A stretch of 64,000 nt of DNA from Eutreptiella sp. 'Long Island Sound 2002' (lineage: Eukaryota > Euglenozoa > Euglenophyceae > Eutreptiales > Eutreptiaceae), in NCBI GenBank assembly GCA_964036045.1, contig OZ038381.1, forward strand, positions 139,635,657-139,699,656. Direction: 5' to 3'. The notes beneath the pieces are model-generated. The model was not told the DNA's origin. It searched no databases and worked only from the letters and a program-made list of their open reading frames with translations. This document shows, in pieces, positions 1 through 64,000 of this stretch (positions within the stretch are counted from its first letter, which is position 1; every line of letters starts with the position of its first letter). A program made the position numbers and the translations under genes.

Positions 1-2
1 GC

Positions 3-1376
3 ACCTATGACCAGGAACTCCTGGCCCCTATGTTGGTGCTCTCGTCACAATCTCGACTCCTGGGATCTAATCCTATTGTCTGGCTTTGTGACCAGGAGCC
101 TGTGAAGTCTTTTCAGAAGGGCCCACCACCAGAGAAAGCAAAGCTAAAACGGTGGTGGACTTACCTGAGCCAGTTCAGGCTGACAGTGCATCATATCCCA
201 GGAATAAAGAATGAACTGTCTGACTATATATCGCGCAACAACTTCGAAGCGCTTATAGGTGAGAGCCGTGAGGCGCTCGTCAGAGAGGCTTTCGAGCGTA
301 TGGATGTCCAGCTTGACCTGTCCATGCGCACTGCTGGAATCCTGGAGGGTTGGAGTCTAACCGTCTATCAGTCAGAGTACAAAGAAATTCTCCAAACCCT
401 CAGCACTGGTCTCGAACCCCGTGTCATTGACGGGCACCAGTGGTATAAAAACAATCAGTACCTCTTCTACGAGGACAGAATTATGGTGCCTGAGGCACGA
501 CTGGATGGGTGTCTACAGTGGTCCCATCTCAGTTCTGGTCACACTGGTGCTAATCGCTCAGTGGACTTCTTCCGTGAGTGTTTCTACTCTAGTCTAACCC
601 TGACTGAACTGAGGTCGCGTATGCAGACCATTGTGGATGCTTGTGGCTGTCATGCCAGCAAGCAGAGCGACAGCAGGGATAGGGGCCTGATCTCCAGCTT
701 ACCCATACCCTATTGTGCTAACTCTCTTCCTTACGTGGATTTCATCCACGGCCTACCACGCTTCGGCGACTATGATAGTTGCCTAGTGGTCACCTGTGGC
801 CTATCTCGCTTCACCCGTGTGTTTCCTTGCAATAAGAAAATCACAGGTGAGCAGACTGTGAAAATGTTGGTCGAACAATGGTTCGAACCCTATGGAGCAC
901 CTAAGCAGGTGCACTCTGATGAGGATGTACGCATCCGCAGTAACACTGGGTGGTACAAACGAGTGCTAAATGCCCTCAACGTGGAGGTAACCACAGGTGT
1001 GCCCTATACCCACACGTCTAACCCTCTCTGTGAGAGACAGAACCGTTTGGTGGAGCAAAACTTAAGAATCCTGATGAAACAGGAGCGTACCAAGGACTTG
1101 GTACGCCTAGTGCCCTGGGCAGTGCTGACCATGAACTCACAGCGGAGATCCTCTACGGGTTTCACCCCCCACAAACTGTTCCATGGAGGACGCCCTGCTT
1201 GGTTCTTCAAAACCCCCTTTCCTGAGGACTTCAAGAGCCCTGTGGGAGATTGGCTGGAACACAAGCAGTCTCTGGCTAACCAGGCTGGGACTAACCTGAG
1301 ACACATCTGTGACTGTGAACTGAGCCGACGGAACCGCCTACGGCGACCTGCCAGCTTCAAGGTTGGTGACCTTGTT
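3..1376 (+). pseudogene. pol: Pol fragment: RNase H C-terminus and integrase (family C1)
   Basis: The frame is open from the window edge, so the true start lies upstream. The RNase H tail (WLCDQEP, then VHHIPGIKNELSDYISRNN) is the usual Ty3/Gypsy end of RNase H. The integrase follows. An HHCC-like zinc region starts near HLSSGHTGANRS, but its second pair reads Cys-Gly-Cys rather than Cys-x-x-Cys. The catalytic core shows all three acidic residues: Asp in YVDFIHG, Asp in HSDEDV and Glu in PLCERQNR. The frame is cut at 1376 by an insertion and resumes at 2522, so as it stands it ends in about nine foreign residues. Apart from the insertion the frame is intact, unlike copy C2, which has a stop at 61031. 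Confidence 0.85.
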
Positions 1377-2515
1377 CACCTCCCCCCCCACGGGGGGGTT
1401 TAATTCGGGTGCAGGGGAATGGGGCCCCGCCCCCCTCTAAAAGCAGTCCTTATGCCATTATATACAGTCCGCGCGCCGGAACGAAACATACTTCAAAAGT
1501 CTACGATGCAGCCCCTCTAAATGACCGCCTCAGAGAGCTGATTCGCACTGTCATAATTGTTTTGATCAATCATGGCTGTTTTGCAAAGTTAGGACCTTTA
1601 CAAGGTTTTAACTTCTTTAACAGCATCCACTAATTCCATATAACCTAGGGATGCGATTTAAAGGTGCACCAGCAAAGTTGAGGTGCCGAACAACACTATA
1701 TATAAGCCACAGGCCCCAAATCCCAAGAAATCTATTTGCCATATTATTTATTTGCTGTGCACGCGTGCATTTCGCAGTCGCCGGCATTTGCGATTTTTGA
1801 TTTTCACTGTTCAAAGTGAAATCGGGCTACAGTGCACGAAATTTCGATCTAAGACCAGTTTGATAAATGATTCTAAAAGCTTCGTCTTGCTGTATAGTTG
1901 AAAAACCGCCGTCATTTTGTTTTGGCACCGCTTTTCGATTCGACGATTTTCAGCGCATACGGCCGCCTTTACAAGCTCAAAAATGAAAAGAATACCCCCA
2001 AATTGACCGAAATTGCCATTCATTTCTTCAAAATCCGATACAATAGGCCCGAGTTATGAATATGTCAATTTTGTGCTATTTGCAACTTGTGTCGCTAATC
2101 TTGCCAAATGCACCCTCCCTGTCTTTGCGCTGCTAGGTTAAGCACAAGGCAAAAGAGTGTTTTTGCTCTTGTTTGTCACCGCCTGGCTCCACTTTCCACA
2201 TAGAAAGGTGACCCAAAAACGGCTAAAAACGTAATAAGGCTTTTCTTTTGATGGTGCTTCGCACCAGCAAAGGAAAAGCCAGACGAAGCACGAAAGACGG
2301 AGGATTCATTTAATCCTACTTTTCCACACCCTCCACAACATATCATGTATCATTGCTTCATTGCAATTTCCTCAACATGCTCATCTTTGTTTGGTATAAA
2401 TACTTGATCATGCATGTGCATATTGTGCAATTTGACTTCCACGTCCGACAGATACTTTTCAGAGGCGATCGCAGCCCGCACACTGCCCTTCCCCATCTCG
2501 TGGAGCCCCCCTCCA
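1377..2515. mobile_element. 1.14-kb non-coding insertion with 6-bp target duplication
   Basis: CTTGTT occurs at 1371-1376 and again at 2516-2521. Removing 1377-2521 restores the integrase frame exactly (GDLV continues into LVHHSRLP). Both ends are G/C-run rich: a C8-ACG-G7 palindrome just inside the left end and GTGGAG-CCCCC-CTCCAC just inside the right. I see no terminal inverted repeat, no TG...CA ends and no convincing ORF. The interior is AT-rich with a hairpin near 2250-2300 (GTGCTTCGCACCAGC region). It is probably a non-autonomous element of unknown class. Confidence 0.7.
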
Positions 2516-3544
2516 CTTGTTTTGGTACACCATTCACGCCTACCCTCCTGGCCACGTAACTGCCTACAGGACCCCTATTTTGGACCCTATCGTATCATCA
2601 GGATAGATGGATCCAGGATCCATGTCAGGTGCAGTCCACGTCTAGGTGGTGAACTACTGTGTGCACCTAAACAGTTGAGGCACTATCACTCCCCTGACGA
2701 TTTGTCTTGGGATGAGTGGCGCCTCAGCGACAGTGAGGTCGAGCGTATAGACCTAGAGAACGCAGCCAGTCCAGAGGAGGCAGACGAACTCGAAGAGATG
2801 ACTGCCGATGAGATGGCAGTCGATGGTTACTACGTGGTTGCAGGTATTGCTCGCCACGAGTATAAACAGTGCTGGAAATTCCTAACCCTCTGGGATGGCT
2901 ATGGGTTATCTGTGGTGACCTGGGAACCTATGTCAGCCTTCGTACATGCGCTCCTGATCATGCTGACCATCCTCACTAAGTCCAAGGTCCAGCCCCAACT
3001 ACTGCACGCCACCTGCCCACGTTGCGCCGAGATCCCTGGATGCCCCCACCGCCGCCGTCGCCCCCACCACCGGAGGATTTCCCCAGCCCGCCTCCGCTGG
3101 AGGAGCACCCAGAGTGGCCCTGGGTCCCTGAGGATTCGATCCGGGGCCTGCTCTGGGAGCTTTCGGATGATCCTGACGGGGAGGCGTTCCGACGCGAGGT
3201 GCGCGTCAGTGCACGCCGGCGAGTCCTGCAGCGGGCTCTGGGCCGCCGATGGCCTGCCCCTGGCCGTGCCCGTGCCGCCCCTGCCCCTGTGCCGGAGGTG
3301 CCGCGTCCCGCCCTTCTACAAGGCGTGCACTGGACGCCACACAGCGGTGGCCCACGCCGCGTGGAGCCGTCTGCAGCCCGCCAACCCCACGTGGAGCCGC
3401 CGGAGCCCGCTAGTGCCCTGCCGGTGCGGGCCACCTTCGGCACGCCGCGCACCGGTCGCGGCTACGGGAGCTGGAGATCGCCGACAGGGACCAGAGCAAG
3501 CAGGCCAAGGCCACTGTCCGCCGGTCGCTCAAGCAAGCTTGTGA
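2516..3544 (+). pseudogene. pol: Integrase C-terminus and chromodomain (family C1)
   Basis: This continues the frame that ends at 1376. The first part (VHHSRLPSWPR, then DPYFGPYRIIRIDG) is the SH3-like integrase C-terminal fold typical of chromoviruses. An acidic linker follows, then a chromodomain around 2830-2950 with the aromatic pattern KFLTLWDGYG...VTWEPMSAF. Chromodomains in Ty3/Gypsy integrases direct insertion to marked chromatin. After about 2960 the frame stays open but turns arginine- and proline-rich, and the overlapping frame at 3022 looks more protein-like. The true Pol end is therefore probably near 2960-3020, not the stop at 3544. Confidence 0.75.
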
Positions 3545-3672
3545 CCAAAAGCGGCAGTGACGGAGAAGAAGGACCATCATCGCGGGAGTCAGTTACCGGT
3601 GTTTTTCAACACCACTGCTGGCTATTGGCGATTACATGCTTGGACAGGCTGTGGTGCTGCTTGTTATGTTAA
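3022..3672 (+). CDS. Proline-rich 3' ORF of family C element (hypothetical)
   Basis: A 216-codon frame lies downstream of the chromodomain in another frame. It opens with a run of Pro separated by Ser and Glu, then an acidic stretch (LLWELSDDPDGEAFRREV) and an Arg/Ala/Pro-rich tail. GC is far higher than in the flanking DNA. I do not recognise a domain. It could be an accessory 3' gene of the element or the real Pol C-terminus reached by a frameshift. The last 40 or so residues are hydrophobic and Cys-rich and may be non-coding. Family C2 is truncated before this region, so it cannot be compared here. Confidence 0.35.
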   Translation: MRRDPWMPPPPPSPPPPEDFPSPPPLEEHPEWPWVPEDSIRGLLWELSDDPDGEAFRREVRVSARRRVLQRALGRRWPAPGRARAAPAPVPEVPRPALLQGVHWTPHSGGPRRVEPSAARQPHVEPPEPASALPVRATFGTPRTGRGYGSWRSPTGTRASRPRPLSAGRSSKLVTKSGSDGEEGPSSRESVTGVFQHHCWLLAITCLDRLWCCLLC

Positions 3673-3759
3673 CACCCAGGAGCCAAATAAGGTAAACACT
3701 CAGAACGTGTGCTTGGAGTCAAGCACTCAAAAAGTGTGCACATCATGTGATGTGCCCTG

Positions 3760-6148
3760 TGAAGCCGGTTCGGACCCCCGTGGAGCCAGTTCGGACCCCC
3801 GTGGCCATCTTGGGGTCACTTGGGGTGTGTATCTATGTGCCGGCAAGCCGCCATTGGCTGATATCATACTCTCCCATCCACCTGGCCTAACCCGATGTGA
3901 TAGTGTGATAGGTTTGGCCATTCCGGCTATGAGCGGCCATATTCAGTACCGAGGCGCCGCCAGCTGAGATTTATATATCGCAATATCAGGAATCAACAGG
4001 GTTTTTTTATCATAAAGTTTCCGTAATTTTTCAGCCTTCCGTTCTGATTGTCAATGTATCGGCGACTGTCAGTTGGCTCGCGATTTTGCGGTAACCGATT
4101 CGTTGACTGTTATTTACAGACTTTTTGGCGGAAACCCCGATGAAGGGTCAGATTTCATCAGTAAAGGGTTCGTTGCTTCCGCAATTTTCATATTATACAC
4201 TCGCAAAATTAATCCGATTTTTTCAGACTTTCAGAATCGGATTCTCGACTTCGACATCGCCGCACTTGATATGATGAATCTCGAGTGGTCATACATTTTT
4301 CCCCGATCACGAATCAACCTTTCTTTTTGTTATGTCCTTCATTTTGCTTGGAGATATAGTCGAAACAAAAGTGATTCTTGAGGCCACTTTGAAGAATCAT
4401 ATCTCCGTCTCACGGCGGTGAATATCAATTTTGGAAATTGGGTTGGAACTGCCTTGTTCTCATCTTAATTTGGGGAGCATCCAACGCCTTTGGTGTGTAC
4501 ACATGCCTGGTGTAGCAAGGGATAATGGTCAAGAGGGTAGAAAGTGATATATAACTCTTGGACCGTGCAACCGAATATTTTGATGCGACTTTCGAGTGTG
4601 CCGCATGAGTGTTGGTGTTGCATATAAACTTTCCCTGGGTTCGTATGTATTTTTAACCTGAGGTTATGTCCATGAAGGGGCATGGCATATCATGGTGGGA
4701 GCCACTTTTTGAGGGTATGTGTTATATGCATGGTATGTGCTTCGATATGCTCACGCCCATGTCATATATCTCCGTTTGTAGGAAGATATATGGAGTCATA
4801 CGTGGCAAGGGCTTCGCCCATGTCCCAATGGTAAGGGCCATAGCGCTAGACTAAGTCTACCGCTCATATAGTGCATGTGGGAGGGCTTACAGAGCGACCC
4901 ACAAGCGCCACTATCAATTTTCCCATTTTCATGGGGCATGTTGGGAGGAGGTTACAAGGTGTCCCAATGCGGCCATGTGGGGATCCAAGTGGGGGGTTTG
5001 TTTGCAAATGGTCCCAAGCAATCGTTTTTTGAATCATATGTTGATACCATGGGTGAGCGAAGTTTTCTACTATTGTAACTATCTTGAATTTGGCATTCTT
5101 TGCATGTTTTTGACCTCTTTTTATGCTCATATTTGTGTTTTATGTGCTCAACTGGTCGGCTAACAGTAAAGTGCCTAGAGATCCGTGAACTATGGTATGT
5201 TGCTTATATGTTGGCATATGCTTCGGTGTTGTACCTCACCATATGCCGGATCACGTGGTCACTTTGGCTTGGCACACGAGGCCTCACAAAATTAGGTCTC
5301 AAACTCATGAGCTGACTTGTGAAGCATGTCATGTACATAACCGGAGGGGTCTCGCCGCCAATGATGGAATATTCTTGGGCATGGACCTTCGGTCTATATC
5401 ACCCTTGTATAGTACTTTCCGGTTCGACACATGCATGGAGCATTTGAATATTTGCCGTATGCACTTTTGAGTATATAATTGATTTTTGGGCATAATGGTG
5501 TGATTTGCCTGATTTTGCCATGTTGTGAGGTCATCTTCATGGGGCAGTTCTCCAAGCCCATTCAACCCCAAGTCCAACCAAAGTTCTGTCAGGGTAGGGC
5601 ATGGTCCAGAGTGCCACTCTAAGCCATGACACGCCACCTCCCCTATTGGGCTACGATTTATAGGCGTGGGAGTGAACACATTTTTGGGGTTTGTGTAGGG
5701 ACTTTTGACACATGGCATTTAGCCATCTTATTCGACTGGGTTCAGGGCATCATGTTGGTGAGTCAGGGAAAGGTCTTGAGTCCAGGGAATGAGGGGTCTA
5801 TGGCTGAGTCTGTGTATGTTTACCTCTTTCCCCAACTTTGCTTTATGTGTGTTCATATGCCAATTTCAGGGCTTTCCTCTTTGGTGCAATTCTTGTACAT
5901 GCCCGCCACAGGGAGACAACCGGTGTGCTGAACGGAAGCCCGCAGTGCGGATTGGATTGTGAATTGGGTTATTGCTGTACTTGTGGGAATTGGTTGCTGT
6001 TCAGGGTTGAAGGAGGATTGTATTTTCTATATTTTTGGATTTTGGACCCTGGATTTTGAGAAATGCAATCGCTGATCAGGAGCAAGTCAGCAGGGGTGAC
6101 AGGCGGAAGGGGCACAGCAGGAGCCGGTCCTGGTAGGGACCTTCTTTA
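3760..6148 (+). repeat. 5' LTR of A1 (long variant, 2389 bp)
   Basis: It starts TGAAGCCGG, ends CTTCTTTA and is followed directly by the primer-binding site. It matches the 3' LTR at 36106-38492 throughout. Compared with the 1120-bp LTRs of A2 it has an extra block of about 1.27 kb (about 4594-5868); the short variant has about 20 nt of TGAGTGTCTATTTTTTTTC at that point. The small ORFs inside are not conserved in any recognisable way. The gag start codon (6063) lies inside the LTR. Confidence 0.9.
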
Positions 6149-9100
6149 TGGTAGCAGAGGCGTACCTGCTGCCCCTACCTACCGCCGACCCGGGGACTTG
6201 GGCCCCTATGAGCCCTGCCCAAGTACGCCCCGGGTGCATATTGTGGACTCGGTGGAGACCACGCCGGAGATTGGATCCAGAGAAGAGCTGAGACGCTCAG
6301 GAGCATGGCGAACTCCGGAAGTTGAAGCCCGAAGAGAAGTACGACGTTCGGGAAGAGGAGGACTTGACATGGAGGACCTGGTCTCCATGTGTGAGCGTCG
6401 CTGCCGAAAGGCATGCAACCTCCGCTCGGCCGCGGAGGACTCTGAGGAGACCTGCCATTCAGGCAGCAGTGGAGGACGGGCCCGGCGCTACCGGAAGCGC
6501 GGGTCACCCAAGCCCGCGGCAGGGGACGCCGGTGCTATGGATACTGACCCAAGCCCGGTCAGGCTGTGGGACTCCGAGGGGCACTCCGAGGGCTATCGGA
6601 CAGCTTATGAGCAACCTTTGGAGTCGGAGGAGACGGCCAGACCGCCCACAAGGGCGAACACGGCCCCAGAAGCCAGCCTGGAGCATGATGCCGAGGCGTT
6701 GGAGAGGCCCGCCAGAGACAGAACGGCGCCTGTGGCCCGGCACAGGGAGCCAACGCAGGATAGCATGGGCGACACACCCATGGTGGAGGAGTCCGAAGCG
6801 CCGGCAACCGCGGTGTGCGCCGGATCAGGTGGAAAGCACGCTGAGTGCCCCTGCGAGCACGTGTCCTTCCTCATGGGCAAGTACCCAAAGATGGGGATGG
6901 ACGCCATCGTGCATCGCCCCGACCGCCTGGACAACGCGAAGGACGGCCTAGAGGAGGACGTCGCCTGAATCCTTGATGACCAGTCGGCCGCGGAGAGAGA
7001 CATGGCAAAGCTGCGAGCGGAACGGGACCGGTACCGGGAGAATCTGGAGCTGGCCCTGCAGAAGCAGCAGCGAGTGGTGCACAGCCTCCTCCACCTAGTG
7101 GAGGATATGTCGGGACGCCTGAAAAGGCTAGAGGAGCGACAGCCCCTCACCTCGGGTCCGGAGCTCCCGGCGGAGCCGGCGGCAGCTTAGCTGGTGGAGC
7201 GGGTTAAGACCCTCAGGGGCGCCATGGAGAAACCCATGGGCGGACCTGCAGAGGCACCCTACGCGCCTCCGCGTGTTGACCCGGGTGCGCTGCCGTTTGT
7301 TCCCATGTTCAGCGAATCCACAATGCTCGGGGAGCAAACGGCACCGGCTGGGTCCATGCGGGAAGGGCGCGCAACCACGGACCCGAGGAGCCTGACAGTG
7401 CAGATGTCCCATGCTGCCCAGGATCTACCGATCACTACGACTGCCCATGCAGTTTATGCGGAAGAGGAGATCCAGAGCCAGACCATGCAGGGGCGAACCA
7501 TTGGAAGCGCCGACGGACATGGTCGAGGTCATCCAGGTGGAAACCTGTGGGCAAAGAACCCCAATACGGGGATATGGACAGCCGGTGGAGCAAGTCCTTC
7601 CCGCATTCCAGACCCCATGGGTTCAGGCCCAACTGGACCGCACTCCATGGGGGAGAGGGATGTACGGGGAGTGTACTCACACCCCCCGGCCACAGGTGGT
7701 ATCCGTCTCAGTGGAGTGGTGGCTGCGGAGGTCGCAGATGCCATCAGGATTGACGACCTCAGGGGAATCAAAATCCCCTACTACGATGCCCACCCCTCCA
7801 ACCTGGACGACTTCATCCTGGATTGGGAGGACTTCGCCGAGGGGGTCGTCGGCGAGATGAGGGGAGCGCCAAGGGACAAGTGGGTATGTCGGACATTCCC
7901 ACACAGGCTGGCCCAGGAACTGAAGGAGGAGCTCAGGGATCAAATCCGGGAGGGATTGATCCAGACGGAGCAGGCCTGCCTCCAGTGGCTGGAGGACAAA
8001 GAGCGAGTGGACGCCCCCAACCAGAAGTTGGAGGATTTGTGGTCCATTCCGCTGCCGCTGGAGCGCGGAGAACTGAGGGTCCAAGAATGGAATCGGTACA
8101 TCTGCAAGTACCCAAGAAGCCTCAAGCTGGTGGAGGACTGGAACGAGGCCAGCGAGATCCGACACCTGCTGAAGGACGTCCTCCCCGGGAACTGGAAGAG
8201 AAGAGTGGAGGATGAGGAGAAGAAGAGAGCAAAGATGCGCGTGGCCGTACGGATTATGGCGTCAGAGGACACCCACGCCGGAATAATGGAGTTCTCCCGG
8301 CGAAACCTCGGCGAACCCAGCCGAATGTTGGGGTTGAAGAACGCCGTCTACGTGGAGGTATTATGCGACACCATGGGGCAAAGGCTGATGCGCCTCAACA
8401 ACGTGGAGTGGAGGCGCGGACAGCCGCTGAGGATGCAGGTCATCTTCCCCCGCATGAGCCTGGACGAGATCCTGAAGTACATCATGGTGGAGCTGAAGCT
8501 CAACGCCAAGAACGAGGTCCACGTGCAGGATCGACAAGGTCATGGACAACGAGGCCACCAAGAAGACCGCCATCATTGGGAGATCCAGGAGGACAAGGCC
8601 AACTCCGCGGAGGATGGTAGTGGAAGTGGCCAAGACCACTGGACCGGGTCCCGGGAGGATCACGAGGAGGCCCATTTCTTCGCGTTTGTGGCGCACAACG
8701 TGAGGGACCATGGGCAGGATCGGTCCAGATGGAACCGGGTGGGACCCAAGAAGGGCAAAGAGCCAAGGAGGATAGGGAAGCTACCGCTCTTGTTCTGGGA
8801 GTACAGGCCTCAGCATGACGGGTGCTGGGTCTGTTATGGCAAGAGAAACAACCATGCACACGACCACCGTCAGTGCGAGGTGTATGAGGCGGACAAGAAG
8901 GCCTACTTCGCCGCCCACCCCGAGATGCAGCTCAAGGAGCAGCGGATTGCCGATTGGAAGGCGAAGGGCGGAGACGGGGGAAAAGGCCAAGGCAAAGGCC
9001 AAGGGAAAGGCGGAGGAAGAGGTTATGGTGGTGGACCTGGCCAAGACCGACGGGTTAGGTCGATCGAGGAGGTTGCTGAGGACATGTTGAGGAAGTTGGA

Positions 9101-9179
9101 GGAACTCAAAGCCCAGCAACGTAGTGGACAAAGTCTGAGCGGATCGCAGCAGGAGGAAGCTGCGGCAGGCCATGTCTAG
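6063..9179 (+). pseudogene. gag: Gag of A1, two nonsense mutations
   Basis: A single frame runs from ATG 6063 (inside the LTR) to TAG 9177-9179. It is interrupted by TGA at 6966-6968 (Gly in A2) and TAG at 7188-7190 (Glu in A2). Order: LTR-encoded leader; acidic, Arg-rich region; a coiled coil around 7000-7140 (leucine heptads, many Glu/Arg); a capsid-like central region (7750-8500); then a nucleocapsid with a Cys/His cluster (CWVC...HDHRQC, 8820-8880) and a Gly/Lys/Gln-rich RNA-binding tail. Gag forms the particle and packages the RNA. The terminal UAG is followed in frame by pol. Confidence 0.85.
6149..6160 (+). other. Primer-binding site for initiator tRNA-Met (A1)
   Basis: TGGTAGCAGAGG immediately follows the LTR and is the exact complement of the 3' end of eukaryotic initiator tRNA-Met (CCUCUGCUACCA). 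It is also read as coding sequence within gag (Gly-Ser-Arg-Gly). Confidence 0.85.
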
Positions 9180-10788
9180 AGGAGCCCCCACGGGAGTCGG
9201 ACCTCGGAGGTCTCTCCTCCGAAAAACAGTGGAATCCCAGAGAAAGCGAAGGCACATCGGGTGCCGAAGAAGGCTCCAGAAGAGCCAAAACCACTGAGTT
9301 TCGCAACTCCCAACCCCTGGAGCGCCCTGCCAAGGGAAGGTTATGTGGGCAAGGGACGTGGCAAGAAGGAAAGAGCGACCACGGAGAGCCCCGTGCACGG
9401 GCAAGACCAGCCCAATATCTACACCATCCGTGACCATACCCTCGAACTCCTAATGCACCCGGATGTGCTAGAGTTGCATGCCGTGAGAGTCGTCCATACA
9501 CCGCATGGCGATGAGCGGCAGTTGCACTTGAAGGTGCGTGTACGGTGCGGACAAGAGGAGTTGGTGGTGGATGTTTTGGTGGATACGGGTGCCCAGGTGA
9601 GCCTGGTCCCCAGAGGGTTGTTCAAGGAGGAATCCCTGCAGCCCAGCCGTAGACTGGTGCGCCTGAAGGTGGCCAATGGAGAGATCATGGGTGGTGGTAC
9701 CCATGAGGCCACCATCAGTATGGATTTCTGGGAGCATGAGCGCTTGAACCGCCCTGATCTGGCGAAGAGAAGCACTCTGTCCGGGAACTTCTATGTGGCC
9801 GACATTACAGATTGGGATATGATCATGGGGTATGACTTCATGGTGGCAAACGCCATTGGAGCCCTTCCCCATCGTGCAACGCTGGTCCGGGAGGATGATG
9901 AATGCCTCACATGGCTATCCACGGATTATGCATGCGGATCATTCCAATGGAATGCTCAGGAAGAGGATCGGATCGTCCGAGCGGTGCAAGCTGTGGGTGC
10001 CAAGTCCAGAGGAGGCCGTGGAGTTCAGCTCACGGAGTATGGAATGGCGCCGCAGGTGTATGCCAGGATGATCCAGACGCTGGGATCCGAAGCGCCCGGG
10101 ACGGACGTCTTCGCTTCCCGTGATACCCCACTTTTGCGGAAGTGTAGGAGGCATTGGCATCGAGGAGACTCAGCCTGGCACAGGTATTGGGGTTTGAAGG
10201 AGTGGGGGCCCATGTATTGGCATGGCTCCCTGGATAGCACCAGACGTACGGTGGAGAAGATCGTCGCTGATAGGGCGAAGGGGATCCTGGTCATAACCGG
10301 CATAGGAGCCACCCCATGTCCGCTGGAAGATCTCAAGTCGACGCTGGACTCCATCACCCTGAACGAGATGTCATTCGGGCCAGAGGAGGAGTTGTTCATC
10401 GACGCCAAGGGTGTATCAATGCCCTCCCCGGGTCAAGCGTGGGGTACCAAGGCTTTCCTGGTGGATGGAGCGCAGGACCAGCCCACGGATGATGAGGCAT
10501 TCATCCGTAGGGTGGAGGCGGTGCCCATGAATTTCATGTTTGAGCCCAAAGAGGGGACGGATCAGCCTATTGATGGCCTTGACGTCCTGTCCCACGCCGA
10601 GATCGACGACGTCGTCAACTACATGCGGATGGGGATGCATGACCGTGTGGCAGCCAAGAAGAGGCGGGCCATGGTCACATCTCCGCATTGGTGGGATGAC
10701 AGGATGTTGGTCACCGGCAAGTACGAGAAGGATGAGTTCGTGGCGAGGGTCATGGATCACATCGCGGACCAATACGATGGTCCGGTTG
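9180..10788 (+). pseudogene. pol: Pol of A1, part 1: protease and Dam-like domain
   Basis: In frame with gag after the UAG. The aspartic protease is seen at about 9560-9620 (VDVLVDTGAQVSLVP, the DTG motif). A Dam-like adenine-methyltransferase fold follows at about 10030-10480: DVFAS, then GPMYWHGS where related domains have an N-P-P-F motif, then the ILVITG strand and the AFLVDG end. The catalytic NPPF is absent, so this is probably a non-catalytic relic. The frame is broken at 10788 by insertion of A2 and resumes at 21487. Confidence 0.85.
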
Positions 10789-11908
10789 TAAAGAAGGTCC
10801 CTACCAGGACCGGCCCCCGCTGTCCCCCTTCCGCCTGTTACCCCTGCTGATTTACTCCGGATCAACGATTGCATTTCTCAAAATCCTCAAAGTCCAGGGT
10901 CCAAAATCCAAAAATATAGAAAATGTAATCCTCCTTCAACCCTGAATAGCAACCAGATCCCACAAATACAGCAATAACCCAATTCACAATCCAAATCAGG
11001 CTGCGGGCTTCCGTTCAGCACACCAGTCGTCTCACGGTGGCGGGCATGTACAAGAATTGCACCAAGGAAGAAAGCCCGAAAAAAAATAGACACTCAGAAA
11101 GTCGCAAAAAAATATTCCGTTGCACGGTCCAAGAGTTATTTATCAATTTATACCCTCTAGACCATTATCCCTTGCTACACCGGGCATGTGTACAGACCAA
11201 AGGCGTTTGATGCTTCCTAAATTAACTTAAGACCACGGCGCTTGCAACGCAACCTTTCTTATTCTCTGACCTCACACTCGCGCGTAGATCTGACCCTTCA
11301 AAGTGGTCCCACGATTCACTTTTGTTTTCCTTATATCTCCAAGTCAAATCGGTGGCAAGTATAAGGGATACCTGATTCGGGCATAGGGAAAGGAGTATGA
11401 CCACTCGAAGAAGACCAAATCAAGTGCGGCGATGTCGAAGTCGAAAATCGGATTTCGACATCGCGAAAGATTCAGATTAAAATTTCGAGTGCTTATTTAG
11501 AAAATTGCGGAAGCAACGAACCCTTTACTGAGGAAATCTGACCCTTCATCGGGGTTTCCGCCAAAATATCTGGAAATAACAGTTAACCAATCGGTTAACG
11601 CAAAATCGCGAGCCAACTGACAGTCGCCGATACATTGACCATCAGAAGGAAAGGCTGAAAAATTACGGAAATATTATGATAATAAAACCCTGTTGATTCC
11701 TGATATTCTGATATATAAATCTCCGCTGGCGGCGCCTCGGTACTGAATATGGCCGCTCATAGCCGGAATGGCCAAACCTATCACACTATCACATCGGGTT
11801 AGGTCAGGTGGATGGGAGAGTATGATATCAGCCAATGGTGGCTTGCCGGCACATAGATACACACCCCAAGTGCCCCCAAGATGGCCACGGGGGTCCGAAC
11901 CGGCTTCA
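10789..11908 (-). repeat. 3' LTR of A2 (short variant, 1120 bp)
   Basis: Reverse-complement copy of 20367-21486. In the element's sense it begins TGAAGCCGGTTCGG and ends ACCTTCTTTA. The 11-mer TAGACACTCAG at 11087-11097 marks the point where the long LTR variant has about 1.27 kb instead. Confidence 0.95.
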
Positions 11909-11919
11909 CCCCCCTTCTC
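11909..11919 (-). other. Polypurine tract of A2
   Basis: On the - strand GAGAAGGGGGG directly precedes the 3' LTR start TGAAG. The same tract is at 36095-36105 in A1. It primes plus-strand DNA synthesis. Confidence 0.85.
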
Positions 11920-12192
11920 AGAGCGTTGTTACCGCTCAGAAGTCATTGAAGAGAGAACGGGAGGACCCCAAAGGGCTCCAGCCCCCCCCTCCATGTCCCA
12001 AGGACACATGGAGGCCCCACACACGTCGTAGGCGTCCCCCACGCCCCAAGGGAGGGGTGAGGAGACTGATAGTCGGTGCCCTACGCCATATCCGGTCTCC
12101 TCTTGATCTACAACATGGACCAAGGGGATCCAAATACGTATACCACGATGAAATATATACGTGGAGATCGAGTGAAGGGGGTATATGGCCAA
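11920..12192 (-). other. 3' untranslated spacer of A2
   Basis: Lies between the pol stop (TGA at 12193) and the polypurine tract. No ORF or structure I can support. A homologous spacer is at 35795-36094 in A1. Confidence 0.7.
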
Positions 12193-15100
12193 TCAAGGCC
12201 GAAAAGTCCCCGGATGAACGCCCTCACCCGTCTCCTCGATCACAGAAACAAACAAAAAGCCAAGGGGGATCCAGTACGGTGCTACAGCAGCAACCAAATG
12301 GACCAACACCTCCTTGACATCCAAAGAAATATTCTTTTTCTTCAGGTAGTCCATCCAGACCGTGGTGTACCTCGGCACAAAACTGCTCGGAGGCTCCCAC
12401 GAATCCCTGGATGCGGCAAATCCCTTCCAACGGACTTTATAAAGCCTACCCCCAGGCGTCCCCGGGTCCGGCTTGTCCGCCAGGATCTTCTCGGCGGTAA
12501 AGTCGTCGTCCTCACCCTCGTCGTCCGAGTCCACATCGCCGGCCGTGAACTCGAAGGTGACGAGACGTCCGCTGGGGTCTGGTGCTCGGGGACGAAGCTG
12601 GGTATGGTCGCGGTCCAGGATCTTGTTGTCCCCCACACGAACCGCATACACATCCTGCCCGACCTTCCGCACGATTACCCCCGGAACATACCAAGATGCC
12701 TGCCGATGCCTGGACAGGACATCCTTGTGGTGCCGCTCCACCCACACGGTGTCTTGGAGAGCATACTTCTGGACTTTTCCCTGCTTGAAGTACTTGGCCC
12801 TCTTGTCATGCTCGTCCTGAAGTGCCTTGCACACCTTGGCCGCCGTGTCGTCCGCCTCAGCCATCATGGCGTTCGCATCCCGGGCCACTTTGCCATGGTT
12901 CAACCACGGGAGAGTGCGTGACATTCGATCCCGTAGGAACAGGATGCAATGGGGCGACAGTCCGGTGGGCCCCGGAAGTTCGTGATACGCTTGGAGTACC
13001 CTCCACAGCGAATTGTACCAATTCCGCCCCGGTTCGTCGATGTGCAGCTGGCAGAACTTCTCGAACATCTGCCGCCCGGCCACCTCAGCCCGGCCATTCG
13101 ACCGGCAGTGGTACGCCACGGTCTTGGCGTGCCGAATCCCCATGTGCTTGCACATCGTCTTGAACCACGTCCCCACGAATTGACTGCCCCGATCGCTGCA
13201 GATGACAGCTGGGACATCAAAAATCGTCAGCCAATGCCTGATCATGGCATTAGCGACGGTCTTGGCCTGCAGCCCCACTCCATGCTTGTCCTTCTTGTCC
13301 TTCTTCTTGGACTTCTTGCCAGGGACCGCCACGATATACCCACTGTGCCTATCCACCGCCAGGATGACACAGTCGTAGGTCTCTCCTTCCACGGTGACCT
13401 CAGGCATGGCGAATACATCCATGGCCACGGACCGCATAGGGGCCTCCGGTATAGCCGTATACACCGGGTTGCCCGCTGTGGAGTAGTTGTGGCTCTTCGT
13501 GGCACGACACACGGCACAGTCGCTGCAGTACCTATCCAGGATGGCGTAGTACCCCGGAGGGAACTTGAAACGCCACTCCAGGTCCTGCTGCATCTTGTCT
13601 CGGCCAGGGTGCATGAGCTGGAGGTTGTGCCAATGGTCGATGAGCTCCTCCACTCGGTTCTCGGGCACCAGCACCTTGTCCTTGAGGAACAACTTGTCCC
13701 CATCCTCGGTCAAGCCCCCAGGCCACTCGTCGTCCGACGGGGCGCTCACGGCATTCCAGTACTTGCTCCAGTGCTCGGATGCCGCGTAGTCATCCGACCA
13801 GTCCTCTGTGACCACCGACCTGACTAGCTCTACAGGTGCCACCATCCACTGCTCGAGGAATTCCTCTCGAATAGCTTGGACGCGGGCGCCCCGGAACTTG
13901 GCCAGGTCCTTACGGTTTGCCATCACCACAAAGCACTTGACCCCCTCTTGCTCCATGGCCTTCTCCATCTCGATGATGCGCTTGGCCTCCTCGGTTTCCT
14001 CGGCGTCCCCATGGCTGGATATGTCCATCCAAGCCTTGCCCGCGGGGTAGGCCCATCGACTGAGGCAATCTGCCACAGTGTTGTCCTTCCCCGGGACGTA
14101 TACGACGCTGAGGTCGAACTTGGCGAACGTCTCATGCCATCGGGCCCTCCTTGCCGCCGGTCCCGAGGGGGTGTCGACGTGCTCCTTGTGCCAGCTCTGC
14201 AAGGACTGGTGGTCCGTGCAAACCACCACCGGTTGCAATCCGATGTGGCCAGACCACTTCCTAAGCGCACAGACAATGGCGTATGTCTCCTTCTCCCTCG
14301 CGGTCCAGGTGCGGCGTTGGCCCTCGGCCAGGATCCTGCTCCAGAACGCCACGGGTACGTGTGACCCGTCGTCTCGGATCTGCTCGAGGACTGCCCCCAC
14401 AGCATAGTCCGAGGCGTCCGTCTGTAGCACGAATCCCTTGTCCGGGTCCACCAGGAATAGCCCCAGTTGCCCCAGGAGTCGCTCCTTCAGGCGGCTGAAC
14501 GCATCTTTGGCCTCAGGGGTCCAAGCAAGCTTCTTCTTGCTCCCCTTCCGGCCATCGAACTTGCCCACTTGCAGCATCTTGTGCAGCGGCCCCGAGAGTT
14601 CTGCATACATCCGGACATAGCCCGAATAGTAGTTGCAGAACCCCATGAAGGACCGGAGTTCGCTGATGGTCTGGGGCTTCTCCCAGTGGTGCAGGGACGC
14701 CAGCTTCCCAGGCATGGGACGGCGTTGCCCGTGACCAACCACGTGACCCGCGAACTCCACTTCCTTCAACGAAGAGTGAGGCTTTGGTGGGCTTGCACAC
14801 CATGTTGTGCTTGTCCAACTCGCTGAGCACTCGGCGCAGATCCTTCTCATGCGCGTCGATGAGCTCGTCCTCAGTCATGTTCTCCGTGCCGGACCCGATG
14901 ATGATGTCATCCACGAAGGGGTCGGCACAGTCCCGGACAGGACCGAGTAGGGGCTCCATCATGCGCTGGAAAGTGGCGTTGCCACTCTTGGCGCCCATAG
15001 GCACCACTTTCCACTGCATGGGCCCCAGCGGCGTCGACATCGCTGTGCAGGGCCTGGAGTCCGGGTGTAGCGGCATCTGGTGATAGCCGTGTTTCAGGTC

Positions 15101-17341
15101 CAGCACCGTGAAAATCCGCTTTTTCTGTTGTTTTTGGAGGATGGAGTCGATCAGAGGGAGCGAGTACGAGTCGTGCTCGGTCTGCTCGTTCAAACCTCTG
15201 TAATCAACCACCAACCTCCACTCGACCTTCTCCTTCTTGGGCACAATGAAGGCTGGGCTGGCCCACTCACTGTCGGAGGGTTCGATCCATCCCCGCTCAA
15301 TGAACTCGGCCAACAGCTTCTTCATGGCCTCGGCCCGATCGCCCTGAAGTTGGTATTCCCGATGAAGATAGATCTTCGGGTTCGGCTTCAGCTTGATCTT
15401 CGCTGTACCAAACCTCCCACGATCTGGAGGGTTCTTGTTGGCGACGCCACTGAATAGCCGCGGATAGGCTTTGATCAGCCTCTCCTTCAGCTCGGCGACC
15501 TTCGGGTTCTCCTGGGCCCCTTCAGCCGCTTGCTTCGGTATAGATACAACCGACCGCACTGCGGTATAGGCCTCTTCTAGGTCCGAATCTGACTTCTCCT
15601 CGTCCGATATGCCGTCTTTATCGTCGTGGGGTGCACTTCCCACCGATAATCTTCGGAAATTTGCGGCCTCGGGCTGGTGACTGTCGCTATCGGCTCTTAT
15701 TCTTGGAAAATCCCATGTTGGTGGGTCCGACCCAACCGGACCATCGTATTGGTCCGCGATGTGATCCATGACCCTCGCCACGAACTCGTCCTTCTCGTAC
15801 TTGCCGGTGACCAACATCTTGTCATCCCACCAATGCGGAGATGTGACCATGGCCCGCCTCTTCTTGGCTGCCACACGGTCATGCATCCCCATCCGCATGT
15901 AGTTGACGACGTCGTCAATCTCGGCGTGGGACAGGACGTCAATGCGGTCAATAGGCTGATCCGTCCCCTCTTTGGGCTCAAACATGACGTTCATGGGCAC
16001 CGCCTCCACCCTACGGATGAATGCTTCATCACCCGTGGGCTGGGCTTGCGCTCCATCTACCAGGAAAGCCTTGGTACCCCACGCTTGACCCGGGGAGGGC
16101 ATTGATACACCCTTGGCGTCGATGAACAACTCCTCCTCTGGCCCGAATGACATCTCCTTCAGGGTGATGGAGTCCAGCGTTGACTTGAGACCCTCCAGCG
16201 GACATAGGGTGGATCCTATGCCGGTTATGACCAGGATCCCCTTCGCCCTATCCGCGACGATCTTCTCCACCGTACGTCTGGTGTTATCCAGGGAGCCATG
16301 CCAGTACATGGGCCCCCACTCCTTCAAACCCCAATGCCTATGCCAGGCTGAGTCTCCTCGATGCCAATGCCTCCTACACTTCCGCAAAAGTGGGGCATCC
16401 CGGGAAGCGAAGACGTCCGTCTCGGGCGCTTCGGCTCCCAGCGTCTGGATCATCCTGTCGTACACCTGCGGCGCCATTCCATACTCCGTGAGCTGAACTC
16501 CACGGTCTCCTCTGGACTTGGCACCCACAGCTTGCACCGCTCGGACGATCCGATCGTCTTCCTCAGCATTCCATTGGGATGATCCGCATGCATAGTCCGT
16601 CGACAGCCATGTTAGGCATTCATCATCCTCCCGGACCAGCGTTGCACGATGGGGAAGAGCTCCAATGGCATTTGCCACCATGAAGTCATACCCCATGATC
16701 ATATCCCAATCTGTAATGTCCGCCACATAGAAGTTCCCGGATAGAGTGCTTCTCTTCGCCTGATCAGGGCGGTTCAAGCGCTCATGCTCCCAGAATTCCA
16801 TACTGATGGTGGCCTCATGGGTGCCGCCACCCATGATCTCTCCGTTGGCGACCTTCAGGCGGACCGGTCTCCGGCTGGGCTGCAGGAGTTCCTCCTTGAA
16901 CAACCCTCTCTGGACCAGGCTCACCTGGGCACCCGTATCCACTAACACATCCACCACCTTCTCCTCTCGTCCACACCGTACCCGCACTTTCAAGTGCAAC
17001 TGCCGCTCGTCGCCATGAGGTGTATGGACGACTCTCACGGCATGCAACTCTAGCACGTCCGGGTGCATCAGGACTTCAAGGGTATGGTCACGGATGGTGT
17101 ACATCTTGGATTGGTCCTGCCCGTCCACGGGGCTCTCCGTGGTCGCTCCTTCCTTCTTGCCATGTCCCGTACCCACATAACCTTCCCTTGGCAGGGCGCT
17201 CCAGGGGTTGGGAGTGGCGAAACTCAGTGGTTTTGGCTCTTCTGGAGCCTTCTTTGGCACCCGATGTGCCTTCGCTTTCTCTGGGATTCCACTGATTTTC
17301 GGAGGAGAGACCTCCGAGGTCCCACTCCCGTGGGGGCTCCT
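12193..17341 (-). pseudogene. pol: Pol polyprotein of A2, single 1-bp frameshift
   Basis: In frame with gag after the UAG at 17342. Order: protease (VLVDTGAQVSLV); Dam-like domain with WHGS in place of NPPF; RT with VDYRGLN, the LDLKHGYHQMPL motif A and FVDD active site; RNase H (QTDASDYAVGAVLEQ); integrase with zinc region (HNLQLMHPG ... CSDCAVC) and D, D, E in AMDVF, CSDRGSQF and GRAEVAGR; then a chromodomain (YKVRWKGF...SWEPPSSFVPRY). The frame breaks near 14768, where A2 has one extra base in the RT/RNase H linker compared with A1 (TTCGTTGAAGG against TTCGTGAAGG). All catalytic residues except those of the Dam-like domain are present, so the element may have been active until recently. 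It ends with TGA. Confidence 0.9.
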
Positions 17342-17344
17342 CTA
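17300..17344 (-). promoter_or_regulatory. In-frame UAG with structured 3' context (gag-pol readthrough site, family A)
   Basis: The gag stop is UAG and pol follows in the same frame with no other stop. The next bases, AGGAGCCCCCAC, can fold: GAGGAG pairs with CTCCTC about 30 nt downstream and encloses the hairpins CCCAC-GGGA-GTGGG and GACCT-CGG-AGGTC. Stop-codon suppression at UAG is known from gammaretroviruses such as MLV. Function here is inferred. A1 has the same arrangement at 9177. Confidence 0.6.
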
Positions 17345-20300
17345 GACTTGGCTTCCCGCAGCCTCTTCTGGCTGCGATCCGCCAGGACTTTGTCCACCAC
17401 GTTGCTGGGCTTTGAGTTCCTCCAATGTCCTCAACATGTCCTCAGCAACCTCCACGATCGACCTCACTCGTCGGTCTTGGCCAGGTCCACCACCATAGCC
17501 TCTTCCCCCGCCTTTTCCTTGGCCTTTGCCTTGGCCTTTTCCCCCGTCTCCGCCCTTCGCCTTCCAATCGGAAATCCGCTGCTCCTTGGGTTTCTTCTCG
17601 GGGTGGGCGGCAAAGTAGGCCTTCTTGTCCGCCTCATACACCTTGCACTGACGGTGGTCATGTGCATGGTTGTTTCCCTTGCCATAACAGACCAAGCACC
17701 CGTCGTGCTGAAACCTGTACTCCCGGAACGAGAGCGGTGGGTTCCCGATCCTCCTTGGCGCTCTGCTCTTATTGGGTCCCACCTGGCTCCATCTGGACCG
17801 ATCCTGCCGATGGTTCCTCACATCGTGCGCCACAAACGCGAAGAAGTGGGCCTCCTCATGATCCTCCCGGGACCCGGTCCAGTGGTCTTGGCCACTTCCA
17901 CTACCATCCTCCGCGGAGTTGGCCGTGTCCTTCTGGATCTCCCGATGATGGCGGTCTTCTCGGTGGCCTTGTTGTCCATGACCATGTCGATCCTGCACGT
18001 GGGCCTCGTTCTTCGCATTGAGCTTCAACTCCACCGTGATGTACTTCACGATCTCGTCAAGGCTCATGCGGGCGAAGATGACTTGCATCCTCAGCGGCTC
18101 CCCGCGCCTCCACTCCACGTTGTTGAGGCGCAGCAACCTTTGCCCCATGGAGTCTCCAAACACCTCCACGTACACGGCGTTCTTCAGTCCCAACATCCGA
18201 TTGGGTTCGCCCAGGTTCCTCCTGAAGAACTCCATGATACCCGCATGGGTATCCTCCGCCGCCATGATCCTCACCGCCACCCGCTTCTTGGCGCGCTTCT
18301 TCTCCTCGTCCTCCACTCTCCTCTTCCAGTTGCCGGGGAGGACGTCCTTCAGGAGGTTGCGGATCTCGCTGGCCTCGTTCCAGTCCTCCACCAGCTTGAG
18401 GCATCTGCGGTACTTCCGCAGATACCGGTTCCACTCCCGGACCCGCAACTCACCGCGGTCCAGCGGCAGTGGGATGGACCACAGGTCCTCCAGCTTCTGG
18501 TTCGGAGCGTCCACCCGCTCCTCATCCTCCAACCACTGGAGGCAGGCCTGCTCCGTCCTGATCAGTCCTTCCCGGATCTGATCCCGCAGCTCCTCCTTCA
18601 GGTCCTGCCCCTGACGGTGTGGGAATGTCCGGCATCCCAACTTATCCCGCGGCGCTCCCCGCATCTCGCCGACGACCTCCTCGGCAAAGTCCTCCCAATC
18701 CAGGATGAAGTCATCCAGGTTGGAGGGGTTGCCATCGTAGTAGGGGATTTTGATTCCTCTGAGGTCGTCAATCCTGATTGCGTCTCCGACGTCTCCAGCC
18801 ACCACTCCACCGAGACGGATACCACCTGTGGCCGGGGGGTGTGAGTACACTCCCCGTACATCCCTCTCCTCCATGGAGTGCGGTCCAGTTGGGCCTGAAC
18901 CCATGGGGTTTGGAATGCAGGAGGGATTTGCTCCATCGGCCGTCCATATCCCCGTATTGGGGTCCTTCGCCCACAGGTTTCCGCCTGGATGACCTCGACC
19001 ATGTCCGTCGGCGCTTCCCATGGTTCGCCCCTGCATGGTCTGGCTCTCGATCTTCTCTTCCGCATAAACTACCATATTCGTCGTGATCGGTACATCCTGG
19101 GCGGCATGGGACATCTGTACCGTCAGGCTCCTCGGGTCCGTGGTTACGTGCCCTTCCCGCATGGACCCAGCCGGTGCCGTGTGTTCCCCGAGCATTGTGG
19201 ATTCGCTGAACATGGGAACAAACGGCAGCGCACCCGGGTCAACACGCGGAGGCGCGTATGGTGCCTCTGCAGGGCAGCCCATGGGTTTCTCCATGGCGCT
19301 CCTGAGGGTCTTAACCCGCTCCAACAGCTCTACCGCGGCCGGCTTTGCCGGGAGCTCCGGACCCGAGGCGAGGGGCTGTAGCTCCTCTAGCCTTTTCAGG
19401 CGTCCCGACATGTCCTCCACCAGGTGGAGGAGGCTGTCCACCACTCGCTGCTGCTTCTCCAGGGCCAGCTCCAGATTCTCCCGGTACCGGTCCCGTTCTG
19501 CTCGCAGCTCCTCCATGTCTTTCTCCGCGGCCGACTGGTCGTCCAGGATCCCCGCGACGTCCTCCTCTAGACCATCCTTGGCGTTGTCCAGGCGGTCAAG
19601 ACGATGCACGATGGCGTCCATCCCCATCTTCGGGTACTTGCCCATGAGGAAGGACACGTGCTCGCAGTGGCACGCAGCGTGCTTTCCGCCGGATTCAGCA
19701 CATCCCGCGGTTCCCGGCACCTCAGACTCATCGCCCATGGGCGTATCGCCTATGGCGTCCGTCTCTGGTCCCGTGTGCCGGGGCACAGGTGCCGTCCGGG
19801 CCCTGGCTGGCCTCTCCAAGCCCTCGGCGTCGTGCTTCAGGGCGGGCTCGGGGGCCGTATGCGCCCTGGCGATTGGCGCGGACATCTCCGACTCCGAAGG
19901 TGGCTCGTAGGCTGTCCGATAGCCCTCGGAGTGCCCCTCGGATTCCCACAGCCTGACCGGGCTGGGGTCCGTGTCCATAGCCCCGGCGTCCCTTGCCGCG
20001 GACTTGGGTGACCCGCGCTTCCGGTAGCGCCGGGCCCGTCCTCCACTGCTGCCTGAATGGCAGGCCTCATCAGAGTACTCCGCGGCGGAGCGGAGGTTGC
20101 ATGCCTTTCGGCAGCGACGCTCACACATGGAGACCAGGTCCTCCATGTCACGTCCTCCTCTTCCCGAATGTCGTACTCCTCTTCGGGCTTCAACTTCCGG
20201 AGTTCGCCATGCTCTTGAACGTCTCAGTTCTTCTATGGCTCCAATCTCTGGCGTGGTCTCCACTGAGTCCACAATACGCACCCGGGGCGTACTTGGGCAG

Positions 20301-20452
20301 GGCTCATAAGGGCCCAAGTCCCCGGGTCGGCGGTTGGTAGGGGCAGCAGGTAAGCCTCTGCAACCATAAAGAAGGTCCCTACCAGGACCGACCCCCGCTG
20401 TGCCCCTTCCGCCTGTTACCCCTGCTGATTTACTCCGGATCAACGATTGCAT
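17342..20452 (-). CDS. gag: Gag polyprotein of A2 (1036 aa)
   Basis: Uninterrupted frame from ATG 20452 to UAG 17342. The ATG lies inside the 5' LTR, 86 nt before its end, so the first 29 residues (starting MQSLIRSKSAGVTGG) are LTR-encoded and the PBS is translated. Order: Arg/Glu-rich N-terminus; coiled coil near residues 300-365 (EELRAERDRYRENLE ...); linker; capsid-like region near 520-790; nucleocapsid Cys/His cluster (CLVCYGKGNNHAHDHRQC) near 930; Gly/Lys/Gln-rich basic tail. It makes the virus-like particle and binds genomic RNA. The length is large for a Ty3 Gag but typical of long chromovirus-like elements in protists (inference). Confidence 0.9.
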   Translation of the reverse strand: MQSLIRSKSAGVTGGRGTAGVGPGRDLLYGCRGLPAAPTNRRPGDLGPYEPCPSTPRVRIVDSVETTPEIGAIEELRRSRAWRTPEVEARRGVRHSGRGGRDMEDLVSMCERRCRKACNLRSAAEYSDEACHSGSSGGRARRYRKRGSPKSAARDAGAMDTDPSPVRLWESEGHSEGYRTAYEPPSESEMSAPIARAHTAPEPALKHDAEGLERPARARTAPVPRHTGPETDAIGDTPMGDESEVPGTAGCAESGGKHAACHCEHVSFLMGKYPKMGMDAIVHRLDRLDNAKDGLEEDVAGILDDQSAAEKDMEELRAERDRYRENLELALEKQQRVVDSLLHLVEDMSGRLKRLEELQPLASGPELPAKPAAVELLERVKTLRSAMEKPMGCPAEAPYAPPRVDPGALPFVPMFSESTMLGEHTAPAGSMREGHVTTDPRSLTVQMSHAAQDVPITTNMVVYAEEKIESQTMQGRTMGSADGHGRGHPGGNLWAKDPNTGIWTADGANPSCIPNPMGSGPTGPHSMEERDVRGVYSHPPATGGIRLGGVVAGDVGDAIRIDDLRGIKIPYYDGNPSNLDDFILDWEDFAEEVVGEMRGAPRDKLGCRTFPHRQGQDLKEELRDQIREGLIRTEQACLQWLEDEERVDAPNQKLEDLWSIPLPLDRGELRVREWNRYLRKYRRCLKLVEDWNEASEIRNLLKDVLPGNWKRRVEDEEKKRAKKRVAVRIMAAEDTHAGIMEFFRRNLGEPNRMLGLKNAVYVEVFGDSMGQRLLRLNNVEWRRGEPLRMQVIFARMSLDEIVKYITVELKLNAKNEAHVQDRHGHGQQGHREDRHHREIQKDTANSAEDGSGSGQDHWTGSREDHEEAHFFAFVAHDVRNHRQDRSRWSQVGPNKSRAPRRIGNPPLSFREYRFQHDGCLVCYGKGNNHAHDHRQCKVYEADKKAYFAAHPEKKPKEQRISDWKAKGGDGGKGQGKGQGKGGGRGYGGGPGQDRRVRSIVEVAEDMLRTLEELKAQQRGGQSPGGSQPEEAAGSQV
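20355..20366 (-). other. Primer-binding site (A2)
   Basis: On the - strand TGGTTGCAGAGG, adjacent to the 5' LTR. It has one mismatch to the initiator tRNA-Met complement seen in A1 and B1. Confidence 0.8.
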
Positions 20453-21486
20453 TTCTCAAAATCCTCAAAGTCCAGGGTCCAAAATCCAAAAATATAGAAA
20501 ATGTAATCCTCCTTCAACCCTGAATAGCAACCAGATCCCACAAATACAGCAATAACCCAATTCACAATCCAAATCAGGCTGCGGGCTTCCGTTCAGCACA
20601 CCGGTCGTCTCACGGTGGCGGGCATGTACAAGAATTGCACCAAGGAAGAAAGCCCGAAAAAAAATAGACACTCAGAAAGTCGCAAAAAAATATTCGGTTG
20701 CACGGTCCAAGAGTTATATATCAATTTATACCCTCTAGACCATTATCCCTTGCTACACCGGGCATGTGTACACACCAAAGGCATTTGATGCTTTCTGAAT
20801 TAACTTGAGACCACGGCGCTTGCAACGCAACCTTCATTATTCTCTCTCCTCACACTCACGCGTAGATATGACGCTTCAAAGTGGTCCCACGATTCACTTT
20901 TGTTTCCCTTATATCTCCAAGTCAAATCGGTGGCAAGTATAAGGGATACCTGATTCGGGCATAGGGAAAGGAGTATGACCACTCGAAGAAGACCAAATCA
21001 AGTGCGGCGATGTCGAAGTCGAAAATCGGATTTCGACATCGCGAAAAATTCAGATTAAAATTTCGAGTGCTTATTTAGAAAATTGCGGAAGCAACGAACC
21101 CTTTACTGATGAAATCCGACCCTTCATCGGGGTTTCCGCCAAAACATCTGGAAATAACAGTTAACCAATCGGTTAACGCAAAATCGCGAGCCAACTGACA
21201 GTCGCCGATACATTGACCATCAGAACGAAAGGCTGAAAAATTACGGAAACATTATGATAATAAAACCCTGTTGATTCCTGATATTCTGATATATAAATCT
21301 CCGCTGGCGGCGCCTCGGTACTGAATATGGCCGCTCATAGCCGGAATGGCCAAACCTATCACACTATCACATCGGGTTAGGTCAGGTGGATGGGAGAGTA
21401 TGATCCCAGCCAATGGCGGCTTGCCGGCACATAGATACACACCCCAAGTGACCCCAAGATGGCCACGGGGGTCCGAACCGGCTTCA
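20367..21486 (-). repeat. 5' LTR of A2 (1120 bp)
   Basis: Pairs with 10789-11908. It contains the 11-mer TAGACACTCAG at 20665-20675 and the gag start codon at 20452. Confidence 0.95.
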
Positions 21487-22486
21487 GTTGGGTCGGACCC
21501 GCCGACGTGGGATTTTCCAAGAATGGGGGCCGATAGCGACAAGAACCAGCCCGACGCCGCAAATTTCCGAAGATTATTGGTGGGGAGTGCACCCCACGAC
21601 GACGAAGACGGCATATCGGACAAGGAGAAGTCGGATTCGGACCCGCAAGAGGCCTATACCGCAGTGCGGTCGGTCGTATCGATACTGAAGCAAGCGGCTG
21701 AAGAGGCCGAGGAGAACCCGAAGGTCGCCGAGCTGAAGGAGAGGCTGATCAATGCCTATCCGCGGCTGTTCAGTGGCGTCGCCAACAAGAACCCTCCAGA
21801 TCGTGGGAAGTTTGGCACAGCGGTGATCAAGCTGAAGCCGAACCCCAGGATCTATCGTCATCGGGAGTACCAACTTCAGGGCGATCGGGCCGAGGCCATG
21901 AAGAAGCTATTGGCCGAGTTCATTGAGCGGGGATGGATCGAACCCTCCGACAGTGAGTGGGCCAGCCCAGCCTTCATTGTGCCCAAGAAGGAGAAGGGCG
22001 AGTGGAGGTTGGTGGTTGATTACAGAGGTTTGAACGAGCAGACCGAGCACAACTCGTACTCGCTTCCCCTGATCGACTCCATCCTCCAAAAACAACAGGA
22101 AAAGCGGATTTTCACGGTGTTAGACCTGAAACACGGCTATCACCAGATGCCGCTACACCCGGACTCCAGGCCCTGCACAGCGATGTCGACGCCGCTGGGG
22201 CCCATGCAGTGGAAAGTGGTGCCTATGGGCGCCACGAATGGCAACGCCGCTTTCCAGCGCATGATGGAGGACCTACCTGGTCCTGTCCGGGACTTTGCCG
22301 ACCCCTTTGTGGATGACATCATCATCGGGTCCAGCACGGAGAACATGACTGAGGACGAGCTCATCGAAGCGCATGAGAAGGATCTGCGCAGAGTGCTCAG
22401 CGAGCTGGACAAGCACAACATGGTGTGCAAGCCCCCCAAAGCCTCACTCTTCGTGAAGGAAGTGGAGTTCGCGGGTCACGTGGTTG
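21487..22486 (+). pseudogene. pol: Pol of A1, part 2: linker and reverse transcriptase
   Basis: Continues the frame broken at 10788. It carries the protease-RT linker and most of RT: LVVDYRGLNEQT, FTVLDLKHGYHQM (motif A Asp) and the FVDDIIIGS active site. It ends at EVEFAGHVV, where B1 is inserted with target duplication GGTTG (22482-22486 and 33249-33253). Apart from the splits this segment is open. Confidence 0.9.
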
Positions 22487-23018
22487 TGAAAGTGCTGCCC
22501 TGGGTCGTTGATGGTGCCGGAGGGCTCGGGGCCGGCAAGACCAGTGGGGCAGGCACGCGGGGAGTCGACCTGAACGCTGCTATTGGGGGTAGAACCGGAG
22601 ACTCGAACACCAACGGAGGCGAGAGCAGCAACAACAGAAGCAAGATCCATGTTGAGTGTTATCCGGCAGAAAATCCCAGTCTATGAAGAAAATTGAGGCG
22701 GATTATTCTAAATACATCTGAGTGTCCAAAACTGTCTGAAAAGATTTGTATAAATCCAATTATGAAAAATGTTTGGCCGATCTGGCCCGCGAGCGCGCGT
22801 CAGCGGCAACTGGCGATTCCAGCTAAATGATCGGAACGCGGCGGATTTACGGGGAATGGACCGCAGAATCAGATCCGGCATCTCAGAAATATATAGGTCT
22901 GATCCTGAGACTGAGCTGCGAGGCGGCGATTCCGCCGAAGCAAAGAAAATGACCAAAATGTAGCCAATCTGGACAGAATGTCTGAAAATCTGAGCAGATG
23001 GGGCTAGCCGCACTTACA
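22487..23018 (-). repeat. 3' LTR of B1 (532 bp)
   Basis: In the element's sense it starts TGTAAGTGCGGCTAG and ends GCAGCACTTTCA. Nearly identical to 32717-33248. Confidence 0.95.
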
Positions 23019-23028
23019 CTCCCCCTCC
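23019..23028 (-). other. Polypurine tract of B1
   Basis: On the - strand GGAGGGGGAG directly precedes the 3' LTR start TGTAAG. Confidence 0.8.
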
Positions 23029-24876
23029 AAAAACACACTGGGGTGTGTCGCTACGTCAACGAAGAACGTAGTGCGGGTAAGTCCCAGAAAAAAATAGAAA
23101 TGTAGCCTCGATGGGGCGAAATCTGCTTGATCTGACCTGATTTGGGCTGAATTGGCACTGAATCAGGATGGATGAACCTGAAATGAGACAGAATGAGGAG
23201 TGACGAACAGTCCTCCGTGCATTAGAACATTAGGTTAAGGGCTAAAAAGCATGTAAACGTATCGAGAATCGATACCAAACCATGCATTGGTTGAGAATGA
23301 GGTAGATTATTGGTGGATTGAGTAGGGGGATCAAGAAATGGAGTGACATCTCAGCGCTCTGGCACAGTTTCGCTGTCGCGGGCACGCTACGGTGTTCTCG
23401 CCGAACTCTACATCGTGTTATTCCCGCTTTTCTCGTTCTGAAAAGTGCAGCATGTGCTTCAGATCTGGCGCATCTGGTGGATGATCACAAGATTCAGCAA
23501 AATTGAAAGTCAATTTGAGTTGAGATGACGGAGATTAAGCAATCACAGTGAGGGCAAACAAATACACATGTAGTCTACAGACCCTAAGTGAACCATTGAA
23601 GGTAGAGATGTTTTTCTGTGCACTTAGATCTAAACAGATCTTCGAGGAATGTGGGGAGATGACAAGGTAATCAACCTAAATTGTCCTAAAATCAGCAAAT
23701 TCCCTGAGATGAAGGTGAAATGAAGCGAAATGTCTACAACTGAAACTACTAACACTTTCGTTTAGACTAAAGTCAATATATATTGTCGTTTATTCAGCTC
23801 AATTGTGCTTTCCGGCACGTTGGTTCGCGAGCATCCAACAGATTCCATCGCAATGTGGATCATGTGATGATGCATCATGATGGGACATGATAGCCCTGGA
23901 TCCTTGGCATGTAACGCGCCGAAGGTTCGCTGAAGGCGCTTTACTGACAGTATATAACTGAGAGACACCGAATTTACAGTGGCGGTGGTGTCAATCGACT
24001 TGGACAAGGCCAATCTTTCGATGGGGTCCCACAAGACACTTGGATTCACCATTTTCGACAGTTTCAAGTCGGATTGAGCTCACATTGGCGTGTGCCAAAA
24101 ATACAACGAAGCTTACGGACTTCAGAGGTTGCTTTTAGAAGTCCCTAGAGCTCCTATCTGAAGGTTGTCTGAACAATTGACGTCTGGGTTTCGTACAACA
24201 GTGGCAGAATGATGGACAAACCTGAGAAATTCAAGGTAAATTTGAGGATCCTGGATCTGAATCTGGACTTTGGCGTCAGCATCACGGCAAATGAAGGTAA
24301 GATCTGTGTTCCTGGCGTCGCATCTGGTGCAGCCAGTACTACAGGGGGTGCCTGTAGGGGTGAATGTCGCTGGCCAGCGTTTTGATTATGTACATTTGCT
24401 TCCATCTGCACGAGTAGCCAAATTCCAAAGATGCACAGACCAACAGAGACAAGATTACCCCGAATCTGCCTGAATTAAGCCTGAGTTTGGTTTTTTCTGA
24501 ACACGGCAGCACACTCCGTGGCTTTCGGTTTTCGACTTTCGATACGCTACCGAACGGAGACCAAAGAAAAATTGATTGATTGACGTCAAATTATCAAACA
24601 TTCGCAGTTCTCCACATCATGACATAAACAGAAAGAATGAACAGTGGATTGAGCAGAATGTGGTGGGATGGCTTCCTCAATTCGGCCAAGCACGAATACA
24701 TGTGACCACCAACCTGTCTGGCCTGGCCCTCGTACGGCTTGGGCGCTGCAGATCAGCGGCCGAACTCGAAGCTTGGTCCTCATTTGGCTCCTGGGCTGGC
24801 CTGACCGCAGGAGGGGGGATCGACGGATCAGCCCTTGAATGTCGCTGCTGAGGGCCGTAAAAGGCTGGATCTCGAT
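23029..24876 (-). other. 1.85-kb 3' spacer of B1
   Basis: Lies between the pol stop and the polypurine tract. It is unusually long and AT-richer than pol. The largest - strand frame is about 100 codons (23762-24067) with no recognised motif. It may hold RNA signals or a decayed accessory gene; I cannot tell. Confidence 0.6.
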
Positions 24877-27800
24877 TCACCACAGGTCGTTTTCCGTCGC
24901 TCTCCAATGGCTGTCTGGTTTCGACAGACAGTCTGTCAGGAGTACTCCAATTTCGGGGTGCTTCTTCAGGAAGTCGATGAACCCCTTGGTGTATCCATGG
25001 ACAAAAGATTGGGCTGGTTCCCAGTTGTTGTGACTGGAATCAGAGCCCCTCCACTCACACAGAAATTCCCATTCGCCCTTGGCGTCACGTCTTGCTTCAA
25101 CAATCCTCTTGAGTTCGTACTTCCCCCCTTCGATGACCCGATCAGACAAATGTTTCGCAGTCCAAAAAAGGGGTTTGACCCGATCCTTGGGGGAGGGGAT
25201 CTCTCTCTTGAGGCGATCGCCCGAAACGTCAATTTCCCTGCTGACATCCACACGAATCCTCCACCTGTTCTCACCAAGACGCGCTGTAACAGCGAATGGC
25301 CCCTCCTTGTCATCTCCGTCCAGGGTTGTTTCGGATTTTCGAAGCCAAACTCGATCATCGACTTCAAAATTGTGGGGGTTTTTTCGGCCTTGATTCTGAA
25401 CCCAAAGCCAGTCAGCTTGATGCTTATCTATTAATTTACAGACAGTTTTATCTGCTCGTTGGACGTCGTCCAAAAACAACGAAGCATCTTTACAGGGGCG
25501 AGGATTATTCAACGGCATGTTCCACCAACACTTCTTTCGTCCAAAGACAATTTCATTTGGAGAAAGGCCATGATACAAAGGCGTGTTGTGGTAACGGCGA
25601 AGCAATGCGAAGACAACTTCCATCCAATGGAAATCCTTTTCACTCGCGAGCTCCTTACGAAGCATATTTATAATTGAGCGGCCGGCTCTTTCACCAGGCA
25701 GCGCTCGATGCGAGTGGATTTCACATCGCAGGTGGTGGATTCCAAGGCGAGCACATAATTCTCTCCACCATTCGGAGGTGTACTCTTTGCCTGAGTCCGT
25801 AACCACCTCGGATGGGACGTCCCAACCTCCCATCCAGGTCTGCGCGCACCATTTGGCGGCAGCCTTGCCAGTCATCGACTCAATGTTGCAAGGCAACACT
25901 TGAATGTAGCCGGAATGACGGCACTGAATAAGGAGCACACCATTGACTTTTTTATTTGTCCAATGGCACTCTTCGTCATCGGGCTCACCAAGGTAGAAAA
26001 AATCACTGGTGACTCTGTTAAAGAGGCGCTCCGGAATAGGATGTGGCCTCAGATGGCCGTGCTTCTTCGCGCTGGGGGGCGTCGAGACAGCACATTGGGC
26101 ACATCCGGCGGCTACTTTCATGCAGTGAGTATATAGCCGTGAGCGAAACAACCTCTGTTTAATCATCGACCACAGTCGACGGCCATGTGCGTGGGGGGAC
26201 TCCCATTTATGCCACCAGTTTAACACTCGGGGGGCCAGGGCGTCTGGTACGCACAATTTACCCTCCATCCACAGCTTCCCCCCATCCAACGAGTACTCTG
26301 AAAAAATCCCATCCTTGTGAGCATCTTTGGATTTGAGATTTCCAAAGACCTCTTTAAACATGGGATCCTGCAGATAATCGGACGTCCAGTCACGGATGAT
26401 CAGGGAATCTTTCGGCAGGGGTGGAGTTTTGGCCGGATCTCGACGCTTAATGCCCTGGATCAACCGAAATCTACTTACTCGTCGGGTATAGTCAAACCGT
26501 TTCACACTCCCTGAGGAGGGATCGGTGACTTTTTCCACGACTTTCAGTGTTTTGGTGCAGATCTCATGAGCATGCGCCGGATCTGAGATGGCCGTGATGT
26601 CATGGCACGGTAATGCGTGCTGTTTAACAGCGCATTGCATGCATGCACGTCGAATGAGTTTCTTTTCTTCTTGATCCCATTCGATTATTACATGGCGGTC
26701 CTGCTCCGTACCATGGATGTTGGTACTTTGCAGCCCCTCTGAAGCGGGGTAAGCCCATCGGCTCAGAGCATCCGCTACCGTGTTATGTTTTCCAGGCAAA
26801 TACGACACATGGAGGTCAAACAGACTGAGAAATTCGTGCCATCTGGCCCGTCGACCAGCTGGGCTCGCGACAGTATCAATGTGTTCGGTGGCCCAATACT
26901 CCAGAGATCGATGATCCGTCAGGACCTCGACTCGATTGGTGCCAACCCACGATTGGTACTTTTTTAAAGCACAGATTATGGCGTAGGTTTCTTGCTCACG
27001 CGGCGACCATTGCATTTGGCGTGGGGCTAGCTTCCGAGACCAAAATGCAAGAGGGTAATGATCGCCGGTGGCTTCATCAACCTGTTCAAGGACAGCTCCG
27101 ATCGCGTACCTAGAAGCGTCGGTTCTAATGTAGAAGGGTCGGTCGAATTGGGGCACATGCAACGTGGCGACTTCACAGAGGGCCGCCTTCAAGTGATGGA
27201 AGGCCTCCTCGCACTCGTCAGTCCACTTGACACGAACTTTTGAACCTGCCTTGCCCGCATCTCTCCCTACCTTCAATAATTCAGTGAGGGGGGCTGCAAA
27301 TTTGGCATAATTCGGCACAAAAGTGTGGTAAAAATTGCAACAACCCAGGAATCCTCTCAACTCCGTGATCGTCTCAGGGCGCTTCCACTTCTGAATAGCG
27401 ACGAGCTTCCCTGGACTGGGTCGTCGGGTGCCATTCTCTAGGAGAGAACCACAAAATTCGACTGATTTTAAAAAAAATTTTCCCTTCTTTGGCCCACAAA
27501 TCAGCTGATTGGCATCAAGAATGTCCAAAACTTGGTTCAGCTGCTTTTCATGTAGGGCCACCAGCTCGGCTTCGGTCAGTCCCTCCCCTTCTGTCGCGAT
27601 GATTATGTCATCTATGTACACACTCACGAAGGCACGAAGCTCAGGATGGGCTGTAAAAAGCACATCCTCCATCATTCTTTGAAAAAACGAAGGGGCGTTC
27701 TTCAGGCCCATGGGCATGACCGTCCATTGGACTGGGCCACATGGCGTGCACATACAGGTGAGAGGTCGGCTGTCCTTCTTCAACGGCATTTGGTGAAAGC

Positions 27801-29844
27801 CGTGACGGAGATCCAGCACAGAAAACAAACGACCTCTTGCCCTCTTGGCGATTTCCTCCTCAATGAGGGGCAGGGGGTGCGAATCCGCCTTGGTTTCGGC
27901 GTTGAGGTTGCGAAAATCAACCACCATTCGCCAACCATCAATAGTGTTCTGGTCTGCAGGCGGGGGCTTCGGGACTGTGAAGGGTGCACAGCACCATTCG
28001 CTGGTCATACAACCCTCAAGCCAACCAAATTCCCTGAGATTTCTCCCGATGATTTTTCTGAGGATCTCATGTTTATGTCCATGGTTCTCATAAGGACGCT
28101 GTTTCTTCGCCTTGTAACCTTCACGAAGCTCGATGAAGGCTTCACCGAACTGCCCACGGACAGGGGGGTCTTTGATCAACTTCCCCGAAAGGGTTGTGTC
28201 CTTCCGTTCCTCAAAAATCTTTTCTCTGGCCTTGGAACACAATTCAGTGTCCACCTGATCGCCAGGAATTACTGTCGAAAAAACTTTGGCGACTTCTTCG
28301 GCCTTGGCAGGAAGAATCTTCTTACGGATGTCCCTAAAGAGGTCCGTATCAACTGCCTCTTGAAGATAGGTGGGTCGAGTGTCGACATTCCAGAGATTAT
28401 CTTCGTGATCCAGCTCCTCGAAAGGATCTATGAAAGCTTCCACAGGGGGTTTTTCATAAAAAACTCTGAATTTGCGGCGCGATTTGGAATTTTTCTTCGC
28501 CCGTGCACTGAAGATTCTTTTCGATGTCGATCGTATTGGGGAAGAGGGAGACGAGGCGGATCCATCTGATGTTGGATCACCTTGGGTATCTGACGGACAA
28601 AAATCAGAAAAAATAGATTCGTCATCAGTACCACGCTCAACCTCAGATTCAGACCCAACACAGGAATCAGTACCAGAATCAGCAGAATTAGAGTCAGAAA
28701 GCTTTCCATCCACCAGGAATGCAAGCGAATTCCAGGACCGCTGTGGCAGGGGACCTGTGTCGTCCCTGGCATACAGCTTAATCTTCCTGGGAAGTTCGAT
28801 GTAATCTACACAAATGTCTTGTAATTCCTGAAACCAAGGCTTGTCGTCCCACAAGGGCACAACTAAAATTGCCTGGGTTTTATCTTGCTTGATTTTGTGG
28901 ATGACCTGCTGGATTAAGTGAAACGGAGGATTAATCCACAACTTCTTGTCCCATTTATGGGTCCAAGCGTCGCTAAAGTGCTTGTCAAAGCGCTTGTTCT
29001 TACGGTTAGCAAAGGCATCATACTGTGGCCAAAAGGAATGGTGTTCATGAAAATATTCACAAATTGCATCGCGCCATTTGTCGACAACTCTGTAGGATGA
29101 AGAGTGCCAGCGCGAAGGGCGTCGTGGCTGGGAGTCCCTACGAAGACATTCTAACTCTCGGGAGTAATCGGCACTCCCATTCACCTCTGCAATGGTGACA
29201 TCTTCGCCAAATTTTGGTGTAACTTTTTGCTTCAAAAATTCTTCTGCACTTTTAAACCCTGCGTGCAAAAAACGAAATTCAGGACGCTCCAAGGGACCTG
29301 ACTCCAGCAAAAAACAACGTCGATGACCTACGGGCGCTACCCTGTTCTTGCGAAGCCAAGGATGGCCCAAGTAAAGGTCATACTTTATGTCGGCACGATA
29401 GAAGTAGTCATCCTTAAGGACAACTTCCTCCACATTATCTTCTTCCCAAAGGTCTTGAGCGACCAAATGAGTTGATATATAACAACCGCGTTGCCCACCT
29501 GCGAGAGAATGTCCAGAAACTCCCTCGAGGGTAACAGGATGAGGCGACTCAAACACGCAGTCGTCGGGTAAGAATGAATTGGATTGGAGATTTACCTCTG
29601 ATCCATTGTCACACAAACAAGTGGCGAGGTGGAAATTTCCCTTGCAATCAGAGACCCACAGCTTTGTGACAAACTGACGGGCCCTGTGCTTGGACTGTAC
29701 ACCAACCTCGTCCACTACAACAGAAGGATCCGCTGCCGGATCCAGGGGAGAGGAGACAAGCGACCCTACATCAAGTAATGGTCGATCAGGAATCTGGGGA
29801 TCATGCCTGAAATCGCCTGGGGAGGGGCGATTTTCGTGGCTCCC
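24877..29844 (-). CDS. pol: Pol polyprotein of B1, expressed by UAG readthrough
   Basis: Open from the codon after the gag UAG to TGA at 24877, about 1655 codons; the first initiator-like codon is GTG at 29715. Order: protease (CDNGSEVNL in the catalytic position); Dam-like adenine methyltransferase with FWPQYDAFANRKNKR, then KLWINPPFHLI (the NPPF motif) and ILVVPLWDDKPWFQ; RT (VVDFRNLN, LDLRHGFHQMPL, YIDDIIIA); RNase H (RTDASRYAIGAVLEQ); integrase (zinc region HKWESPHAHGRR ... CAQC; catalytic D in VTSDFF, D in VVTDSGKEY, E in LPGERAGRS); and a chromodomain (YELKRIVEARRDAKG ... WEPAQSFVHGY). No lesion was seen. The protease Asp-Asn-Gly in place of Asp-Thr/Ser-Gly is unusual. Confidence 0.95.
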   Translation of the reverse strand, partial: GSHENRPSPGDFRHDPQIPDRPLLDVGSLVSSPLDPAADPSVVVDEVGVQSKHRARQFVTKLWVSDCKGNFHLATCLCDNGSEVNLQSNSFLPDDCVFESPHPVTLEGVSGHSLAGGQRGCYISTHLVAQDLWEEDNVEEVVLKDDYFYRADIKYDLYLGHPWLRKNRVAPVGHRRCFLLESGPLERPEFRFLHAGFKSAEEFLKQKVTPKFGEDVTIAEVNGSADYSRELECLRRDSQPRRPSRWHSSSYRVVDKWRDAICEYFHEHHSFWPQYDAFANRKNKRFDKHFSDAWTHKWDKKLWINPPFHLIQQVIHKIKQDKTQAILVVPLWDDKPWFQELQDICVDYIELPRKIKLYARDDTGPLPQRSWNSLAFLVDGKLSDSNSADSGTDSCVGSESEVERGTDDESIFSDFCPSDTQGDPTSDGSASSPSSPIRSTSKRIFSARAKKNSKSRRKFRVFYEKPPVEAFIDPFEELDHEDNLWNVDTRPTYLQEAVDTDLFRDIRKKILPAKAEEVAKVFSTVIPGDQVDTELCSKAREKIFEERKDTTLSGKLIKDPPVRGQFGEAFIELREGYKAKKQRPYENHGHKHEILRKIIGRNLREFGWLEGCMTSEWCCAPFTVPKPPPADQNTIDGWRMVVDFRNLNAETKADSHPLPLIEEEIAKRARGRLFSVLDLRHGFHQMPLKKDSRPLTCMCTPCGPVQWTVMPMGLKNAPSFFQRMMEDVLFTAHPELRAFVSVYIDDIIIATEGEGLTEAELVALHEKQLNQVLDILDANQLICGPKKGKFFLKSVEFCGSLLENGTRRPSPGKLVAIQKWKRPETITELRGFLGCCNFYHTFVPNYAKFAAPLTELLKVGRDAGKAGSKVRVKWTDECEEAFHHLKAALCEVATLHVPQFDRPFYIRTDASRYAIGAVLEQVDEATGDHYPLAFWSRKLAPRQMQWSPREQETYAIICALKKYQSWVGTNRVEVLTDHRSLEYWATEHIDTVASPAGRRARWHEFLSLFDLHVSYLPGKHNTVADALSRWAYPASEGLQSTNIHGTEQDRHVIIEWDQEEKKLIRRACMQCAVKQHALPCHDITAISDPAHAHEICTKTLKVVEKVTDPSSGSVKRFDYTRRVSRFRLIQGIKRRDPAKTPPLPKDSLIIRDWTSDYLQDPMFKEVFGNLKSKDAHKDGIFSEYSLDGGKLWMEGKLCVPDALAPRVLNWWHKWESPHAHGRRLWSMIKQRLFRSRLYTHCMKVAAGCAQCAVSTPPSAKKHGHLRPHPIPERLFNRVTSDFFYLGEPDDEECHWTNKKVNGVLLIQCRHSGYIQVLPCNIESMTGKAAAKWCAQTWMGGWDVPSEVVTDSGKEYTSEWWRELCARLGIHHLRCEIHSHRALPGERAGRSIINMLRKELASEKDFHWMEVVFALLRRYHNTPLYHGLSPNEIVFGRKKCWWNMPLNNPRPCKDASLFLDDVQRADKTVCKLIDKHQADWLWVQNQGRKNPHNFEVDDRVWLRKSETTLDGDDKEGPFAVTARLGENRWRIRVDVSREIDVSGDRLKREIPSPKDRVKPLFWTAKHLSDRVIEGGKYELKRIVEARRDAKGEWEFLCEWRGSDSSHNNWEPAQSFVHGYTKGFIDFLKKHPEIGVLLTDCLSKPDSHWRATENDLW

Positions 29845-29847
29845 CTA
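29809..29847 (-). promoter_or_regulatory. Readthrough UAG with hairpin or pseudoknot (family B)
   Basis: UAG at 29847-29845 separates gag and pol in one frame. Downstream on the - strand GAAAATCGCC (29835-29826) can pair with GGCGATTTC (29817-29809), one A bulged, leaving an 8-nt loop. The loop holds CTCCCC (29824-29819), complementary to GGGGAG (29845-29840) at the stop itself. This would be an H-type pseudoknot, although the 1-nt third loop is geometrically tight. MLV uses a UAG plus pseudoknot for the same purpose. Confidence 0.6.
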
Positions 29848-32800
29848 GGCGTTCTGACCTCCAGTGGCTGCGTTAACATTGTGAACACAGCCTGATTCGT
29901 CGACCCACTCATCTTGGAACGGATCATCTGCTGGATTCAGGGCATTTTCGACATAATCTCGATCCGCATCGGACACCTGATCTGCACCTGAGACCTGATC
30001 CACACGATGGTTGCCCTTTCCACGTCCACGGCCACGGCCGCCGGATGATGGACCTCCACCGTCGCCACGCCCTCTGCCCTTACCAGAGAAAGGGGTCCCA
30101 GAAGGATTTCCCTTACCTTTACCCTGTGATCCTGGAGCATTTCCCTTGTTTGTACCGGATTGAGGGGTTTGGCCTGGATTTCGATTTCCGCCTCCGGCGT
30201 TGCCATTGGGACTTGTCTGGCCGTTTGGCTGCCCACCGGAGCCGGATGGAGTCCGATTTCCTTTGCCTTGGGACCCGCCAGGGCCTCCAGTATTTTTGTT
30301 TCCACCGGAGGGGGTCGGATTACCCTTTCCCCCCTTTCCACCATGCACCTGTCTGTCATTCCTGTCTGAATTCTGAGGATTACTGATATTTTCACCAATC
30401 ACCTTGTGATCGTAAGGAGACCATCGATGATTACCAGTAGAATGCGACTTAGCTCGGTTCGTAGAACCTAGAAGAAGGCAGATGCTACAGTGATCCTGAA
30501 CATTCCGGGTGTCATTCACCTTTTTGTTACCCTTTTGGGCCCCATTTTGGGTGTTTTGCTGGGTATTCTTGTTTCCCCCAAGACCCTCATGGAAATTTTG
30601 ATTGGCGGCGTCAGCGAGCCTCTCAACCTCTTCCCAGAGTTCCTGTGGGGTGAACGAAAACACCCTGTTCTTGGCCTTCAGGCGATGACCGTGGAAACTT
30701 ACTCCCCTGTTGAGGACTTGGACAAACAAGTCCCGATCCTCGTGTTCATTAAACTTGATTTTCCACGTGTTTTCTGTGAATTTCACCTTGGTAAACGACG
30801 TGGGGGAACACTTTTGAAGTGCTTCCCTGACGGAAAACCTGTTGGCCGAGGCATCGAAGCCATCGACCTCCGCCCACCAGGTCTTGACCTTTTCTTCGGA
30901 CTGTTTATTCCGAAGGGTGGCGGCGGTTTCTGAGGGGATCTTGTCAAAAATCAGATTTTTCAGCTCGGCACTAGAAAATTTTTCGCCTGAATGTTCAGAT
31001 TCTTCCACTAAGTTCCAGAAGCGCTGTCTCTTGTCTTGCACTTCGTGCAAGATTAATCGCGAGAATGAAGGAAAATTCTTCAACATCTGGTGGTAATGGT
31101 CCTCTGGCAGCCGGGATCCACGTACCTCCAACTGTTCCCACACCTCATCAAAGGTAAGGGGGGAACTTGAATCCTCAGGATCACTCCAGGTCCTGAGCCA
31201 AGTGTTGGCCGGCGCTCCCTCAAGGCAGTCCAAGAGGGCCATCAGGAACTGATCATCTTGAAGTTTTTGAGTCTTAACCCACAGTCTAAATTCCCGTTGG
31301 AACTGAGGCCAACGTCTGGGGTTCCCATTATACTTCGGTTGCTTGGCAACCTGACGAAGTCGCAATGAAGTAGGATTTAGAAGTGAATCCAGCCCAACAC
31401 CGGCCGTAATGGCAGACACCTTGGCGGCATCATTAGCCACACCAGCTCCGGCGAGGGTCTGGGCGAGCAACATCTGGGCTAATGCATTGGAATCAGCAGC
31501 AGGAAGGGCAGTACGGGAGGCAGTTCGCTTGGCATTCTGAGCCTCAGTCCTAGCCTTCGCCGTCCTACTCTGAGATCGAGAGATTGTAACCCTTTCCTTT
31601 AGCTTAGTCCTGCTGATCCTTGCGTCAGTGGTCTTAGAGTCCACCGAAGGAGCAATCGAAAAAATTTCTGTCGCCTCCTCCGACGGTTCTGTTGTTTGTT
31701 CCACCGATGATGCGCCCTCAGACCGCATGTGTGTCTTGAAAAGATCTTTGATTCCCAGCGTTTGAATGATGAGTTGCATTTGATCTTTGAGCAATTGGAG
31801 CTCAGTATCTCGCTGGCATCTGCAGGAACAGTCGGCAGGACAGTACATACCGTGTCCTGAAGGGCCTGAGCAGGCTGTCGGACCGCTAATCTCGGTGGTT
31901 CGCAGCCAGGAGTCCACTTGGGGAGCTCCTTCAGCCCTAATTTCCAGACTTGCCTGCCTGGCTGCCTCTAAAATTCCTTCCTCAACCGCGGCGGCTAGAT
32001 CGTCGCGGATGGAAACAGGGGGATGAGGGGCGGAGGGCCCGGCAACAGGTGCCTTGGTCTTCTCCTTCGGGAAGGGACTTGCCTCCCAGATCTGCAAAAA
32101 AATGGCAAAAGAGTCATCTTCTTGAGAACGCCACCACATCCTGGTATTAATTTCTTCTTGAAGGAGGAAAAAATATTCGAATAAAAAATCAGAGGCGATT
32201 CTTTCTTGTCCAATCAGCTTAGACGTGGCTAAGAGACAAAGGGCCTCAAGCGCCTCAAGGTTACGGGTCACTTCTGAAGACAAATGGTTGTCCCATTGTG
32301 CCCAAGAGGCTGGTCGATTATAGGTAGGTACCTCACCTGGACCACCCATCTCAATGTCGTCAATGTCGGCTTCGATGGTCTCGAATGTTGGACATTGGTA
32401 AGGAATGTGGGTACCTGCCAGCTCCGTAAGGTCTACCGGAGCGTTGCCATCGGCGTAGGCTGGGAGATTCCAGCTGCTTGATGGCCAATTTCGACTGGGA
32501 TCTTGATGGTAATCTGGGCCTCCACAGCTGCTGATTTGTGCCCTTCTTGGGCAGCTTGGGCTTGCGCAAGGCATTCCTCTCAAGGCCTCGTTCGCACAGC
32601 ACCACGGCGGCGTAATTGTTACGTCTCCAGGAGCGGCGGAGTCTACGGGGCCGTACTGGGGAGCTAGCTGTGGTTGGGACACCAAAGGAACAACATTCAG
32701 GTAGCCTCTGCTACCATGAAAGTGCTGCCCTGGGTCGTTGATGGTGCCGGAGGGCTCGGGGCCGGCAAGACCAGTGGGGCAGGCACGCGAGGAGTCGACC

Positions 32801-32880
32801 TGAACGCTGTTATTGGGGGTAGAACCGGAGACTCGAACACCAACGGAGGCGAGAGCAGCAACAACAGAAGCAAGATCCAT
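29845..32880 (-). CDS. gag: Gag polyprotein of B1 (1011 aa)
   Basis: Uninterrupted from ATG 32880 to UAG 29845. The ATG is inside the 5' LTR, so about 54 N-terminal residues are LTR-encoded and the PBS is read as His-Gly-Ser-Arg-Gly. A retrotransposon-gag capsid domain is clear in the middle (YNGNPRRWPQFQREFRLWV; FDEVWEQLEVRG; LPEDHYHQML). It is followed by a small beta-rich segment (WKIKFNEHEDRDLFVQVLN) of unknown fold, a Cys/His cluster (CSICLLLGSTNRAKSHSTGNH) and a long Gly/Asn/Gln/Lys-rich tail suited to RNA binding. It shares the general order but no obvious sequence with family A Gag. Confidence 0.93.
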   Translation of the reverse strand: MDLASVVAALASVGVRVSGSTPNNSVQVDSSRACPTGLAGPEPSGTINDPGQHFHGSRGYLNVVPLVSQPQLAPQYGPVDSAAPGDVTITPPWCCANEALRGMPCASPSCPRRAQISSCGGPDYHQDPSRNWPSSSWNLPAYADGNAPVDLTELAGTHIPYQCPTFETIEADIDDIEMGGPGEVPTYNRPASWAQWDNHLSSEVTRNLEALEALCLLATSKLIGQERIASDFLFEYFFLLQEEINTRMWWRSQEDDSFAIFLQIWEASPFPKEKTKAPVAGPSAPHPPVSIRDDLAAAVEEGILEAARQASLEIRAEGAPQVDSWLRTTEISGPTACSGPSGHGMYCPADCSCRCQRDTELQLLKDQMQLIIQTLGIKDLFKTHMRSEGASSVEQTTEPSEEATEIFSIAPSVDSKTTDARISRTKLKERVTISRSQSRTAKARTEAQNAKRTASRTALPAADSNALAQMLLAQTLAGAGVANDAAKVSAITAGVGLDSLLNPTSLRLRQVAKQPKYNGNPRRWPQFQREFRLWVKTQKLQDDQFLMALLDCLEGAPANTWLRTWSDPEDSSSPLTFDEVWEQLEVRGSRLPEDHYHQMLKNFPSFSRLILHEVQDKRQRFWNLVEESEHSGEKFSSAELKNLIFDKIPSETAATLRNKQSEEKVKTWWAEVDGFDASANRFSVREALQKCSPTSFTKVKFTENTWKIKFNEHEDRDLFVQVLNRGVSFHGHRLKAKNRVFSFTPQELWEEVERLADAANQNFHEGLGGNKNTQQNTQNGAQKGNKKVNDTRNVQDHCSICLLLGSTNRAKSHSTGNHRWSPYDHKVIGENISNPQNSDRNDRQVHGGKGGKGNPTPSGGNKNTGGPGGSQGKGNRTPSGSGGQPNGQTSPNGNAGGGNRNPGQTPQSGTNKGNAPGSQGKGKGNPSGTPFSGKGRGRGDGGGPSSGGRGRGRGKGNHRVDQVSGADQVSDADRDYVENALNPADDPFQDEWVDESGCVHNVNAATGGQNA
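32705..32716 (-). other. Primer-binding site of B1
   Basis: On the - strand TGGTAGCAGAGG, an exact complement of the initiator tRNA-Met 3' end, adjacent to the 5' LTR. Confidence 0.9.
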
Positions 32881-33248
32881 GTTGAGTGTTATCCGGCAGA
32901 AAATCCCAGTCTATGAAGAAAATTGAGGCGGATTTTTCTAAATACATCTGAGTGTCCAAAACTGTCTGAAAAGATTTATATAAATCCAATTATGAAAAAT
33001 GTTTGGCCGATCTGGCCCGCGAGCGCGCGTCAGCGGCAACTGGCGATTCCAGCTAAATGATCGGAACGCGGCGGATTTACGGGGAATGGACCGCGGAATC
33101 AGATCCGGCATCTCAGAAATATATAGGTCTGATCCTGAGACTGAGCTGCGAGGCGGCGATTCCGCCGAAGCAAAGAAAATGACCAAAATGTAGCCAATCT
33201 GGACAGAATGTCTGAAAATCTGAGCAGATGGGGCTAGCCGCACTTACA
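32717..33248 (-). repeat. 5' LTR of B1 (532 bp)
   Basis: Same length as 22487-23018. Differences seen by eye include single changes near 22555/32790, 22579/32809, 22707/32937, 22751/32981 and 22863/33097. Confidence 0.95.
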
Positions 33249-35794
33249 GGTTGGCCACGGGCAACGCCGTCCCATGCCTGGGAAACTGGCGTCCCTGAAC
33301 CACTGGGAGAAACCCCAGACCATCAGCGAACTCCGGTCCTTCATGGGGTTCTGCAATTACTATTCGGGCTATGTCCGGATGTATGCAGAACTCTCGGGGC
33401 CGCTGCACAAGATGCTGCAGTTGGGGAAGTTCGATGGCTGGAAGGGGAGGAAGAAGAAGCTTGCCTGGACCCCTGAGGCCGAAGATGCGTTCAGCCGCCT
33501 GAAGGACCGACTGCCTGGGCAGCTCGGGCTATTCCTGGTGGACCCGGACAAGGGATTCGTGCTATGGACGGACGCCTCGGACTATGCTGTAGGGGCAGTC
33601 CTCGAGCAAGTCCGGGACAACGGGTCGCACGTACCCGTGGCGTTTTGGAGCCGGATCCTGGCCGAGGGCCAACGTCGAACCTGGACCGCGAGGGAGAAGG
33701 AGACGTACGCCATTGTCTGTGCGCTCAGGAAGTGGTCTGGCCACATCGGATTGCAACCGGTGGTGGTTTGTACGGACCATCAGTCCTTACAGAGCTGGCA
33801 CAAGGAGCACGTCCACACCCCCTCAGGACTGGCGGCAAGGAGGGCCCGATGGCATGAGACGTTCGCCAAGTTCGACCTCAGCGTCGTATACGTCCCGGGG
33901 AAGGACAACACTGTGGCAGATTGCCTCAGTCGATGGGCCTACCCCGCGGGCAAGGCTTGGATGGACATATCCAGCCATGGGGACGCCGAGGAGACCGAGG
34001 AGGCCAAGCGCATCATCGAGATGGAGAAGGCCATGGAGCAAGAGGGGGTCAAGTGCTTTGTGGTGATGGCAAACCGTACGGACCTGGCCAAGTTCCGGGG
34101 CGCCCGCGTCCAAGCTATTCGAGAGGAAACCCTCGAGCAATGGATGGTGGCCCCTGTAGAGCTAGTCAGGTCGGTGCTCACAGAGGACTGGTCGGATGAC
34201 TATGCGGCATCCGACCACTGGAGCAAGTACTGGAATGCCGTGAGCGCCCCGTCGGACGACGAATGGCCTGAGGGCTTGACCGAGGATGGGGACAAACTGT
34301 TCCTCAAGGACAAGCTATTGGTCCCGGAGAACCGAATGGAGGAGCTCATTGACCACTGGCATAACGCCCAGCTCATGCATCCTGGTCGGGAGAAGATGCA
34401 GCAGGACCTGGAGTTGCGCTTCAAGTTCCCACGGGTACTACGCCCTCCTGGACAGGTACTGCAGCAACTGTGCCGTGTGTCGGGCCACAAAGAGCCCCAA
34501 CCACTCCACAGCGGGCAACCCGGTGTATACGGCTATACCGGAAGCCCCTATGCGGTCCGTGGCCATGGATGTATTCGCCATGCCTGAGGTTACCGTGGAA
34601 GGAGAGACCTACGACTGTGTCATCCTGGCGGTGGATAGGCACAGCGGGTATATCGTGGCGGTCCCTGGCAAGAAGTCCAAGAAGAAGGACAAGAAGGACA
34701 AGCATGGAGTGGGTCTTCAGGCCAAGACCGTCGCTAATGCCATGATCAGGCATTGGCTGACAATTTTCGATGTCCCAGCTGTCATCTGCAGCGATCGGGG
34801 CAGTCAATTCGTGGGGACGTGGTTCAAGACTATGTGCAAGCACATGGGGATTCGGCACGCCAAGACCGTGGCGTACCACTGCCGGTCGAATGGCCGGGCT
34901 GAGGTGGCTGGGCGGCAGATGTTCGAAAAGTTCCGCCAGCTGCACATCGACGAACCGGGCCGGAATTGGTATAATTCGCTGTGGAGAGTACTCCAAGCGT
35001 ATCACGACCTTCTGGGACCTACTGGACTGTCGCCCCATCGTATCCTGTTCCTACGGGATCGAGTGTCACGCACTCTCCCGTGGTTGAACCATGGCAAAGT
35101 GGCCCGGGATGCGAATGCTATGATGGCTGAGGCGGGCGACACGGCGGCCAGGTTGTGCAAAGCACTTCAGGACGGGCATGAGAAGAGGGCCAAGTACTTC
35201 AAGCAGGGAAAAGTCGAGAAGTATGCTCTCCAAGACACCGTGTGGGTGGAGCGGCACCACAAGGATGTCCTGTCCAGGCATCGACAGGCGTCCTGGTATG
35301 TGCCGGGGGTAATCGTGCGGAAGGTCGGGCAGGATGTGTATGCGGTTCGTGTGGGGGATAACAAGATCCTGGACCGCGACCATACCCAGCTTTGTCCTTG
35401 AGCACCAGACCCCAGCGGACGTCCCATCTCCTTCGAGTTCACGGCCGGCGATGTGGACTCGGACGACGAGGGTGAGGAGAACGACTTCACCGCCGAGAAG
35501 ATCCTGGCGGGCAAGCCGGACCCGGGGACGCCTGGGGGGAGGCTTTATAAAGTCGGTTGGAAGGAATTCGGCGCATCCAGGGACTTGTGGGAGCCTCCGA
35601 GCAGCTTTGTGCCGAGGTACACCATTGTCTGGATGGACTATCTGAAGAAAAAGAACATTTCTTTGGATGTCAAGGACGTGTTGGTCCATTTGGTGGCTGC
35701 TGTAGCACCGTACTGGATCCCCCTTGGCATTTTTGTTTGTTTTTGTGCTTGGGAGACGGCTGAGTGCGTTCATCTGGGGATTTTTGGGCCTTGA
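33249..35794 (+). pseudogene. pol: Pol of A1, part 3: RNase H, integrase and chromodomain, decayed
   Basis: Continues from 22486 after B1. RNase H (WTDASDYAVGAVLEQ) and the integrase zinc region are in one frame up to about 34430. There a small deletion compared with A2 (TTCCCACGGG against TTCCCTCCGGGG) shifts the frame. The integrase core (MDVFAMPEV, CSDRGSQF, GRAEVAGR) and C-terminus follow to TGA at 35399-35401, where A2 has CGA (Arg). The chromodomain remains readable from 35453 to 35794 (YKVGWKEF...LWEPPSSFVPRY). Confidence 0.9.
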
Positions 35795-36105
35795 CTGGCC
35801 ATATACCCCCTTCACTCGATCTCCACATATATATTTCATTGTGGTATACTTATTTAGGTCGACCGACGACGTTTCTCTATCTTTGATCCCCTTGGTCCAT
35901 GTTGTAGATCAAGAGGAGACCGGATAAAATAGGGCACCGATTAAGAGTGTCCTCACCCCTCCCTTGGGGCATGGGGGACGCCTACCACGTGTGTGGGGCC
36001 TCCATGTGTCCTTGGGACATGGAGGGGGGGGTGTGGAGCCCATTGGGGTCCTCCCGTCCTCTCTTCAATGACTTCTGAGCGGTAACAACGCTCTGAGAAG
36101 GGGGG
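35795..36105 (+). other. 3' spacer and polypurine tract of A1
   Basis: Spacer homologous to 11920-12192 of A2, ending in GAGAAGGGGGG at 36095-36105 immediately before the 3' LTR. Confidence 0.8.
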
Positions 36106-38492
36106 TGAAGCGGGTTCGGACCCACGTGGAGCCGGTTCGGACCCCCGTGGGCATCTTGGGGTCACCTGGGGTGTGTATCTATGTGCCGGCAAGCCGCCAT
36201 TGGCTGATATCATACTCTCCCATCCACCTGGCCCGACCCGATGTGATAGTGTGATAAGTTTGGCCATTCCGGCTATGAGCGGCCATATTCAGTACCGAGG
36301 CGCCGCCCGCTGAGATTTATATACCAGAATATCAGGAATCAACAGGGTTTTTTTCTCATAAAGTTTCCGTAATTTTTCAGCCTTCCGTTCTGATTGTCAA
36401 TGTATCGGCGACTGTCAGTTGGCTCGAGATTTTGCGGTAACCGATTGGTTAACTGTTATTTACAGATATTTTGGCGGAAACCCCGATGAAGGGTCAGATT
36501 TCATCAGTAAAGGGTTCGTTGCTTCCGCAATTTTCATATTATACACTCGCAAAATTGATCCGATTTTTTCAGACTTTCAGAATCGGATTTTCGACTTCGA
36601 CATCGCCGCACTTGATATGATGAATCTCGAGTGGTCATACATTTTTCCCCGATCACGAATCAACCTTCCTTTTGTTATGTCCTTCATTTTGCTTGGAGAT
36701 ATAGTCGAAACAAAAGTGATTCGTGAGGCCACTTTGAAGAATCATATCTCCCGCTCACGGCGGTGAATATCAATTTTGGAAATTGGGTTAGAACTGCCTT
36801 GTTCTCATCTTGATTTGGGGAGCATCAAACGCTTTTGGTGTGTACACATGCCCGGTGTAGCTAGGGATAATGGTCAAGAGGAAAGAAGGTGATAAATAAC
36901 TCTTGGACCGTGCAACCGAATATTTTAATGCGACTTTCGAGTGTGCCGCATGAGTCTTGGTGTTGCATATAAACTTTCCTTGGGTTCCTACGTATTTTTA
37001 ACGTGAAGTTATGTCCATGGAGGGGCATGGCATATCATGGTGGGAGCCACCTTTTGAGGGTATGTGTTATATGCATGGTATGTGCTTCGATGTGCTCACG
37101 CCCATGTCATATATCTCCGTTTGTAGGAAGATATATGGAGTCATACGTGGCAAGGGCTTCGCCCATGTCCGAATGGTGAACTCCATAGCGCTAGACTAAG
37201 TCTACCGCTCATATAGTGCATGTGGGAAGGCTTGCAGAGCGACCCACAAGCGCCACTATCAATTTTCCCATTTTCATGGTGCGTGTTGGGAGGAGGTTAG
37301 AAGGTGTCCCTATGCGGCCATGTGGGGATCCAAGTGGGGGGTTTGCTTGCAAATGGTCCCAAGCAATCGTTTTTTGAATCATATGTTGATACCATGGGTG
37401 AGCGAAGCTATATACTATTGTAATTATCTTGAATTTGGCATCCTTTGCATGTTTTTGACCTCATTTTATGCTCATATTTGTGTTTTATGTGCTCAACTGG
37501 TCGGCTAACAGTAAAGTGCCTAGAGATCTGTGAACTATGGTATGTTGCTTATATGTTGGCATATGCTTCGGTGTTGTACCTCACCATATGCCGAATCACG
37601 TGGACACTTTGGCTTGGCACACAAGGCCTCACAAAATTAGGTCTCAAACTCATGAGCTGACTTGTGAAGCATGTCATGTACATAACCGGAGGCATCTCGG
37701 CGCCAATGATGGAATATTCTTGGGCATGAAACTTCGGTCTATATCACCCTTGTATAGTACTTTCCGTTTTGACACATGCATGGAGCATTTGAATATTTGC
37801 CGTATGCATTTTTGAGTATATAATTGACTTTTGGGCATAATGGTGTGATTTGCCTGATTTTGCCATGGTGTGAGGTCATCTTCATGGGGCAGTTCTCCAA
37901 GCCCATTCGACCCCAAGTCCAACCAAGGTTATGTGAGGGTAGGGCATGGTCCAGAGTGCCACTCTAGGCCATGACACGCCACCTCCCCTATTGGGCTAGG
38001 ATTTATAGGCTTGGGAGTGAACACATCTTTGGGGTTTGTGTAGGGACTTTTGACACATGGCATTTAGCCATCTTATTCGACTCGGTTCAGGGCATCATGT
38101 TGGTGAGACAGGGAAAGGTCTTGAGTCCAGGGAATGAGGGGTCTATGGCTGAGTCTGTGTATGTTTACCTCTTTCCCCAACTTTGCTTTATGTGTGTTCA
38201 TATGGCAATTTCACGGCTTTCCTCTTTGGTGCAATTCTTGTACATGCCCGCCACAGGGAGACAACCAGTGTGCTGAACGGAAGCCCGCAGTGCGGATTGG
38301 ATTGTGAATTGGGTTATTGCTGTACTTGTGGGATCTGGTTGCTGTTCAGGGTTGAAGGAGGATTGCATTTTCTATATTTTTGGATTTTGGCCACTGGATT
38401 TGGAGAAATACAATCGCTGATCAGGAGCAAGTCAGCAGGGGTGACAGGCGGAAGGGGCATAGCAGGGGCCGGTCCTGGTAGGGACCTTCTTT
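36106..38492 (+). repeat. 3' LTR of A1 (long variant)
   Basis: Pairs with 3760-6148 including the 1.27-kb extra block. It ends CTTCTTT; the final A and the target duplication are missing because another insertion begins at 38493. Confidence 0.9.
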
Positions 38493-38516
38493 CTGAGTGT
38501 CTATTTTTTTTCGGTT

Positions 38517-40633
38517 TGTGTCGTATGCGAGGACCGTCCAAGGTTCTCAGAATTATTTGTAGGCCGACACTGGCCTGAACGCCGCATCCCTCGTCCTGGG
38601 GCAGCATGCCAGGGCATCGTGGACGCAAGCAACGCCCTCGTTGAGGGCCAAAGGTCGTAAAATACACCAGCGGTGCTTAGCATCGTGGCAAGAGCGCCCT
38701 CGTTGAGGGCCTACGGCTAATGGCCTATGGCGCTCAGCATCGTGGAAGCTGAAAATTGGAAGGTCTCAGCCTATGATGGATTCACTGAAAGAAACCCTCG
38801 ATACAGGTTAGACCTCCTGTGGATTTGGTGCGCTGCGTCTGTCATTGGGTGCCAGCAAGGCTTGGACGATCAAAGATTTTTGTGTGTTTGCATGCAACGA
38901 GCAGCAGGATATTTTATTATCAAAATCAACCTGTGGTTCAAAAAGCTCGTAAGGGGTTCGGCTTTTCTCACGTGAAAGCAAAGCAGGACCAAGAGTGCGG
39001 CGGCAAAGTATGCAGAAATACCAAGGGATCAGCATCTTGTTTTTCTCACGTCAAAGCAAAGCAAGGCGGAGACTTGTTTTTCTCACGTCAAAGCAAAGCA
39101 AGGCCAAGACAAGCTGTGATAGCAAAATGGCAGACAAAACAGTGGTGCAAAAAAGGGGAAATCAGTGCAAGGCAGAGATCAAAGAAACAAGTTCAGCGCA
39201 GTGTCCCGTCGGTCTCAAGGGTCGAAGGCCTCACGCTCCGCGAGGCCCCAGGGTACCGCTTCAAAATAATTCTGAAGGAGCGTCTAGCCGCCTTAGACGC
39301 GTTCGATCATATGTTGCAAGCAGCCGTGTCTGGAGTGGACAAAAAAACGGAAGATTCCCGAATCCTTCGAGGGGTACACGTTCCGTGCCAGCGTGTGCAC
39401 AGTATGGGTGCTCCCGACCATGGTCCACAGTTACAGCGCGTGGTGAAGAAAGGTGGGCAAGGCCAGCATCTGTGCTGCACGGAGGCCATGATGCGTCGGA
39501 GGGGACAACGTTGATGCAGGCCTTCGTTCAACCTTCGAGGTCTCAGCAAGAGTCGCCAAGTAACACTGGAGAAGCCCGTCTTCGCGGCCGACAACCTGGC
39601 TAAGCTCTTAGGAGGGGCGTGAAGCGGAATCGGTAACGACCCCCGCATTTGAATTTTTGTAGCAGAGCTTAGCGTCGCGAAGGCTTCTGGCGCATAGCGC
39701 GAAGTCACGCAAATGATGCAATTTTGCATCAGGAGAGTGACTGAAGGCAGCCGATAGCTGCCGCTACGTGTTTTTATTTGGGATTTTTTTTTATATAGTT
39801 AAATTCTGTAGCATAATATATGCAATTTGCGTCGTGTATGTTAACTCTGTTTGTTACGGAATCTGTTTGTCGTTGACGTTCAGGTTTGTGTCATATGGGA
39901 GGACCGTCCAAGGTTCTCAGAATTATTCGTAGGCCGACACTGGCCTGAACGCCGCATCCCTCGTCCTGGGGCAGCATGCCAGGGCATTGTGGACGCAAGC
40001 AACGCCCTCGTTGAGGGCCAAAGGTCGTAAAATACACCAGCGGCGCTTAGCATCGTAGCAAGAGCGCCCTCGTTGAGGGCCTACGGCTAATGGCCTATGG
40101 CGCTCAGCATCGTGGAAGCTGAAAATTGGAAGGTCTCAGCCTATGATGGATCCACTGAAAGAAACCACCAATACAGGTTAGACCTCCTGTGGATTTGGTG
40201 CGCTGCGTCTGTCATTGGGTGCCAGCAAGGCTTGGACGATCAAAGATTTTTGTGTGTTTGCATGCAACGAGCAGCAGGATATTTCATTATCAAAATCAAC
40301 CTGTGGTTCAAAAAGCTCGTAAGGGGTTCGGCTTTTCTCACGTGAAAGCAAGGCAGGACCAAGAGTGCGGCGGCAAAGTATGCAGAAATACCAAGGGATC
40401 AGCATCTTGTTTTTCTCACGTCAAAGCAAGGCAAGGCCAAGACTTGTTTCTCTCACGTCAAAGCAAAGCAAGGCCAAGACAAGCTGTGATAGCAAAATGG
40501 CAGACAAAACAGTGGTGCAAGAAAGGGAAAATCAGTGCAAGGCAGAGATCAAAGAAACAAGTTCAGCGCAGTGTCCCGTGGGTCTCAAGGGTCGAAGGCC
40601 TCACGCTCCGCGAGGCCCCACGGTACCGCTTCA
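38517..40633. repeat. Two 747-bp direct repeats (38517-39263 and 39887-40633) around a 623-bp core
   Basis: Both copies start TGTGTC, end GGTACCGCTTCA and are exactly 747 bp, with only scattered substitutions. This resembles a small LTR element (TRIM-like, TG...CA ends), but the sequence after the first copy is not an initiator tRNA-Met PBS and nothing purine-rich precedes the second. A tandem array with a 1370-bp monomer is the alternative. Each copy contains the palindrome GCCCTCGTTGAGGGC twice. The 623-bp core has no supported gene. Confidence 0.65.
38963..39110. repeat. Short tandem repeat TCACGTcAAAGCAAaGCA
   Basis: Three imperfect copies of a 36- to 80-bp-spaced unit containing TTTTCTCACGTCAAAGC, followed by AAGCAAGGC. 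The same array is repeated at about 40333-40480 in the second 747-bp copy. The AT-rich, CACGT-containing unit is not coding. Confidence 0.6.
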
Positions 40634-40661
40634 CCTGTACCAAAAATAAATAGACACTCAG

Positions 40662-41048
40662 AGTATGATCAACAGTCGCATGAACCTGTAAAGGACGTCA
40701 TGGTCAGATAGGCGCGTGCACCTTGCTTATCATAAAACCCATCCCGCATTTGTTGCTCTTTAAGCTGGAAAGAGGCAGGGAAAGGGTTGCCGCACGACGG
40801 CAGAGCGTTGGGAGAGGTCAGCAGGATTGCGAGAGGCTCAGCAGAGAGTCAGGAGAGGATTAGACAGGCGTTGGGAGACAGAGGGAGAGGGTTCGGAGAC
40901 GGTTGGCGGAGTGTTGGGACAGGGTCGGGGGAAGGTTGGGAGCGGGTTTCGATTTTCGGGGGTCCACCCTTCATGATTGTCGTGAAGTCTCGACAGGGGG
41001 GGTGTATTCTCATTTTGTTGCCTACAGCTACTCACGTCTAAATCAGGC
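40662..41048. other. Non-coding interval
   Basis: Contains a purine-rich stretch of loosely repeated GGGAGAGG/TCAGCAGAG-like words (40770-40950). No gene, RNA or repeat boundary that I can support. Confidence 0.5.
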
Positions 41049-42170
41049 TTGCATTCGTCTCTGCCGCCGTATCCATTTGTGCGGAGATCGCCGTCACTCG
41101 GGTTGAGCTCGGTGGACTTGGGGGATCGTCTTTGCGAGGTCGACGACGGACCATGTCTGCCGCCGTGTCAATCTGTGCGGAGATCGCCGTCACTGGGGTT
41201 GAGCTCCGTGGACTTGGGGGGTTGTCTTTGCGAGGTCGACGACGGACCATGTCAATCTGTGTTGAGATCATCGCCATCAGTGGGGTTGATGTCCGTGGAA
41301 CCGGTGGATCTTGTGTGCGAGGTTAAGAACGGACCAGGGCGGTGCGTGGTAGGAGCGCCGCCGCCATGTGTTGACGGGGTACCAACGCTGCCATTGAGGT
41401 CGCCACCTCCGCAGCATCCATCCCTGCCCAGATCGCCTTCCCCGGCATCATGCTTGGTGGATCTTTTTCGGGGAAGTGACTTGGCAGCATGCTCGGTGGA
41501 TCACTCCTCGGCATCATGCTCGGTGGATCTTCTTCAACCAGTACCATGCCCGGTGGATCTTTTTTGGGAAGTAGAGGATTGATCAACAACAACGTCACCA
41601 CCATGTGTGGACATGGCTGCGACGTTGCCACGGAGGTCGCCACCCCCACCATCGTTGTCCTTGGTGTATCTTTTTTGGGAAGTAGAGGACGGGTCAACAA
41701 CAACGTCACCACCATGTGTGGACATGGCTGCGGCGTTGCGACGGAGGTCGCCACCCCCACCATTGTCGTTTACAGCAGCGGCACGTTCGTGTGTGAATTC
41801 CGTGCCTGAGGGGGTCGGATGCTGTGATCCCACCGTGGAGAATGAGGTGGAGGTCATCCGGTGGATGGACACATACAATGCTACATTGGTCAACTAGTGG
41901 CTATGCGACCAAATCAGCCAACCTCCTGCTAAAGCCCAACTACGGCGCATGGCTGCGCTGCTGGGGTGGCGCAGCATTGCCGATGAGGTTACCAAGGCCC
42001 TCCGCACCCTTAGAAGAAAAACCAACGCCCATCTGGCTTGTCAACGTTGCTGCTTTGCAAAGCCACAAGCGGGTGTCAACCACCTTCGGCAAGGCAAGCA
42101 CCGTGCCCCGGAGGGCAACCATCGCATGACAGATTACGTCACAAGGACCCGGAAAACCCGGACAACGTGA
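41049..42170 (+). pseudogene. Tandem-repeat protein, decayed (function unknown)
   Basis: One frame holds three open pieces (41049-41582, 41583-41897, 41898-42170) separated by TGA at 41580 and TAG at 41895. The first part repeats a unit of about 105 bp (SVDLG..LCEVDDGPC). The second repeats an exact 111-bp (37-codon) unit (WEVEDGSTTTSPPCVDMAA; period from 41583 to 41694). The TGA stands where the second repeat has GGG, so it is a mutation. The last piece is helical and charged (QLRRMAALLGWRSIADEV; ALRTLRRK). The - strand frames here are shadows of the same repeats. No known domain. Confidence 0.45.
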
Positions 42171-42868
42171 TCAGCGTGCATGGGGGACGCTTCCGTGTAC
42201 GAGTAGGCCATCGAGGATGAGGAGGAGGAGGCGAGTGACGGGGAAGAAGACGAGGACATGGAGGATGATGAAGATTAGGAAGGAGAAGGTGGTGAAGCGC
42301 GGGCGTGGTGGAATCATGGACTTCATGGCCGCCAAGCCTCTGTCATCCCTACCCACGGGACAAGTGCGAACCCTGGGGGACAACCGGGTAGGCTGGATAG
42401 CCAAACTGCGAGGACGCGGCCCCCCAAAAGTGCGCGTGTGTGCAATGGTGAGGTGCTCCGCGTGTTACGCCTTCTGCGCGTGCCGGAAGTCTGCTACTAA
42501 GTCCGCCTCTAGAACGCCGTGCTGCTCGTTTTGCACGTTGTGCGCATTCTGCGTGTGTTGTTTGCGTTGTGCGCGTGCTGCGTGTAATGAAGCAACACGC
42601 GCAGCATGTATTGTGCCACGCGGAGCGCTTCCGGACAGAAACGTCCCCTCTGTAGACAATAGAATATACGAAACCAGTGTTTTCAGCACCACTGTCCGCT
42701 GCGGGATCGTCGCGCCCGGCCATTGAGTCCGCCTGTTGTGTGGTTGCACGAATCCTGTTTTTTGACACGCATACGTCATGTGTGTGTACCTGTTGTCGAT
42801 GCACACCACACCACAGTACCCATGCTGCTTGCACTCACTGTCCTTCAGCAACCTATCTATTGTGAGCA
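42171..42868. other. Interval with acidic low-complexity stretch
   Basis: 42200-42290 can encode an acidic run (Glu/Asp rich) with stops in it, possibly the tail of the preceding decayed gene. 42430-42620 is TGCG/GCGC-rich. No further feature was found. Confidence 0.4.
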
Positions 42869-43862
42869 ATGGCATCTGCTCCACGTTCAACTTTGAGGAG
42901 GGCGCACGCGGTTCACAAGTGGACGCCGAAGCTGGAGGACCTCCTCAAAGAGAAGCCGTCGACCAGTGAAACTGTTGGCCAATGTGGTGTGTGCCGGCAG
43001 GCCATAACTGTCCGCACTTCTCACAAGTTGAACTACAGCTACGGGCGTTTGTATGCCGGTTGTGGCAGTATGGAGCACGGTAACTTCACGTGGTTGGAAC
43101 CGGCGTTCCACTTACCCGTCGGTTGGAGGACATGCAAGTGTGAGCAAGCCATGGATTGCACTGTCACGGACCCCCGTGTCGTGTTCCGCTGCTGGAATAC
43201 AATCACCGACTGTCAACAAATGAAACACGTGAACTACGCTGCTATTGTGGACCACGCCGAGTGTGTGCTTTGCGGTATCCAACTTCCAGCGCAAGAGCAG
43301 CCGGAGCCAGAGGAGGAGGCCATCGAGCTGTACAACGTCTCCCAAGGCAGCAGCGCGTTTTCGGCAGTTTCCTCTGAACCGTCGCGCCCTGGCTTACCGA
43401 TCACCTTGACGCATGGTATGTGGATGGCACGACTGCGAGAGGCGGATGCACGTTTTTGTGGGTCATGCTTCTACATGGCGATTCATGATTGTCGGTGTTG
43501 CGACATCATCCTTGTACGTCGTATAACGGTTTTGCATTTTCTTGGCAGGTGCGCAGGGATACTACCTCGTGGTGAGGTCTCCGACCCAGGTACAAGCAAC
43601 CACAACATCGTTGACCCTGTGCAACGTGAACTGTGTAGACATGGACGGGAAAGGCACCATATTGGAGGACTCGTTGCAGCTGACCGGTAGTCCAACCAAA
43701 ACGGTTGCTCTGCACTTTGCCATGAACCTTCAAGGCATCGTAAAAAGCACGTTAATGGCTGGGTTTACAGAAAATACTGGCTGCCTTTTCTTGACGAGGC
43801 GGTCGTGGATTTGTGAGCGTCCCTCACAATGGCTGTTACAGTATGCACAGACCATGTTGTAG
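42869..43862 (+). CDS. GRF-type zinc-finger protein (probable)
   Basis: ATG 42869 opens a 273-codon frame to 43690. A GRF-type zinc finger is visible at about residues 39-80: CGVC, then RTSHKLNYSYGRLYAGCG, then NFTWLE, the C-x2-C ... RTS ... N..GR.Y..C ... F.W pattern. A second Cys-rich module follows (CKCEQAMDC ... DPRVVFRCWN ... C) and a third pair (CVLCG). GRF fingers bind single-stranded nucleic acid or mediate contacts in topoisomerases, APE2-like nucleases and mobile-element proteins. A GT...AG pair at 43514-43548 would make a 35-bp intron leading to a second frame (43549-43862, GYYLVVRSPTQ ...), but the phase does not fit cleanly, so the 3' structure is uncertain. It may be cargo of the neighbouring Helitron. 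Confidence 0.55.
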
Positions 43863-44454
43863 CAGCCCATGCAGATGCATGGCTATTTGTACATGGCTCG
43901 TTGTCGATACATTGTATATATTGGAAAATATGTTGATCGCGAGCCTGTCAATGCTTACCGACCAGTGGGGCCCGTCCTTGGCAGCGTTATGACGCCGCTC
44001 CGTTGACGTCAGAAATGTGTACGCTACACGGTGGCGGCCTTTGTGAAGCACAGCATCGCTGGAAGCAACGCAGGTTGGTCGTTGATGTGTCCATTCCCAT
44101 ATTTGTGTGCCTGGTAGGGTCCGAAGAGGGTTAGGGCTACAGGATGTGGGAAAACCACACCACGGGTTCCAGGTCCGTGGCACTCCGACAGGAATGAGCG
44201 TTGAGGGACACTCCATTGGCCATGTAGATCGGTGTTTTTTAACACCACTGATCAGCGCACGCGCAGTGCTTGACATTGAATTCAGGCTCTCCTCACATGT
44301 GAATCATGCCACTTGCAGATTGGTATTACGCATACCAAAGCGACTATACACGCTACGGAATAGTGCACGCGTGCCGTGTAAGTTGCTGCCAACATTGCGT
44401 CTGTCGGGACATAGGGATGTAGATAGGGATGCGGAATGACCGTCCTGGACTAGG
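43863..44454. other. Interval without supported gene
   Basis: The frame of the preceding ORF stays open for about 40 codons after its TAG at 43860, but nothing recognisable is encoded. No repeat found. Confidence 0.4.
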
Positions 44455-45141
44455 GTGAAAGGGGTAGGGGTTGGTTTGCACTCTTGCTTGCTTTGCTTTA
44501 AGGTTGTTTTATCACATACTATGCAGTGTCCCTTTTATCGGGAGCTGCAAGTCAATAACGAATGTGGGCGTCATGCTTGCAATTGCTTGCTGGGCGGGCC
44601 GTATTTAACGCATGATGACATGGAAGATCCTTACATCCGCATGGTCGTTACTCAGGCGGCTTTTGCGCGAGTTCCGTTAATGACACTGAATTGAGATTAT
44701 GACGTTCAGTTGTTGCAGTTCGGGATGTGCTATGTCACCAATGGTGCTGCCCAGTATCCACTGCAGCTATTACAGACGTGTTGATGCTAACGATATTCAT
44801 TTTGGCTATAACCATCGTAAAAATTGACAACATACGCAACAGCTCCTGTATCCGTTCTACATAAGTCAACGGTGGGGGTGTATCTCCAAAGCGTCTGGCA
44901 TCCATGTGCGTTGCTACTGAACGTGCAGCGCCCGCGTGCACACTGGCTGGCTTTGCGGTATGATGCAAGCCATGGAATGTGGTGGAATCTGGACTCCATG
45001 CTGCCAACGGCACAGGGTACACTGGTGACAACCATGCAAGACGCCCTGTGCATTGCGACCTCTATGTTGGATGCGACCATCTTTGACGCCACTATGGTTG
45101 TCCAAAGCATTGGACACGGTATACATTACGTGCCTCTGTGA
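44455..45141 (+). pseudogene. Josephin-like cysteine protease (deubiquitinase fold), broken
   Basis: Two pieces lie in the same frame. 44455-44694 contains ELQVNNECGRHACNCLLGG, matching the Josephin nucleophile motif (C-x-x-H-x-x-N-x-L-L). 44824-45141 contains RAHWLALRYDA and MWWNLDSMLP, matching the Josephin His (HW) and Asn (W-x-N-L-S/D-S) region. The spacing is right for one domain. The frame between the pieces has TGA at 44692 and several stops around 44780-44820, which could be a decayed or spliced segment. Josephin proteases cleave ubiquitin chains. It lies just upstream of a Helitron Rep fragment on the same strand. Helitron relatives (Helentrons) are known to carry OTU cysteine proteases, so a protease here is plausible as element cargo, but a Josephin type would be unusual. 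Confidence 0.55.
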
Positions 45142-45302
45142 ACCGGTACATGTTGTGGTTGTCAATAAGGACAAACTCCTGCATATGATGTACATGTTCT
45201 TGGCCTGTGCCACAACCGGTCCGTCTACAGCAGTCATATCACATCACATCCCAAAGCTTATGAGCTTATGCATGTGTTTCTGTAGGTCAACCTCGGCTAC
45301 CC

Positions 45303-46007
45303 ATGCAAGGTTTCCCTGTACCGTTTGCACTACCGAACGCGCGAGGAGTGTGTGATCATCACGTGCACTTTTCTCAAACCGTTCAAAGTTGTCGCCGCCG
45401 TGAGCTGTATGCACGCCATGACAACACTATCCATAATGCCACACGTCGTGCTGAGCGCATGCGACACAGACAGGACGACTCTGCTCAACGGCGACAAATG
45501 CGACGCACGGTGCTTGAGCAACGCCAACAAGCCGGCAATTGTATGTTCCGTTCTCTTCCCGGAGAGGACCTCTCGCATGTACAACCGTGTGACATTGGAC
45601 CCATGGATAGTGTGTGTGTTTACTGCTCGGCCTTGCGTTGGCGAAAAGAGATAGACAGCATGTGTTGTACGGAGGGTCGTGTACATCTCCCTCTTTTGGA
45701 TGCCGCACCAGAGCCACTACGTGGACTGCTTCTTCGGACCTCTACCAATGCGAAAAGGTTTCGCCAACACTTGCGTCAATACAACTCCGCTCTCACCTTG
45801 TGCTCCATGTGGGTCAAAGTAGACGACACCCTTACCCGCGGCGAGTCCCAGTTCCGCATTTCTGATGCCGTCTATCACCGGCTTGGTTCACCGTTGCCGG
45901 CTGTCGGACAACATCCACAGTTTGCGCAGGTTTACATATTTGATGCCCACGAACAAGCCGCAGTGCGACGAAGGCTACCGTTGGCCCAGAGCCTGGACCA
46001 CTCCTAG
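45303..46007 (+). pseudogene. Helitron Rep/helicase N-terminal fragment (Helitron_like_N)
   Basis: The frame holds an Arg-rich region (RRAERMRHRQ...RRQMRRTVLEQRQ) followed by the Helitron N-terminal signature: a zinc-binding start (VCVYCSALRW), CCTEGRVHLPLL, FRQHLRQYNSALTLCSM, then FRISDAVYHRLGSPLPA and FAQVYIFDAHEQ. The HUH nuclease and the PIF1-like helicase that should follow are absent. The frame ends at 46007, where an LTR-like sequence begins, so the element was truncated, probably by insertion of family C2. No CTRR hairpin terminus was found. Confidence 0.8.
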
Positions 46008-46026
46008 TAAGAAAAAATCACTGCCA

Positions 46027-46770
46027 TGTCTTTCTTGGAGGGCCTTTTTGCACTGAACGGAGCCTTTTGTGGCTGGCCAGGCCGATCTTTCTTGGAGGGC
46101 TTGATCCAGGCCAAACCCCCCTTACAACCCTTTTGTTGATGCTAAGACTAACTTAAGTATTTTTATCACTCTTTTGAAGCCTAAAGTACAATTTCTCAAG
46201 GTAACTAGGGTTGTAACCCTAGCCCCCCATAAAGTTCACACCTACCACTCAACTGAGCGGAGGTACCTTCCTTCATGGAGGATATCCTGAAATGAAATAG
46301 GCATTTCATCCTTTAGGCCTTGGAGGTTAAGCCTAGTGGTCTCCCACCCCAAGACCCCTATACTCAATGGTTTCTACCACTTATTGTGGTTCTACTTTTT
46401 AACTGTCTCTGAATTCAGTTGCTTGGCCAAGTCATTTTCTGTGTTGGCCTGACATCTATGCCCGACATTCCTAACCAGCACCATTTCACCCAAAAGAGTG
46501 CACATGAAGTGCCTGATGCTATCTTGGAGGCCAGAGTCAGTCCAGCTTTCATATAAAATCTTTTGTATTATCCATTTGTGATTGAATCTTTGTGTTTATA
46601 CCTGCATTGTCCATCTGCAGCCCTTCTGTGTTACACTGGATTTCAAAACTATTCATTGATTCGATCCATATCCTGTTCTTGCTCTACTTGCTGCTTTGGT
46701 TTCGGTTTTCAACTTCAAAACCTGCAGGAGTACATCAAAATATCTAGGGCATTAATCAAGAACATCTTTT
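46027..46770 (+). repeat. Probable 5' LTR of C2
   Basis: Inferred from the PBS that follows and a possible TG start (TGTCTTTCTTGG). No second copy is visible in the window, so the left boundary is a guess. It contains a short duplication of CTTTCTTGGAGGGC near 46030 and 46089, and no gene. Confidence 0.4.
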
Positions 46771-46783
46771 CGGTAGCAGAGAC
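46771..46783 (+). other. Primer-binding site of C2 (slightly diverged)
   Basis: CGGTAGCAGAGAC retains 10 exact positions (GGTAGCAGAG) of the initiator tRNA-Met complement used by families A and B. Confidence 0.6.
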
Positions 46784-46820
46784 AGTCCCTTGTGACCTTT
46801 GAAACCGACCCTGAGAAGAA

Positions 46821-47982
46821 GTGCATCACACAAAGCTCAACAACAAGTTCATCATGTCCACGCCAAGCGTCAGGACCTGGCCCATAAGAACTGTCCAAGT
46901 ACAAATGGGCAGCATGGCCCACCCTATGAGTGAACCATCTTACCGAGCTCCACATCTCAGTGTCGCATCTCGGTCCCAAGGAGATCCAGATCGCAGAAGG
47001 GCGGAAGAGAATACAATCCTTACCACCGAGGCCTTAGCGGCCCACGGTGGAGACAGCCTACATCATCTCCACAGGCGCGTAGCAGCCTCAGTCTCCCGAT
47101 CGGCCTGTCCGGCATCATCCTCAACAGCGATTGGAGGCCCTGAGGAATACGACGAACTGAGGAAGAAAATGGATGAATACATCTTCCATGAGGAGTACTA
47201 CAAATCCATTCGTGGAGAAGATGGGGAGGAGCCATTGGCAGTACACGGATCCAGACCACGTACAGACCTAGGGTCCTACACGCACTCTGGATCGCCGTCC
47301 GACAGAGCCGAGACAGCATTTCTGTCAAGACGACCGAGACCCGAGTATCCAAGAGCATGTTGTCCAACCCCAAGGGCTCCCGAAGTAGGCCCGACTCGAT
47401 TTGAGGGACAACATCATCCAAGGCCGACCTAGGTGCCCTGGATCATACGGCCCAACTGCTGGCCAAACTCCTGTCTGGATCAGAAGATCCAGATGTGACG
47501 GCCCTATCGGAGGCCGTTAAGGCGAAACTGCGTATTGCAGAACCCTTACCCAAGCCAGAGTTGTCCTCCCTCTCCCCCGGACTGAGTACCCTGGCCGAAG
47601 GTCTTAAGAGATCAAGGGTCTCAAGGCTGTTGCCTAACGTCACCTGCCCCAGCCCCTGTCACCCCCGTGCCAGGACAGTGCCCATGGCTGAACTACAGGA
47701 CGTGCCTGTGACAGAGACTGAGAAAAGAGGGCTGTCAGCCCTGGCACCTCTTGCCGGCGTATCACCTTCTGGCCTAACTCCGGGGGGTGGGAAGACGGGC
47801 AGACCTATTGCCCAGGCAAACATCCAGCTGGAACTGCCGGAGCTCGACCCCAAAAATCTGCCCGAATGGGCAGAAGAATTTGCTGAGTTTCTCTTGCTGA
47901 CTGGCCAATCCCATGTGGATGTGGCCACCAAATGGTCACTGCTGAAACGCTCATGCAAAAAGAAATTTTTGCAAAAACAGGT
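46821..47982 (+). pseudogene. gag: Gag of C2, N-terminal part
   Basis: ATG 46821 (or 46854) opens a frame to 47432. A shift is needed near 47350-47430 to continue in the frame that reads GALDHTAQLLAKLL and then to KSCKK-like basic residues before 47982. It is Arg/Ser/Pro-rich, followed by a helical segment (LPEWAEEFAEFLLLTG) that begins the capsid domain. The DNA transposon enters at 47983 after codons for FLQKQ; the reading resumes at 53734. Confidence 0.7.
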
Positions 47983-48030
47983 GCCCTGGGACCTTGTGAT
48001 AACCAGAGCTGTGTTAAATTCAATGCAACT
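47983..48030. repeat. Left terminal inverted repeat
   Basis: Begins (G)CCCTGGGACCTTGTG and ends GTTAAATTCAATGCAACT. It pairs with 53678-53725. The inner 23 bases are nearly perfect; the outer part has six mismatches. Subterminal AATTTAAC and GTTAAATT copies follow at 48040-48065. Confidence 0.85.
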
Positions 48031-48390
48031 ACAGGCCAGTTCAATTTAACAAAAATGTTAAATTAATCAAGCTATTGTGCATACATTAAAAAGGTTCAAA
48101 AAAACCCAAAATGTGCCCATTTTTCACCAAATTTCCTTTTCAAAATCAAAATTATTGACTATGCTCTTGTCCTCTTTGGTCCTAGCGAAGCAAAGCCTCA
48201 AGCCCAGGAGTCACGGTACACCAAGTCCAAACACCACGTTGTTTATCGATGGCGGTGCAGATTGAACGTTCAATTGAACATGGTGTTCCTCACATTGAAT
48301 GCACTATTTCCATGTGTCTATGAACACAAAGAAAACGCAAAACAGAAATGCACATATTAAAACAATATGAAATCTTTACATTAATCCATT

Positions 48391-48813
48391 TTACTCATTA
48401 TCAACCCCATCTTCATCACCATCAGCGCTGTTCAAGGACTCCCCATTCTCCTTTGCTGGACTCGGAATCTTTACTTTCAACGAGTACTCCTCTTTGTACT
48501 TCTTGCAGCGCGCTGTAGCTTCTGCCTCTGTGTCCTCACAGTCTGCTCTGCGGCATGCAACAAAGGCGTTGCTGACTTCCTCAGGAAACTGAGGAGGCAT
48601 TAGAAGCATCAGATAGCCACTCTTCTTTGCCCGTTTCCATTCACCAGCACTGCCCTCGTCCACATTGAAGCCCTTGAAGTTCGAAATGTCATAGCCAAAA
48701 ACCACTTCCCAGTTTGGTGGAGAGCTGCCTTCCATGCGCATCGGCACGTAGTATTTCACCAAATCTTTCAACTCCACTTCAGGTCGCTCCTTGGCTGGGC
48801 TCCTGGGTTCGTC
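48391..48813 (-). CDS. Short ORF or exon D (unknown)
   Basis: The frame runs from a good 3' splice site (TTTCCTGTAG at 48814-48823) to TAA at 48391, 140 codons, without an ATG near its start. This suggests a last exon. The product is acidic at the C-terminus (SADGDEDGVDNE) and contains VKYYVPMRMEG and WEVVFGYDISNFKGFN. I recognise no family. Joining it to the dioxygenase would need a phase-0 donor before the TAA at 48873, and the GT there is phase 2, so the link is unproven. Confidence 0.5.
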   Translation of the reverse strand, partial: DEPRSPAKERPEVELKDLVKYYVPMRMEGSSPPNWEVVFGYDISNFKGFNVDEGSAGEWKRAKKSGYLMLLMPPQFPEEVSNAFVACRRADCEDTEAEATARCKKYKEEYSLKVKIPSPAKENGESLNSADGDEDGVDNE

Positions 48814-48872
48814 CTACAGGAAACACGTAGCAATGGATGCAACACCAAATTTCCAAGTGCACTGGTGTCTTG

Positions 48873-49661
48873 TTACAAGGGGAACTTGAGCCGAAGGAGC
48901 TCCTCCCTGATGTGGGTTGAGGTGTTTGCAGCTGTGAATCTGCTGTAGAAGACAAGAGCATATCTTTCACCATGCCACTGGAGTGGGCCATGGATTTTGG
49001 TACCCTGAAAAACGACTCCTTGGGAAGCATTCAATGCATGTCCAAAGACGGCAGTCCCATCTGACATGTGCTTTACACATGGGTCACCACATTTAAGGGG
49101 ATCTGGAGTGCAAGGCATGCCAGATTCAACAAAGAACTCGCCCCCAGTATAGTCACCTAGGGTGATTACACCGCTGAGCCACCCCTGGTCATTTGGATGG
49201 GCATGCAAACCCATGGGTTTGTCCCCGCTACCTTTAACAACTGCAATGGCAGTCCATGTAGCTAACCTCCCACGCAACCTCAGTTGACCAAATGTGTTTA
49301 ACGCCCTTGTTAACACCTGATGCTTAGTAGTTGCGGCTCCTATTGTGGGAAATTTGAAACTTGGGAAGCTACTGGTGACCCCCAGAATCAACTTTTGAAA
49401 CGATGCCCCAAACGGATCCTCGGACGTCCATTCGTGCGCAGGGATTAGTCGCAGACGATTCAATACGCTCTCACCCAGACCTTCCTCAGACAGCAACCGG
49501 ACCTTGGTAGCTGGCGACTCCTTTGCTTTGCTCTGCTTCGGTTCCTTCGGTGCGGGGCACGCCTTCGATGCTTTCGGTGGTTCCAGCTCCATGAGTTCCT
49601 TTAGTCCCTTCTTTGACATCTTGCACGGAATTTTCGAGTTTCCTAACATGTTAAATTGCAC
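48873..49661 (-). CDS. TET/JBP-like 2-oxoglutarate/Fe(II) dioxygenase (262 aa), metal-ligand Asp replaced
   Basis: ATG 49661 lies within a GTTAAAT-type motif, so Met15 (MSKKGLKEL) is an equally likely start. A Lys/Pro/Ala-rich N-terminus is followed by a double-stranded beta-helix core at about residues 135-245. The core shows GLHAHPNDQG (His153), the strand LGDYTGGEFFVESG, then TKIHGPLQWHGERYALVFY, giving the distal His224 and the 2-oxoglutarate-binding Arg233. This matches the H-x-D ... G-D-Y-x-G-G ... H ... G-x-R-Y pattern of TET/JBP-type and related algal dioxygenases, which hydroxylate methyl groups of bases. The Asp of H-x-D is His155 (CAT; GAT would be one change away). The enzyme may be inactive or unusual. 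It lies 34 nt after gene B. Confidence 0.7.
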   Translation of the reverse strand: MQFNMLGNSKIPCKMSKKGLKELMELEPPKASKACPAPKEPKQSKAKESPATKVRLLSEEGLGESVLNRLRLIPAHEWTSEDPFGASFQKLILGVTSSFPSFKFPTIGAATTKHQVLTRALNTFGQLRLRGRLATWTAIAVVKGSGDKPMGLHAHPNDQGWLSGVITLGDYTGGEFFVESGMPCTPDPLKCGDPCVKHMSDGTAVFGHALNASQGVVFQGTKIHGPLQWHGERYALVFYSRFTAANTSTHIREELLRLKFPL

Positions 49662-49695
49662 AGCAACATTGTAAATTTAACCGATTTCACCGGAT

Positions 49696-51463
49696 TTACT
49701 TCAATTGAACATGAAAGTCCACCACACCTTTTTTCTTCTTGTGTGCTGGCTCATGTGTGTCACCGGTGGCCTCTTCTTCCGGAACCACAACGTCCGGCGT
49801 CTCCTCCCCGTGCCACATCTGCTCTTGTTGCCGCTTCCGCTTCGCCGCCTTGCGGGCTACCAACAGGAGACAGAACATGTGTACGTGATACGTGACTGTC
49901 GGCGATGGCGGTCGGCGTGTGCGCACGGAGCATACCTTTTTTGGCCAGTTTCCGTTCTGTCCAATTCATCTGCTCCTCATTGCTGGGCAACTGCACGAAC
50001 TCGCTGATGCTGCGCCACCATGCTGCTTTCCCCAGTGGTCTCTTGTTGTCACGCTCAAACCTCATGCACTAGGGAACACAATGTGGTAAGGAGAACCTGG
50101 TACAGGACTGACAGTGCCGTTCACGCTGATCTACATACCTCTGCACGCCGTTCCTTCGCATAGCACTCCAGAGCCTTCAGGATCCTCAAACCCCATGGTG
50201 GCTGTGAATGAAGGAGTCCGAGCAGGTCACCAACGTTGACTGTTTGTGGTTTCGTTTGAGGATGACTCATTGAGAACTGCAGGCCTCTCGGGCTGATCCA
50301 TATGTCTTCAATTATCCAGGCCGGGTCCTCTTGATTTGACATTGATTGCAAACAACTTGCGAACACATCCCGTGCATCTGGAGCTGCCGTGTTTCCTGCC
50401 GTGTTTGTATCCAGCTGGCAGCTGTTGCGCGCGCCGCACCCACGTGTTAGCGTGACACCAGTCAGCTTGCCTTGATAGAGATGTGTGTGGTCAGGGTTCC
50501 ACCATTCTGTGGGCGGGGGACCAAAGGCAAAATTGGCGGGACTCCTTGCGCCATGGCTGCCGGCCTGCGAATACGTTCCAAGACCGTAGCTTTCCCAGGC
50601 AGCAAACAGTCGTGCCCACACCTTTGTACACGGTGCTGGATAACCGCTGAGCGCAAAAACGTGGGCGGTCTGGGCCTGACGAGCCTCCAATGGTGCCCAC
50701 GTCGATGTCCACTCTCCACGCGAATTCACGAGCTTCTGGAAGGCCCGTTGATAAATGGTGCGCAGCGTTAAGTGCGCTCCGTGGGCTACGCTTACAATGG
50801 GCACTGATGGATGGGGCCATTCCCCTGTAACCATGCCATGGCTGAAAGGGAAGGAGTTGATAGGCACGAATGGTTCCGGCAGCTGTGGTACCGCCAACTC
50901 AGGTACCGCCAACTCAGGAACACCAGCGTTGTCAGCAAGATCTGTCAGCTCTTCCTTCAGCACAGCCTGATTCCCCAGTAATGCTATTTCATTGTCATCT
51001 ATGTTGCATCCATCCCACAGCACCTGAGTATCCATTTCTTCCTGGCGCAAATCATGCACACAAATGTAGGAATCGGACTGTGGCAAATGGTGTTAAATTG
51101 CCGCAAATCCGGAATCGGGGTTCAATTTAATCGATTTACGTTCAGTTTAACACTGCAGAAGGCCAGAGATTTACGATGTCGCCAGATCGCGCCAGATCGC
51201 TTCAATTTAACGTTAAATCCGCTAAGTTGAAAACAGGAGGATGCAATTTAACGCTAAATTCGTTAAATTTAAACTGCAACGCTGATTGCCATGTTTCCCG
51301 CCGCAGGCACCTATTTTTCATGAACCACAGAAACCATCCATACCTGGCTGGGATATCCGTTGACCATGGGCAGCTCTGGTGTGACTGGTGCTGGTGCAGC
51401 TTTGGTGGGTGTGGTCTCGTGCAGGGCAGCACGGAAAGCTCGGACGAAGGCTTCTGTTTCCAT
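49696..51463 (-). CDS. Four-exon gene B of the DNA transposon (450 aa, unknown)
   Basis: Exons by GT-AG junctions in matching phase: 51463-51344, 51077-50139, 50068-49936 and 49856-49696 (stop TAA). Donors are GTATGG, GTATGT and GTATGC; acceptors are CCACAG, CCCTAG and GGTAG. Introns are 266, 70 and 79 nt. Features: acidic Leu-rich N-terminus with a VPELAVPELAVPQL repeat; a central Trp/Cys/Gly-rich part (ECYAKERRAE near the end of exon 2); then a basic tail (WWRSISEFVQLP, RKLAKKARKAAKRKRQ, HKKKKG) that looks like a nuclear signal and DNA-binding region. It may be the accessory protein of the transposon, as in other two-gene elements. No family recognised. Confidence 0.65.
51078..51343 (-). 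repeat. Intron 1 of gene B, packed with GTTAAAT motifs
   Basis: This 266-nt intron holds at least six AATTTAAC/GTTAAATT words, including pairs such as AATTTAACGTTAAATC. The same word forms the inner terminal repeat of the transposon. Confidence 0.6.
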
Positions 51464-51509
51464 GGTAAAATAGAGAGCACTGCGCACATGAAGTAAATAT
51501 TCGACCACT

Positions 51510-53403
51510 TCAACCCTCGTCTTCTTCGCTGGAATTATTCTCTTCTTCACCGTCAAGCCAACCTTGTACCTCGTCACTAATCTCCTTATTGGAGGATGCA
51601 TGCCACCTTGTGTACCCGGACATGTGCAAGGGGATTGAGAAGTAAAGGAATATATATTCCATGGTTTGACGCATGGCACTTGCCTCACGGTGGAGACGAT
51701 CCGCATGGCCGGTGCCCACTATTTCCTCATTCACAACGCCCCCACCCCTATTTGTCATGGTTAAGAAGGTAATCTTTAAAAGATGGTTCAAAGGCTCTGC
51801 TGCATCTTGTGCAAGCAGGCCAAGACCAAACTTTCCAAGGGTGGGTAAGAGAATAGGGCAAATCTCTTCAAAGAAGAGTAGATAGTGAGAAGCTGACCGC
51901 GGTGCAATTTCTTGGCGGAACCTACCTGAAATCTCTTTACATTCTGCCATTGCACTATCACTTGCCCATGTACTATATAGCCTTCTCAAAAGGCTTGTCA
52001 TGTCCCGCACTGCTATATCTGCTGGTGCACCCTCAAGGCCAAACCACTTTACCAACTTCGGCCACGCAAAAAGAAGCAACCGCCATGTCCCTTCCCCAGT
52101 TGGCTTTGGCGTACGGCCAAGTTGCCACCTCACACGACACACTCTAAGAATTTTTGCTACTGCCTTCCCTTTTGATGAACCATAGTCATCCAGCTGGTCC
52201 TCGACAAATGTACAAACCAACCTCCCTATGCCCATGAGACCATGCAAGATGCATTGCACCATGCGACCCCTTTGACTACGGATTTCTGGTTCACTTATAC
52301 ACCCCCGCGTTCCCTGCACCACTGGTAGGTTATTTGCCCTGTAGCGGGCCTCCTGTTGCCATGAACGCCATGCTTGTTTATCCTCCCATTGGGAGGTTAG
52401 ACGGTTCCACCAAGCAAGGGTGTATATAGACCCCACTTGCCATGTTTCAGAAAGCCCTAGCCAACGCCGTAACCATGGCTCATCTCCTCCCCACCAGACA
52501 TCAGCAGGAACAACTTGTCCATTCCAGAGAGCTTCCTTTTTGTCAATAATCTCTTGAAGCTTCTGAAACAGGCGAAAATGACTATGGTTGTGCTTTTGAG
52601 AATGCTTTGTTTTGTCTAGTGGACGGTGTTAAATTTAGCAAATTGAATGCAACTTGTTGAGTTTAACAGTACAAACCTCTATATTTCTCTTCCATAGTTT
52701 GGCAAGTAGGGTGGCGCTCTTGTCACCAGTATAGGCAATTGATATGATGAATGTATGGGATAGGCTGCGGGCCATGTCCCCGAAATTTGCCATAGTAATA
52801 CTGATTTGGCTCCAGTTGGTTCCTGCAATGGGGAATGCATCCCCACGGACTATAAGGGATAGAGGCAGCGAATGGTCCAAGTCCTTGTGAAAAATTGGTT
52901 GCCCAGCAATATAGTCTAGGGCTTTCTGGAGTGGCCATGAAATACCAATAGCCCCTTGTTCCTGGCAAATGACCCCTTGATCCAACTGCATACGGCCCAC
53001 TAGAAGAGTCCATGCCTCCCGAAAACTTCTCCCTGGAGGGTAGTTGGGGGTACCATCGCACACCAGTGGTATGGCGGAAAGCTTGACCAAATGGGGTGAT
53101 AAACTTTTGTAGAATTGGATAACGGCGGCGTGGTACCCTAAGGTCCACAACCAACTTCACGGCTTCCTCTGGGGTACAGAGTTGCTGCCTCTTTTCCAGC
53201 TCTTGTTCCATTTTATTGATGTGGTGGGTAGAACCGTAAACTTTTTCATTTACTAGTGATAAGAGGTGGCGTCGATTTGGAGATCCTACAAAAAAGTTGG
53301 CCAATGTGTCCACAACACTAGGAGATGTAAGTGAAGTACTTTGAGTCGCTTGAAATAGGAACTGCTCTAATCCAAGAGGATCAAAGATAGCACTACGGTC
53401 CAT
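51510..53403 (-). pseudogene. Putative RNase H-fold transposase, one frameshift
   Basis: ATG 53403 opens a frame with STHHINKMEQELEKRQQL and EEAVKLVVDLRVPRRRYPIL. A one-base shift between about 53150 and 53050 is needed to reach the frame with GTPNYPPGRSFREAW. There IVRGDAFPIAGTNW (Asp at 52839-52841) is a candidate first catalytic Asp. A short intron (about 52616-52672, donor GTACTG, acceptor CCACTAG, phase 1) leads to the second exon. That exon has QCILHGLMGIGRLVCTFV and DAAEPLNHLLK (Glu at 51795-51797), a candidate final acidic residue in an E-x-x-N context, and an acidic tail ending in TGA at 51510. I recall similar unnamed proteins in cnidarian and algal genomes, but assignment to KDZ or another superfamily needs a profile search. 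Confidence 0.6.
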
Positions 53404-53677
53404 GCCTTGAATGCAATTCTAAGAAGGAAACACACATGGAGGCACAAGGTGCTATATAGAGATGTGGTGTACTTTCCAAACATTGCACTATGCATGAATG
53501 TAAGGAGCTATGTGGAAAGCAACATTTACTATGAGTGTAAAGGGCCTCAATAGTGGTGTTTCACCAAATTTGTTGAGTTGACGTTTTTGATGCACATGCG
53601 GCAAGCGCCGCAAATCGGTGTTAAATCTAACAATGTTAAATCGGTGTTAAATCTTCCTAAATCGAAACTATAAATTC
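53404..53677. other. Right subterminal region of the DNA transposon
   Basis: Upstream of the transposase. GTTAAATC occurs three times within 53620-53655. It probably holds the transposase promoter and binding sites (inference). Confidence 0.5.
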
Positions 53678-53725
53678 AGTTGGATTGAATTTAACACAGC
53701 CCTACTTATGACAGGGTCCTAGGGG
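53678..53725. repeat. Right terminal inverted repeat
   Basis: Inverted partner of 47983-48030; its outer end reads CCTAGGGG on the + strand. Confidence 0.85.
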
Positions 53726-53733
53726 AAACAGAT

Positions 53734-54701
53734 TGTGAAAACCTGTTCGGCCTGGGCAGAGGTACTCCAGAGGTTGGAGAAAACGTTCCCAGTCTATGAG
53801 ACTGACCTCAGTCTTCGCACACAGATAGAGGAGCTACCTATCCTCCCTGAGTTTCCTTCCGCTGCGCGAATCTCTGAATACGTGTGCGACTTGGAGTATC
53901 TGTTTTTGCGGATGAATGTGGGCTCCTACGGAGCCACTGAGCCCCACCTGTGGCTCATGAGTAAGATCCCCCAACTTACGTGGGATGATTGCCGCTCCGC
54001 GTCTGAGAGGAAGAGTAGGACTCACTTGTACGATGAACTGGTGGACCTCCTGATTGAGCTAGCTCTTGAGAGAGGGAATGACTCCCACATGGAGAACCTC
54101 CTCAAGAAGCATTTGGGTCGAGGTGGTACCCCTACCCCCGAACGGGGCGAAGGGAAAGGGCCTAAAAATCCCACTAACACCAACCAGGGAGGTGGTAAAG
54201 GGAGGGGTAACCTACGTGCCATGAATGAGGTTAAACCCGATGCAGGTACACCCCCACTGTTCTACTGCAAACCTGTCAATGACAAGGGGGGGCCTTGTCA
54301 TGCCTCTGACTGCGATCACCGCAGTAGCTGTATGCTGCAGATGAAACGACAGCAGCATACCAAGGATGGGAAACCTGTGACCCATCAGGATCATTTCAGG
54401 TATACCATCACCTGTGGCTATTGTGGCAAACGTCGTCACTACGAAGACGAATGTCACATAAAGAAACGCGAGAGTGATAAACTCAAGCGTCCGGAAGCCG
54501 AACGCCAGAAGACCCAAACAGCCACCAAAAACCCTCAGAATGGGGATAAAGGTGGTGAAGGAGGTGGCGAGGGGGGTGGCAAAAATGGACCCCCTGACCC
54601 CCAGAGGCGCTCATCAGCGCCCGTTGCTACACCCTCTCCTGCTGCTACACCCCTCTTGCCGCAGGTGATCCCAAGAAGCGCCCCCAGGGGGATGACGCTA
54701 C
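53734..54701 (+). pseudogene. gag: Gag of C2, central part with zinc knuckle
   Basis: In frame with the left part once the DNA transposon is removed (VKTCSAWAEVLQRLE). It continues the capsid (LPEFPSAARISEYVCDLEYL), then a Gly/Lys-rich basic region and a canonical zinc knuckle C-x2-C-x4-H-x4-C (CGYCGKRRHYEDEC) at about 54413-54460, then a Lys/Pro/Gly-rich tail. A frame change near 54660 would allow DPKKRPQGDDATDAFPW. Interrupted at 54702 by repeat R. Confidence 0.8.
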
Positions 54702-55408
54702 TGACGCGTTCCCGTGGGAGGCCTGGCCACGGGACGCTGCGGTGGACACGCACAAGTGAGCAGGCAGGCAAAGCACTACGCTCACACGGGCATCATTGCG
54801 CTCCTGTCATGTGAAAAAAAGGTTCAGAATCCTTGCCACTCTGCAATGAGGTAACAAAAGTATGTACAGCAACACATCAGGATATGTACACATGGGGTTA
54901 AGACTGGACTGGGCCAAGGGCATCACAGGACAATAGACACTCAGTCCCAACTTATATCCCATTCCCAGGTCCGACCCTCTCAGTGGCTGTCAGGGGCGGG
55001 GGCTCAAACACAACCCATGCCCTGCTCAGTCCGGACCCTGAAACCCTGCCAATAGGGGAGGTGTCCCGCCCAGCCACAGGCGAGTTCCTCGGAACCAAGA
55101 AGCTCTGAGGCCAACCAACAGTGGCTCCCTACGCTCCTATAACGGCAGGTCCGAACTCATCTCTGAGCGAGAGATATGGCCCCGCCATTATCCCCTAGGA
55201 GTTGGTAGCTGAAAATGGGCTCTTTCAGCCCAAACTGACATTAGCTCAAAAATCTCCAAAATTGACCCCTCGTCCGGACCCGCCAGAGGTAGGGACGAGG
55301 CAACTGACCCTATGCCCTTCACATACGAACTTCCTGGAGCCCTCACCCAACCTGGTTCCCTCTGAGGTCCCGGCATCAGGGCACCACGGGTTCGTCAAGT
55401 GGGGTCAT
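54702..55408. repeat. Repeat R, copy 1 (conserved 0.71-kb left part)
   Basis: Starts TGACGCGTTCCCGTGGG and is closely similar to 61547-62253 for about 0.71 kb. The two copies have different left flanks (gag here, integrase core in copy 2). It contains TAGACACTCAG at 54934-54944. GC-rich and non-coding. The first 70 bp can be read as a gag continuation, so the true left end is slightly uncertain. Confidence 0.7.
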
Positions 55409-57524
55409 GATGCCGAAATCACCAAAATTGGCGTCATTCTCACGCGTGGCTCGCCCAGCCAGGGCCAGGCCAATGACTCACAGGGTAGGAGGCAGGACCT
55501 AGTACTCATATCTGAGTGTACAACTTGAAATTAGGTCTGGGCTCCCTGTGGGCAGAGAGATATGGGGCCACCAATTGACCACACGGGGGGGTGAAATTGG
55601 GGTCCCAAAAGGGGGTCATTTTGGCTGCTCGAAATGAGCCTAAATTCGGGGGTGCTCCCAATAGTATATCTCCACGCCGGCTTGGAGATCGGATCCGACA
55701 TTCCATACGCAATCCACCAGGAATACAACGGAGACTCCCATGCCCTTGGCTCTCAAAGATCTCCATGCCATTCGGCGTGGTGACAATCCCCATTGGGTCC
55801 ACAAATGCCAAAATGGCAAAATCGTCCACACTCACTTTGGGCTAGCACCTTGACGGAGGTTGCTCTGCCTCGCCCACGTGGTGTGCGAGCCAGGGCGACC
55901 AATGTCCATATCACCCATGTCATATATGGTCCATTGGTCCATGCGTCCGGCGTGCACGAGGGTGCTGAACATGGTGCACGGCGGGCAGAAAATGTGGAAA
56001 ATTGCTCAAAATTTCCGAAAATGCGCACACTCATGGTTGGGGCAAATGAGGCAGTTGCCCGACTTGGACCGGAGTGTGCCATAGGATTGGTATCAAGTCA
56101 TATGTGTCCAACATATCTTTTGGGCGTCGCCCAACTCCTCTGGTTTTGGGAATGGCAGGGTCGCCAACCGAGCCCATGATTTGGGATAGTCCCAAATCGC
56201 CAACATGGCGGCCACGGTATGCCAAGCCCAAGAGGAGTTATTCGCCGGGTCCAAGATATGTTGAGCACCGAAGTATGTACTCTCATAACATACTTAAGTC
56301 ATGATGTCAATTGGGCGCAACGTTGAGATACACGGTCGCCACTTGACATCATGACGGGCAAAAAACAGCAAAATTGGCGAAAAAACACCCAAAAGTGCCT
56401 TGAAAGGCGCACAAATATATTATAATATCTTCGGCTTGGATTGAGTAATCGACCAATCCTTCCAAAAACAATGACTTGACACCAATGACCTTCGATTCCA
56501 CATATGTGCTCCACTTGGGGCGCTTTGGAAGGTCGCGCGCGCTGCCTTCCAAGTGGGCACATGCAAAAATGGAATATTGCAAAAAACACACCTTGCTCGC
56601 AACGCATCGCTTCGGGAGCGCTCCACAAGCGTCCGTTCACGAAGGTTAGGCTTGCCAGTGTTGGTTGGGAGTACAATGAAGAGCCTCGTGCGATATGGGG
56701 TCCACTGGCGGGTTAGTCTTGGAATGGTGCACCCGCCAAATGGGCACGCGATTTGACACCAAATATGGCATACAACCCTACCCACGCCTTCTACACCCAA
56801 CCTAGTGGCCTAGAATCAAACTATGCCTATATTCTAATGTAACCTTGGTCCCTTAACACGCATGCAAGTGCTTTGGTCGAAAATCGACCTCCTTTCGGGA
56901 AGCCGAATTTTAGCATGCACGCAAAATACATTGCCAATATGTATATGGAGATCATATATGCACTATCCGGGGAAGACAAGTGATATGCCCCGGATGTAGA
57001 GGCAAGCAAGGGTGGGGCAAATGCCAACTCAACATACTTCTACACGTACTTGGACGCCAAGTACGTGAAAAAGTGCACTTCTTGGAGAACACTCAAAGTG
57101 AATAACCCTTTGGGCCTATTGAGTTGGGATCCTTTGGCCTCATCCTATTCCTATGGGGGGCAAACCCTCATTCACAGTGCCTATGAGGCACATTAGTTCG
57201 TCCTTGGGCGCTTGAACGCTCGTAACCCTTGTTATTCCACTTGGGGGTTCAAAGCGCCTTCGGTCGCCCAGATTTTCTGGGAACAATCTGGGACGCGATC
57301 CGTTATATCAAGGAAAAAATTGCGGATCACTCGAAGACTTTTTCAGTCTTAACTTCAAGAGAAATCGTATTACAGAATAATCTAATGCAGTCCACGGAAC
57401 GGGCGACGACAGGCGGCGCGACTGCGGCAATTTCACGACAATCGGAAATCGCGGTAGAAATCGGGTATTTCACCGATTTCCGACCGAAAATCGCCTAAGA
57501 CAATAAAGTTATGGTAAATGTACA
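55409..57524. other. Non-coding interval within R or adjoining it
   Basis: No ORF with a recognisable domain and no strong match to the corresponding part of copy 2, although both share words such as GCCAAAATGGCAAAATCG (55808 and 62258) and repeated ATATCTCCA. It looks like diverged, low-complexity repeat DNA. The right boundary with gag is not sharp; a coding-like frame resumes near 57525. Confidence 0.45.
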
Positions 57525-57759
57525 TTGATTCAATGGTTAGGGATCGGATTCCAGATCCCGCAGATTAGAGAACAGGGACAGTGTCAACGGCCTCCGCACG
57601 GTTGTGACGGCTCACAGGCCTCGGGGCCATGGGCCATAGGTTCTGGGTACCGCTTCACTACCCCTGAGGGGAATAACTCCAAGAAGAGGCGCTTGGCCTG
57701 GATGACCAGGTCCCTCATAGCTGCAGGGGTGGATGTCAAGTTCCCTGATGAGGAGTAGG
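57525..57759 (+). pseudogene. gag: Gag C-terminal remnant of C2 ending in TAG-GGG
   Basis: The frame contains GNNSKKRRLAWMTRSLIAAG and VDVKFPDEE, then TAG at 57756-57758 followed by GGGGGCGGCTCC and an acidic reading (SEEEDFVFLDP) in the same frame. This echoes the UAG-purine-GG junctions of families A and B. The upstream limit is uncertain because repeat R precedes it. Confidence 0.4.
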
Positions 57760-60700
57760 GGGGCGGCTCCGAAGAGGAGGACTTTGTTTTTCTGGATCCT
57801 CGTGAAAATCGGCGATCAAATTTTTCGAGCAGTGCTTGACACCGGTGCAACACTTTCCATAGTGGCCCGGCGCCTGCTAAAGACTTTCAGGAAAACTAAG
57901 ACGGTGGCCATAAGAGTAGGGGATGGGCGTACCATCCATTCCTTGGGGGGGGGTCGATGTGACTATATGCCTGGGCGACGAAACCGTGACCCAACACTGC
58001 AGAGTGCTGCACACCGACGCCTTTGACATCGTCATTGGTACAGACTTCCTACGAAGAAACCCCCAGGTAAAAATGCTGTCTCTCCAGCGCCCCTATTCTT
58101 TGCACTGCGACTTTGGCAGAGGGCTGTTCTCCGTACTTTTGGAGCTGTCAGGACGACTAGAGTCTGGGCTGCGCTACGCATCCAAGACTAACTATCGTAC
58201 TGAAAACTACCAATTGGCCCGTCACGTTCCTGGAAATGGACTGGCGGCCCTTCAGGTAAACCTGGATGAGATCCAGGTGGAATTGTTTGCGAGCCAACAA
58301 CAGCACATCATGCAGTTGTACTGCTCGAAACAATTGAACAATGCTTTCCGTTTCTTCTGGAAGGCAATGGGCCTAGCGTATGCTAACCCTCCCTTCTCCC
58401 TGCTCGCGAAGGTTCTAACCAAAATCGCTTATGAGGGAGGAAGGGTTGTCATGTGCACCCCTGACTGGGGCTGCTCTGGTGAACATGCTTACTGGCGCCG
58501 TATGCTAGATCAAATGACCGTGGGAAGAGTGCAACTCCCGGACAGCCCCATCTATGTGCCTGAGGACTCAGACACAGCTATGCAGGCCCCTGAGTGGGCC
58601 AGTTTCCTGTCCATCGTTGATGGATCTCTCAATCCTGTACCCCTGTGTGACCTTGACCAGGTGCTACTGAAAGAGGTCATGGCCGAAAATCGTGGCCTGA
58701 CCCTTTCTGATCTCAAAAATCGATCTCCTGAGCACCTATCTGCCACACTTACAGGGTGTGAGTCTCCCGATGACTATCTGGAACCTGCAGCTGTAGAGGA
58801 GGATGCTGACGACCAGCTGTCTGAGATCGCCAGCACTATCCCTCCTGTTGATCCCAGCTGTGTTGACCTAAAACATAGTGCCTTCCTAGCCCACCTGTTG
58901 CTAGAGGAGGTAGATCTAGAGTCAACCCCTGAGCCCGCTTCCCCTGTTGGGAAGCCAGTGCTACACATGCAGCCTATGCACACAGGTGAACCCGTGGCCC
59001 GGAGTGCTGATGCTCTGGCGCGGCCTGCTGCTAATAACATGCCATTGTCTGAGCATGACACTCAGGAACTCCGGCGGCTGTTGTACCTGAAGGCCGAGGG
59101 TATTGAGCGCCAAGAGCGGCTGCAATACCTCAGACAGACCTGGAAATCCTCCATCTGGTCTGAGGAGGACGATGATTCCTATACGCTGCCTGATCCTGAG
59201 ATACCGCTAGTGTATTCTCTGCACTATGGGCAGCAATGTTCCCCTGAGTGGGACGATGGTTCTGAGCCTGCCGAAACTGCTAATCGGCAGAAAAAGAAAG
59301 AACATGGAAAGAGCAACCTCCATGCTGAGGAGGATTTCCTGCAGAAACTCGAGAGTCTTAACCTTGACACCCGAGTGAAGAAACTGCTGATAACCTATGA
59401 GGAGGCGTTCGGCGCCTTGCCGCCTCCCCTCTCTTGTAAAAAACTGGTCCAGGTGGACCTGAAACTGAAACCTGAATTTGCAAAGACGCAAGTGAGGCGT
59501 CGTCCCTATCCCGCTCCACAGGAACAGGTTGAGGAAATCGAGCGCCAGATCCAGGAATGTATAGATGCTGGCCTCGTTGAAGAATATAAGAAGGGAGACT
59601 ACCCCCATCACTGCAGTCCCTGTTTCCTGGTTGCCAAACCAGGGTCGACTGCCCTACGACTGGTTGTAGACTATGGTGAGGTCAACAAGAAAACCCAGAA
59701 CCACTCGGGGAGTATTCCTAACATGGAAAATACCCTGGAGCGTATTGCCAAATGCAGGTACAAGACCAGAATGGACAAACGCTCTGGTTTCTGGCAGGTG
59801 GACCTAACCGCCGCAGCTCAGGAGCTGCTGGCTTTTATAACCCCTAAGGGCCGTGTCTCTCAGTGGAAGGTTATGCCTTTCTGGGTGGCTAATGCCCCAG
59901 CGCTCTTCCAGGAGCTAATGAACAAAATTTTGTACATACTGAGGCGCAGGCCTCTAGTACAGGAGTTGATTTCTCGGGGTGCAGAAATGGAGGGTCACAT
60001 CGGCGACGTGAGTTTGGGTACTAATACCCAAGAGGACCATGTCCTTCTCCTCAGTGAATTTTTCATTGTCTGTCAAGAAAACCATCTCCGAATCAAACTC
60101 CAAAAATGTGAGTTTATGAAAGAGGAGATGGAATATATGGGTTTCGATGTGGGGTATGGGTGGTGGAAACCAGCCGCGTCTAAGATGCAGCCCCTACAGG
60201 ACATGCAGATTCGCGATGACCCAAAGAAGGGTCTACACGACGTGAGGAGTTTTGTGGGCTCCTGTAATTTCTATCGGCGTCACATCCACAATTTTACTTA
60301 CTCCTCTGCCCCCCTCACTGACCTAATCAAGAAAACTACTCCCTGGAGGTGGACTGCCAGAGAGGAAGAGTGTCTCCAGGAGTTGAAGAAGAAGATTGCC
60401 TCCTCAAACTGCCTGGGAGTACCCCGCCCTAAGGGCGAGATAGTCCTGATCACTGATGCCAGTGATGTAGGGGGGGGTGGTACGATCTACCAATGGCAGG
60501 AGCTTAACCCCGCTGAACCAACCCATTGCCATTATCGTACTAGTGGACTCAACCGTGATGGTTCGTTGAAACATGACTATCCTACCAGTGAGTGGCGACT
60601 GGTGCCACTGGGACACTGGAATTGGAAATGGAACCAAGCGCGTTCCAATTACAGCACCTATGACCAGGAGCTCCTGGCCGGTATGTTGGTGCTTTTGTCA

Positions 60701-61546
60701 CAATCCCGACTTCTGGGATCTAACCCTATTGTCTGGCTGTGTGACCAGGAGCCTGTGAGGTCTTTTCAGAAGGGCCCACCACCAGAGAAAGCAAAGCTAA
60801 AACGGTGGTGGACTTACCTGAGCCAGTTCAGGCTGACAGTGCATCATATCCGAGGAATAAAGAATAAACTGTCTGACTATATATCGCGCAACAACTTCGA
60901 TGCGCTTTTAGGTGAGAGCTCTGAGGCGCTCGCCAGAGAGGCTTTCCAGCGTATGGATGTCCAGCTTGACCTGTCCATGCGCACTGCTGGAATCCTGGAG
61001 GGTTGGAGTCTAACGAACTATCAGTCAGAGTAAAAAGAAATTCTCCAAACCCTCAGCACTGGTCTCGAACCCCGTGTCACTGACGGGCACCAGTGGTATA
61101 AAAACAATCAGTACCTCTTCTGCGAGGACAGCATTGTGGTGCCTGAGGCACGACTGGATGGGTGTCTACAGTGGTCCCATCTCAGTTCTGGTCACACTGG
61201 CGCTAATCGCTCAGTGGACTTCTTCCGTGAGTGTTTCTACTCTAGTCCAACCCTCACTGAACTGAGGTCGCGTATGCAGACCATTGTGGATGCTTGTGGC
61301 TGTCATACCAGCAGGCAGAGCGACAGTAGGGATAGGGGCCTGATCTCCAGCTTACCCATACCCTGTTGTGCTAACTCTCTTCTCTACGTGGATTTCATCC
61401 ACGGCCTACCACGCTTCGGCGGCTATGATAGTTGCCTAGTGGTCACCTGTGGCCTATCTCGCTTCACCCGTGTGTTCCCTTGGGATAAGAAAATCACAGG
61501 TGAGCAGACTGTGAAAATGTTGGTTGAACAATGGTTCGAACCCTAT
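57759..61546 (+). pseudogene. pol: Pol of C2: protease to integrase core, several lesions
   Basis: Protease (RAVLDTGATLSIVARRLL) is in one frame at 57733-57950. The frame then changes at a run of nine G (57945-57953) to the long frame ending at 61033, which continues the protease (FDIVIGTDFLRR). Next comes a Dam-like domain (VELFASQQQ, then GLAYANPPFSLLAKVL with NPPF) at about 58265-58620, a long acidic linker, RT (VVDYGEVNKKT, RMDKRSGFWQVDL, but GHIGDV where Y/F-x-D-D is expected), and RNase H (ITDASDVGGGG; NWKWNQARSNYSTYDQELL). TAA at 61031-61033 replaces the TAC seen in C1 at 378-380. Integrase continues to 61546 and stops at EQWFEPY where repeat R begins. Clearly dead. Confidence 0.85.
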
Positions 61547-62253
61547 TGACGCGTTCCCGTGGGGGGCCGGCCACGGGACGCTGCGGGTGACACGCACAGG
61601 TGAGCAGGCAGGCAAAGCACTACGCTCACAAGGGCATCATTACGCTCGTGTCATGTGACAAAGCGTTTCAGGATCCTTGCCACTCTGCAAACGAGGGAAC
61701 AAAAGTATGTACAGCAACACATCAGGATATGTACACATGGGGTTAAGACTGGACTGGGGTAAGGGCATCACAGGACAATAGACACTCAGTCCTAACTCGT
61801 ATCCCATTCCCAGGTCCGACCCTCTCAGTGGCTGGTAGGGGCGGGGGCTCAAACACAACCCATGCCCTGCTCAGTCCGGACCCTGAAACCCTGCCAATAG
61901 GAGAGGTGTCCCGCCCAGCCACAGGCGAGTTCCTCGGAACGAAGAAGCTCTGAGGCCAACCGACGGTGGCTCCCTATGTTCCTATAACGGCAGGTCCCAA
62001 CTCCTCTCTGAGCGAGAGATATGGCCCCGCCATTATCCCCTAGGAGTTGGTAGCTGAAAATGGGCTGTTTCAGCCCAAACTGATATTAGCTCAAAAATCT
62101 CCAAACTTGACCCCTCGTCTGGACCCGCCAGAGGTAGGGACGAGGCAACTGACCCTATGCCCTTCGCATACCAACCCCCTGGAGCCCTCACCCAACCTGG
62201 TTCCCTCTGAGGTCCCGGCATCAGGGCACCACGGGTTCGTCAAGTGGGGTCAT
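61547..62253. repeat. Repeat R, copy 2 (conserved 0.71-kb left part)
   Basis: Starts TGACGCGTTCCCGTGGG directly after the integrase codons for FEPY and matches 54702-55408. TAGACACTCAG at 61779-61789. A second R in one element suggests that R is mobile. Confidence 0.7.
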
Positions 62254-64000
62254 AATTGCCAAAATGGCAAAATCGGCCAACTCGGGCGACCGTCCAGGGT
62301 AGGAAATCTTGGCGATATTGACGCGCCAAGCCTTGATTCACAACCCTTGATATCCCCTTTGGTCCCATGCCCTTGGTTATCGCTTGCTGTCACGCCGGCT
62401 GCTTACTGTTCACCGAGGGGATGACCACACGGACGGGGCAGAAAGCAACATGCGGTGCAAGGGGGGGATCGTGGATCGCACCAAAAGTTGAATAGCTCCA
62501 GATGAGCCGGAGGAGCAAACACGAAACTCAATGGCATTCAACCCTTGGTCATATGCTACAATATTCGCATTTTCTTCCTGGCTAGATCCCGTGCCCCATG
62601 GAGATATGGTAATTCCAATATGGCATACAATGGCAAAAACAGCGAAATTTGGCCAAAATGGCCCGCACTCATGATTGCATATCTCCATGGCCACATCGAG
62701 GATTCCTCCAACCAAAAATGCCAGAAACGCATGGGACTTGGGTCCCAATATATGCCACTTGCCAACCCTCACGATCACCTCTAGCTATTTTTCCCATTGG
62801 AGGGAAAGTGACACACAAATGGGGCAGAATGGCAACATACCCCAAATTGGGTGACTCACAACTCTCCCATTGAGAGGAGAGGCCACATGGGGAAACACCC
62901 CATCCGATGCCGGTTTGTGTGCCCTCTCCGAATTGCCCTTACCCTTGGTCAAGTGGCGCACGCAACCTCGGGGGTGAAATCAGGGGGAGAAGGAGTTTGT
63001 GGCCATTTTGGGCAAAACGGCCAAAATTCACCCAAAAGTGGTCCCTCCAAATATCGTATCTCCGTATCACGAGAGAAAGGAGCCTCGGGCTTTTGCATGG
63101 ATGCCAACCGAAGCTTTGCTTCCCTTTTGCAACAAGGGTTGAGGTTCAAAGCACAATGAAAGCATTTTTAACACCTCAATCCTTGAAGCACACTATTTAT
63201 GGGAAAAAGTGCATATATCGGCGATATTGGCATGAACATATCTTTGGGTCACTGAGGAACAAAAATATGACGAACACTTTTGGAGTAGGCCCATAGTAGG
63301 TGCTTTCAAATATGTACGCCATGGTTAGATTGTCTCCGCCCACTGGTGTCAATAGTGCTTGCATATGAGGGCGTGTGCAAAGAGGCAATATGGCACGCGT
63401 GCTCACAAGGCGAAATTATAGAAAATGGAAGACAACGTTGTACAAATCAACCAAGTCATCCACGATGTCCTTCGTGGTCTCTACTTTACATATTGCCTTG
63501 ATTCGAGGCTCAACCCCCCATAGGCTTCGAGTACCAGCCTCGGGGTTTGGCCATTTTGGCCTAATTTTCGACCAAAACTTGCCCTTTTTCGAAAATAGAG
63601 TTTTGGTACGCATTGAATTGCGTGGAGCCATCGTTGAGTTGGCTCGAAAAATCAAAAATGGCCTAGGGCTTTTGGTCTTGTGAGCATTGTGTTCGGTTAT
63701 TAACGTTCGTGCTCACAAGGCCACAAAGTTAGCGTTTGCGCACGCAAACGACTTGGGTTTGCGAGACCCATAGGCTGCCTAAAACACCGCCATTGCCCGC
63801 TTCCCTATACAAGATGATATGCCCGCGTGAAAGGGGCGTGGATGAAAGACATAGGGGGTAGATGTAGGGTTCCGTCCGAACTCATGGTCCTTGAGAAGCA
63901 TGAGTTCGCACGATCGACGGAAAGCCTTGCGCGCTGATTTTCTCGAAAACGCAACGGCGAAAAATTCTGGTGAACACACCAGATGAAAGTACATTAAATG
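62254..64000. other. Non-coding interval to window end
   Basis: AT/GC-mixed repeat-like DNA with recurrent CCAAAATGGC, ATATCTCCATGG and GTGCTCACAAGG (63399 and 63709). The small ORFs show no domain. It may be the rest of repeat R; its right end is outside the window. Confidence 0.45.

Follow-up and report, generated by a model that had tools for sequence, protein, structure and literature searches.

Does a DNA transposon lodged in a retrotransposon gag gene carry the means to reverse silencing of its own copies? The question arises from an element in the window, which is the whole 64,000-bp stretch of DNA analysed here. On the basis of blastn of 20 genome copies, whose ends fall at 47984 and 53724 or a few bases further where flanks differ, the whole transposon spans positions 47984–53724 (5741 bp), with its genes on the - strand. 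A sequence-only reading had given the span as 47983–53725; the element does lie there, but one flanking base too many was counted on each side. The 47-bp inverted repeats of that reading are present at 47984–48030 (left, + strand, starting with CCCTGGGACC) and 53678–53724 (right, starting on the - strand with CCCTAGGACC), and are identical at 40 of 47 positions. The element ends read CCCT..AGGG, and CCCTAG, as in the right terminal repeat, also occurs at the ends of two diverged copies, L059 and L060. Both window ends are found in 17 of the 20 fetched copies, one end in two, and neither in one. Aligned locally, the two ends score 37, as compared with at most 26 in 200 random window pairs; this control, along with the presence of at least one window end in 19 of the 20 copies, rules out an accidental match between the terminal repeats.

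The target duplication in the window is a single base (g), with its left copy at 47983 and its right copy at 53725, as seen by comparing the flanks of copies. Of the 18 copies with both ends (the window's included), 13 have a 1-bp and four a 2-bp duplication, and one has none. The duplicated bases are g, c, a, t, tg, and at, and nine empty-site comparisons, available for seven copies, are consistent with 1–2 bp. The element inserts with 1–2 bp target duplications and has no obvious target preference. Near-identical 8-bp flanking words had been noticed, but the flanks of the 18 copies and the empty sites rule out a target duplication of that length; these words must consist of terminal-repeat ends plus one flanking base. 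The interrupted gag frame (47405–54811, + strand) is indeed restored, as had been noticed, when the element and one duplicated base are taken out, leaving 555 codons open across the joined flanks, whereas retention of the duplicated base leads to a stop at codon 217.

The 20 genome copies were chosen by dioxygenase score, and hence copies without this gene would escape the sample. They are 98–99% identical and share the ends of the window element. Among 15 near full-length copies, mean pairwise divergence is 0.67%, with nearly all differences private to single copies. This DNA transposon family has recently been amplified. Four genes are linked in its full copies, namely T, B, a dioxygenase-like gene, and D. 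All four were recognized on the - strand from the outset, and the dioxygenase-like gene lies inside the element in every one of the 17 fetched copies that have both ends (copies chosen by that gene). Post-insertion changes in the genes show near-neutral ratios among copies, as expected of dead-end copies, and therefore provide no demonstration that the enzyme is used. A reading of purifying selection from these changes was dropped, both for these ratios and because sampling by dioxygenase score biases that gene towards few changes. Pattern scans of viral and prokaryote contigs, in a collection that may omit records of this genome, gave 0, 4, and 12 matches, none of them a relative by tblastn, and a literature search that had few subscription papers or preprints within reach found no description of the window element.

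T is predicted to be a transposase of the DDE type that moves the element by cut-and-paste. It is 592 amino acids in length and is encoded on the - strand by exon 1 (52677–53403; gene model from copy L043), which contains the first candidate catalytic Asp (LIVRGDAF), and exon 2 (51510–52562; placed by a GT-AG intron and by conservation), which contains GGDEPW and QDAAE.LNHLLK. The sequence-only reading was right to call a transposase-like gene on this strand, although the exon 1 frame of the window copy is broken by a one-base difference, an alignment column with a base in this copy only and not in the 14 other near full-length ones. The candidate catalytic residues are D188, D269, and E498. 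All three are retained in L059; D269 is retained in four sequences, and E498 is altered in two of three further relatives. A structural model of exon 2 alone is weak (pLDDT 37), and the stretch between D269 and E498 is long and mostly helical in this model.

T might instead belong to an already named DDE superfamily and have diverged past profile detection, in which case the cassette alone would be unusual. We hold this to be a serious possibility, if short of an even chance. A D-D-E arrangement with a long helical stretch before the E is the general plan of several DDE superfamilies, and the D188-D269-E498 arrangement of T would fit a number of them. The CCCT...AGGG ends are reminiscent of piggyBac, and 2-bp duplications, which four of the 18 copies have, occur in some lineages. 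On the other hand, a search of the 592 amino acids against Pfam-A at E≤10 yielded no transposase family (only a chance match to ABM, E 2.6), and a search against the PDB yielded no match, in agreement with the initial impression of a transposase having no obvious named superfamily. The 1-bp duplications of any base, seen in 13 of the 18 copies, likewise fall outside the lengths given in the accessible text of Kojima 2025 (PMC12730594), which are 0, 2, 3, 2–5, and 5–8 bp.

The remaining genes accompany T well beyond this one family. Gene B (396 amino acids, its C-terminal part basic) is modeled on the - strand as exon 1 (50139–51035; 38–40% conserved in L059 and L060), exon 2 (49936–50068), and exon 3 (49696–49856), separated by GT-AG introns. 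Gene D is an open frame of 140 amino acids (48391–48813, - strand; 5' exon boundary uncertain) with 36–40% identity in L059 and L060. These two loci carry the same four-gene cassette as the window element. Across the diverged family, T, B, the dioxygenase-like gene, and D keep the same order at 35–50% protein identity, and the dioxygenase-like gene is therefore a lasting part of the element. T and this gene lie within 12 kb of each other in 18 pairs of the diverged family, all of them same-strand (0.07 expected by chance), with the enzyme gene downstream of T within 5 kb in 16. Order and strand are kept in all 25 B-dioxygenase pairs and in 35 of the 36 T-B pairs. T, B, and the dioxygenase-like gene stand complete and in order at nine diverged loci, and among scored candidates, 27 of 70 diverged T matches have neither B nor the dioxygenase-like gene within 8 kb. 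This linkage bears out the idea of a DNA transposon having the dioxygenase-like gene and gene B as lasting parts. The possibility that the enzyme was captured by a single copy is ruled out by the cassettes of L059 and L060, the nine linked loci, and the 146 matches to the enzyme gene in the genome. We are highly confident of the anatomy of the element and of its cassette.

The dioxygenase-like gene (48873–49649, - strand, 258 amino acids; delimited by alignments and the genome matches) probably encodes an oxygenase fold, as judged from its motifs. H149, H151, D154, and H220 do not vary across nine sequences from three families, and R229 is shared by three representatives and varies in the nine-sequence alignment. 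Three further relatives, frame-shifted or decayed, were kept out of the alignment, and two of these deviate from HxH. The candidate metal motif is HxHxxD plus the distal H220, as opposed to the HxD or HxE of known TET/JBP enzymes. The gene had been called a 2OG-Fe(II) dioxygenase of TET/JBP type. The motifs speak for the first half of this name, while profile libraries gave no meaningful match for the element proteins, and none that would place the enzyme in TET/JBP or in any of the 2OG families. Three enzyme sequences searched against Pfam at E≤10 matched no family. The second half is doubtful: the candidate metal motif differs, and the single genome match to Pfam Tet_JBP (PF12851), at C2034:19243-19665, is not an element copy. 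The fold model of the enzyme is of low quality (pLDDT 42), and a Foldseek search yielded no match at E≤0.001. Neither TET nor CMD1 is among the 50 matches listed in the VIA list, which excludes nothing.

The element is also dense in a short word. GTTAAAT occurs 15 times in it, as compared with 0.8 in shuffles and two in the remaining 58,259 bases of the window. None of the 15 lies in coding sequence, though coding fills 4174 of the 5741 bp (overlap computed for the window element alone). A motif scan places three near the left end (48013–48063), two 5' of the dioxygenase-like gene (49650–49681), five 5' of gene B (51092–51268), one in the T intron together with a related core motif at 52660 (52628–52668), and four near the right end and 5' of T (53620–53695). 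At places matching these sites, L059 has 13 and L060 has 12 occurrences of a different word, TGTTCAAT. L061 has 15 occurrences of GTTCAACC. From family to family, the motif has a different sequence at conserved places. Between L059 and L060, motif columns are conserved at 102 of 105 positions as compared with 1261 of 1402 (p = 0.014), a weak difference that is partly built in by the choice of columns. Motif-directed targeting of the enzyme is a tentative proposal on this evidence.

The same clusters might be promoter boxes and subterminal repeats of the ordinary transposase-binding kind, with the dioxygenase-like protein acting on something other than DNA bases, for example as a cupin-type or protein-modifying oxygenase that the element carries for some other purpose. 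Cupins and cysteine dioxygenases bind iron through three histidines. Both appear among the weak structural look-alikes of the enzyme model, whose motif likewise has two conserved histidines and a distal one, and the clusters sit at gene starts and at the two ends of the element, the expected places for such repeats and boxes. We nevertheless find this alternative rather unlikely, as the motif also occurs in the T intron at all three T-bearing loci read, its sequence differs by family while its places persist, and the conserved linkage of the enzyme gene to T points rather to a function in the life cycle of the element itself.

Element copies have 28 CpG C>T changes in 422 bases, as compared with 42 in 2359 other C/G bases (p = 3e-7), with no transversion excess at CpG and no CHG excess, and the genome has 55 C5-methyltransferase matches. 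The footprint and these matches lend help to the inference that the element removes methyl marks, and the presence of CpG C>T changes in the copies means that any protection is incomplete. We regard the chances as evenly divided on whether the enzyme acts on 5-methylcytosine (5mC) in DNA. A further alternative is that it makes a protective modified base instead of erasing 5mC, as JBP and CMD1 do in leading to base J and 5gmC (Kojima 2025, PMC12730594), thereby shielding the element from the host. The metal motif is unusual, and the accessible text of the same study cannot exclude non-TET activities for transposon-borne enzymes; Pfam recognizes no glycosyltransferase or other modifying enzyme in the cassette, and we consider this alternative improbable.

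Because a transposase, a predicted oxygenase, gene B, and the element's own repeated short words travel together, the evidence suggests that the element may undo host silencing of its own copies. In the mechanism we propose, the genes other than T would act as a cassette against silencing. The family's own short motif, here GTTAAAT, would be bound by an element protein (B or D would be a guess), which would bring the enzyme to the clusters at both ends, on the 5' sides of genes, and in the T intron. The recruited enzyme would oxidize 5mC at CpG, and this oxidation would keep the promoters and ends of the element usable. We assign a probability of about 50% to the reading of a transposon whose linked anti-silencing cassette is addressed by the motif, its chemistry and addressing being predicted ones. 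It seems unlikely, though conceivable, that this element typifies a new superfamily of DNA transposons, with 1–2 bp duplications, a transposase outside the named families, and a complete self-addressed DNA-demethylation device composed of an element-encoded reader of the family-specific motif and an oxygenase with an unusual His-rich metal site, whose families re-address by motif change. Should the enzyme act on 5mC and be motif-addressed, two related families whose motifs differ would make a natural pair for studying the means by which a selfish element confines demethylation to itself. They would then also serve as a template for epigenome tools addressed by sequence.

Comparison with known systems sets this element apart from each while joining features of two. 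KDZ (Kyakuja-Dileera-Zisupton) transposons, with which it had been compared, co-travel with TET/JBP genes and have target duplications of 8 bp (Zisupton and Dileera) or 7 bp (Kyakuja) (PMC12730594), as opposed to 1–2 bp here. KDZ membership is supported neither by this length nor by profile searches, in which T (592 amino acids, Pfam-A, E≤10) had no KDZ match and the KDZ domain PF18758 had none in the genome, control genomes being silent too. Duplications in hAT (5–8 bp) and IS3EU (6 bp) are also longer (PMC12730594), and the TA duplications of PHISTA and ESTA differ from the bases duplicated here. The EnSpm/CMCT clade has mostly CA..TG ends, 2–5 bp duplications, and C(2)C and H(3-4)H between the second D and the E (PMC12730594). 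In a comparison of ends and duplications, the element has CCCT..AGGG ends and duplications of 1 bp in 13 and of 2 bp in 4 of 18 copies. Maize Spm has CACTA ends and other proteins, and its TnpA binds subterminally. Spm/TnpA is alike in that an element protein is linked to the element's demethylation, and differs in that the accessible text mentions no dioxygenase (PMC10398659).

The fungal TET/JBP-positive DNA transposons, which comprise 11 named lineages with HxD or HxE enzymes, are similar in having inverted repeats, a dioxygenase-like gene beside the transposase, and a proposed anti-silencing role (Kojima 2025, PMC12730594). They differ in their duplications (2–8 bp in TET-positive DDE lineages), in their enzymes (HxD/HxE as opposed to HxHxxD), in their named transposase lineages as opposed to a T that matches no profile, and in that no family-specific motif arrays are reported in the accessible text. 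The Arabidopsis VANDAL elements, whose Vandal families are classed as MuDR (PMC12730594), have family-specific short motifs in non-coding parts and introns, with different motifs in related families (PMC5735166, PMC10398659). The window element has the same kind of clustering, with none of 15 motifs in coding sequence and another motif at the same places in L059 and L060. Binding and demethylation have been demonstrated for VANC, and the accessible text mentions no dioxygenase for it (PMC5735166, PMC10398659), whereas here they are predicted from sequence and an oxygenase-like gene is present. Traits of the fungal TET/JBP transposons and of the targeted anti-silencing of Arabidopsis VANDAL meet in one element.

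The element occupies positions 47984–53724 of the window, its ends being defined by blastn comparison of genome copies with the window. Among 20 genome copies, fetched on the basis of dioxygenase score, the matches stop at these two boundary positions or run a few bases past them, and the flanks are dissimilar. Both ends are present in 17 of the 20, one end in two, and neither in one. The terminal repeats have CCCT at their start and are 40/47 identical; aligned, they score 37, as compared with at most 26 among 200 random pairs. Two copies (L042, 2656 bp, and L053, 4499 bp) keep both ends and have deleted interiors, making them natural derivatives without part of the genes.

Target duplication was scored on the 18 copies with both ends (17 fetched and the window's), the three lacking one or both ends being dropped. 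One base is duplicated in 13 copies, two in four, and none in one (L050); the chance probability of duplication in at least 17 of 18 copies is ~1e-8. Nine comparisons with unoccupied paralogous repeats, covering seven copies, agree with a 1–2 bp duplication, confirming one base for L042, L043, L047, and L054 and two for L055, L056, and L058; the empty relative of L056 is mismatched at one of its two duplicated bases. For the window copy, connecting the two gag flanks minus the duplicate base leaves 555 codons open, whereas retaining this base introduces a stop at codon 217. Thus the argument of the sequence-only reading that removal of the element restores the gag frame holds, but the duplication is 1 bp rather than the 8-bp flanking words it had described. 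Elsewhere in the window (6060–35400) are multiple long reading frames, Ty3/gypsy-like as named by eye, with glycine-lysine-rich gag ends; some are close copies on opposite strands (e.g., 6060–10847 and 14516–20455).

In gene models predicted from sequence, the candidate transposase T has two exons (592 amino acids) and B three (396 amino acids), with GT-AG introns in both; the dioxygenase-like enzyme is encoded by a single exon (258 amino acids), and D has at least 140 amino acids, its 5' exon being uncertain. In the window copy, T is broken by a one-base difference absent from the other 14 aligned copies. T is broken in other copies as well, either by a stop (L046, L054) or by insertion of one base (L041, L058); L044 has a one-base insertion in B, and L057 has stops in both B and D. 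All four frames are open in some copies (e.g., L043 and L047). In the annotated protein P0033 (365 amino acids), sequence from T exon 1 is joined to that of the N-terminal region of the dioxygenase-like gene; an internally deleted copy is its probable source.

Fifteen near full-length copies, including the window's, differ pairwise by 0.67% on average (range 0.26–0.91%). Nearly all differences are confined to single copies; five changes are shared, all of them in coding sequence. This is the pattern expected when a very small number of sources have given rise to copies in a recent burst. C>T (or G>A) changes occur at 28 of 422 CpG bases versus 42 of 2359 C/G bases in other contexts (odds ratio 3.9, p 3e-7). 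In these copies transversions at CpG are not elevated, and C>T changes do not differ between CHG and CHH. Such a bias is what CpG methylation typically leaves behind, although CpG decay can have other causes. The genome has 55 C5-methyltransferase matches, lying on many chromosomes; many are incomplete, score almost identically, and have open frames resembling one another, as if repeat-borne.

Scored genome matches number at least 146 for the dioxygenase-like protein, 111 for T exon 2, and 125 for B. At two diverged loci, L059 and L060, the gene order is that of the window element, with identities of 50% for T, 38–40% for B, 35% for the enzyme, and 36–40% for D. Both have CCCTAG at their ends, and L059 has terminal repeats of its own. 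Pairs were counted using only those matches with an identity under 60% (70 for T, 80 for B, and 89 for the enzyme). T and the enzyme lie within 12 kb of each other in 18 pairs, always on the same strand (0.07 pairs expected by chance), and in 16 of these the enzyme is downstream of T by no more than 5 kb. Within 8 kb, order and strand are kept in all 25 B-enzyme pairs and in all but one of the 36 T-B pairs, and T, B, and the enzyme occur together at nine loci, including L059 and L060. A B or enzyme neighbor is present for 43 of the 70 T matches; the other 27 have none among the scored matches, and may be decayed, truly without partners, or beside partners that went unscored. T, B, the enzyme, and D very probably form a lasting cassette of the element.

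A third type of dioxygenase-like gene, 32% identical, is found at L061 (contig C4, 147415500–147419500; enzyme frame 1389–1973, minus strand). Longer frames lie upstream of it, and the locus lacks a T match within 12 kb. None of the 38 scored enzyme matches below 35% identity has a T match over this distance. P0009, a relative of the L061 enzyme, is also listed from jgi and lgn sources (nine contigs), and relatives may therefore exist outside the present assembly.

The element contains 15 GTTAAAT motifs, versus 0.8 expected from dinucleotide shuffles and two in the rest of the window (58,259 bases). None is in coding sequence, though this makes up 4174 of the element's 5741 bp; they cluster at the two ends, inside the T intron, and 5' of three genes, namely T, B, and that for the enzyme. 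GTTAAAT was not found in L059 or L060, which carry TGTTCAAT instead (13 and 12 times, respectively) at matching places, and L061 carries clusters of its own GTTCAACC (15 times). All three motifs are variants of a common core, TGTTNAAYY, which has 15 occurrences in the window element, 12 in L059, 10 in L060, 14 in L061, and four in the remaining window.

The genome has a single Pfam Tet_JBP match (C2034, 19243–19665, minus strand; E 6.6e-18), in an open frame of 534 amino acids on a small contig; this match could belong either to the host or to a contaminant. Membership of the element in the KDZ transposons is not supported. The analysis placed neither the element in a named superfamily nor its enzyme in TET/JBP. 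TET/JBP-positive transposons have been described in fungi (Kojima 2025, PMC12730594). The present element has the same plan, but its duplication length does not fit, nor does the HxD/HxE motif fit its enzyme. If the enzyme acts on DNA, the element would work as these fungal transposons do. The motif arrays resemble the VANC target motifs of Arabidopsis VANDAL transposons, which are likewise non-coding and differ from family to family (Hosaka 2017, PMC5735166).
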